Source of the DNA: Candidatus Excrementavichristensenella intestinipullorum | GTDB lineage: Bacteria > Bacillota > Clostridia > Christensenellales > Aristaeellaceae | Direction: 5' to 3' | Assembly (NCBI GenBank): GCA_018711685.1 | Contig: DVHZ01000145.1 | Coordinates: 1 to 35,918 of the forward strand | Length of the DNA: 35,918 bases | In this document: positions 1 through 35,918 of the stretch, piece by piece | How positions within the stretch are numbered: position 1 is the stretch's first letter | How the letters are laid out: the number at the start of each line of letters is the position of its first letter | Position numbers and translations under genes: made by a program | The notes under the pieces: generated by a model | Seen by the model: the letters and a program-made list of their open reading frames with translations, nothing else | Told to the model about the DNA's origin: nothing | Databases searched by the model: none

Positions 1-95
1 AGCACTTTGATCGCGCCGATCAGGATGATGAGGCCGATGAACACCACCACCATGCCTATCACCATGACCTTTAAGCTGAACCACAACAGCTCCAT
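1..95 (-). CDS. OadG-family sodium-pump decarboxylase gamma subunit (partial, N-terminus only)
   Basis: Only the first 31 codons lie in the window; the gene runs off the left edge. The ATG at 95-93 is preceded by a GGGAGG ribosome site around 103-109. The visible peptide starts MELLWFSLKVMVIGMVVVF and continues as one long hydrophobic helix. This fits the short gamma/delta subunits of Na+-translocating oxaloacetate or methylmalonyl-CoA decarboxylases, which are a single membrane anchor plus a small soluble tail that assembles the complex. It starts 15 bases after the stop of the carboxyltransferase gene, so the two are almost certainly co-transcribed. The call rests on the hydrophobic N-terminus and on this classic neighbour order. 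A biotin carrier and the membrane beta subunit would be expected further left, outside the window. Confidence 0.7.
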   Translation of the reverse strand, partial: MELLWFSLKVMVIGMVVVFIGLIILIGAIKV

Positions 96-110
96 TCTTT
101 CTTCCTCCCT

Positions 111-1604
111 TTACAGCGGCAGGTTGCCGTGCTTCTTGGGCAGGCGCGAATCGCGCTTGCTGGACAGCATCTCCAGCGCGGCAGCCAGCATCTGGCGGGT
201 TTGGCTGGGCTCGATCACGTCGTCCACATAGCCCATCTTGGCGGCGTTGACGCCGTCGGCCACGTTCTGCTGGTAATCCTTTTCCAGTTCCTCCCGCTTC
301 TTCAGGGCCTCGGCGCTGCCGGCCAGCTTGCCGGGCATCAGCACCTGCACGGCGGCCTTGACGGTGAGGGGGGCGATGACGCTGCCCGGCCAGGCGTATA
401 CCATGTCGGCGGCGCTGCGGGCGGCCAGCACCATGTAGGCGGCGGCCACCGCGTTGCCGGTGACCAGGGCGATGCGGGGCACGGAGGCGTCCGCCAGGGC
501 GGCGCTGAGCTGGGCGCAGCCACGGGCCAGCTGGCACTGGCCGCCGGCGTTGGCTACGCTGAGCCCCACGCTGTCGCACAGGGTGATCACCGGGATGTTA
601 TAGCAGTCCATCAACCGCACGAACCGGGCGGCCTTGTGACAGCCCTCGGCGGTCAGCGCACCCTCGCCCACGCCGGGCTGGGTGGCCACAAAGCCCACGG
701 TGCGCCCGCCGATGGCGGCCAGCGCCACCACCATTTCCGGGGCGCAGCCCGCGCCCAGCTCCAACACCTTGCCGTTGTCGGCGATGCCGGCCAGCACGGA
801 TTTTACGTCGGTTACGGTGTCGATCTGGTCCAGTTGGGGGATCAGGCGGTTCACGTCGTCGGGCTGGGTCAGGTCCACCGGCGCGTCCTCCAGGTTGTTG
901 GCGGGCAGCATGCACACCAGGGCGCGGGCCATGGCGATGGCTTCCTCGTCGGTGCCGCAGGCCAGCTGGGCCAGGCCGTTCTTCAGGCAGGCCTGGGCGC
1001 CGCCCAGGCTCTTGGCATCCACTTTGTCCGGCGTATTGGCCGAAACCACCTGGGGCCCGTTCATGAACATGCGGCCGCTCTCGCCCACGATCACCAGGTC
1101 GTTCTGCACCGCCACCATGGCCGCCGAGGCGGCGCACTGGCCCAGCACCACCGCGATTTGGGGCACCACGCCGGACAGCTGGGCGGTTTTGGCGGAAATG
1201 CTGGCGTAGGCGTTCACCGCGTCCACGCCCTCCTTCAGGCGCACGCCCATGGAGTCGAACAGGGCCACCACCGGTGCGCCGGTCTTGGCCGCCAGGTCCA
1301 TCACTTTGATCACCTTGCGGGCGTGCTCCGCGCCTACCGCGCCGCCCATGACCGTATAGTCCTGGGCATAGACGCAGGCGGGACGCCCGTCGATGAGGCC
1401 GTAGCCGGTCACCACGCCGGATTCGCCGTCCCGGCCCACCAGCGCGTCCAGCTCAACAAAGCTGGCTTTATCGAAGAGCAGGCCGATGCGCTCCCGCGCG
1501 GTCATCTTCCCCAGCTTTTTTTGTTCAGCTACGCGCTCGGGGTCGCCCGTCTGGATCGCCAGCTTGCGCTCGCGTACGATGGGCAGATTGTACTCCACAC
1601 TCAT
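111..1604 (-). CDS. mmdA: Acyl-CoA carboxyltransferase subunit (methylmalonyl-CoA decarboxylase alpha / propionyl-CoA carboxylase beta family)
   Basis: A 497-residue protein of the biotin-dependent carboxyltransferase family, which moves CO2 between an acyl-CoA and carboxybiotin. In the decarboxylase version this drives a sodium pump. Family marks are the N-terminal KMTARERIGLLFD segment (about 33-45), two crotonase-like halves (about 30-260 and 270-490) and the C-terminal SSKRDSRLPKKHGNLPL ending, very like MmdA. The start ATG at 1604-1602 has a GGAGGG site at 1613-1618. The OadG-like gene follows 15 bases downstream, which favours a decarboxylase over a carboxylase. An oddity is that the usually glycine-rich oxyanion-hole segments read GQCAAS (155-160) and NAVAAAY (384-390), and SGGAR reads SMGVR (118-122). 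The exact substrate is therefore uncertain; the symbol is a family-level suggestion. Confidence 0.8.
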   Translation of the reverse strand: MSVEYNLPIVRERKLAIQTGDPERVAEQKKLGKMTARERIGLLFDKASFVELDALVGRDGESGVVTGYGLIDGRPACVYAQDYTVMGGAVGAEHARKVIKVMDLAAKTGAPVVALFDSMGVRLKEGVDAVNAYASISAKTAQLSGVVPQIAVVLGQCAASAAMVAVQNDLVIVGESGRMFMNGPQVVSANTPDKVDAKSLGGAQACLKNGLAQLACGTDEEAIAMARALVCMLPANNLEDAPVDLTQPDDVNRLIPQLDQIDTVTDVKSVLAGIADNGKVLELGAGCAPEMVVALAAIGGRTVGFVATQPGVGEGALTAEGCHKAARFVRLMDCYNIPVITLCDSVGLSVANAGGQCQLARGCAQLSAALADASVPRIALVTGNAVAAAYMVLAARSAADMVYAWPGSVIAPLTVKAAVQVLMPGKLAGSAEALKKREELEKDYQQNVADGVNAAKMGYVDDVIEPSQTRQMLAAALEMLSSKRDSRLPKKHGNLPL

Positions 1605-1631
1605 GGTTCAATCCCTCCAAGCCTTGTCGTG

Positions 1632-1660
1632 TATATATAAAAGGTTCCAAACTGGCACAA
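1632..1660 (-). promoter_or_regulatory. Candidate promoter for the carboxyltransferase operon
   Basis: On the minus strand TTGTGC (1660-1655) and TATATA (1637-1632) are separated by 17 bases and lie 28-56 bases upstream of the start codon. The -35 is weak. The region is an AT-rich island between divergent genes, which supports a promoter here. Confidence 0.4.
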
Positions 1661-1723
1661 ATTCAATACTTCGACAACGCCCCTCCTTTTCCTGCCGCCC
1701 TAATGTTGATTTTTGCGGTCTTT

Positions 1724-1754
1724 TTGGCAATACCCCCCGGCTATGTGGTATAAT
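1724..1754 (+). promoter_or_regulatory. Promoter for rsmG with extended -10
   Basis: TTGGCA at 1724-1729 and a perfect TATAAT at 1749-1754 preceded by TGG (extended -10, 1746-1748). The spacing is 19, or 18 if TGGCAA is read as the -35. It sits about 20 bases before the ATG of rsmG. Confidence 0.7.
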
Positions 1755-1774
1755 ACTGCCGGGGAGGTGTGGCC

Positions 1775-2491
1775 ATGTTCAAGGAACTGCTGGCCCAGGG
1801 CGTGGAACAGATGGGCTTGTCCCTAACCCAGGGGCAGCTGGAGCAATTCGCCCGATACCACCAAATGCTCACCCAGGCCGGGCGCACCATGAACCTGACC
1901 CGGGTGAACGCCAACGACCAGGAATCGGTTCCCCGCCATTACCTGGACAGCCTCACCCTGCTGGCTCATCCCGGCCTGCTCCAAGGCGTGGACGCCCTGG
2001 CCGACGTGGGCAGCGGCGCGGGCTTGCCCGGCCTGGCCCTGGCCATCGCCCTGCCCCAGGTCCGGGTGACCCTCATCGACGCCCTGGGCAAGCGGGTGAA
2101 CTTTCTGGAGGAAGTAATCCGGGCCCTGGGCCTCAACGCCCAAGCCCTTCACGCCCGGTGCGAGGACGCGGGCAGGGACCCGGCCCTGCGGGACCGCTTC
2201 CCCCTGGTCACCGCCCGGGCGGTGGCGGATACTCCCTTGCTGGCGGAATTGGCTCTGCCCCTGGTGCGCCCCGGCGGCCGCCTGGTGTGCTACAAGGGCC
2301 CGGCCGCCCAGGAGGAAGCCCAGCGGGCCCAAGGGGCGCTGGCTGTCCTCAACGGCCGGATTGAGGCTATTCTGCCCGCCCCCATTCCGGGACAGGACTG
2401 GGACCACCGGCTGCTGGTGCTGCAAAAGACGGGCGCCACCCCGCTCCGCTATCCCCGCAAGGCGGGCATTCCGGAGAAAAAGCCCCTGTAA
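1775..2491 (+). CDS. rsmG: 16S rRNA (guanine527-N7)-methyltransferase RsmG
   Basis: A 238-residue SAM-dependent methyltransferase that modifies G527 of 16S rRNA. The Rossmann SAM-binding motif DVGSGAGLPGLALA is at about 77-90. The N-terminal helical part contains the family segment MNLTRVN (39-45). The C-terminus ends YPRKAGIPEKKPL, the typical RsmG tail. The frame can be opened six bases earlier at GTG 1769, but GGGGAGG at 1761-1767 is spaced seven bases from ATG 1775, so ATG was chosen. It is divergent from the carboxyltransferase operon and appears to be a single-gene unit. Length is normal for the family. Confidence 0.95.
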   Translation: MFKELLAQGVEQMGLSLTQGQLEQFARYHQMLTQAGRTMNLTRVNANDQESVPRHYLDSLTLLAHPGLLQGVDALADVGSGAGLPGLALAIALPQVRVTLIDALGKRVNFLEEVIRALGLNAQALHARCEDAGRDPALRDRFPLVTARAVADTPLLAELALPLVRPGGRLVCYKGPAAQEEAQRAQGALAVLNGRIEAILPAPIPGQDWDHRLLVLQKTGATPLRYPRKAGIPEKKPL

Positions 2492-2697
2492 CCCCTGGGG
2501 CTTCCAGCCGTCCGGGCCCGGCTCACCCGCCGGCCCCGCCGGAAAGGGCCTAAGCCCCCACCGCCGCCTGCACCTGCCGCAGGCCCGGTTCCGGATCCCG
2601 GAACATCCGCCTGCCCCATCGAAAAGGGCCCAAGCCCCGTGGAGGCTCAGGCCCTGGCGCGGTCCGAAAGCAAAGCGTCCCGGCAAAGCCGGACAGG
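2492..2697. other. Gene-free stretch between convergent rsmG and the P-loop gene
   Basis: About 206 bases of C/G-rich DNA between two converging genes. It holds short inverted repeats, including GTTCCGG-ATC-CCGGAAC near 2588-2604 and GTCCCGGC-AAA-GCCGGAC at 2677-2694. The second lies directly after the stop codon of the minus-strand gene and could be a weak terminator for it, although no long T run follows. No coding sequence is supported here. Confidence 0.5.
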
Positions 2698-3612
2698 CTA
2701 CAGGACGATCTTGTTCAGGTCGTTCAGGTCCTTGGGATTTACGTCCCCTACCAGGCCCACCAGCAAGTACCGCTCCGACATGGGATCATACTTGATCTCC
2801 GGCAAAATGCTGAACCCTTCGATCTCGCCGGTGGAGCGCACGTGCATCCGGGGTCCGGTGCAACGGTGGAGCAGGTCCCCGATCATGATGTGGTTTTCAT
2901 CGTGGAAGGAGACCGGCAGGTCCTCGTCGATCTTGCGCCTTACGTAGTCGGCAATGGCCTTGAGGTCCAGATCGGGCCGCTGGTCGAACTCCAGCAAAAA
3001 GCCGTGGCGCACGTCGCCATGCTGGTATTTCAGGTCGCACTGCTGCAGCAATTGGCACTCGGCCAGGTCCTCGGCGGTGTGGGCCATCTTGCGGTACTTG
3101 ATGGTGTGGAACACGATCTGGGTGATGTCCTCGGGCTCGGGGCCGAACAGGGTGGGCCGGGTCACCACGATCTCCTCCCCCACCCCGATGAGCAGCTCCG
3201 CGTTGAAGGAGATAAAGGGGCGCAGCAGGTCGAAGTGCTCCACAATGACCCGTTTGCCCAAGCGCAGCGCGGTCTCCACCGCCTCGGCCAGCACCCCGAT
3301 CTGGGTAAAGGCGGACTCAAAGCGGATGTCCATGTGATAGGTGTGGGGGCTGAAGAAGCCGCCCTCCCCCACCGACAGAATGGGCAGGGGCCGCACGTTT
3401 ACCCCGTTGTCGTCGTTGGTCATCTCCAGGCCGGGGAACATGCCCTTGACCAGCATGCTCTTGCCGGAACCGGCCTCCCCCACGATGCCGATGAGCCGGT
3501 CAAAGGGGCTCAGGTGACGGGCCGCGATGGTCTGGCCCATCTGGGTCATGCGCACCACGCCCCGGGGCGCAAAGTAGACGCTGTATAGGTGCCGGTCGTT
3601 CATGGTATTCAT
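2698..3612 (-). CDS. P-loop ATPase with AlaRS second-additional-domain-like C-terminus
   Basis: A 304-residue protein. A clear Walker A motif GEAGSGKS is at 45-52, preceded by SVYFAPRG near 11-18. The C-terminal third contains RCTGPRMHVRSTGEI (250-264), which resembles the Cys/His-containing signature of the second additional (editing-type) domain of alanyl- and threonyl-tRNA synthetases. I recall clostridial homologues named for this domain, but the function is unknown to me. The frame stays open far upstream, across the antisense of the next gene. ATG 3612-3610 was chosen because GGGAGGAG at 3622-3629 precedes it with normal spacing. No partner gene is adjacent; it converges with rsmG and diverges from the lipoprotein gene. 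Role could be nucleotide- or tRNA-related; that part is inference. Confidence 0.7.
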   Translation of the reverse strand: MNTMNDRHLYSVYFAPRGVVRMTQMGQTIAARHLSPFDRLIGIVGEAGSGKSMLVKGMFPGLEMTNDDNGVNVRPLPILSVGEGGFFSPHTYHMDIRFESAFTQIGVLAEAVETALRLGKRVIVEHFDLLRPFISFNAELLIGVGEEIVVTRPTLFGPEPEDITQIVFHTIKYRKMAHTAEDLAECQLLQQCDLKYQHGDVRHGFLLEFDQRPDLDLKAIADYVRRKIDEDLPVSFHDENHIMIGDLLHRCTGPRMHVRSTGEIEGFSILPEIKYDPMSERYLLVGLVGDVNPKDLNDLNKIVL

Positions 3613-3647
3613 CCTGGTATCTCCTCCCGCCGTTTCCGCTTTTCCCC

Positions 3648-3653
3648 AGTATA
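3648..3653 (-). promoter_or_regulatory. Candidate -10 element for the P-loop/SAD gene
   Basis: TATACT on the minus strand, about 36 bases upstream of the ATG. A weak TTTTCT lies 17 bases further upstream. The T-rich context supports it but the -35 does not match well. Confidence 0.35.
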
Positions 3654-3825
3654 ACATACCCTGTCCCAAAAGAAAACGGCTCCGTTCCTCACAACCTCCT
3701 TTCTGCGAAAAAAAATGCCCGGCGATGGGAAAGGCAGCTGCGTACCCGGGCCGAATATGCAACTTTTTGCCCCGTCCGTTCGTCTCTATGGAAAATGGCA
3801 ATTGACACCAGCAAAGGGTGATTGG

Positions 3826-5976
3826 ATGAATAAGTATCGTAAAAAACTCGCATTGGCCCTGCTGGCGCTGGGTGCGCTGGCCTTGGGCGGCTGCGCCCAG
3901 CAGCCGGATACGGTGGAGGATCCCCTTTCCGCCTTCGGCATCGACGCGGTGTTGCCCTTCGCCACCGTAGCGCCTGAGGTGGTAGAGGCCACCCCCACTC
4001 CTGCGCCCACCACCGACCCGGATGACCTGACCACCGATCCCTCCTACGGCCAGTCCTGGAAGCAGGACACCACGGTGTCGGAGGACCAGGACAACTGGGC
4101 CCAGCAATCCACCCCCGCCCCCACGCCCCGGCCCACCCAGGCTCCAGTGGTGGAGGACGATACGCCGCTGTACGAGCGGCTGTCCTACGGGGATTCGGGC
4201 ACGGCGGTAAAGGATTTGCAGCGTCGCCTGAAAAATTTGGGTTACTATACCGGCAGCGTGGACGGCATCTACGGCACCGGTACGGTAGCGGCGGTCAAGC
4301 TGTACCAGTCCATAACCGGGCTGAGCCAGAGCGGCGTGGCTACCGCCTCGCTGCAGCAGGAGATCTTCTCCAGCTATGCACCCATCTATGAACCTACTCC
4401 CGCTCCCCGCCCCACCGCTACGCCTTCGCCTACGGCCCAATACGTACAGCTGAGCCGGGGCGACAGCGGCAGCCGGGTGACCCGGCTGCAAAACCGGCTC
4501 AAAACCCTTGGCTACTATACTGGAACGGTAGACGGGGAATACGGCTCGGGCACCGTGACGGCGGTGAAGCGCTTCCAAAAGCAGCTGGGGCTCAATGCCA
4601 CTGGCACCGCCACCGTAGCCCTGCAGCAAAAGCTGTTCTCCACCAGCGCGCCTTATTATGAGCCGGAAACCGCTACGCCCGCTCCCGCCCCCGACGACGA
4701 TGAGCAAACCTATATCCGTCTGGCTCAGGGCGACAGCGGCACCCGGGTGCGCAACCTGCAAACCCGCCTGAAGGAACTGGGCTACTACACCGGCAGCGTG
4801 GACGGCAATTTCGGCCGCAGCACCGCCACGGCGGTGAAGCGCTTCCAGCAGGCCATCGGCGTCAACGTTACCGGCGTGGCAACCATTGCCGTACAGCAAA
4901 AGCTGTACGCCTCCAACGCCCCGGTCTATGAAGGCGAGGAGGAAGAGGACGCCTACACCCTGCTCTCTCCCGGCGACAGCGGCAGCGCGGTGAAACGGCT
5001 GCAGACCCGTCTAAAGGAGCTGGGCTACTTTGACGGCGACCTGGGCGGCAATTACCTGACCAAGACCACCGACGCGGTGAGAAAATTCCAGGAGGCCATC
5101 GGGGTCAACCCCACCGGCATCGCCACGGTGGCGCTGCAAAAGAAGCTGTTTGCCTCGGACGCGCCTTACTATGAAGGCGAAGAGGAGGAAGAGCAGCCCC
5201 AGACCAATTACGTGAAGCTGCAAAAGGGCGCTACCGGCACCCAGGTCACCAATCTGCAAAAGCGCCTGAAAGAGCTGGGCTACTTCACCACCGACATCAC
5301 CGGCACCTACGGCACCATGACCATCCGGGCGGTCAAGGCCTTCGAGGCCCGCTACGGCAAGGAACAGACCGGCATAGCCACAGTCGCGCTGCAAAAGGAA
5401 CTGTATTCCGACAACGCCCTGCCCTACGAGGACGCCAGCGACACCACCGGCGACAGCGGTTCGGGGACCACCTATACCAAACTGCAAAAGGGCGACAGCG
5501 GCGCCAAGGTAAAGCAGCTGCAGCGCCGGCTAAAGGAACTGGGCTACTTTGAAGGGGCTATCGGGGGCAACTATCAAAAGCTGACCACCGACGCTGTGAC
5601 CCTATTCCAAAAAGCGGCAGGACTAAAGGCCAACGGAGTCGCCACCATCGCCACCCAGGAGCTTTTGTTCTCCGACGCCGCGCCCATCTATCAGCCCACG
5701 GCGACGCCCACGCCCAACCCCTATCAAACGCTGAAGCGCGGGGATACGGGCAGCGCTGTAGAGCAGCTCCAGAGCCGGTTAATCGAGCTAGGCTACATCA
5801 GTTCGGTGAGCGACATCACATTGGGCACCTTTGACAAGAACACCATGCTGGCGGTGATCGACGCTCAGAATCAGCGCGGTTACGATTCCGACGGCTCTGC
5901 GGACGAGGAATTCCTGATTTACATCTATTCCGAGGACGTGTGGGACGTAGTGCTGGCCGATTACGAAGGCGGCTGA
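3826..5976 (+). CDS. Lipoprotein with seven peptidoglycan-binding (PG_binding_1) repeats
   Basis: A 716-residue secreted protein. The N-terminus is a lipoprotein signal: MNKYRKK, a hydrophobic stretch, then ALGGC with the lipid-attachment Cys near residue 23. A Pro/Thr/acidic linker follows to about 115. Then come seven tandem units starting near residues 116, 206, 296, 377, 462, 550 and 633, each with the pattern Y-x-x-L-x-x-G-D-S-G-x-x-V-x-x-L-Q-x-R-L-K-x-L-G-Y. This is the classic three-helix peptidoglycan-binding fold. Units are spaced 81-90 residues and separated by acidic or Pro-rich linkers often beginning APYYE. Unit 7 is degenerate at its end. No amidase, transpeptidase or other catalytic domain is present, so the role is probably structural anchoring to, or sensing of, the cell wall. 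ATG 3826 was preferred over the upstream open frame because the signal peptide starts there, although its ribosome site (AAAGGGTG) is modest. Confidence 0.85.
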   Translation: MNKYRKKLALALLALGALALGGCAQQPDTVEDPLSAFGIDAVLPFATVAPEVVEATPTPAPTTDPDDLTTDPSYGQSWKQDTTVSEDQDNWAQQSTPAPTPRPTQAPVVEDDTPLYERLSYGDSGTAVKDLQRRLKNLGYYTGSVDGIYGTGTVAAVKLYQSITGLSQSGVATASLQQEIFSSYAPIYEPTPAPRPTATPSPTAQYVQLSRGDSGSRVTRLQNRLKTLGYYTGTVDGEYGSGTVTAVKRFQKQLGLNATGTATVALQQKLFSTSAPYYEPETATPAPAPDDDEQTYIRLAQGDSGTRVRNLQTRLKELGYYTGSVDGNFGRSTATAVKRFQQAIGVNVTGVATIAVQQKLYASNAPVYEGEEEEDAYTLLSPGDSGSAVKRLQTRLKELGYFDGDLGGNYLTKTTDAVRKFQEAIGVNPTGIATVALQKKLFASDAPYYEGEEEEEQPQTNYVKLQKGATGTQVTNLQKRLKELGYFTTDITGTYGTMTIRAVKAFEARYGKEQTGIATVALQKELYSDNALPYEDASDTTGDSGSGTTYTKLQKGDSGAKVKQLQRRLKELGYFEGAIGGNYQKLTTDAVTLFQKAAGLKANGVATIATQELLFSDAAPIYQPTATPTPNPYQTLKRGDTGSAVEQLQSRLIELGYISSVSDITLGTFDKNTMLAVIDAQNQRGYDSDGSADEEFLIYIYSEDVWDVVLADYEGG
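4171..5970 (+). repeat. Seven tandem in-gene repeats encoding peptidoglycan-binding units
   Basis: Repeat units start at 4171, 4441, 4711, 4954, 5209, 5473 and 5722. They are conserved at protein level (GDSG, LGYY/LGYF, AVK-FQ, TGIATVALQ-KL) but have diverged in DNA sequence, so the duplication is not recent. Confidence 0.85.
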
Positions 5977-5991
5977 TGGGGGCATTCTCAC

Positions 5992-6033
5992 AGCAAGGAG
6001 CGGGCGGACCGGCCCCTCCTTGCTTTTTCTTTC
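5992..6033 (+). terminator. Rho-independent terminator after the peptidoglycan-binding lipoprotein
   Basis: AGCAAGGAG (5992-6000) pairs with CTCCTTGCT (6016-6024), and the loop region is itself GC-rich. A T-rich tail (TTTTTCTTT) follows. It begins 16 bases after the stop codon. Confidence 0.8.
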
Positions 6034-6284
6034 CGCCGCCATCCAGCGCAGCGCCTATCGCCGCCGCGCCGTCTCAGGCCGTTGCCGCACCTACGCGCCA
6101 GCGAGGTGGGCGGTTCCAAGGGGGCGTCCCCTTGGCGGGGGTCCAGGGGCGAGGAGTCCCTGGCGGGGGGCCCGGGGGGCGGAGCCCCCCGGCCGCTGAA
6201 GCCCAGCCGCCAAGGCGGCTGGGCTTCAGCCAAAAAACTCCGCGCCCGCAGCTATCGCCGGTTCTTCCGGCGGCAAATCTTATC
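6034..6284. other. Gene-free stretch dominated by palindromes
   Basis: About 250 bases between the terminator and the next promoter. The first part (6034-6115) is GC-rich without recognisable coding or structure. The second part (6116-6230) is the palindrome cluster listed separately. The remainder contains no gene. Confidence 0.6.
6116..6230. repeat. Cluster of four GC-rich palindromes (REP/MITE-like module)
   Basis: Four consecutive inverted repeats are present: CCAAGGGG/CCCCTTGG (6116-6135), CCAGGG/CCCTGG (6143-6163), CCGGGGGG/CCCCCCGG (6172-6192), and a perfect 17-base-pair stem GCTGAAGCCCAGCCGCC with an AA loop (6195-6230). The last is followed by CAAAAAA. Together they exceed what a terminator needs, and a full terminator already lies upstream. 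They look like an intergenic repeat family, but copy number cannot be judged from this window. Confidence 0.7.
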
Positions 6285-6313
6285 TTGCAATCCCCCACGG
6301 GTTGCGCTACAAT
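6285..6313 (+). promoter_or_regulatory. Promoter for the ACT/UPF0210 operon
   Basis: TTGCAA (6285-6290) and TACAAT (6308-6313) are spaced by exactly 17 bases, about 40 bases before the start codon of the ACT-domain gene. Confidence 0.75.
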
Positions 6314-6352
6314 GGGTCAGATCGTTTCATCATGGAATGGAGGGAATTGGCT

Positions 6353-6634
6353 ATGCCGGCACAATCCAAGGCCGTGGTCACGGTGCTGGGGTTTGACCGC
6401 AAGGGCATCATCGCCCACGTGTCCACCGTGCTGTTCCAGCGGGGCGTAAATATTCTGGATATCTCCCAAACGGTGCTGGACGGATATTTCAATATGGTCA
6501 TGATGGTGGATATCTCCGAACCCACCTGCTCCTTCACCCAGCTGGCGGACGACCTGAACGCCCTGGGCGAGGAACAGGGGCTTCAAATCCGCATTCAAAA
6601 GAGCGAGATCTTTGAAGCCATGCATCACATATAA
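6353..6634 (+). CDS. ACT domain-containing protein (UPF0237 type)
   Basis: A 93-residue protein consisting of one ACT ligand-binding domain: [19 protein letters not shown] begins the first strand and helix, and a second strand-helix repeat follows with [13 protein letters not shown] domains usually bind amino acids and act as regulatory modules. The frame is open from TTG 6302, but GGAGGG at 6339-6344 is correctly spaced for ATG 6353. The next gene, a UPF0210 protein, begins 14 bases later. This pairing is widely conserved in Bacillota and suggests the ACT protein regulates or assists that partner. The ligand is unknown. Confidence 0.9.
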
Positions 6635-6648
6635 GGCAGGTGACGGTC

Positions 6649-8001
6649 ATGATCACATCGGGAGAAATCCTCGAAACCCTGCACATGATCGACCAGGAAA
6701 AGCTGGACGTGCGCACCATCACCATGGGGATCTCCCTGTTCGGGTGCGTGTGCGATGACGAAAAGCGCCTGGCCAGCCGGGTCTATAGCCGCATCGCCAC
6801 CCAGGCGGAACACCTGGTGCGGGTAGGCGAGGAAATCGAAAGGGATTTCGGCGTACCCATCGTAAACAAGCGCATCTCGGTAACGCCCATCTCCCTGATC
6901 AGCGGCGCCATCCGGGACCCGCTGCCTCTGGCCGAAGCTCTGGACAAGGCAGCCCGGCAGACCGGGGTCAACTTTATTGGCGGCTATAGCGCCCTGGTGC
7001 AAAAGGGCATGACCCGGGCCGACCAAGCCCTGATCGCCTCCCTGCCCCAGGCTCTCTCGGAAACCGAATTTTTGTGCGGCTCGGTCAATGTGGCCACCAC
7101 CCGTGCGGGCATCGACATGGACGCGGTAAAGCTGCTGGGCCAAGCCATCGTGGACCTGGCCCAGCGCACCAAGGCCCAGGATGGACTGGGCTGCGCCAAA
7201 CTGGTGGTGTTCGCCAACGCGGTGGAGGACAACCCCTTTATGGCCGGCGCCTTCCACGGCCCCGGCGAGGGGGACTGCGCGGTAAACGTGGGCGTCAGCG
7301 GCCCGGGTACCGTAAAACAGGCCCTGGAAAAGGTAAAGGGCGCGCCCTTCGACGTGGTGGCGGAAACAGTAAAACGCACCGCCTTCCGCATCACCCGGGT
7401 GGGCCAGCTGGTGGCCCGGGAGGCCGCCCGGCGGCTGGGCGTGGATTTCGGCATCGTGGACCTGTCCCTGGCGCCCACCCCGGCCATGGGGGACTCGGTG
7501 GCCCACATCCTGGAGGAAATGGGCCTGGAGCGCTGCGGCACCCACGGCTCTACCGCAGCCCTGGCCCTGCTCAACGACGCGGTGAAAAAGGGCGGCGTCA
7601 TGGCCTCCTCCCACGTGGGCGGGCTGTCCGGCGCCTTCATCCCCCTCAGCGAGGACATCGGCATGATCGAGGCCGCCCAGGTGGGCGCCCTGACCCTGGA
7701 TAAGCTGGAGGCCATGACCTGCGTGTGCTCGGTGGGCCTGGATATGATCGCCGTGCCCGGCGATACCCCCGCCTCCACCATCTCCGCCATCATCGCCGAC
7801 GAAGCGGCCATCGGCGTAGTGAACAACAAGACCACCGCGGTGCGCATCATCCCCGCCCCGGGCAAAAAGGTGGGGGATTCAGTGGAATTCGGCGGGCTGC
7901 TGGGCCGCGCCCCCATCATCCCGGTACACCCCTTCTCCTCGGAGGCCTTCGTGGCCCGGGGCGGCCGCATCCCCGCCCCCCTTCACAGCCTGCGCAATTG
8001 A
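6649..8001 (+). CDS. UPF0210 (PFL-like, DUF711) family protein
   Basis: A 450-residue cytosolic protein of the UPF0210 family, whose fold has been related to the pyruvate formate-lyase/ribonucleotide reductase barrel. The biochemical function is not established. Recognised from its N-terminal segment ([23 protein letters not shown]), glycine-rich internal segments and the C-terminal [26 protein letters not shown]. Length is normal and the frame is intact. GTG 6640 could open the frame, but AGGTG at 6638-6642 serves ATG 6649 with normal spacing. It is co-transcribed with the ACT-domain gene. Confidence 0.88.
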
Positions 8002-8024
8002 GCCCAATCCGGTCCTACAATCAC

Positions 8025-8057
8025 ATGCGCCCGCCTCCACAACCGAGGCGGGCGCAT
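8025..8057 (+). terminator. Strong hairpin after the UPF0210 gene, probable terminator
   Basis: ATGCGCCCGCCTC (8025-8037) pairs perfectly with GAGGCGGGCGCAT (8045-8057) around a seven-base loop, 24 bases after the stop codon. The following CCCGTTTC is a poor T tract, so termination strength is uncertain. Confidence 0.55.
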
Positions 8058-8335
8058 CCCGTTTCTGCGCCCGGCGAAGCCGGACGGCTTAAGGCGACTG
8101 CCGGGTGCGCCATGGCTGCGTCCATATCTTGGCTGGCATCGTTAGACAGGAGCGGCCTGGTCAAATCTCGCCCATGCCCTTTGCCCGGCGCCCTTCGCCT
8201 ACAGCACGCCGGGGAATATCCCCCTGGATGAGGGCGCAGCGGCGGTTTTTCGCCTCGTATCGCCCAATTTCTTTCCGGTTACAAATAAAGGTGACAGGGG
8301 ATGGACATGCTAAAAGGGCGAGGAGGAGAAAGACC
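8058..8335. other. Gene-free leader region upstream of the small helical protein
   Basis: This 278-base stretch has no convincing coding frame; the open frame reading through it lacks a ribosome site and resembles no family. It contains a short GCCCGGCGAAGCCGGACGGC inverted repeat near 8070-8090. Near its right end is a sporulation-type promoter candidate, listed separately. Confidence 0.5.
8283..8312 (+). promoter_or_regulatory. Candidate SigF/SigG-type promoter
   Basis: AAATA (8283-8287), 18 bases, then CATGCTA (8306-8312). The -10 fits the forespore CATnnTA pattern and the -35 matches four of five positions of GHATR. A start about seven bases downstream would leave room for the AGGAGGAG ribosome site at 8321-8328. 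This is a motif match only. Confidence 0.25.
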
Positions 8336-8764
8336 ATGGATGGCAACGAAGAGCTCTTAACCTATATCCACCAAAACGCCCAAATGGGCGTACGTACCAT
8401 CGAACACCTTTTGACCCTGGTGGAGGAGGACCGGCTTACTCGCCAACTGCGCTCCCAACGGGATGGTTATCAGCACTTTCAGCGTAGGGCGAAAGAACAG
8501 CTGCGCCTTCTGGGCCGGGACCAGGAAGGCCTGAGCCCCCTGGAAAAGGCCAAGACCTACCTGATGATCCAGATGGACACCCTGACGGACCGCAGCAGCG
8601 CCCATATCGCCGAAATGCTGATTACCGGCAGCAACATGGGCATCCTGGACGCGGCCAAGCGCATCCGCCAATACCCCCACGCCCGGGGGGACGTAGTGGC
8701 TCTAGTCAAGGGACTATCCGCCTTTGAAGAGGATAACGTGCAAAAATTGAAGGCTTTTTTATAA
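8336..8764 (+). CDS. Small all-helical conserved protein, function unknown
   Basis: A 142-residue soluble protein with no signal peptide. The sequence reads as several amphipathic helices (NEELLTYIHQNAQMGVRTIEHLL; an Arg/Glu-rich middle; EKAKTYLMIQMDTLTDRSSAHIAEMLI; a C-terminal helix ending KLKAFL). This suggests a ferritin-like or four-helix-bundle fold. I recall similar uncharacterised proteins in Clostridium, with the segment around SSAHIAEMLITGSNMGI conserved, but know no assigned function. ATG 8336 is set by AGGAGGAG at 8321-8328 with seven-base spacing. It stands alone between a plus-strand operon and a minus-strand operon. A forespore-type promoter candidate precedes it, which would hint at sporulation. 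Confidence 0.75.
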   Translation: MDGNEELLTYIHQNAQMGVRTIEHLLTLVEEDRLTRQLRSQRDGYQHFQRRAKEQLRLLGRDQEGLSPLEKAKTYLMIQMDTLTDRSSAHIAEMLITGSNMGILDAAKRIRQYPHARGDVVALVKGLSAFEEDNVQKLKAFL

Positions 8765-8810
8765 TGTAATGAGGGCTGCGGCAATCGTCCTTCCTGTTCT
8801 CATAACGGCG

Positions 8811-8836
8811 AAAAAGCCCTTGCCCAGCCCAAGGCC
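8811..8836 (-). terminator. Candidate terminator for the minus-strand four-gene operon
   Basis: On the minus strand GCCTTGGGCTGGGCAAGGGC folds into a stem with one bulge and is followed by TTTTT (plus strand 8815-8811). It lies about 140 bases past the GNAT stop codon. Another inverted repeat, GCCACCT/AGGTGGC at 8868-8888, lies between but has no T run. Confidence 0.4.
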
Positions 8837-8975
8837 ACCTTTTCCCCCCTTTGTATTGACAAGCCGGGCCACCTCGTTCACAGGTGGCTCTCTTGGTTTG
8901 CCGGGACGCTATGAAAAGAATTTTCCCACCCTTGCCGAATTCTGACCAAAGGACCGCTTTTTTCCACCGCCAGGG

Positions 8976-9788
8976 CTAGGGTTCGTACCAAACCAGCAAC
9001 CATTGCCGGTCCGGGAGGGCTTGATAGCCGCACTTCGCCAGCACCCGGCTGGGCGGCGCATTGCCTTGGGCCACCATGCTCAAACCCTGACGGCCGCAGC
9101 TGCGCGCCAAACGGCACAGATATGCCAAGGTGGCTTGGGCCAGTCCCTTGCCCCGCATGGCCGGGTCTACGGCGGCGGAACCAATGTACAAATAGCTGGG
9201 GGACATGGCCTCCACCGCAGTGGTCATACAGGGCTGGCCTTGATACCTTCCCAAATACATGCCCTCTGGCGGCTGCATAACGCGGGCTATAGCCTGAAAA
9301 TGGTCCGGCTCCAGGCGTTCATCCTGGACCTGATTAAAGAGGCGGGCGTACTGCACAAAGCCCTCCTGGTCCTGCGGCAGTAGGCGTTCAAAGGTAAACG
9401 CTTGGGGCCATAGCTGGGGCAGGGGGCCCCGCTGCACCGCCAGTTGTTCGATCAGGGCATAATGATAGGTTTTGTCCCGCACCATGCTGTCCAAAGTCAG
9501 GGCGGGCTCCAGGGGCGTGGCATACAGCCGCGCCACTCGATGCTTGGACACCAGCGCGGAAAAGGGCTGTAATGCGCCCTCGTCCTCCAGCAGGGCGCAG
9601 GCCATGCCGCTGGCATACAGCGCCAGCACCGAATCCCCCCAGCGGTAGTACAGGCCGCTGCGGGGGTTCTTCGGGGTAAACACCATGCCGCCGGCCTCCA
9701 GATTGGCCAGCATGAGGAAAGCATCCAGCTCCCGCCGGGCCAGATGCGCCCGCAATTCCTCCCGATGCTCAGGCGACAGTGGAACCAT
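8976..9788 (-). CDS. GNAT-family N-acetyltransferase
   Basis: A 270-residue protein with a C-terminal GNAT domain that would transfer an acetyl group from acetyl-CoA to an amine. The acetyl-CoA-binding motif A appears as IGSAAVDPAMRGKGLAQATL, roughly residues 205-225, followed by a YLCRLARSCG helix and a C-terminal NAPPSRVLAKCGY segment typical of the fold. The N-terminal half (about 1-130) is less conserved and may bind the substrate. The start ATG 9788-9786 lies inside the end of the MFS fusion gene (20-base overlap) with a G-rich ribosome site, so translation is probably coupled. It is the last gene of the four-gene operon. The substrate is unknown; a product or substrate of the ligase encoded in the same operon is a natural guess. 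Confidence 0.85.
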   Translation of the reverse strand: MVPLSPEHREELRAHLARRELDAFLMLANLEAGGMVFTPKNPRSGLYYRWGDSVLALYASGMACALLEDEGALQPFSALVSKHRVARLYATPLEPALTLDSMVRDKTYHYALIEQLAVQRGPLPQLWPQAFTFERLLPQDQEGFVQYARLFNQVQDERLEPDHFQAIARVMQPPEGMYLGRYQGQPCMTTAVEAMSPSYLYIGSAAVDPAMRGKGLAQATLAYLCRLARSCGRQGLSMVAQGNAPPSRVLAKCGYQALPDRQWLLVWYEP

Positions 9789-12702
9789 GGCCGCCCCCCT
9801 TGTCTTTTCGTCCAGCCACCAGATAGACGGGCAGCAGCACCACGCTGCTCAGACCGATAGCCGCTACCCCCAGCCCAGCCCCCAGGGTGAGGGCGAAGCC
9901 GAACAGGAAGGGGGCGGCGGTTTGGGCGATATTCTCCACCATCGAGAATATGCCCATGGCCTTGCCTGTACCCAACCGCTCTACCGCGCTTAGGCCGGAA
10001 TAGTAAATGCTCTGGCCGGAGAAGCCGAAGCTGTCGAACAGGCTGAGCAGTACCACCGCCACCACCGCCATGGCCATGGAGGGGGACAGGGCAAACCACA
10101 GGAAGACCGCCGCGTAGAGCAGGTTGGCCGCCGCGTTGGTCATAAAGCCGCCGAAGGTGCGCATCATGAATCGGGTGAGCCCCGGCCCAAATCCCACCAC
10201 GATGAGCCCGGCCAGCAGATAGAACCGGCCGATATCGGCCTCCCCCATGCCGTTCATGTCGGCGTACAGGGGGAAGAAATAGTACAGGAAGTAGGAACAC
10301 ACCGTATAGGGCAGGAACGCGCACAGGAAGAAGGACCACACCTTCCGGTCCAGCAAGAACCGCCCCGTGCCGATGCCCCCGTTCTCGCAGGGGCGCTGGC
10401 GCAGCGCCACTTCCTTGGGCACGAACAGCGCCGCAAATACCGTCATGCCCACCAGCATCAAGGCGGCCAGCAGGTAAATATTGCCATAGCCCAGCCAGCC
10501 CACCAGCTGGGAGCCCAGCACGGTGCCGATGTTCACCCCCGCCGTCATCCCCGTGTTGTAGCCTGTAAACGCTTCGCTGCGGACTTGCTCCTGCTGGCCC
10601 GCCGAGGCCAGGGCGTTCAGGCTCACCGCGCTTAGGCCCATGCCCACGCCGGAGACCAGCCGCCCCAGGATCAGCATACCAAAGGACAAGCTCAGGCCAA
10701 TGGCGGCAAAGGACCCGGCGATAATCAGGCAGCCCAGCATCAGGGTGCGCCGCACCCCCAGCCGGTTCATCATATAGCCCCCCACCACCCCGAACACCGA
10801 CGTGGTGAGCAGGGAAGCGGAAACCGGGATGGCCACCGCCACGCTCTGGGGCAGCCCCCACAGGGGGGTATACAGCCGGCTGGCCAATATGGCCACAAAG
10901 GCGCTCTGCAGGCTGCACGCCACAAAGGATAGGAAGGCCAAGGGCCGCAGCGCCCGCGCCTGGGCCAATCCCGCGTCCCCGGCGCGGCGGGCCCGGAGGA
11001 ACCCGCCAAACGCCTCCAGCTCGTTATAGGTCATGAACAGAATGACCAGCAGGGTGAGAACGGTCATGAGCAGCCCCGTGATGGTGGCGTCGTTGCGGGC
11101 CCGTACCGTGTAGGAATTGACGCCCACCTCGATGATGGCGACCACCTCGCCGCTGCTGTCCCGGATAGGGGTCACCGAGAAGGACCAGTCGCCGGTCTCG
11201 TCGGAGTAGGTCTCGTAGTTCATCTGAATGCCCTGGCCGTAGTTGTAGATCTGGGTATCCGAGCCCTGATGGGGCCGGGGCTGGAGCTGGAACATCTTGT
11301 ACTCCCCGGTGGAGTCGATGAGGGTCACCCCGTAGACCTGGTCCGTGGTGTACAGCACGTAGTAGTATTCCAGCTGGCTGTCCTTCACGCTGACCAGCAG
11401 CTGGTTGAGCTGGGACTCCACGTATTGATAGTCCTCGTTCTGGTAATCGTCTATATCCCGAATGCGGGTGATGGCGTCCCCCACCGGCAGCTGCGCCGCC
11501 AGGTAGGACAGGCTGGACAGGTTGTCCATGACCATCTGGTTGGTGCTCTGGCGTATGCTGGGCAGCAGCACCAGGGCGATGGCCACGAGCACCACCAACG
11601 CAAAGGAGCCCAGGCTGACCGCCAGCACCCCGCTTTCTCCCTTTTCCTTCTTGGGGCGCTTTTCCCGCCGCCGCAGCCCGGCCAGCAGTATCGCCGCTTT
11701 GACGAGCACCGCTACGGCCACCGCTCCGGCCAGAATCCATAGCGCCCACTGCTGCACCTGATAGCCCAGGGTGAACCGGGCCTGGGTCAGGTCGGCCACC
11801 ACCGCGCCCTGGGCATCCCTGTGAATCAAGTGGGTGGCCTCGTCCTGCTTGCTGGACAGGGCCACAAAGCCTCCTTGCGTCCCGTACAGCGCCGAATCAA
11901 TGCGCCGCTCCAGCAGGGGCTCGCCGGTTTCGGTGCGCTGTTCTATCCGCCCGTCTTCCAGGGCCAGCACCGTCCGGGCCGCCGTGTCCGACAGCAGCAG
12001 CAGCCCCGACTCGTCCACGCTGATCCAGCGGGCCAGGGAGCCGTGCTCCAGGTCGTCCAGGGATACGTACCCGTTGTATACCAGCTGGGGTCCCTCCGGC
12101 GTCACGTGGTACACGTCTCCGGTCATGGTGGCGAAATACAGGCTCTCATCCAGGGTGGAAATGGCGAATTCGCTCTCGTATAACCCGCTGTGGGCATAGG
12201 CGCTCACCAGCACCGGTTCCATATCCTCGATGCGGTACAGAAGGGTGCTCTCCCCCTCCGTCACCGCGAAATAGGCCCGCTCATCCGCCCGTACTGCCTC
12301 GATCTGACCCCCATCGCTTTCATATACCGTGCTCAGCACTTCGCCGGTTGCGCTGTCCAAGGCCAGCAACCGGTGGACGCCCTCCTGGGTGGTGTCTGCC
12401 AGATACAGCCGTCCTCCCTGAGCCGACAGCGCGGTGACCCGAAAAAAGCCCTTATCTTCGTTGGTTTGGCTATGCAGCTGGTAGAGCAGCTCCCCCTCCC
12501 CGCTGATCTTCAGCAGCCGGGACAGGCCCTGATCCACCACATAGTAATCCCCGGCCTGGTCCACGCAGGCGGCGTAGGGATTGCTGATGTCCAACACCTG
12601 TTGGGTGGGCCACGCGGTATAGGCCTGCCAGTTAAAGCCGGCAACCGCCGTGGCTATGGCCACCAACACAACCAACAGCCTATCCCGCGTCACCTTTTTC
12701 AT
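9769..12702 (-). CDS. Giant sensor-transporter fusion: beta-propeller, CACHE-like domain and MFS transporter
   Basis: A 977-residue membrane protein. Order seen: N-terminal transmembrane anchor (about 7-25); a long extracytoplasmic region of repeating YLAD/YVVD/LLLLSD strands that looks like an NHL/YncE-type beta-propeller (about 30-325); a transmembrane helix (about 333-357); a basic loop (RRREKRPKKEKGE); another helix (about 378-400); an extracytoplasmic CACHE/PAS-like domain (about 405-545, with YYYVLYTTDQVYG and SVTPIRDSSGEVVAIIEVGV); another helix; then a 12-helix MFS transporter (about 585-970) with a motif-A-like GGYMMNRLGVRRTLMLG. The fusion suggests a transporter gated by, or coupled to, external sensing. 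ATG 12702-12700 was chosen for MKKVTRDRL plus anchor; ATG 12747 in the same frame also has a GAGGGG site and cannot be excluded. A 127-base gap separates it from the ligase gene, and it overlaps the GNAT gene. Confidence 0.8.
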   Translation of the reverse strand: MKKVTRDRLLVVLVAIATAVAGFNWQAYTAWPTQQVLDISNPYAACVDQAGDYYVVDQGLSRLLKISGEGELLYQLHSQTNEDKGFFRVTALSAQGGRLYLADTTQEGVHRLLALDSATGEVLSTVYESDGGQIEAVRADERAYFAVTEGESTLLYRIEDMEPVLVSAYAHSGLYESEFAISTLDESLYFATMTGDVYHVTPEGPQLVYNGYVSLDDLEHGSLARWISVDESGLLLLSDTAARTVLALEDGRIEQRTETGEPLLERRIDSALYGTQGGFVALSSKQDEATHLIHRDAQGAVVADLTQARFTLGYQVQQWALWILAGAVAVAVLVKAAILLAGLRRREKRPKKEKGESGVLAVSLGSFALVVLVAIALVLLPSIRQSTNQMVMDNLSSLSYLAAQLPVGDAITRIRDIDDYQNEDYQYVESQLNQLLVSVKDSQLEYYYVLYTTDQVYGVTLIDSTGEYKMFQLQPRPHQGSDTQIYNYGQGIQMNYETYSDETGDWSFSVTPIRDSSGEVVAIIEVGVNSYTVRARNDATITGLLMTVLTLLVILFMTYNELEAFGGFLRARRAGDAGLAQARALRPLAFLSFVACSLQSAFVAILASRLYTPLWGLPQSVAVAIPVSASLLTTSVFGVVGGYMMNRLGVRRTLMLGCLIIAGSFAAIGLSLSFGMLILGRLVSGVGMGLSAVSLNALASAGQQEQVRSEAFTGYNTGMTAGVNIGTVLGSQLVGWLGYGNIYLLAALMLVGMTVFAALFVPKEVALRQRPCENGGIGTGRFLLDRKVWSFFLCAFLPYTVCSYFLYYFFPLYADMNGMGEADIGRFYLLAGLIVVGFGPGLTRFMMRTFGGFMTNAAANLLYAAVFLWFALSPSMAMAVVAVVLLSLFDSFGFSGQSIYYSGLSAVERLGTGKAMGIFSMVENIAQTAAPFLFGFALTLGAGLGVAAIGLSSVVLLPVYLVAGRKDKGGGHGSTVA

Positions 12703-12829
12703 GGACACCCATCCTTTCCACCCAAATGGGCGGCCTGCGCCGCCCATGGCCCGCCCCTCTGGCGCACCCGCGCCGGGGGCGTTCTTTCGCCTCTCTCTGC
12801 GCCGGAGGCCTACCCTCCGCCGCCCCTAT

Positions 12830-14149
12830 TTATAGCAGTGCCGGGGACACCTCGGCCCGCTGCTCCAGCGCCTGGGCCAGCCCGTCCCGCCGGGCCGTGC
12901 GCACAAAGCGCCGGGCCGGACAATCCAGCATCCGGCTTCGCGCCAGCAGGGGCGCCAGGAAGGCTTCCTCCCCCCAGCCTCGGGCCTTCAGCCCTTCCAG
13001 GGACAGCTCCAGGAGCGCCCGCAGCCACCCCTCCAGCTCCGCCTCGTCCACCCCGGCCACGTCGCCGCTCAGCGCCGCCCGGTCCAGGAGTTGGTTGGCG
13101 TCCTGCATCCCGTGGGCCTGGTAAAAGTTCTGGCACAGGGCCAAGGCGTCGTCCAGCCGCTCCCTGAGTCCCAGGGTAAAGGCGCTGGGCATGAACGCCT
13201 CGCCAAAGGACTGGGCGCACAGGGTGCGATACTCCACCGTGCCGTACCGGGTGGTCACCACGTTGCGCTCAATGTCGAAATCCCATATATCCTCTTCCCG
13301 GGCCTCGTAGGCCGGGTCGGAAAAATAATCCTCAAAGGGCACCGGCTGGAACACCTGCCGCTGCCCGTCCCTGTGCCGGGAGAACATGCAGATCTTCCGG
13401 TACTCCCGGACGTAGTCCTCCAGGCTGCGGGCCCACAAGGGCTGCGCACCGGTCATGCCCAGGGCGTTTAGCCGGGAAGAGCGGTACAGCCGGTGGCGCA
13501 TACACAGGTAATCCAACCCGCCCAGCCGGGCGGGGGAGTTGGAGAACAGCAGCATGTTGGCCAAATCGGCGTAGGTAAGCATACGCATCAAGGTGGGCAG
13601 TTCCTGGGGCGTGGTGTTGAAGTGGATCTGCTCCGAGGCGATGCGCACATAGAAATCCAGGTATTTGGCCCGGGCGCCGGCGTAGCCGTGGGCCAACACC
13701 TGGCCGATGGCCAATGTCAAATCCGCCGGCACCTTGGGCGCCAGGGGCGCACCCTCCGTGGGGTTAAAGCCCAGGCCGCACAGCATGTGCCCATGGGCCC
13801 GCAGGTAGCCCTGGACCGCCTCTAACGCCTGATAAAACCGGCGGTAGAGGCGCACCATGTCCGGTGCGCTGGTGGTGACGTACTCCAGCACCGCGTAACA
13901 GGTGTCAAAGGTTACCGCGTTGCCCTGTCCGTCCAACGCCTTCAGGGGCAGTTCTCCCGCGAAGCTTTGCCGGTCAAAGCCAATCCCCGCCAGCACGGGA
14001 AACAGCCCTCGAATTACCTCCATGTCGATAGGGCCTCCCCGGACGCGCAGAATGGGAAACTCCAGTTCCAGCCCCACGTGGTTCTTTTTGTTGGCGGCAA
14101 TGCCTTCCGTCAAATACCGGGTCAATAACCCGTCGATATCAAAACCCAT
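12830..14149 (-). CDS. Glutamate-cysteine ligase-like enzyme (GCS2/carboxylate-amine ligase superfamily)
   Basis: A 439-residue soluble enzyme. The segment VGLELEFPI at 25-33 is the metal/ATP-binding Glu-x-Glu motif of the GCS family. The C-terminal GTVEYRTLCAQS (about 303-314) matches the late Glu-x-Arg signature. Family members join the gamma-carboxyl of glutamate (or another carboxylate) to an amine using ATP. No glutathione synthetase or ergothioneine gene is nearby, so classic glutathione synthesis is not supported; a gamma-glutamyl or related amide product is inferred. The ATG is 25 bases after the phosphatase stop, with AAGGGAG as ribosome site. Placement between a phosphatase and a transporter fusion is unusual for this family. 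Confidence 0.8.
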   Translation of the reverse strand: MGFDIDGLLTRYLTEGIAANKKNHVGLELEFPILRVRGGPIDMEVIRGLFPVLAGIGFDRQSFAGELPLKALDGQGNAVTFDTCYAVLEYVTTSAPDMVRLYRRFYQALEAVQGYLRAHGHMLCGLGFNPTEGAPLAPKVPADLTLAIGQVLAHGYAGARAKYLDFYVRIASEQIHFNTTPQELPTLMRMLTYADLANMLLFSNSPARLGGLDYLCMRHRLYRSSRLNALGMTGAQPLWARSLEDYVREYRKICMFSRHRDGQRQVFQPVPFEDYFSDPAYEAREEDIWDFDIERNVVTTRYGTVEYRTLCAQSFGEAFMPSAFTLGLRERLDDALALCQNFYQAHGMQDANQLLDRAALSGDVAGVDEAELEGWLRALLELSLEGLKARGWGEEAFLAPLLARSRMLDCPARRFVRTARRDGLAQALEQRAEVSPALL

Positions 14150-14174
14150 ACCCTCTACTCCCTTCGCTTCGGCC

Positions 14175-15821
14175 TCAATGGCGAAGCCGCAGCGCCAGCA
14201 TGGTGATGTCGTCCGCCTGAGGTGCGCCGTCCGCGTACCGGTCCAGTTCCTCCATAACGCTATCCAATATCCGCTTTACGGGCATGTGCTCCCCATCCTC
14301 TAGGGCGTTCAGCGCGTCCAGCAACCGCTGCTCACCGTACAGCTCCTGGGCCGGGTTCAGCGCCTCGGTGACCCCGTCGGTATACAGGAATATCTGATCC
14401 CCCGGGTTGAACTCCAGGGTAAACTCCCTGTACTTGACCCCCTCCATGGCGGCCATGGGCAGGCTACGGCGCATGGATACGTAGGCAAACTGCCCGCCTT
14501 TGCGGCGGATCAGGGGCGGATTGTGCCCGGCGTTGACGCAGGTCAAGGTATGGGCCTTCAGATCCAGCAGCATCACCAGGCTGGTGACGAACATGCTGGC
14601 TTCATTGCCCTCGCACAGCTGGCTTGAGGCGGTGCTCACCACCTCGCCGAGAGGCTTGCCCTCCAGCGCCTGGTTCTTGAGCAACGCCTTGGCGATCATC
14701 ATGAACAGCGCCGCCGGCACGCCCTTGCCCGACACATCCGACACCGTGAACAGCAGATGGTCCTGGTCCAGCAGGTAGAAGTCGTAGAAATCGCCCCCTA
14801 CCTCTTTGGCCGGGCGGATGGATGCGTAGATGTCGAAATCGTCTCTCTCCGGGAAAGGCGGGAAGAGGCGGGGCAGCACGCTCATCTGAATATTGGTGGC
14901 CACGTCCAGCTCGGTGGCGATGCGCTGCTTCTCCGCGGTTACCTTCTCCAGGTTGCGCATGTAGCTCTCCACCTGACCGGCCATGTGGGTAAAGGCGTTG
15001 GATAATTGCTCGATCTCATCGCCGGTGTGAATCTGGGCGTCGCTGTACACCAGGTTTTCAGAATCCTGGGCGTAGGCGTTTACGCTTTGGGTCAGCTTGC
15101 CGATTTGGTCCACCACCCGCCGCTTCAGATACACCAGGTACAAAAAGACCAGCACGAAGACCGTGCCCACCGACAGCCCCAGGCTCTTGAGCAGAAAGGC
15201 CCTCAGTTCCTCCTGTACCTCGTGCATGGACACGTCCGCGCCCATCAAGGCTACGCTCCGACCTCCGGCGTCCAGCACCGGGGCGAACACCGTGCCCACG
15301 TACCCCAATTCGCTGTCCGACACCAAGATGTCCTCCACCGGCTGGCCGGTCTCAAAGGCGCGCATCAGGTGATCGTTGGTGCCCGGATAGGCGTCTATCT
15401 GGCCCAGAGCGCATAGGTCTTGAGGATCCTCGCCCTCTACCCGGGCATCGTAGATGTACAAGTAGCCTTCCTCGGAGGGATAGAACAGGTACAGGTACTG
15501 CATCCCCGTGTATTCCTTCACCACATCCATGGCGTGGAAGGCGCCGGCGTAGTCTTCATCCTCCGTCAAGCTGGACAGGTATCGCTCCGCCGTCTCCGCC
15601 TCAATAAGGTCCGCCGCTGTTTGGGCGGCGGATAGGGCAATGCGGTAATAAAAATCCATATATTTCGCCTGTATGGATTGATACCCCACCAGACACACCC
15701 CGCCGCTGAGCAGCAGGGACAACAGCAAAAACCCCAGGATAAACTTTTGGCTTAGGTTCAGGCTGACCCGGCGAGGCTTAGACGCCGCCCCATAGTCCAG
15801 CACAGCCATCCCTCCCTTCAC
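14175..15821 (-). CDS. Membrane-sensor SpoIIE/PP2C-family serine phosphatase (RsbU-like)
   Basis: A 548-residue protein. First transmembrane helix about 26-47; extracytoplasmic CACHE-like sensor about 50-208 (MQYLYLFYPSEEGYLYIYD and YVGTVFAPVLDAGGRSVALMGAD); second helix about 212-233; HAMP-like linker; coiled segment RIATELDVATNIQMSVLP; SpoIIE/PP2C catalytic domain about 320-548. Metal-binding motifs are VGGDFYDF (341-348), DVSGKGVPAA (362-371), a later YTDGVTEA and ADDITMLALR near the end. Such proteins usually dephosphorylate an anti-sigma antagonist, but no STAS or RsbW-like partner is visible here. The start is ambiguous: GTG 15821 (AAAGGA site), ATG 15809, or GTG 15803 (AAGGGAGGG site). 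It heads the four-gene operon. Confidence 0.88.
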   Translation of the reverse strand: MKGGMAVLDYGAASKPRRVSLNLSQKFILGFLLLSLLLSGGVCLVGYQSIQAKYMDFYYRIALSAAQTAADLIEAETAERYLSSLTEDEDYAGAFHAMDVVKEYTGMQYLYLFYPSEEGYLYIYDARVEGEDPQDLCALGQIDAYPGTNDHLMRAFETGQPVEDILVSDSELGYVGTVFAPVLDAGGRSVALMGADVSMHEVQEELRAFLLKSLGLSVGTVFVLVFLYLVYLKRRVVDQIGKLTQSVNAYAQDSENLVYSDAQIHTGDEIEQLSNAFTHMAGQVESYMRNLEKVTAEKQRIATELDVATNIQMSVLPRLFPPFPERDDFDIYASIRPAKEVGGDFYDFYLLDQDHLLFTVSDVSGKGVPAALFMMIAKALLKNQALEGKPLGEVVSTASSQLCEGNEASMFVTSLVMLLDLKAHTLTCVNAGHNPPLIRRKGGQFAYVSMRRSLPMAAMEGVKYREFTLEFNPGDQIFLYTDGVTEALNPAQELYGEQRLLDALNALEDGEHMPVKRILDSVMEELDRYADGAPQADDITMLALRLRH

Positions 15822-15832
15822 GATTGTCCTTT

Positions 15833-15841
15833 ATTATAGCA
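15833..15841 (-). promoter_or_regulatory. Extended -10 promoter of the phosphatase/ligase/transporter operon
   Basis: TGCTATAAT on the minus strand, a perfect TATAAT with an extended TGn. The -35 position is only a T run. It lies so close to GTG 15821 that transcription would start about at that ribosome site, which favours the downstream GTG 15803 as the real start codon. Confidence 0.6.
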
Positions 15842-15985
15842 AAAATTCTTGGGGAAAAAAAGAGGGAACCATTTTACAAATTCCGCGCAGAATCCTACAA
15901 ATTTTCCTCTATTCCGGCGCGGCCCCTATTCGGCCCGCGTCCGGACCGCTTTCCCCTCTTCTTCCCCCGATAGGCGGAAATTAAC

Positions 15986-16014
15986 TTGACATATACCCTC
16001 TCCTTTGGTAAAAT
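15986..16014 (+). promoter_or_regulatory. Strong promoter for rplJ-rplL
   Basis: A perfect TTGACA (15986-15991), 17 bases, then TAAAAT (16009-16014). It precedes a leader of about 170 bases. Confidence 0.88.
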
Positions 16015-16034
16015 GACCAAGTGCTATGAAAATA

Positions 16035-16100
16035 GTCCGTGCCATAGACAGCGGGTGCGCAGCATAAGGCCTTTGGGCCGCCCGCCGAGGCGCAATGATG
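16035..16100 (+). ncRNA. Ribosomal protein L10 leader
   Basis: The leader contains GTGCCATAGACAGCGGGTG (starting 16040) and, on the other side, CCCGCCGAGGCGCAA (16081-16095). GTGCC (16040-16044) can pair with GGCGC (16089-16093) and GCGGG (16051-16055) with CCCGC (16081-16085). This leaves the conserved ATAGACA and CGAG internal bulges of the L10 leader. In other bacteria L10(L12)4 binds this element and represses its own operon. It lies between the rplJ promoter and the attenuator hairpin, as expected. Confidence 0.8.
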
Positions 16101-16119
16101 GATGAAATATTGCATTTCG

Positions 16120-16152
16120 TCGCCTTGCGCTGCTGTGCGCAGGGCGATTTTT
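16120..16152 (+). terminator. Attenuator terminator in the rplJ leader
   Basis: TCGCC-TTGCGC (16120-16130) pairs with TGCGCA-GGGCGA (16136-16147), followed by TTTTT. It lies 41 bases before the rplJ start, so it probably ends transcription when L10 binds the upstream leader. Confidence 0.7.
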
Positions 16153-16192
16153 CTGGCGTCCGACGCGGGACGAGAAAAGAGGTGCAAAGACA

Positions 16193-16723
16193 TTGTCCAA
16201 AAATATTGAACTGAAAAAGACGGTCGTGGCCGAGATCAAGGAAAAGTTCCAGCAGGCCCACTCCGCGGTGCTTCTGGACTACCGGGGGCTCACCGTGGCG
16301 GAAGTCACCGAGCTGCGCAACCTGTGCCGTGCTCAGGGCGTGGAATACGTGGTACTGAAGAACACCATGATCGAACTGGCCGTCAAGGAGCTGGGCATCA
16401 CCGGGCTGGACGAGCATTTGAAGGGCCCCACCGCCGTGGCCTTCGGCATGAAGGACGCGGTGGCCCCCGCCAAGGTGCTCACCGACTTCATCAAGAAGGT
16501 GAAAAAGACCACCGTCAAGTGCGGCGTGGTAGACGGCCAGGTGCTGGACGCTGCGGGCGTGCAGGCGCTGAGCGAGCTGCCGCCCAAGGAGGTCCTCATT
16601 GCCAAGATGATGGGCAGCTTGAACGCCCCCATCACCAACTTCGTGGGCGTGCTGTCCGCTACCCTGCGCTCTCTGGTATACGCCATCGAGGCGGTGCGCA
16701 AGCAGAAGGCCGGAGAGGAATAA
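16193..16723 (+). CDS. rplJ: 50S ribosomal protein L10
   Basis: A 176-residue L10, the stalk base that carries L7/L12 dimers on the large ribosomal subunit. The N-terminal rRNA-binding domain contains VLLDYRGLTVAEVTELR (about 28-44) and VEYVVLKNTMIELA. The C-terminal helix that binds L12 ends with LVYAIEAVRKQKAGEE. The start codon is TTG 16193, set by AGAGGTG at 16178-16184. No in-frame ATG gives a complete N-terminus. It is the first gene of a two-gene unit with rplL and is controlled by the L10 leader. Confidence 0.97.
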   Translation: MSKNIELKKTVVAEIKEKFQQAHSAVLLDYRGLTVAEVTELRNLCRAQGVEYVVLKNTMIELAVKELGITGLDEHLKGPTAVAFGMKDAVAPAKVLTDFIKKVKKTTVKCGVVDGQVLDAAGVQALSELPPKEVLIAKMMGSLNAPITNFVGVLSATLRSLVYAIEAVRKQKAGEE

Positions 16724-16756
16724 AAAACGAATTGATCAGTTAAGGAGGAGCATATC

Positions 16757-17134
16757 ATGAATCGCGAAGAGATCATTTCCGCTATTGAGTCCATGACCGT
16801 TCTGGAGTTGGCCGAGTTGGTAAAGGCCCTGGAGGAGAAGTTTGGCGTATCCGCCGCCGCCCCCGTAGCCGTGGCTGCCGGCCCCGCCGCTGCCGCCCCC
16901 GCTGAGGCCGCCGAAGAGAAGACCGAGTTCGACGTGGTGCTGAAGGAAGTCGGCCCCGAGAAGATCAAGGTCATCAAGGTTGTGCGCGAAGTCGTGTCCG
17001 GCCTGGGCCTGAAGGAAGCCAAGGACCTGGTGGACGGCGCCCCCAAGACCCTGAAGGAAGGCGTGTCCAAGGAAGACGCCGAGAAGATCAAGAAGCAGTT
17101 CGCCGACGTGGGCGCCACTGTGGAGATCAAGTAA
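16757..17134 (+). CDS. rplL: 50S ribosomal protein L7/L12
   Basis: A 125-residue L7/L12 that forms the mobile stalk recruiting translation GTPases. It has an N-terminal dimerisation helix pair ([20 protein letters not shown]), an Ala/Pro-rich hinge (about 33-54) and the conserved C-terminal domain ([43 protein letters not shown]). It is preceded by a strong AAGGAGGAG site and lies 33 bases after rplJ. Neither rplK-rplA upstream nor rpoB-rpoC downstream is present; two terminators follow directly. Confidence 0.98.
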
Positions 17135-17143
17135 TGCTGCATC

Positions 17144-17206
17144 CCCGGACTTCAGCGCTTCCCCTCCACCGGAAGGGAAACGGCGCTTAAGTCCGGGACA
17201 ATTTTT
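17144..17206 (+). terminator. First terminator after rplL
   Basis: A long stem pairs CCCGGACTT...AGCGC (from 17144) with GCGCTTAAGTCCGGG (to 17197), followed by TTTTT at 17202-17206. A small inner hairpin lies in the loop. Confidence 0.7.
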
Positions 17207-17244
17207 AACCGGCGCGGCCCTGCAAAAGGCCGCGCCGGTTTTTT
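17207..17244 (+). terminator. Second, canonical terminator after rplL
   Basis: AACCGGCGCGGCC (17207-17219) pairs with GGCCGCGCCGGTT (17228-17240), followed by an uninterrupted T run to 17244. It is a textbook rho-independent terminator directly after the first one. Confidence 0.92.
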
Positions 17245-17461
17245 CGCCCGCTCCCGCCTGTGGCGGACCTCCCCTTCCCGTTCAGCTTGCAACGTGCCGG
17301 GCTAGCGCGGTAACCCCCGCCTCCCCCCTTCCCCGCTTCTCAAGGCTGGTTTCCGAAAAAGGGCGGGCAGAAAGCTGGGTCAAGCATCTGAAAATGGCAG
17401 TCTCTATGTGGGTATCCTGCCCCCAATCGCCCTTCAGGCCATCCCGACCTGGGGCGGAGGG
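17245..17461. other. Gene-free stretch between the rplL terminators and the end of phoR
   Basis: About 217 bases between converging transcription units. I see no coding frame with a ribosome site, and no obvious terminator for the phoR strand. Confidence 0.5.
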
Positions 17462-19126
17462 TTAGGCCAGGCGGCTGGGCGGGAAATTGATCTCTATCCG
17501 GGTGCCTTGGCCCAGGTCGCTCTTGAGGGAGATCTTTGCCCCTAGCAGGGCGGCGGCGTGCTTGACGATGGACAGGCCCAGGCCGGTGCCTCCCACCGCC
17601 TTGGAGTGGCTCTTGTCTACCCGGTAGAAGCGCTCGAATACCCGGGCCTGGTCCTCGGGAGCGATGCCGATGCCATTGTCGGATACGGCCAGGGTGCCCG
17701 CGCCGGTGTGGATGCGGGCCCAGCCTCCCGGGCGGCCGTATTTTACCGCGTTGTCCGCCAAGTTGTACACCATTTCTTCCAGCATGGCGGGCTCGCCCCG
17801 CACCTTTAGGGGCTCGCCCTCCGCCTGCAGGTCGATTCCCGCCTTGGCGGCCTGGTCCTCCAGCCGGCGCACCACCTTGGCGGCCAGCTCGCCCATGTCC
17901 ACCGTGGCCTCGCGGGCGCCGGGGGCGCCTTCGTCCAGCCGGGACAGGCGGATGATGTCCTCGATGAGCCGGATCAGCCGGGCCGCCTCGTCGTGGATGC
18001 GCTGGGCGAACCCCCGCATATCCGCCTCCGGGGCCATGCCGCTGGCCATGATCTCCGCGTAGCCCAGGATGGCGGTGAGGGGGGTTTTCAGCTCGTGGGA
18101 CACGTTGGCGGAAAACTCCCTGCGGCTCTGCTCCGACAACATGCCGTCGGTGACGTCCAGGATCAGCAGCACCATGCCGTTCAACTGGCCGCCGCTTCGG
18201 ACCGGGCTGGCTACCAGCTGGTAATAGCGCCCTTCATAGGCCATCACCTCCCGGCCCGAATGGCCGCTCTCCCGGGCGGTCTCCAGGGCGCGGATGAGGG
18301 CCATGTCCCGGCACAGGCTCAGGATATGCCCTCCCGCAGGCGGCTGTCCTTCGACGTGAAACAGCCGGGCGGCGCTCTTGTTGATGGACAGCACGTCCAA
18401 CGACTTGTTCAGCACCACCAGTCCCTCCGCCATGTGGCCGGTGATGGCGGCAAACTGGGTCTGCCGCTGGGTCAATTCCTCCATCTGCCGGGCGATCTGC
18501 TGGTTCTTGTGTTCCAGCTGAGTGAGCAGCGGAGAAAGCTCCTCGTACACGTTGTTGTCCAGGGGATGGTGCAGGTCCAGGTTGTTCACCGGCCGCACAA
18601 TCGCCCTGGTCACCCGCCCGGCGGCCCAAACCGCCAGGGAGCTGATGGCCAGGAAGAACAGGGCCAGCAGGCCCAGCATGCCCATGAGGATGGAGAACAG
18701 GCTGGTGCGGGTCAGGGCCAACCGCAGCACCGAGCCGTCCTCCAGGCGCACGGCGCTGTAAAAGGTGGTCTCGCCCAGGGTGGCGCTCCACCGCTCGCTA
18801 TGGCCCAGGCCGCTGGCCAGCGCCTGCTGGATTTCCGGGCGGTCCAGATGGCTGCCCATCAGGTTGGCCCGGCTCTGGCTGTCAAAGCGCACCGTTCCGT
18901 CCTGGGATACCCAGGTGATGCGGGTTTTCCCCCCCAGCGCGTCCAGATAGGCCCGCTGGTCCTCCACCTGATTGAGCGCGGCGGCCACATAGCTCAGCTC
19001 GCTGTCCAGCCGTTCCTTATAGTCCCCGGCAAAGGTAAAATAGGCGGCCAGCAGGCTGAGCAGGGCAAACAGCACCACCGAACCCAGGGCTAGGGTCAGC
19101 ATAGCCCGATAGATGCGTCTTTTCAT
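17462..19126 (-). CDS. phoR: Phosphate-sensing sensor histidine kinase PhoR
   Basis: A 554-residue membrane histidine kinase. Transmembrane helices at about 11-31 and 145-168 flank a short extracytoplasmic sensor. A HAMP-like region and a PAS domain (about 225-325, MAEGLVVLNKSLDVLSINK) follow. The HisKA domain has the phospho-acceptor His344 in NVSHELKTPL. The ATPase domain shows DNAVKYG, DNGIGIAPEDQARVFERFYR and GGTGLGLSIVK. The true start is ATG 19126-19124, which overlaps the phoB stop by four bases (ATGA), rather than the upstream open frame. It is the last gene of the pst-pho operon, so it is predicted to phosphorylate PhoB under phosphate limitation and to be held in check by PstSCAB and PhoU. 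Confidence 0.93.
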   Translation of the reverse strand: MKRRIYRAMLTLALGSVVLFALLSLLAAYFTFAGDYKERLDSELSYVAAALNQVEDQRAYLDALGGKTRITWVSQDGTVRFDSQSRANLMGSHLDRPEIQQALASGLGHSERWSATLGETTFYSAVRLEDGSVLRLALTRTSLFSILMGMLGLLALFFLAISSLAVWAAGRVTRAIVRPVNNLDLHHPLDNNVYEELSPLLTQLEHKNQQIARQMEELTQRQTQFAAITGHMAEGLVVLNKSLDVLSINKSAARLFHVEGQPPAGGHILSLCRDMALIRALETARESGHSGREVMAYEGRYYQLVASPVRSGGQLNGMVLLILDVTDGMLSEQSRREFSANVSHELKTPLTAILGYAEIMASGMAPEADMRGFAQRIHDEAARLIRLIEDIIRLSRLDEGAPGAREATVDMGELAAKVVRRLEDQAAKAGIDLQAEGEPLKVRGEPAMLEEMVYNLADNAVKYGRPGGWARIHTGAGTLAVSDNGIGIAPEDQARVFERFYRVDKSHSKAVGGTGLGLSIVKHAAALLGAKISLKSDLGQGTRIEINFPPSRLA

Positions 19127-19806
19127 GGCGTATTCCCCCGAAAGCGGTAGCCCAGGCCCCGGATGGTTTCGATGCGGTCGGCGCAGTCCCCCAGCTTTTG
19201 CCGCAGGGTTTGGATGTGTACGTCCACGGTACGGGACCCGCCGAAGTAGTCCTGGCTCCACACCTCTTTGAGCAGCGTCTCCCGATCGAAGGCGGTCTGG
19301 GGATGCTCCATGAGGAAGCGCAGCAGCTCGTATTCCTTCAGGGTCAGGTTCACCGGCTTGCCCTCTGCGGTGACGGTATGCTTCATGTGGTCCAGGCTCA
19401 CCCCGCCGGCGGCCAGGGTCTGGGCGGGCTGGCTGACGCCGCTGCGGCGCAGCACCGCCTTGATCCGAGCGATCAGCTCCATCACCCCAAAGGGCTTGAT
19501 GACGTAGTCGTCCGCGCCCTGGTCCAGCCCTTCCACCCGGTCGGACTCGGCGCCCCGGGCGGTGAGGATGATCACCGGAATGGCCATGGTGCGCTGGTGG
19601 CTCTTCAGCTTTTGCAGCAGGGCCAATCCGTCGTCCTGGCCGGGCAGCATGATGTCCAGCAGGATCAGGTCGGGGAGGGGGCCATGGGCCATGGCCTTCT
19701 CAAAGGCGCTCCCCTCGGGGAAGCCCATGGCCTCGTATCCGGTCTGCTTCAGGGCATAGACCAGCAGGTCCCGAATGTTTACGTCATCCTCCACGTAATA
19801 GATCAT
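19123..19806 (-). CDS. phoB: Phosphate regulon response regulator PhoB/PhoP
   Basis: A 227-residue OmpR-family response regulator. The receiver domain has acidic residues at the start (VEDD), the phospho-acceptor Asp51 in LLDIMLP, a conserved Thr in ILTARG and Lys in VIKPFG. The C-terminal winged-helix DNA-binding domain includes LTLKEYELLRFLMEHP, SRTVDVHIQTLRQKLG and IRGLGYRF. It overlaps both neighbours through ATGA junctions, so it is co-translated with phoU and phoR. It is assigned to phosphate control because of the operon. The Gram-positive name phoP would also be acceptable. Confidence 0.93.
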   Translation of the reverse strand: MIYYVEDDVNIRDLLVYALKQTGYEAMGFPEGSAFEKAMAHGPLPDLILLDIMLPGQDDGLALLQKLKSHQRTMAIPVIILTARGAESDRVEGLDQGADDYVIKPFGVMELIARIKAVLRRSGVSQPAQTLAAGGVSLDHMKHTVTAEGKPVNLTLKEYELLRFLMEHPQTAFDRETLLKEVWSQDYFGGSRTVDVHIQTLRQKLGDCADRIETIRGLGYRFRGNTP

Positions 19807-20459
19807 TCTTCGGCCTCCTTATGGGTTCCGGTGACGGCGAACTGCACCCACTCGGCGATATTCACCGCATGGTCGCCGATGCGTTCCAGGTACTTGGCGA
19901 TCATCATCAGGTCCAGGGCCTGCGCTCCGTTCATGGGCTCCTGGGCGATCCAGGCCACCAGTTCGTCCCGCACCGCCCCGAACAGCTGATCCTGCCGGTC
20001 GTCGTCGGCGATCACCCGCTGGGCCGCTTCCATATCCCGGGCTACAAAGGCGCTCACCGCCGCCTTCACCATGGCGATGGCCTGGTCCCCCATGTCGGGG
20101 ATATGCACCGGGGCCCGCTCAAAGGTTCGGGGGTCCAGCATGGTAACCAGCTCGGAGATATCCGCCGCCTGGTCGCCGATGCGCTCCATGTCCGTTATCA
20201 TTTTAAGCGCTGCGGAGATAAAGCGCAAGTCCTTGGCCACCGGTTGCTGCTGGAGCAGCAGCCGGATGCACATCTGCTCGATCTCCCGCTCCTTCTGGTC
20301 CACGGCGTGGTCGAAGGCCATCACCTCCCGGGCCAGGGGCAGGTCCTGGCGGCACAGCGCCTTAACGCCCCCGCCAATGGCGTATTCCACCATGCCGCCC
20401 AGCTCGATGAGGGCGGCGTTGAGGCGGTTGAGTTGTTCGTCAAACCGGCTGCGCATCAT
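19803..20459 (-). CDS. phoU: Phosphate transport/signalling regulator PhoU
   Basis: A 218-residue helical protein, the normal PhoU length, made of two PhoU three-helix repeats. Repeat marks are [21 protein letters not shown] in the first half and [21 protein letters not shown] in the second, both carrying the Glu/Asp-rich metal-binding helix. It links the Pst transporter to PhoR and dampens phosphate uptake and signalling. The start is ATG 20459-20457, which forms an ATGA overlap with the pstB stop; a second ATG follows at once. A much longer upstream open frame runs through pstB in another frame and was ignored. Confidence 0.96.
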
Positions 20460-21214
20460 CCAAACCTCCCGGTAATATAGTCCTCGGTGCGGCTGTCCGA
20501 GGGGGTGGAGAACAGGGTCTGGGTATCGCCGCACTCGATCATCTGCCCCAGCAGGAAAAAGCTGGTGCGGTCGGAGATGCGCACCGCCTGCTGCATGTTG
20601 TGGGTGACGATGACGATGGTATAGCGCTTTTTGAGTTCCAGGGCCAATTCCTCGATCTTGGCGGTGGAAATGGGGTCCAGAGCGCTGGTGGGCTCGTCCA
20701 TCAGCAGGGCCTCCGGCTCCACCGCCAGGGCCCGGGCGATGCACAGCCGCTGCTGCTGCCCGCCGGACAGGCCCAGGGCGCTGGTCTTCAGCCGGTCCTT
20801 CACCTCGTCCCACAGGGCGGCGCCTCGCAGGGCGCTCTCCACCAGCTCGTTCAGCCGGGCCCGCGCCCGCACGCCGTGGGTGCGGGGGCCGTAGGCGATG
20901 TTGTCGTAGATGCTCATGGGGAAGGGATTGGGCTTTTGAAACACCATGCCCACCCGCTTGCGCAATTGGTTGACATCCATGCCCTGATAGACGTCCTCCC
21001 CGTCCAGGGCGATGCGGCCCTGGATGCGGCAGTCGGGAACCAAATCGTTCATCCGGTTGAGGGATTTGAGCAAGGTGGATTTTCCGCAGCCCGAGGGCCC
21101 GATGAGGGCGGTAATCTGCCTGTCCGGTATGGCCAGGCTCACGTCCTTGAGGGCTTGAAAGCCGCCGTAAAACAGGTCTACGTGCTCAATGTCGAATTTG
21201 TTCACCCATTTCAT
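20456..21214 (-). CDS. pstB: Phosphate ABC transporter ATP-binding protein PstB
   Basis: A 252-residue ABC ATPase that powers phosphate import through PstA/PstC. Walker A is GPSGCGKST (39-47). The Q-loop is in [19 protein letters not shown], a segment specific to PstB. The ABC signature is [16 protein letters not shown], Walker B is [12 protein letters not shown] and the H-loop is VTHNMQQA. The start ATG overlaps the pstA stop by four bases. Length and all motifs are intact. Confidence 0.98.
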
Positions 21215-22035
21215 CCTTTCCCAATGCGCCGGGCGATAAAGGCCGACAGCGCGTTAATGCCCACCACCAGCGCCAGCAGCACCGCCGCCGTGGCGTATGC
21301 CTGGTCGATGTACAGCGCCTCGGTGGACAGGGCGTACATGTGTACCGATAGGGTGCGCACCGAAGAAAACAGGCTGTCCGGCAGCTTGGCCACCGAGCCC
21401 GCGGTGTACATCAGCGCCGCCGTCTCCCCCACGATACGCCCGATGGCCAGGATCACCCCCGCCAGGATGCCCGGCACCGCGCTGGGCAGCACGATGGCGA
21501 ATACCGTGCGCAGCCGGCCCGCCCCCAGGCCAAAACTGCCCTCCCGATAGGAATCGGGCACCGACAGCAGCGCCTCCTCGGTGGTGCGCATGATGAGGGG
21601 CAGGATCATGATGGCCAGGGTGCAGGCCCCCGCCAGCAGGGAATAGCTCCACTTGAGCCGGGTGACGAAAAAGAGCATTCCGAACAGCCCGTACACGATG
21701 GAGGGGATGCCGGACAGGGTCTCGCTGGTGAGGCGAACCACCCCCACCAGCTTGTTGCCCCGCCGGGCGTACTCCACCAGGTACACGGCGGAGAGTATGC
21801 CCAGGGGCGCGGCGATGGCCAGGGCGAGGGCGGTCATGATCACCGTATCGATGATGGCCGGGGTCATGGACACGTTTTCCGTGGTATAGGTCCAAGCAAA
21901 CAGCTGGGGCGTGAGGGCGGGCACGCCTTTGATCAACACATAGCCCACCAATAGGGCAAAGACTCCCGCCGTAATGCCGGCGCCGCCCCACACCGCCCAG
22001 CGCAACATTCTGGACAGGGTAAAGGTTTTTTTCAT
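21211..22035 (-). CDS. pstA: Phosphate ABC transporter permease PstA
   Basis: A 274-residue inner-membrane permease with about six hydrophobic helices. The binding-protein-dependent transport signature is seen in [20 protein letters not shown] and [33 protein letters not shown], the loop that contacts PstB. It forms the phosphate channel with PstC. The start ATG is three bases after the pstC stop; the end overlaps pstB. Confidence 0.96.
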
Positions 22036-22038
22036 GGG

Positions 22039-22893
22039 TTACGCCACGCCCTTTCGCTTCAGCAGGGAAAAACATAGGTTGATGATGAGGATAAACACGA
22101 ACAGCACCGCCGCCGTGGCGATGAGGGCCTCCCGGTGCAGGTCGGCGGCGTAGCCCATCTCCATCACGATGCCCGTGGTGAGGGTACGCACCCCCTTGAG
22201 CAGCCCTGCGGGCATGCGCGCCTGGTTGCCCGCCACCATGATCACCGCCATGGTCTCCCCGATAGCCCGGCCCACCCCCAGGATTACCCCCGCCATGATG
22301 CCCGACCGGGCGGCGGGGACGATGGTGAAGAACACGCTGCGCTCGTGGGTGGCGCCCAGGGCCAAGCTGCCCTCGTAGTAGCTTTCCGGCACCGCCCGCA
22401 GGGCCGATTCCGCCACCCCGATGATGGTGGGCAAAATCATCATTCCCAGCAGCAGGGAGGCGGTGAGCATGCTGTTGCCGTCCCCGCCAAAGGTATGGGA
22501 CACGAAGGGCACCATCACCACCATGCCGAAGAAGCCGTATACCACCGAGGGAATGCCGGCCAGCAGGTTGACGCAGGGCTTTAATACCCTGTACAGCTTG
22601 GGCGGGCAAAACCGGGCCAGGAAAATGCTGGTGAGCAGCGCCACCGGCACCCCCACGATCAGCGCCCCGGCGGTGACGTATACGCTGCCCAGGATCATGG
22701 GCAGGATGCCGTACATATCGTTGCCCGGTTTCCACTTCTGCCCCAGCAGGAAGGCCGCCGGGCCGATTTCGTGGATGGCCGGAACGGCGCTGCCCAGCAA
22801 AAACAGGCAGATCAAGGCCACCGCCGCGATAGAGGTACATGCGGCCAGTCCGAAGACCAGCCGCATGACGTTTTCACGCCATTTGCCTTTCAT
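22039..22893 (-). CDS. pstC: Phosphate ABC transporter permease PstC
   Basis: A 284-residue permease with about six membrane helices. PstC marks include FLLGQKWKPGNDMYGILPMILGS near the N-terminus, SVVYGFFGM, and the EAA loop SYYEGSLALGATHERSVFFTIVPAARSGIMAGVILGVGRAIGETMAV. It starts five bases after pstS and is followed by pstA after three bases. Confidence 0.96.
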   Translation of the reverse strand: MKGKWRENVMRLVFGLAACTSIAAVALICLFLLGSAVPAIHEIGPAAFLLGQKWKPGNDMYGILPMILGSVYVTAGALIVGVPVALLTSIFLARFCPPKLYRVLKPCVNLLAGIPSVVYGFFGMVVMVPFVSHTFGGDGNSMLTASLLLGMMILPTIIGVAESALRAVPESYYEGSLALGATHERSVFFTIVPAARSGIMAGVILGVGRAIGETMAVIMVAGNQARMPAGLLKGVRTLTTGIVMEMGYAADLHREALIATAAVLFVFILIINLCFSLLKRKGVA

Positions 22894-22898
22894 AGCGC

Positions 22899-23759
22899 TC
22901 AGGCGATCACGTCAGACCAGTTCAGCACCGCGCCGGTGTAGATGTCCTGAACGGTCTGGGTGGCGATGTCGGCCAGGGGATTGGCGTTGTTGACGATGAC
23001 GGCGATGCCGTCCATGGCGATGACGGTGGCGGTGACGCCCTTCTCGATCTCGGAATCCTTCAGCGCCCGGGAGGCCATGCCGATATCGCACACCCCGTCT
23101 ACCGTGGCGTTGACGCCGGTGGTGGAGTCGCTGAGCTGAATCTCGATGTCTACCTTGGCGTTGAGGGCGTTATAGGCCTCCTTCAGCTTTTCCATCACCG
23201 GGGTCACGGAGGAAGAACCGGCGATGATCAGCTTGCCTTCTGCGGCACCGCCGGCAAAGGGCGCGCCTTCCGCAGCGGCGATGTAGCCGTTGTCCTCGAT
23301 GACCTGCTGGCCCTGGGCGGAGAGGATGAAGTCGATGAAATCCTGGGCGGCGGCGCTGACTTCGCCCATGGTGGTGATGTTAAAGGGGCGGGCGATGGCG
23401 TAGGTGCCGTCCTTCACCGTCTGGGTGGTGGCGGGCACCCCGTCCACGGACAGGGCCTTTACGCTGTCGTTCATGGAGCCCAGGGATACGTAGCCGATAG
23501 CGTACTGGTTGCCCGATACGGTGGTCATCATCACGGAGGTGGAATTGGTGATGATGGCTTCCTCGGTGGTCATGTCCTCGTCCTGGCCCTGGTCGTTCTC
23601 CTGCTCTACCCCCACCAGCTCGATGAAAGCGCCCCGGGTGCCGGAGCCATCCTCCCGGGAAACCACCGTGATGGGATTGGCGGCGTCAAAGGCTTCCGCC
23701 ATAGCTGCGCCACTCATCAAAACGCACAAGGTAAGCGCTATGCTGATAATCTTCTTCAT
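22899..23759 (-). CDS. pstS: Phosphate-binding protein PstS-like, halves in permuted order
   Basis: A 286-residue secreted solute-binding protein. The signal peptide MKKIISIALTLCVLMSGAAMA seems to be cut by signal peptidase I after AMA; no good lipobox is seen, which is unusual for a Gram-positive binding protein. The phosphate-binding segment SREDGSGTRGAF (34-45), normally in the second half of PstS, comes first. GKLIIAGSSSVTPVMEKLKEAY (about 176-196) and CDIGMASRALKD, normally the mature N-terminus, come second. The start is set by AGGAGG at 23773-23768 for ATG 23759, not the earlier ATG at 23792. As first gene of pstSCAB-phoU-phoBR its role is clear from context. Confidence 0.93.
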   Translation of the reverse strand: MKKIISIALTLCVLMSGAAMAEAFDAANPITVVSREDGSGTRGAFIELVGVEQENDQGQDEDMTTEEAIITNSTSVMMTTVSGNQYAIGYVSLGSMNDSVKALSVDGVPATTQTVKDGTYAIARPFNITTMGEVSAAAQDFIDFILSAQGQQVIEDNGYIAAAEGAPFAGGAAEGKLIIAGSSSVTPVMEKLKEAYNALNAKVDIEIQLSDSTTGVNATVDGVCDIGMASRALKDSEIEKGVTATVIAMDGIAVIVNNANPLADIATQTVQDIYTGAVLNWSDVIA

Positions 23760-23792
23760 GATTCTTTCCTCCTGTTTTTTGATTACGGACAA

Positions 23793-23820
23793 AGTGTAGC
23801 GCTTTCGGGTAAATGGCGAA
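23793..23820 (-). promoter_or_regulatory. Candidate promoter of the pst-pho operon
   Basis: TACACT (minus strand, 23798-23793) lies about 34 bases upstream of the pstS start. TTCGCC at 23820-23815 is a weak -35 at 16 bases. No clear repeated Pho box was found, though ATTTACCCGAAAGCGCTACA in this region could hold one. Confidence 0.35.
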
Positions 23821-24045
23821 TACCGGGTTCATCAAATCAACGTAAAACCACGTCTGGCCACAGTCCGGAGCCCAAAACGCCCAGGACAGCCCCCATCAAA
23901 GAACAAGGCCCCCTCAGAAAGTACGGCAGCCCCCGGCGAAGGGCAAGGCGGCAGCGCATAACCGCTCCCGGCTCAGGACAGGGGGGCCGGGCATACCTGC
24001 GGGGACCGGGCCATATCATCAAGCGTAAGGAAGGGAGGGATTGAG
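23821..24045. other. Divergent intergenic region between pstS and the bofA-like gene
   Basis: About 225 GC-rich bases with no convincing coding frame. The left end holds the pst promoter region and the right end a candidate mother-cell sporulation promoter, listed separately. Confidence 0.5.
23991..24019 (+). promoter_or_regulatory. Candidate SigE-type promoter before the bofA-like gene
   Basis: GCATA (23991-23995), 16 bases, then CATATCAT (24012-24019), which matches seven of eight positions of the mother-cell SigE -10 CATAYAHT. Transcription would start just before the GGGAGGG ribosome site. In Bacillus subtilis bofA is SigE-controlled, which adds plausibility. Confidence 0.4.
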
Positions 24046-24312
24046 GTGCCGGTGCCTTGGGAATTGGTGGCTTCCTTCGCGTTGGGGTTGGTCCTTCTGT
24101 ATCTCATGGGATGGTTGTTGCTGGTGCCGATGCGTTTCCTGTGGCGGCTGATAGCGGGCGGCCTGTTGGGCGGCCTGTGCTTATGGGTGGTCAACCAATT
24201 TTCCGGCCTGACCGGATTTACGGTACCCCTCAATCCCTTCACCGCCCTGATCGTGGGCTTCTTAGGCTTGCCCGGCGCGGGCCTGGTGATCGCGCTAAAA
24301 CTGCTGCTGTAG
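24046..24312 (+). CDS. bofA: BofA-family membrane protein (pro-sigma-K processing inhibitor type)
   Basis: An 88-residue membrane protein with two hydrophobic segments and the family-typical C-terminal segment NPFTALIVGFLGLPGAGLVI. In Bacillus BofA inhibits the SpoIVFB protease that activates sigma-K during sporulation. Many Clostridia keep a BofA homologue, so the exact role may differ. The start is GTG 24046, set by GGGAGGG at 24033-24039. It is the clearest sign that the organism can sporulate. It stands alone between the divergent pst operon and the thrS T-box. Confidence 0.8.
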   Translation: MPVPWELVASFALGLVLLYLMGWLLLVPMRFLWRLIAGGLLGGLCLWVVNQFSGLTGFTVPLNPFTALIVGFLGLPGAGLVIALKLLL

Positions 24313-24355
24313 GGCAGACAAAATCTTTGAGCCGCCGGGGAATCCCGGGAACTCA

Positions 24356-24403
24356 TCGCCCCCAAGTCCCAATCCGCCCTGGAGGATTGGGGCTTGGGGG
24401 CGA
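24356..24403 (+). terminator. Large hairpin after the bofA-like gene
   Basis: Twenty paired bases (left arm 24356-24375, right arm 24384-24403, one G-T pair) around an eight-base loop. There is no T tract, so it may be a terminator of unusual type or an intergenic palindrome. Confidence 0.45.
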
Positions 24404-24451
24404 GCCTCTTGGGGAAACCCGGCGAAACGGGACTCTATCGGGATATTTTAC

Positions 24452-24480
24452 TTGACATCGGAGCGCGGGAAGCCTATACT
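24452..24480 (+). promoter_or_regulatory. Promoter of thrS
   Basis: A perfect TTGACA (24452-24457), 17 bases, and TATACT (24475-24480). It lies directly before the T-box leader. Confidence 0.9.
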
Positions 24481-24486
24481 CTCTCT

Positions 24487-24700
24487 AGATATTGGCCTCG
24501 GAATGACGGGGAAAGATCGTACCTGCCGCCGCAGCAGAGAGAATGCGCCGTTGGCTGAAAGCGCGTTTGGCTGGCGAAGTGCGTGGACCACCCCCCGATC
24601 GAGGCGCGCTTGGGGCCCGATATAGCCCCGCAAGTGGTTTGAAACAAGTTGGGTGGAACCGCGGGCAAAATGTCCGTCCCTTCATGGGGGCGGTTTTTTT
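24487..24700 (+). promoter_or_regulatory. T-box riboswitch controlling thrS
   Basis: The leader carries the T-box core GGGTGGAACCGCG (24651-24663) and ends with a terminator stem CCGTCCC/GGGGGCGG (24674-24693) followed by seven T. In the antiterminator TGGA would pair with a tRNA acceptor end of type UCCA. The Stem I region includes AGAGAG and GCTGAAAGC segments and a putative specifier near GGACCACC (24595-24602), which contains two overlapping-context ACC threonine codons. Uncharged tRNA-Thr is expected to prevent termination. The exact specifier triplet was not proven by folding. Confidence 0.9.
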
Positions 24701-24718
24701 ATTTAGAGGAGGATGACC

Positions 24719-26620
24719 ATGAATCTCACCATTAACGGCGAAGTAAAGCATTTTGAGGATGGCATGAATGCCCTGGACATCGCGGGCAAGCTGCCCGGCG
24801 ACGTGAAAAAAACCGCCCTGGCCGCCAAGCTGGACGGCCAGGTGATCTCCCTGGTGCAGCCCATTCAGGGCGACCATGTTTTGGAGCTGCTCACCTTTGA
24901 CGACGAGGACGGCCGCAAGACCCTGCGCCATACCGCCAGCCACGTGCTGGCCCAGGCGGTGCTGCACCTGAACCCCAAGGCCAAGCTGGCCATCGGCCCC
25001 GCCATCGAGAACGGCTTCTATTACGACTTCGACGTGGAGGAGCCCTTTACTCCCGAGTTTTTGGCCCAGGTGGAAAAGGAGATGGCCCGCATCATCAAGC
25101 GCAACGAGCGGCTGGAGCGCTTTGAACTGCCCCGCGCCGAGGCCCTGGCCTTCTGCGAAAAGGCGGGACAGCCCTACAAGGTGGAGTTGATTCAGGACCT
25201 GCCCCAGGACGCGGTGATCTCCTTCTACCGCCAGGGCGACTTTACCGACCTGTGCGCCGGGCCCCATCTGCCCTCCACCGGCAAGGTGAAGGCCTTTAAG
25301 CTCACCAGCATCGCCGGCGCCTACTGGCGGGGCGACGAGCACAACAAGATGCTCCAGCGCATTTACGGCACCGCCTTCTTCGACAAGGAATCCCTGGACG
25401 CCTATCTCCAGCGCCTGGAGGAGGCCAAGAAGCGGGACCACCGCCGCTTGGGCCGGGAGCTGGACCTGTTCGCCATCTTCGACGAGGGCCCCGGGTTCCC
25501 CTTCTTCTTCCCCAAGGGCATGGTGCTGCGCAACCTGCTGGAGGACTACTGGCGTCAGATTCACCGGGAGCACGGCTATGAGGAGATCAAGACCCCCATT
25601 ATCCTCTCCCGGGCCCTGTGGGAGCGCTCCGGCCATTGGGATCACTACAAGAACAACATGTACACCACCCGCATCGACGATCAGGATTTCGCCATCAAGC
25701 CCATGAACTGCCCCGGCGGCATTCTGGTCTACAAGCGCAAGCCCTGGAGCTACCGGGACCTGCCCTGCCGCAGCGGCGAGCTGGGCCTGGTACACCGCCA
25801 CGAGCTGTCCGGCGCCCTCCACGGGCTCATGCGGGTGCGCTGCTTCACCCAGGACGACGCCCACATCTTCATGACCCCCGAGCAGATCAAGGACGAGATC
25901 AAGGGCGTGTACAACCTGATCGACCAGGTATACAGCGTATTTGGCTTTAAATATCACGTGGAGCTGTCCACCCGGCCGGAAAACTCCATCGGCACCGACG
26001 AGATGTGGGCCCAGGCCACCGACGGCCTCCAGGGCGCTTTGGACGAGCTGGGCGTGAACTACGTGGTCAACGAGGGCGACGGCGCCTTCTACGGCCCCAA
26101 GATCGACTTCCACCTGGAGGACAGCATTGGCCGTACCTGGCAGTGCGGCACCATTCAGCTGGACATGAACCTGCCCGAGCGCTTCGACCTGACCTATACC
26201 GGCCCCGACGGGGAAAAGCACCGGCCGGTGATGATCCATCGGGTGGTGTTCGGCTCCATTGAGCGCTTCATCGGCATCCTCACCGAGCACTTCGCGGGGG
26301 CGTTCCCCCTGTGGCTCAGCCCGGTCCAGGCGCGGATCATGACCATCACCAACCGGGCCGACCAGGCCGCCCTGGCCCTCCAGAAGCAGCTGGAGGCGGC
26401 GGGCCTGCGCAACGAGATCGACCTGCGCAACGAGAAGATCGGCTTTAAGATTCGAGAGGCCCAGGTGCAGAAGGTGCCCTACATGCTGGTATTGGGCGAC
26501 AAAGAGGCCGAGAGCGGCATGGTTTCCGTGCGCTCCCGCAAGGCGGGGGATTTGGGCTCTATGTCCGCCCAGGCCATCATCGACGCCATGGTTCAGGAGG
26601 TCAAGGAAAAGGCCCTGTAG
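24719..26620 (+). CDS. thrS: Threonyl-tRNA synthetase
   Basis: A 633-residue class II synthetase that charges tRNA-Thr. Domains in order: TGS (about 1-60), editing/second additional domain with HTASHVLAQ and DLCAGPHLPSTGKVKAFKL, catalytic core with MNCPGG and HRHELSGALHGLMRVRCFTQDDAHIF (zinc and active-site residues) and motif 3 near HRPVMIHRVVFGSIERFIGIL, then the anticodon-binding domain (about 530-633). ATG 24719 was chosen because AGGAGG at 24707-24712 touches the earlier ATG 24713 but is six bases from ATG 24719. Controlled by the T-box leader. Confidence 0.98.
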   Translation: MNLTINGEVKHFEDGMNALDIAGKLPGDVKKTALAAKLDGQVISLVQPIQGDHVLELLTFDDEDGRKTLRHTASHVLAQAVLHLNPKAKLAIGPAIENGFYYDFDVEEPFTPEFLAQVEKEMARIIKRNERLERFELPRAEALAFCEKAGQPYKVELIQDLPQDAVISFYRQGDFTDLCAGPHLPSTGKVKAFKLTSIAGAYWRGDEHNKMLQRIYGTAFFDKESLDAYLQRLEEAKKRDHRRLGRELDLFAIFDEGPGFPFFFPKGMVLRNLLEDYWRQIHREHGYEEIKTPIILSRALWERSGHWDHYKNNMYTTRIDDQDFAIKPMNCPGGILVYKRKPWSYRDLPCRSGELGLVHRHELSGALHGLMRVRCFTQDDAHIFMTPEQIKDEIKGVYNLIDQVYSVFGFKYHVELSTRPENSIGTDEMWAQATDGLQGALDELGVNYVVNEGDGAFYGPKIDFHLEDSIGRTWQCGTIQLDMNLPERFDLTYTGPDGEKHRPVMIHRVVFGSIERFIGILTEHFAGAFPLWLSPVQARIMTITNRADQAALALQKQLEAAGLRNEIDLRNEKIGFKIREAQVQKVPYMLVLGDKEAESGMVSVRSRKAGDLGSMSAQAIIDAMVQEVKEKAL

Positions 26621-26631
26621 CCGTCCTGGCG

Positions 26632-26664
26632 GCGGCCCGGCGCGAAATGCGCCGGGCCGCTTTT
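26632..26664 (+). terminator. Terminator after thrS
   Basis: GCGGCCCGGCGC (26632-26643) pairs perfectly with GCGCCGGGCCGC (26649-26660) around GAAAT, then TTTT. It starts 12 bases after the thrS stop. Confidence 0.85.
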
Positions 26665-26704
26665 CATATTTCCCGTATTTTTATCTTCCGTTCGCCCGAA
26701 ACTG

Positions 26705-26713
26705 TGGTATGAT
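26705..26713 (+). promoter_or_regulatory. Extended -10 promoter of uvrB
   Basis: TGG followed by TATGAT (26708-26713), 28 bases before the start codon. The -35 position (CTTCCG, 26685-26690) is weak, so the extended -10 probably carries recognition. No LexA-type operator was recognised. Confidence 0.55.
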
Positions 26714-26740
26714 AATGGGCGTATAGGAGGTGGCGGGGAC

Positions 26741-28756
26741 ATGTTCGAGATTCATTCCAATTATGAGCCCCGGGGCGACCAGCCCCAGGCCATCGCCGCC
26801 CTGTCGGAGGGCCTGGCCCAAGGGCTGCGCCACCAGGTTCTGCTGGGCGTCACCGGCTCGGGCAAGACCTTTACCATGGCCAACATCATCCGCCAGCTTC
26901 AGCGCCCCGCCCTGGTCATCGCCCACAACAAGACCCTGGCCGCCCAGCTGGCCGCCGAGTTCCGGGAGTTCTTTCCCCACAGCGCCGTGGGCTATTTCGT
27001 TTCCTATTACGATTACTATCAGCCGGAAGCCTACATCGCCTCCTCCGATACCTTTATCGAGAAGGACGCTTCCGTCAACGATGAAATCGACCGCATGCGC
27101 CACAGCGCCACCGCCTGGCTGGCCGAGCGGCGGGACGTGGTCATCGTGGCGTCGGTGAGCTGCATTTACGGCATGGGCGACCCGGAGGAATATACCGGCT
27201 TGTCCATTTCCCTGCGGGAAGGGCAGGCCCTGGACCGGGACCAGCTGCTGCTCCAGCTCATCGACATCCAATATACCCGCAATGATTTCGACTTTCAGCG
27301 AGCCACCTTCCGGGTGCGGGGCGACGTGGTGGAGATCATCCCTGCCGGGTACAACGAAAAGGCGCTGCGGGTGGAATTTTTCGGGGACGAGATCGAGCGC
27401 ATTTCCGAGATCGACACCCTGACCGGCGCGCCCCTGCGCCACCTGTCCCACGTGATGGTGTTCCCCGCCAGCCACTACGTCACCAGCCGGGACAAACTGG
27501 AGGACTGCCTGACCCGCATCGAGGCGGACCTGAAAACCCAGCTGGCCCTGTTCCGGGAAAAGGGCCAGCTGCTGGAGGCCCAGCGCCTGGAGCAGCGCAC
27601 CCACTACGACATCGAAATGATGCGGGAGATCGGCTACTGCAACGGCATTGAGAACTATTCCCGCTATTTCGACGGTAGGCAGCCCGGGGAGCCGCCCTTC
27701 ACCCTGCTGGACTACTTCCCCCAGGACTTCATCGTGTTTATCGACGAGTCCCACGTGACCATTCCGCAGATCCGGGCCATGTACAACGGGGACTACGCCC
27801 GCAAAAAATCCCTGGTGGAATACGGGTTCCGCCTGCCGTCGGCTTTCGACAACCGGCCCCTGCGCTTTGAGGAGTTTGAGGGAAAGGTGGGGCCCACCAT
27901 CTACGTGTCCGCCACCCCCGGCCCCTACGAGATGGAGCGCGCCCAGCAGGTAGTGGAGCAGATTATCCGGCCCACCGGGCTCATCGACCCGGAGATCATC
28001 GTGCGGCCCGCCAAGGGGCAGGTGGACGATTTGCTGGACGAGATCCGCCGGGTGACCGCCCAGGACCAGCGGGTACTGGTGACCACCCTGACCAAGCGCA
28101 TGGCGGAGAGCCTCACCCAGTACCTTCGGGAAATGGAGGTGCGGGTGGAATACCTGCACTCCGACGTGGAAACCCTGGAGCGCACCCGGCTGATCCGCTC
28201 TTTGCGCCTGGGGGAATTCGACGTGCTGGTGGGCATCAATCTGCTGCGGGAGGGCCTGGACATGCCCGAAGTCTCCCTGGTGGCCATTCTGGACGCGGAC
28301 AAGGAGGGCTTTTTGCGCAGCGAAACCAGCCTCATTCAGACCATCGGCCGCGCCGCCCGCAACGTAGACGGCCGGGTAATCATGTACGCCGACCAGCCCA
28401 CCGGGTCCATGATGCGGGCCATCGCCGAAACCAACCGCCGCCGGGCGCTGCAAATGGCCTACAATGAACAGCACCACATTCAGCCCCAGACCGTGCGCAC
28501 CGCGGTGCGGGAGCTGATGGAAATCTCCCGGGCGGTGGACGAGAGCGCCGCCGGGGCGCTGCCCGAGGAGGAAAGGCGCATGGCCATCGACCGGCTGGAG
28601 GAGCAGATGCTGGCTGCCGCCGGGGATTTGGATTTCGAGCGGGCCGCCCAACTGCGGGATCAGATGCTGGCCCTCAAGGGAGAAAAGCCCATGGCTACCG
28701 GCGAGAAATCCCGAATGGCCAAACGCCGGCGCGGGCAGGGAAAGCGCAAGGGCTAA
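26741..28756 (+). CDS. uvrB: Excinuclease ABC subunit UvrB
   Basis: A 671-residue DNA repair helicase that verifies damage in nucleotide excision repair with UvrA and UvrC. Walker A is GVTGSGKT (36-43). The damage-probing beta-hairpin region contains [11 protein letters not shown]. The DEAD-like motif is DESHV. Helicase motifs V-VI appear as [17 protein letters not shown] and [14 protein letters not shown]. The C-terminal UVR motif (about 617-655, [29 protein letters not shown]) binds UvrC/UvrA. Start ATG follows AGGAGG at 26725-26730. No uvrA or uvrC is adjacent in the window. Confidence 0.98.
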
Positions 28757-28762
28757 GGCCCG

Positions 28763-28800
28763 TCCAAGGGCCTGCCCCCTACGACGGGGCGGCCCTTGGA
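28763..28800. repeat. Palindrome after uvrB
   Basis: TCCAAGGGCC-t-GCCCC pairs with GGGGC-GGCCCTTGGA around a seven-base loop, fifteen pairs with one bulge. It lies six bases after the uvrB stop. There is no T tract; it may act as a terminator or belong to an intergenic repeat family. Confidence 0.55.
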
Positions 28801-28946
28801 TGGATGCGGCAGCGCCATAGCCGGAAATTTTCCGGCGGCGAAGGGGCCCGTTCCCCCGCCTGCGTTATGTTTCACAGCCTTTCCCGGCGCCTTTCCCTGG
28901 CGTTGTCCCGCCGCCCCTTCTCCGTAGCCCTCAGTCCCCCGGGACC

Positions 28947-29001
28947 CCAACGCCTCCGGCCCCGCCGCTCCATCCTGGGGCGGCGGGGCCGGAGGCGTTG
29001 G
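28947..29001. repeat. 22-base-pair perfect inverted repeat between uvrB and rlmH
   Basis: The left arm (28947-28968) and right arm (28980-29001) are perfect complements around an 11-base loop. It ends four bases before the rlmH stop codon on the opposite strand. Placed between converging genes it may stop transcription from both sides, but neither side has a clear T run. Confidence 0.65.
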
Positions 29002-29005
29002 CCAT

Positions 29006-29479
29006 CTACTTATGATACCGTTCCCCCGCGTTGATCTTGCAGGCGCGGTACAGCTGCTCCAGCAGGATGACCCGCATCAGCGGATGGGGAAAGGTAAGCC
29101 GGGAAAAGGACAGGCGATGTTCCGCCCGGCGCAGTACCGCCTCGGACAGGCCCAGGGAGCCGCCGATCACCAGCACCAGCCGCCGCCCGTCGGACCAGTC
29201 CTCCAGAAGGTGGGCCAAGCCGGGGGAATCGGGGGCTTGGCCCTGGATGCACAGGGCCGCCACCCGGTCCTCCGGCCGGATGTGCTTGAGCAGCGCCGCC
29301 CCTTCCTTGTCCATGGTCTGGCGCAGCAGCGCCGGACCGGCGTGAGCCGGTTCCGGCTGGTCGTCCACCTCCTGCACCTGAAACTTGCCGTACCGGGACA
29401 ACCGCTTCAGGTATTCGGCGCAGGCCTGGCGCTGCCAGTCCTCTTTCAGCCGCCCCACGCACAACACCAGCGCCTGCAT
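29006..29479 (-). CDS. rlmH: 23S rRNA (pseudouridine1915-N3)-methyltransferase RlmH
   Basis: A 157-residue SPOUT-class methyltransferase that modifies pseudouridine 1915 in helix 69 of 23S rRNA. The SAM-binding knot region shows VIGGSLGLSEAVLRRA, and the C-terminus SFSRLTFPHPLMRVILLEQLYRACKINAGERYHK is the strongest RlmH mark. The start is ATG 29479-29477, which shares one base with the stop of the upstream CPBP gene (TGATG), so translation is coupled. It is the last gene of a five-gene operon. Confidence 0.97.
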   Translation of the reverse strand: MQALVLCVGRLKEDWQRQACAEYLKRLSRYGKFQVQEVDDQPEPAHAGPALLRQTMDKEGAALLKHIRPEDRVAALCIQGQAPDSPGLAHLLEDWSDGRRLVLVIGGSLGLSEAVLRRAEHRLSFSRLTFPHPLMRVILLEQLYRACKINAGERYHK

Positions 29480-30432
29480 CACAGCACCCCCCACAGGGAC
29501 AATAGATCGATGAGGTACACGCACAGGGTCGTGACCAGCCCGCCCGCTAACACCACGATGGCGCTCAGGGGCATGGCCTGGCGTGGCTGGGGGGGCGCGT
29601 TTTCACTGTCCCCTACGGCCCACACGCCCCACGTCAGCCCGCACAGCACCATACCGTATAGCCCGGTTCGGGCCAACAGCGTCCACACCCCCTGAAGCCC
29701 ACCGATCTGCGCCAGCAAGGTTTGGCCGGTCTGGCCGCCGCCGGAAAGGACCAGGCTTAGTCCGTTATACAGCAGGTGGAACAACATACCGGCGTACAGG
29801 GACCCGGAGCCCAGCACCAGCGCCCCCAGGGCCAGACCCAGCGCCAGATGGACGGGAAACCCCTCCACGCTGCCATGGAGGCAGGCGAAGAGCAGCCCGC
29901 TCATGACCAGGGCCCGGCGGCTGCCCCGCCGCTCCCAGGCGCTGAGGATCATGCCCCGGAACATCAGCTCCTCGCATACTGCGGGAAGCAGCGCCGAGAG
30001 GAGCAGCGCCATCAGGCCGTTGTCCATCGCCGGGGCGGCCAGGGACAACCGCGCCCCCAGGACCTCCAGCAGCACCAGCCACAGCGTGCCCAGGCTATCC
30101 GCCAGGAACAGGGCCGCTACCGCAGCCAGGGCGCACAAAAAAAGCGCCAAGGGTGGGCAGCGCCGCAGGCGCAGCCCCGTGCCCATGCCGGGCCGCTCCT
30201 GACAATAGCGGGCCACGGGCAACAGCAAAAAGCCGGCCTGGTAGAGCAGGTTCAGCCCCCAGTTCACCCCCTGACCGTCCAGGCCAGGAAAGGCCAGCGC
30301 CACCAGATAGCCCGCCAGATTCAGCGCCACCCGCCCAACGCAGGCCAAAAAGTACAGCGCCGCCGCCGCCTCCAGGGTGGGGCGGCGGGGCCAGCCCGGA
30401 AAATCTGCGTCCATGTGATAGCGTTGAGCCAT
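29479..30432 (-). CDS. CPBP-family intramembrane glutamic endopeptidase-like protein
   Basis: A 317-residue polytopic membrane protein with about eight hydrophobic segments. The CPBP (Abi) signature is intact: EE at 154-155 with Arg159 (CEELMFRG), His186 in LFACLHGSVEGF and a further His195. Such proteins are membrane proteases of the Rce1 type, many with unknown substrates, some acting in peptide processing or self-immunity. The gene lies between walJ and rlmH and overlaps rlmH by one base, so it is expressed with them. Substrate is unknown. Confidence 0.85.
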   Translation of the reverse strand: MAQRYHMDADFPGWPRRPTLEAAAALYFLACVGRVALNLAGYLVALAFPGLDGQGVNWGLNLLYQAGFLLLPVARYCQERPGMGTGLRLRRCPPLALFLCALAAVAALFLADSLGTLWLVLLEVLGARLSLAAPAMDNGLMALLLSALLPAVCEELMFRGMILSAWERRGSRRALVMSGLLFACLHGSVEGFPVHLALGLALGALVLGSGSLYAGMLFHLLYNGLSLVLSGGGQTGQTLLAQIGGLQGVWTLLARTGLYGMVLCGLTWGVWAVGDSENAPPQPRQAMPLSAIVVLAGGLVTTLCVYLIDLLSLWGVL

Positions 30433-30433
30433 A

Positions 30434-31228
30434 TCATATCTCCCCGCTGGCCAAGTGATACACCCCGGTGAGGCAATCCCGCCGGGCCACTTCCAGGGCG
30501 CTCACCCATGTCCCCGCCTGCTCCAGGCACTGGGCCACGGTGCGGTAGGCCAACTCCGGAAAGTTGTTTTCCCGGCTCAGGTGGCCCAGCAGGATGCGCT
30601 TGACCCCCCGGGCCGCCAGCTCCTGGGCAGCCCGGGCCGCGTCCTCGTTGGACAGGTGCCCCTTCCGGCCCAGAATGCGGCGCTTGAGCTCGTAGGGATA
30701 GCGCCCCGCCTTGAGCATTTCCACGTCGTGGTTAGATTCCAGCAGCAGCAGGTCGCACCCCTCCAGGGGGTCCATCCAGCTATCGCTCAGGTGGCCCAGG
30801 TCGGTGGCCACCGCCACCTTGATCCCCTGGGCGGCAAAGGCGTAGCCCACCGGCTCCGCCGCGTCGTGGGGGATGGGGAAGGGCGTCACCTCCACCTGAT
30901 TCAGGTAAAAGTCCTGTCCGGCGGGTATGACCCGGCGGTTGGCCGGGTCGATGGCCCCCACCTTGCCCGCCATGGCCTCCCAAGTGCCCTGGGTGGCGTA
31001 TACCGGCAGGTGATACCGCCGGGACAGCACCCCTATGCCGGCGATATGGTCGGCGTGTTCATGGGTGACCAGCAGGGCGTCGAGCATGTCCGGCGCCACG
31101 TCCAGCTTTTTAAGTTCCGCGGCGATGCGCGCTCCGGACACCCCCGCGTCCACCAGCAGCCGGGTATCCTGAATGCGCACATAGGTAGCATTGCCGCTGG
31201 AACCGCTGAACAGCGGCGCAAAATCCAT
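30434..31228 (-). CDS. walJ: Metallo-beta-lactamase-fold hydrolase (WalJ/YycJ-like)
   Basis: A 264-residue MBL-fold enzyme. The N-terminal FAPLFSGSSGNATYV segment and the metal motif THEHADH (55-61), a later DLGH, NHD and LGHLSREN fit the YycJ/WalJ group, thought to be a DNA-processing nuclease linked in Bacillota to the WalRK locus and to rlmH. Start is uncertain: ATG 31228 or TTG 31234; a weak GAAGG site at 31246-31250 fits the TTG better, but the protein pattern begins naturally at ATG. It lies 12 bases after the dus stop and one base before the CPBP gene. Confidence 0.87.
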   Translation of the reverse strand: MDFAPLFSGSSGNATYVRIQDTRLLVDAGVSGARIAAELKKLDVAPDMLDALLVTHEHADHIAGIGVLSRRYHLPVYATQGTWEAMAGKVGAIDPANRRVIPAGQDFYLNQVEVTPFPIPHDAAEPVGYAFAAQGIKVAVATDLGHLSDSWMDPLEGCDLLLLESNHDVEMLKAGRYPYELKRRILGRKGHLSNEDAARAAQELAARGVKRILLGHLSRENNFPELAYRTVAQCLEQAGTWVSALEVARRDCLTGVYHLASGEI

Positions 31229-31240
31229 CTGCAAGCAGGG

Positions 31241-32254
31241 TCACGCCTTCCTCGTTGATTCTTCGGTTTGAAAAGAGGGGCCTTGTTCCGGCCTCTCGTC
31301 CAGCAGCGCCCGCAGCGCCGCCGCCACCTCCCGGGCCCCCTCCAGGGTGTTGAGATGGGCCCGCGCCCGGGCGCATCCCGGGTATCCGGACAGGTACCAG
31401 GCGGCGTGGCTGCGCATCTCCAGCACCGCGCTGCGCTCTCCCCGCAGGGCCACCTCCATGTCCAGATGCCGCAGGGCGGTTTCTACCCGCTGGGCAAAGC
31501 TGGGCGGCGGGCAGGGCGCCCCCTTCAGGGCGCAGGCGATTTGCCGGAATATCCAGGGATTGCCCCGGGCCGCCCGGCCCACCATCACCCCGGCGCACCC
31601 CGTCTCCCGCATCATGTCCAGGGCCCGTTGGGCGCTGGTCACGTCCCCATTGCCGATCACCGGAATGGACAGCGCCGCCGCCGCCTCGCCGATGAGGGAC
31701 CAGTCCGCCGCGCCGCCGTAGAACTGGGAGCGGGTGCGGGGGTGCAGAGTCACCGCCGCCGCCCCGGCTTCCTGGGCCACGCGGCACAGCAGCAGGGCGT
31801 TTTTGTGGTCCTCGTCCCAACCGGCTCGCAGCTTCACCGTCACCGGGCAGGGCACCCGGCGGACCACCGCCTGGATGACCGCCCCAGCCAAGGCGGGCTG
31901 GCGCATCAGGGCCGCGCCGTCGCCTCCGGACACGATCTTGGGGGCGGGGCAGCCCATGTTCAGGTCGATAAAGTCGAACCCCGGATACAGCCGCCCGGCC
32001 GCCTCGGCCATAATCTGGGGCTCGTGGCCGAAAAGCTGCAAGCCCAACAGGCCCTCCCGGTCCGGTTGGCGGGCCAGCAGGGCCAATGTCTGCCTGGACT
32101 GAGGGGCGTACAGGTAACCCTTGGCGCTGAGCATCTCGGTCACCGCCCAGGCCGCGCCCTGCTGGTAGCACAGCAGGCGAAAGGGCATATCGCTGACCCC
32201 CGCCATGGGCGCCAGGCCCCCGCCGGCGGGGAAGGTCAGGCCGCCGATGGTCAT
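31241..32254 (-). CDS. dusB: tRNA-dihydrouridine synthase (DusB family)
   Basis: A 337-residue FMN enzyme that reduces uridine to dihydrouridine in tRNA. N-terminal LAPMAGVSDMPFRLLC binds FMN, the catalytic Cys102 is in NMGCPAPKIVSGGDGAALM, followed by VTVKLRAGWDE, LHPRTRSQFYGG, IPVIGNGDVTS and GVMVGRAARGNPWIF. The start ATG overlaps the previous gene stop by four bases (ATGA). It is the second gene in the five-gene operon. Confidence 0.95.
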   Translation of the reverse strand: MTIGGLTFPAGGGLAPMAGVSDMPFRLLCYQQGAAWAVTEMLSAKGYLYAPQSRQTLALLARQPDREGLLGLQLFGHEPQIMAEAAGRLYPGFDFIDLNMGCPAPKIVSGGDGAALMRQPALAGAVIQAVVRRVPCPVTVKLRAGWDEDHKNALLLCRVAQEAGAAAVTLHPRTRSQFYGGAADWSLIGEAAAALSIPVIGNGDVTSAQRALDMMRETGCAGVMVGRAARGNPWIFRQIACALKGAPCPPPSFAQRVETALRHLDMEVALRGERSAVLEMRSHAAWYLSGYPGCARARAHLNTLEGAREVAAALRALLDERPEQGPSFQTEESTRKA

Positions 32255-32838
32255 GAGGCGGCGGGCGCTGGGGTGGGCGCGGGCGTGGCGGTGGGCGCCG
32301 GGGTGGGCTCCAAAATCACCTGGGTCTGGGTCATGCCCGCGATCTTCCATTGCCCCTTTTCCCGATACAGGGTCATGCGGTAGCGCCCGCCCTGCCAGGC
32401 GGGGGGCGATGAAGAGAGCACGCCGCTCTCCACCAGGGATTTTTTGCTGGACAGGATGGTCCCCTTGATCTCCGGCACCCGGTAGACGATGGTGGCCTGG
32501 GCGGTATCCTCCCAGGGCCAGCTCCACACCCACTCCAGGGTGACGTCGGACTCAAAGGAGGTGATGTCGTAATTGGCGTAGGGCGATTCATCGGAATAGC
32601 CCACGTTCAGTGCCTCGTCGGCATAGAGAAAATCGTCCCGGAAGAAGTTGTGCAGGTCCTCGCCGCCCTCCCGGGTGAGGATGACCTGGGTTCGCAGCTC
32701 CATGCCGTCGGACAGCAGGATGTAGATGTTGGCCGCGTTCATGGACAGGTAAAAGGCCAATATGAGCACCGCCACCACCACCGTAAACACCAGCAGCCGC
32801 GACGCGATAAACCACATGAAACGACGTACGTACTTCAC
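32251..32838 (-). CDS. Membrane-anchored protein of unknown function
   Basis: A 195-residue protein. Basic N-terminus, one transmembrane helix at about 11-32, then an extracytoplasmic domain (about 35-170) ending with RYRMTLYREKGQWKIAGM, a pattern seen at the end of NTF2-like or lumazine-binding-like folds. The tail is a Pro/Thr/Ala-rich linker (PTPAPTATPAPTPAPA). I do not recognise a named family. The start is GTG 32838, since a promoter and a GGAGA site precede it and the next Met (residue 8) has no ribosome site. It heads the operon dus-walJ-CPBP-rlmH and overlaps dus by four bases. Confidence 0.75.
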   Translation of the reverse strand: MKYVRRFMWFIASRLLVFTVVVAVLILAFYLSMNAANIYILLSDGMELRTQVILTREGGEDLHNFFRDDFLYADEALNVGYSDESPYANYDITSFESDVTLEWVWSWPWEDTAQATIVYRVPEIKGTILSSKKSLVESGVLSSSPPAWQGGRYRMTLYREKGQWKIAGMTQTQVILEPTPAPTATPAPTPAPAAS

Positions 32839-32876
32839 CTTGGCATGTCTCCAATCCGCCCCGTGGGGCTGCTCCC

Positions 32877-32906
32877 ATTATACCACCATCGCGCCTGTGC
32901 GCTCAA
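32877..32906 (-). promoter_or_regulatory. Promoter of the dus-walJ-rlmH operon
   Basis: On the minus strand TTGAGC (32906-32901), 18 bases, and a perfect TATAAT (32882-32877) preceded by TGG (extended -10). It lies 38 bases upstream of the GTG start. Confidence 0.75.
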
Positions 32907-32965
32907 GGAAGAAAGGGTTACGCCGGGCGCTGCGCCCCCCATTCCCCGGCCGGGGCGTCCGGGAG

Positions 32966-34033
32966 CTAATCCATGGTTTCCAGCAATTCCCGCATGTCCT
33001 CGATCATCTGCTCGTCCTGCAGGCGGAACTTAAACTCTACCCGGCGGGAGGCGGTCTTATCCACCGTGCCGTCCTCGGCGTAGATGGGGTTGGAATAGCT
33101 GCGGCCGTTGGCCGTGGCAATCTGGCGCAGGCGCTGCTTCTGGCCGCCGGTGATCTGGTTGTAATCGTCCCCCAGGATGTACTCCATCACCGACAGCGCC
33201 CGCTCCTGGGACAACTTCAGGTTGCTCATGTAGGTGCCGTCGGTGTCGGTATGGCCTTCGATGATGATCTCCGCGATGTTGGCGCTGTTCTGGGGATCCA
33301 TCAGCACCGACAGGTATACCGGCAGGAACTCGTCCAGCACCCGCTTGCCTTCCTCCTTGAGCTCGGACTTGGCCACATCAAAGAGCACGTTGGCGTCCAG
33401 GGTGATGGAACCGGTCTGCTGGTCCACCGTGGCCCGAATGCCCGCCTCCTGCATGGCCTGGGCCAGGGAGGCGATGATGCGGGCCCGAACGCCCACCAAG
33501 GCGTCCAGCTTTTCCTGCTGCTGGGCCATCTGGTCCTGCTGCTGGCTGAGCAGCGCCCGGGCCGCGTCCATGTCCAGCTGCTGCTGCTCCAACAGGGCCT
33601 GCTGCTGGGACAGCTGGGCTTGGGCCTGGTCCAGGGCGGACTGCTGGCTCTCCAGCAGGGCGTTCTTTTCCTCCAGCTCGGTGCGCTGCTGAGACAGCAT
33701 GGCCTCGGAGGAATTGAGCTCCTCCTCGAACAACAGCAGTTTGGCCTGTTGGGTGATCAGCTCCTGCTCCGATTGGGTCAGCTTTTCCTGGGAGGCCTTT
33801 AGCTCCTCGTCCTTGACGGTGAGCTCGGCCTCCTTCTGGTCCAACAGCCCCGACTGGCGCATCAGCTCCGCCGTCTTGATCTCCAGCATGTCCAGGTATT
33901 GGTACACGCTGTAAAACATCACCAGCACGAAGATCAACAGCAGGGCGCTCATCAGGTCGGAAAAGCTGAGCCAAAAGCTGCCCGCCCCTTGGGACGGCCT
34001 GGAGCCCTTGCTCCGCCGGGTAGTATACCGCAT
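32966..34033 (-). CDS. MotB/OmpA-type stator subunit (ZorB-like) with long coiled coil
   Basis: A 355-residue membrane protein. After a basic N-terminus comes a single transmembrane helix (about 21-43) containing Asp26 in SFSDLMSALLLIFVL, placed like the ion-carrying Asp of MotB and ZorB. A Gln/Glu-rich coiled coil follows (about 50-195), then an OmpA/MotB peptidoglycan-binding domain (about 205-340) with IIIEGHTDTDGTYMSNLKLSQERA and a C-terminal SRRVEFKF. It starts nine bases after the ZorA-like stop with AGGAGGG as ribosome site. The predicted partner is the adjacent MotA-type protein. It could serve in wall sensing, defence or transport; flagellar use is unlikely as no flagellar gene is near. 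Confidence 0.85.
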   Translation of the reverse strand: MRYTTRRSKGSRPSQGAGSFWLSFSDLMSALLLIFVLVMFYSVYQYLDMLEIKTAELMRQSGLLDQKEAELTVKDEELKASQEKLTQSEQELITQQAKLLLFEEELNSSEAMLSQQRTELEEKNALLESQQSALDQAQAQLSQQQALLEQQQLDMDAARALLSQQQDQMAQQQEKLDALVGVRARIIASLAQAMQEAGIRATVDQQTGSITLDANVLFDVAKSELKEEGKRVLDEFLPVYLSVLMDPQNSANIAEIIIEGHTDTDGTYMSNLKLSQERALSVMEYILGDDYNQITGGQKQRLRQIATANGRSYSNPIYAEDGTVDKTASRRVEFKFRLQDEQMIEDMRELLETMD

Positions 34034-34042
34034 AATTCCCTC

Positions 34043-35650
34043 CTATCGATTGGGGTACATGGCCTGGGTCAGCCGGTCCACCGCCTCGTCCAGGGCGTCC
34101 TGAGCCCGGCGCAGGGCGTCGGTGAGCCGGTCCGCCTGCCGGGCGTATAGATCCGCCGCCCCATCCACCGTGTCGGGCAGCCGGGCGATGGTGTTTTTCA
34201 CGTCCTCGATTACCCAACCCATGCGCTCCACCACTTCGTTGGTGGACTTGAAAAAGGCGTTGTAGGTGCGATCGATGTCCTTGGAGATGCCGCCCACCAG
34301 CGCCTTGTGGTTGGCGGCCAGCACGTCCCCGGATTGCTTCAGGGAAGCGGCGGCCTCCCCCATGGACTGCTTCAGGGAAGCGGCGGCCTCCCCCATGGAC
34401 TGGGCCGCGGCCTGGCTTTCGGCGCTGAAGGCGTGCATAAACTTTTCCCCTGCGGCCTGGAAACGGTCCAGGGACTCGCTCACCTGGCTTTGCAGGTGGC
34501 CCACCGCCTGCAGGTAGTTGTTGTACTGCCTGGCCACCAGCTCCAGGTGCTCCCCGTTGGCGGCCAGGCGGTCTTGGTTCTCCCCCGCTTGGGCCGCGGC
34601 GGCGTTCAGCTTTTCCAGGTATTCATCCAGCCGGGTGGCGAAGGCCCCGGACAGCTGGGCCGCCTGGACGATGTTGTGGGATACCTGGCCCAGCCCCTCG
34701 ATGCACTGACGCAGGTAGTCGTTCAGCTTCACCTGGTTGCGGCCGGTCTCCTCCAAGGTCTGGGCCAGCTGCTGGAACTGGCCGTCCATGGCCGCGTTCA
34801 TCTGTTGCATGAACCGCTGCACCACCAAGTCCACGCCCCGCAGCTGCTCCCGGGTGGCGAAGGCCATGAATTCATCCAGGCTGTTTTGCAGTCCCTGGTA
34901 GCTCTTGCCGATGGACATGGCGATGCCCTTGCCCATCTTGTCCACCAGGTCGGAGGACAGGTTCTCCGCCATGCGGGAAATCAGCGCGGTCTGCTCCTGC
35001 TGGTAGATGGCGATCTGGGTCATGGGGTCCACAGACACCACCCCGGCGTACTCGTTCATGGCGCTGTAAAAGCTGGTCAGCGCCCGCAGGGCCGAGCCGT
35101 TGACGATGCGCACGATAAGGGTGGTGGCAATGCTGCCCACCACGCCCACGATGGAAGTGGTGAAGGCGTAGCGCACCCCGGGCAGCAGGGTGCGGATGGA
35201 GGCCATAACTGCCTCGGAATCCTGCATGTCGAAGCCGGAAAGGCCGGTGGTCATGCCGATCAGCGTGCCCAGAAAGCCCAAGGACACCATGAGCCCCGGG
35301 GCCGCGTCGGCGAATTGGGCCCGGCCCGGCGCGTCGATCACCGTCTCCTCGTTGATGAAATCCTCCACATTGCTGGGATTATGGAATTCGCCGTCGGCGA
35401 AAAAGAGGTTGTTCAGGTATTCCTTCCAATGGGGATAGAGCGCGCCTTTGCCCAGGAAATCCTCCTCCTGCCAGGAACGCTTGGAGTGTTCGCCCTTTCT
35501 GATCTGCCGCACCGCCCGGCCCAATAGGCGCCGGGTGTTGACGACGGGCGCTACGCATTTCACCATGACGATGACGAACAGCACCGCGATGGCTATGTAG
35601 ACCAAGGCGCTGGCAAGGTCTGTGGTTAAGCTTGCCATGAATTGGGTCAT
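34043..35650 (-). CDS. MotA/TolQ/ExbB-type ion channel subunit (ZorA-like) with long cytoplasmic tail
   Basis: A 535-residue protein. Transmembrane helices at about 12-34, 116-138 (GLMVSLGFLGTLIGMTTGL) and 160-185 (VRYAFTTSIVGVVGSIATTLIV) form the MotA/TolQ/ExbB core, with the Thr/Ser-rich pore-lining helix intact. From about residue 200 to the end runs a long helical tail of about 330 residues with heptad-like content, as in ZorA, where it forms a cytoplasmic shaft. The tail contains a perfect in-frame duplication of 11 residues. The ATG is preceded by AGAGGATGG. It forms a two-gene operon with the MotB-like gene. ZorC, ZorD or ZorE genes are not in the window. Confidence 0.85.
   Translation of the reverse strand: MTQFMASLTTDLASALVYIAIAVLFVIVMVKCVAPVVNTRRLLGRAVRQIRKGEHSKRSWQEEDFLGKGALYPHWKEYLNNLFFADGEFHNPSNVEDFINEETVIDAPGRAQFADAAPGLMVSLGFLGTLIGMTTGLSGFDMQDSEAVMASIRTLLPGVRYAFTTSIVGVVGSIATTLIVRIVNGSALRALTSFYSAMNEYAGVVSVDPMTQIAIYQQEQTALISRMAENLSSDLVDKMGKGIAMSIGKSYQGLQNSLDEFMAFATREQLRGVDLVVQRFMQQMNAAMDGQFQQLAQTLEETGRNQVKLNDYLRQCIEGLGQVSHNIVQAAQLSGAFATRLDEYLEKLNAAAAQAGENQDRLAANGEHLELVARQYNNYLQAVGHLQSQVSESLDRFQAAGEKFMHAFSAESQAAAQSMGEAAASLKQSMGEAAASLKQSGDVLAANHKALVGGISKDIDRTYNAFFKSTNEVVERMGWVIEDVKNTIARLPDTVDGAADLYARQADRLTDALRRAQDALDEAVDRLTQAMYPNR
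34335..34400. repeat. Perfect 33-base tandem duplication in the ZorA-like gene
   Basis: Copies at 34335-34367 and 34368-34400 are identical and in frame, each encoding an 11-residue unit of the tail (SMGEAAASLKQ). Identity at every base points to a recent event. Confidence 0.95.
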
Positions 35651-35743
35651 CCAATCCCATCCTCTCTCTCGCCGGGATGGCGCAAATTGTCAATAAGCCT
35701 TGGACGGCACAAAAGCCGCCCAGGTTCCCTATATTCCCTATGT

Positions 35744-35772
35744 ATTATACCAGAGCCGCCGCCGCAATTCAA
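35744..35772 (-). promoter_or_regulatory. Promoter of the ZorA/ZorB-like pair
   Basis: On the minus strand TTGAAT (35772-35767), 17 bases, and a perfect TATAAT (35749-35744) preceded by TGG. The leader to the ATG is about 85 bases and includes a GGGCGGCTTTTGTGCCGTCC imperfect repeat. Confidence 0.85.
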
Positions 35773-35832
35773 TGGCGCAATTGGGACAATTCCCACCAGA
35801 ACGGGGGGAGGCCGGTAAAACCGTGCCTCCAA

Positions 35833-35864
35833 CGGGGGCGCCTTCCCGGCGGAAGGCGCCCCCG
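35833..35864. terminator. Strong hairpin near the right edge, probable terminator
   Basis: CGGGGGCGCCTTCC (35833-35846) pairs perfectly with GGAAGGCGCCCCCG (35851-35864) around CGGC. On the plus strand it is followed by CCTTTATA; the T tract is short. It may end a gene outside the window to the right, or be an intergenic palindrome. Confidence 0.5.
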
Positions 35865-35892
35865 CCTTTATACCCCCCGCGCCGGGCCGGCC

Positions 35893-35918
35893 GCCGGAAT
35901 CGCCTTGGCGATTCCGGC
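35893..35918. repeat. Perfect palindrome at the window end
   Basis: GCCGGAATCGCC, a TT loop, and GGCGATTCCGGC fill the last 26 bases exactly. The long stem and two-base loop resemble the 6195-6230 palindrome in design. Confidence 0.75.

What the first reader, a model, noticed from the sequence alone, without database searches (positions are those of the whole stretch)
8976..15821. Four-gene operon joining a sensor phosphatase, a GCS-like ligase, a sensor-MFS fusion and a GNAT
Directly seen: four co-directional minus-strand genes with gaps of 25, 127 and -20 bases and one strong extended -10 promoter in front. Known: SpoIIE/PP2C proteins normally control sigma-factor partner switching; GCS2-type enzymes make gamma-glutamyl or related amides; GNATs acetylate amines; MFS proteins export or import small molecules. 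Inference: the cluster may make, modify and move a small gamma-glutamyl-type metabolite in answer to an external signal read by two CACHE-like sensors. No partner-switching proteins, glutathione synthetase or known pathway accompany it, so it does not match a described system I can name.
Basis: partly seen in the sequence, partly recalled or inferred. Interest (0 to 1): 0.75.

Follow-up and report, generated by a model that had tools for sequence, protein, structure and literature searches.

The report
Sensor phosphatase paired with sensor-transporter fusion
A gut-type Clostridia genome carries a four-gene unit whose conserved core is a membrane sensor phosphatase plus a transporter with its own built-in sensor; in other bacteria this pair, or the transporter alone, often sits beside bacteriocin-export or contractile-injection genes, which suggests an undescribed switch for secreted molecules or weapons.

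Summary
In detail: four minus-strand genes encode a SpoIIE phosphatase, a GCS2-like ligase, a propeller-CACHE-MFS fusion and a GNAT. Gaps are 25, 127 and -20 bases, with an extended -10 (TGCTATAAT) in front. The phosphatase start is more likely GTG 15803 than 15821. The four genes are not conserved as a set: the ligase has relatives in 3 of about 600 genomes searched, none beside a fusion or phosphatase in the DNA available. What recurs is the pair: 11 of 16 fusion loci carry an adjacent SpoIIE gene. The slots around the pair hold changing acyl- or amide-transfer enzymes. The sensor region of the fusion is homologous to that of the phosphatase (E about 1e-10). Nine loci lie next to NHLM/NHLP peptide-export (4) or eCIS genes (5); the window locus does not. 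Its genome holds one NHLM exporter and a STAS/RsbW pair, elsewhere; that RsbW is 47% identical to one beside a fusion in a Lachnospiraceae bacterium. Best reading: a signal-gated partner-switching phosphatase plus a ligand-reading MFS transporter that controls and moves a small amide-type compound. No description was found in the literature searched. Ligand, substrate, regulon and need for the ligase are inferred, not shown.

The parts
14175..15803 (-). CACHE-like/HAMP/SpoIIE (PP2C) membrane sensor phosphatase; likely start GTG 15803 (reader: 15821)
   Evidence: Pfam SpoIIE E 4.6e-50; all metal-ligand motifs GGDFYD, DVSGKG, TDG, DD kept; start judged from the Shine-Dalgarno position
12830..14149 (-). 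GCS2-like (plant-type glutamate-cysteine ligase-like) presumed amide ligase; variable member of the unit
   Evidence: PF04107 21.7 bits vs cut-off 21; nearest solved structures are plant-type GCL at E about 0.011; homologues with invariant E28, E30, H176, N178, E306, R308
9769..12702 (-). Beta-propeller / CACHE-like / MFS fusion (977 aa), sensor-transporter
   Evidence: MFS_1 E 1.5e-25; AlphaFold model mean pLDDT 74.5 with all-beta N-terminal domain about 36-310, alpha/beta domain about 408-530 and MFS 577-968; MFS part Z 38 to VMAT2 and 37 to NorA; sensor region homologous to the phosphatase sensor
8976..9788 (-). GNAT acetyltransferase-like protein, overlapping the fusion by 20 bases
   Evidence: Acetyltransf_1 and FR47 above cut-off; weak homologue standing alone in G017
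15833..15841 (-). Extended -10 promoter element TGCTATAAT
   Evidence: direct reading of the sequence; no good -35

Best explanation
The unit is a membrane signalling-and-transport module. Step 1 (anatomy shown, action inferred): the SpoIIE-type phosphatase reads an extracellular small molecule through its CACHE-like domain and passes the signal through HAMP to a PP2C domain with intact catalytic motifs. Step 2 (inferred): it dephosphorylates a STAS anti-anti-sigma protein, most likely that of the STAS/RsbW pair on contig C85, and so changes the output of an RsbW-type kinase, a sigma factor or another target. Step 3 (architecture shown, action inferred): the fusion carries a sensor homologous to the phosphatase's, plus a propeller, on a complete DHA1/NorA-like MFS transporter. 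It probably reads the same or a related ligand and exports (less likely imports) a small molecule when the ligand is present. Step 4 (inferred): the variable enzymes between and behind the pair (here a GCS2-like ligase and a GNAT; elsewhere LPG_synthase_C, ATP-grasp, other GNATs) make or modify an amine- or amide-type compound that is the cargo, the signal or a self-protection mark. Comparative context suggests that the module tunes release of secreted agents: peptide exporters (NHLM/NHLP) or contractile injection systems.
For: SpoIIE gene adjacent to the fusion in 11 of 16 fusion loci (window; L021, L022, L023, L030, L031, L033, L034, L040, L042, L094), with varying order and enzymes. The phosphatase sensor profile matches the sensor of the window fusion at E about 1e-10. 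The window phosphatase keeps every metal-ligand motif. Nine loci lie beside NHLM/NHLP exporters (L040, L042, L044, L094) or eCIS genes (L021, L030, L031, L033, L038), confirmed by curated models where tested; four NHLM links by chance would be about 3e-8 under a rough null. The own genome has an NHLM ABC1 above its cut-off and a STAS/RsbW pair whose RsbW is 47% identical to the one in fusion locus L042, against 18% to a second RsbW-like protein of the same genome on C118. The MFS part is a full transporter fold closest to NorA, SotB and VMAT. L094 and L042 put a binding-protein-like domain or a Bmp lipoprotein with the fusion, which points to ligand handling. The distant Vibrio relative of the ligase lies among ATP-grasp, aminotransferase and MFS genes.
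Against: The window locus itself is linked neither to NHLM nor to eCIS, and in G431 and G438 the NHLM exporter is on another contig. Genome-level co-occurrence is only suggestive (NHLM in 53 of 200 relatives). The window genome is an incomplete assembly and the cognate STAS protein is unproven. The fusion also occurs without SpoIIE (Spirochaete L039 and L041, L038, L044, plasmid L096). In the eCIS group the phosphatase has lost metal-ligand Asp residues, so the mechanism cannot be the same everywhere. No transcript or biochemical data.
Confidence: 0.45

Rival explanations
1. One reading: a true four-gene biosynthetic operon that makes a gamma-glutamyl-type metabolite (ligase), acetylates it (GNAT) and exports it (MFS) in answer to an external signal; all four proteins are needed.
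For: Tight co-directional spacing; an amide- or aminoacyl-transfer enzyme sits beside the fusion elsewhere (LPG_synthase_C in L022 and L040, ATP-grasp in L094); the Vibrio relative of the ligase lies in an amino-acid-type biosynthetic-looking cluster with ATP-grasp and MFS genes.
Against: No other genome with all four was found; ligase homologues lie away from the pair, and G438 holds both ligase and fusion on different contigs; PF04107 is only marginally met.
Confidence: 0.25
2. The fusion is not a working transporter but a receptor: the MFS barrel has become the membrane part of a ligand sensor that modulates the neighbouring phosphatase (or, in Spirochaetes, a cyclase).
For: The propeller and sensor part also occurs on a HAMP-guanylate cyclase paralogue directly beside a fusion (L041); the fusion usually lies with a signalling enzyme; sensor regions are homologous.
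Against: The MFS part is complete and aligns over its whole length to active transporters (Z 35-38).
Confidence: 0.2
3. Chance or loose neighbours: an ordinary stress-type sensor phosphatase and unrelated ligase, transporter and GNAT genes that share a strand.
For: A same-genus genome lacks ligase and fusion; the ligase and GNAT have no conserved partners.
Against: SpoIIE-fusion adjacency recurs in 11 of 16 loci across several families of Bacillota.
Confidence: 0.1

Closest known systems
RsbU/SpoIIE-type partner switching (sensor PP2C phosphatase, STAS protein, RsbW-type kinase)
   Same: membrane sensor plus PP2C domain with intact metal-ligand motifs; a STAS/RsbW pair exists in the genome
   Different: STAS and RsbW are not in the operon; the phosphatase is paired with a sensor-MFS fusion and with amide- or acyl-transfer enzymes
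NHLM/NHLP peptide (RiPP) export loci (TIGR03796/TIGR03797)
   Same: in four other genomes the fusion lies beside these exporters (with SpoIIE in three); NHLM loci of relatives often hold SpoIIE or RsbW genes
   Different: no exporter, precursor peptide or maturase was seen at the window locus; the genome's NHLM ABC1 is on contig C101
Extracellular contractile injection systems (eCIS)
   Same: in five Clostridia genomes the fusion lies directly beside eCIS genes
   Different: no eCIS_core was detected in the window genome; eCIS-linked phosphatases carry an extra C-terminal segment (HATPase-like, below the Pfam cut-off in L021) and have lost metal-ligand Asp residues
SiaA (SiaABCD, Pseudomonas)
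   Same: membrane sensor with HAMP and PP2C; best NCBIfam match
   Different: 87 bits against a cut-off of 700; no SiaB, SiaC or SiaD found at the locus
DHA1-type MFS exporters (NorA, SotB, VMAT)
   Same: complete MFS fold, Z 35-38
   Different: fused to an extracytoplasmic propeller and CACHE-like sensor

Membership tests
Partner-switching sensor phosphatase (RsbU/SpoIIE type) | PP2C/SpoIIE domain with metal-binding Asp residues | tested here: met
Partner-switching sensor phosphatase (RsbU/SpoIIE type) | STAS substrate and RsbW-type kinase available | tested here: inconclusive
   pair on C85 in the same genome, RsbW 47% identical to one beside a fusion; not shown to be cognate
NHLM/NHLP RiPP export locus | ABC1/ABC2 exporter genes at the locus | tested here: not met
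   no ABC1/ABC2 of this kind in the window; ABC1 present on C101 of the same genome
eCIS-associated locus | eCIS core and sheath genes nearby | tested here: inconclusive
   no eCIS genes recognised among the window frames; no PF13699 in the genome, but the control rang nowhere
GCS2 (PF04107) ligase | score above the curated cut-off | tested here: met
   21.7 bits vs 21, marginal
GCS2 (PF04107) ligase | gamma-glutamyl amide formation | not testable with these tools
   single-sequence fold failed (pLDDT 36)
MFS transporter | complete 12-TM MFS fold | tested here: met
CACHE sensor domain | score above a Pfam Cache cut-off | tested here: not met
   best hits E 0.01-0.07, below cut-off; homology of the two sensor regions to each other and the shape of the model are the support
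GNAT acetyltransferase | PF00583 above cut-off | tested here: met
   29.4 bits vs 20.7
SiaA | NCBIfam NF038263 cut-off | tested here: not met
   87.1 vs 700 bits

The most novel reading that the evidence does not exclude
The SpoIIE phosphatase and the propeller-CACHE-MFS fusion are a new class of two-part 'transceptor' switch: one ligand, read by two homologous sensors, at the same time opens a small-molecule transporter and resets a Ser-phosphorylation partner switch. Bacillota have recruited it repeatedly to control secreted agents (peptide exporters, contractile injection systems), each copy with its own acyl- or amide-transfer enzyme that makes the signal or the cargo.
Probability: 0.25. 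Interest if true: 0.75.

Novelty: new variant of a known kind. Interest (0 to 1): 0.52.

Why it matters
It links three things that are usually studied apart: partner-switching phosphatases, sensor-fused MFS transporters, and gene clusters for peptide exporters and contractile injection systems in gut-type Clostridia. If right, it gives a handle on what signal switches such clusters on, which is mostly unknown, and a marker protein (the fusion) for finding more of them.

Tried and rejected
A scan of genome contigs with the ligase alone found no relative, and viral contigs none. A single-sequence fold of the ligase was useless. The A2 hit in G325 is a CACHE histidine kinase, not a fusion. Genome-wide co-occurrence of fusion and NHLM: G000, G431, G437 and G438 all have NHLM and G051 has eCIS genes instead, but 53 of 200 relatives have NHLM, so this is only suggestive. 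PF13699 search in the own genome: negative but uncontrolled. Ten literature searches and one text search inside the eCIS survey PMC8213781 (phosphatase, MFS, acetyltransferase, sensor: no mention) found no description; the library lacks most subscription papers. A tree of the fusions does not group the window clearly with either the NHLM or the eCIS kind; in the phosphatase tree it lies on the NHLM side. The PDB structure matches listed cover only the MFS part of the fusion, so the folds of the propeller and CACHE-like parts were not tested against known structures.

Full report
OBSERVATION. The window is a whole contig (C135, 35.9 kb) of a 206-contig assembly of 2.68 Mb, about 90% complete. 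Gaps are 25, 127 and -20 bases. The phosphatase start at 15821 would overlap its own ribosome-binding site; GTG 15803, seven bases behind AAGGGAGG, is likelier. The extended -10 TGCTATAAT lies at 15841-15833 with no clear -35. To the right are rplJ and rplL with an L10 leader, on the other strand.

DOMAINS. Pfam gives SpoIIE plus HAMP (HAMP just under its cut-off) for gene 1, GCS2 at 21.7 bits (cut-off 21) for gene 2, MFS_1 for the C-terminal part of gene 3, and GNAT for gene 4; CACHE hits are below cut-off. AlphaFold with 12 sequences gives the fusion a mean pLDDT of 74.5: an N-terminal all-beta domain (about 36-310, read as a beta-propeller), membrane helices, an alpha/beta CACHE-like domain (about 408-530) and a complete MFS barrel. 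The barrel matches VMAT2, NorA and SotB with Z 35-38; the other parts were not tested against known structures. A profile of the phosphatases matches, through its sensor part, the sensor region of the fusion (window: residues 363-557, E about 1e-10): the two membrane proteins share a homologous sensor.

CONSERVATION. The ligase was found in 3 of about 600 genomes of the order besides its own (44-46% identity). In G167 and G438 its neighbours are unrelated; in G457 the 3.5 kb contig shows only an LPG_synthase_C-like gene beside it. A same-genus genome, G396, lacks ligase and fusion. So the four-gene set is not conserved. The fusion, in contrast, was found in 15 further loci: by protein and profile searches, by a scan of 84,980 species genomes (which also re-found several of the same contigs) and on one plasmid.

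NEIGHBOURHOODS. SpoIIE next to the fusion: window, G051 (L021), G431 (L022), G438 (L023), G340 (L030), G313 (L031), L033, L034, L040, L042, G437 (L094): 11 of 16. Without SpoIIE in the visible DNA: L038, L044, plasmid L096 and two Spirochaetes; in one of these (L041) the next gene is a paralogue with HAMP and guanylate cyclase, so the sensor is a swappable module. Enzymes in the slots around the pair: GCS2-like and GNAT (window), LPG_synthase_C and GNAT (G431), LPG_synthase_C (L040), D-Ala-D-Ala-ligase-type ATP-grasp (G437), GNAT (eCIS group, L038). NHLM/NHLP exporter next to the fusion: L040, L042, L044, G437; curated TIGR03796 is passed in the first three and in G437, and TIGR03797 in L042 and L044 but just missed in L040. 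eCIS genes next to the fusion: G051, G340, G313, L033 (eCIS_core PF13699 tested in L033) and L038 (sheath PF04984). Under a rough null (67 NHLM matches in 200 relatives of about 2.8 Mb, 10 kb either side) four NHLM links among 14 loci has probability about 3e-8; loci are not fully independent and come from outside the order too.

THE OWN GENOME. It holds one NHLM ABC1 above cut-off, 0.5 kb from the end of contig C101, no detectable eCIS_core (uncontrolled negative), and on contig C85 a STAS/RsbW pair. That RsbW is 47% identical to the one beside SpoIIE, fusion and NHLM genes in L042 and only 18% identical to a second RsbW-like protein of the same genome on C118, which lies beside a STAS gene and a sigma-factor-like gene. 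This is the best available candidate for the target of the phosphatase, but it is inference.

CATALYTIC RESIDUES. The window phosphatase and those of the NHLM kind keep GGDFYD, DVSGKG, TDG and DD. All four eCIS-linked phosphatases examined have lost the Asp of DVSGKG and of TDG and are longer at the C-terminus; L021 shows a sub-threshold HATPase_c_2 match there. They may work differently. In the phosphatase tree the window lies on the NHLM side; in the fusion tree its place is unclear.

MECHANISM. Shown: domain architecture, homology of the two sensors, intact PP2C motifs, complete MFS fold, recurrent pairing, recurrent placement beside export or injection genes. Inferred: shared ligand, STAS substrate, direction of transport, role of the enzymes. 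The distant Vibrio relative of the ligase (23%) lies among alanine racemase, ornithine cyclodeaminase, ATP-grasp, MFS, GHMP kinase, aminotransferase and glyA genes, which fits a secondary-metabolism amide ligase but does not show it. The profile match to plant-type glutamate-cysteine ligase is weak (E about 0.011).

KNOWN OR NOT. Ten full-text searches found no paper that joins SpoIIE phosphatases with NHLM or eCIS loci, or describes a CACHE-MFS fusion; the eCIS survey PMC8213781 does not mention phosphatase, MFS, acetyltransferase or sensor in its text. The library is incomplete, so novelty is provisional. I rate it a new variant of partner-switching signalling.

Noticed in passing
L094 (G437:C7) 3487-19217: A RiPP-like cluster on one strand: NHLM ABC2 (ABC1 just beyond), radical SAM, PqqD-like, two HprK-like proteins, KamA-like lysine aminomutase, ATP-grasp, CACHE-MFS fusion with a C-terminal binding-protein-like domain, SpoIIE; looks like an undescribed product.
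   Followed up: partly
L041:9461-15192: Spirochaete tandem: a propeller-CACHE-MFS fusion followed by a paralogue that ends in HAMP and guanylate cyclase.
   Followed up: partly
L096:14768-17785 (plasmid CP141730.1): A fusion annotated only as MFS transporter on an Oscillospiraceae plasmid, without SpoIIE, near rpsI/rplM copies.
   Followed up: no
L097:116-10513 (Vibrio europaeus plasmid): Unnamed biosynthetic-looking cluster with a GCS2-family ligase, ATP-grasp, MFS, GHMP kinase, aminotransferase and alanine racemase.
   Followed up: no
L031:3598-6800: Two tandem proteins with a nearly identical eCIS-core-like N-terminal half and different C-terminal parts, just before the fusion gene.
   Followed up: no
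window 3715-5976: Long secreted-looking protein with about seven peptidoglycan-binding-type repeats joined by Pro/Thr linkers; a similar protein lies near the ligase homologue in G438 (L007 13371-15923).
   Followed up: no
window 16024-16161: L10 ribosomal leader (RF00557) directly beside the divergent SpoIIE promoter.
   Followed up: no
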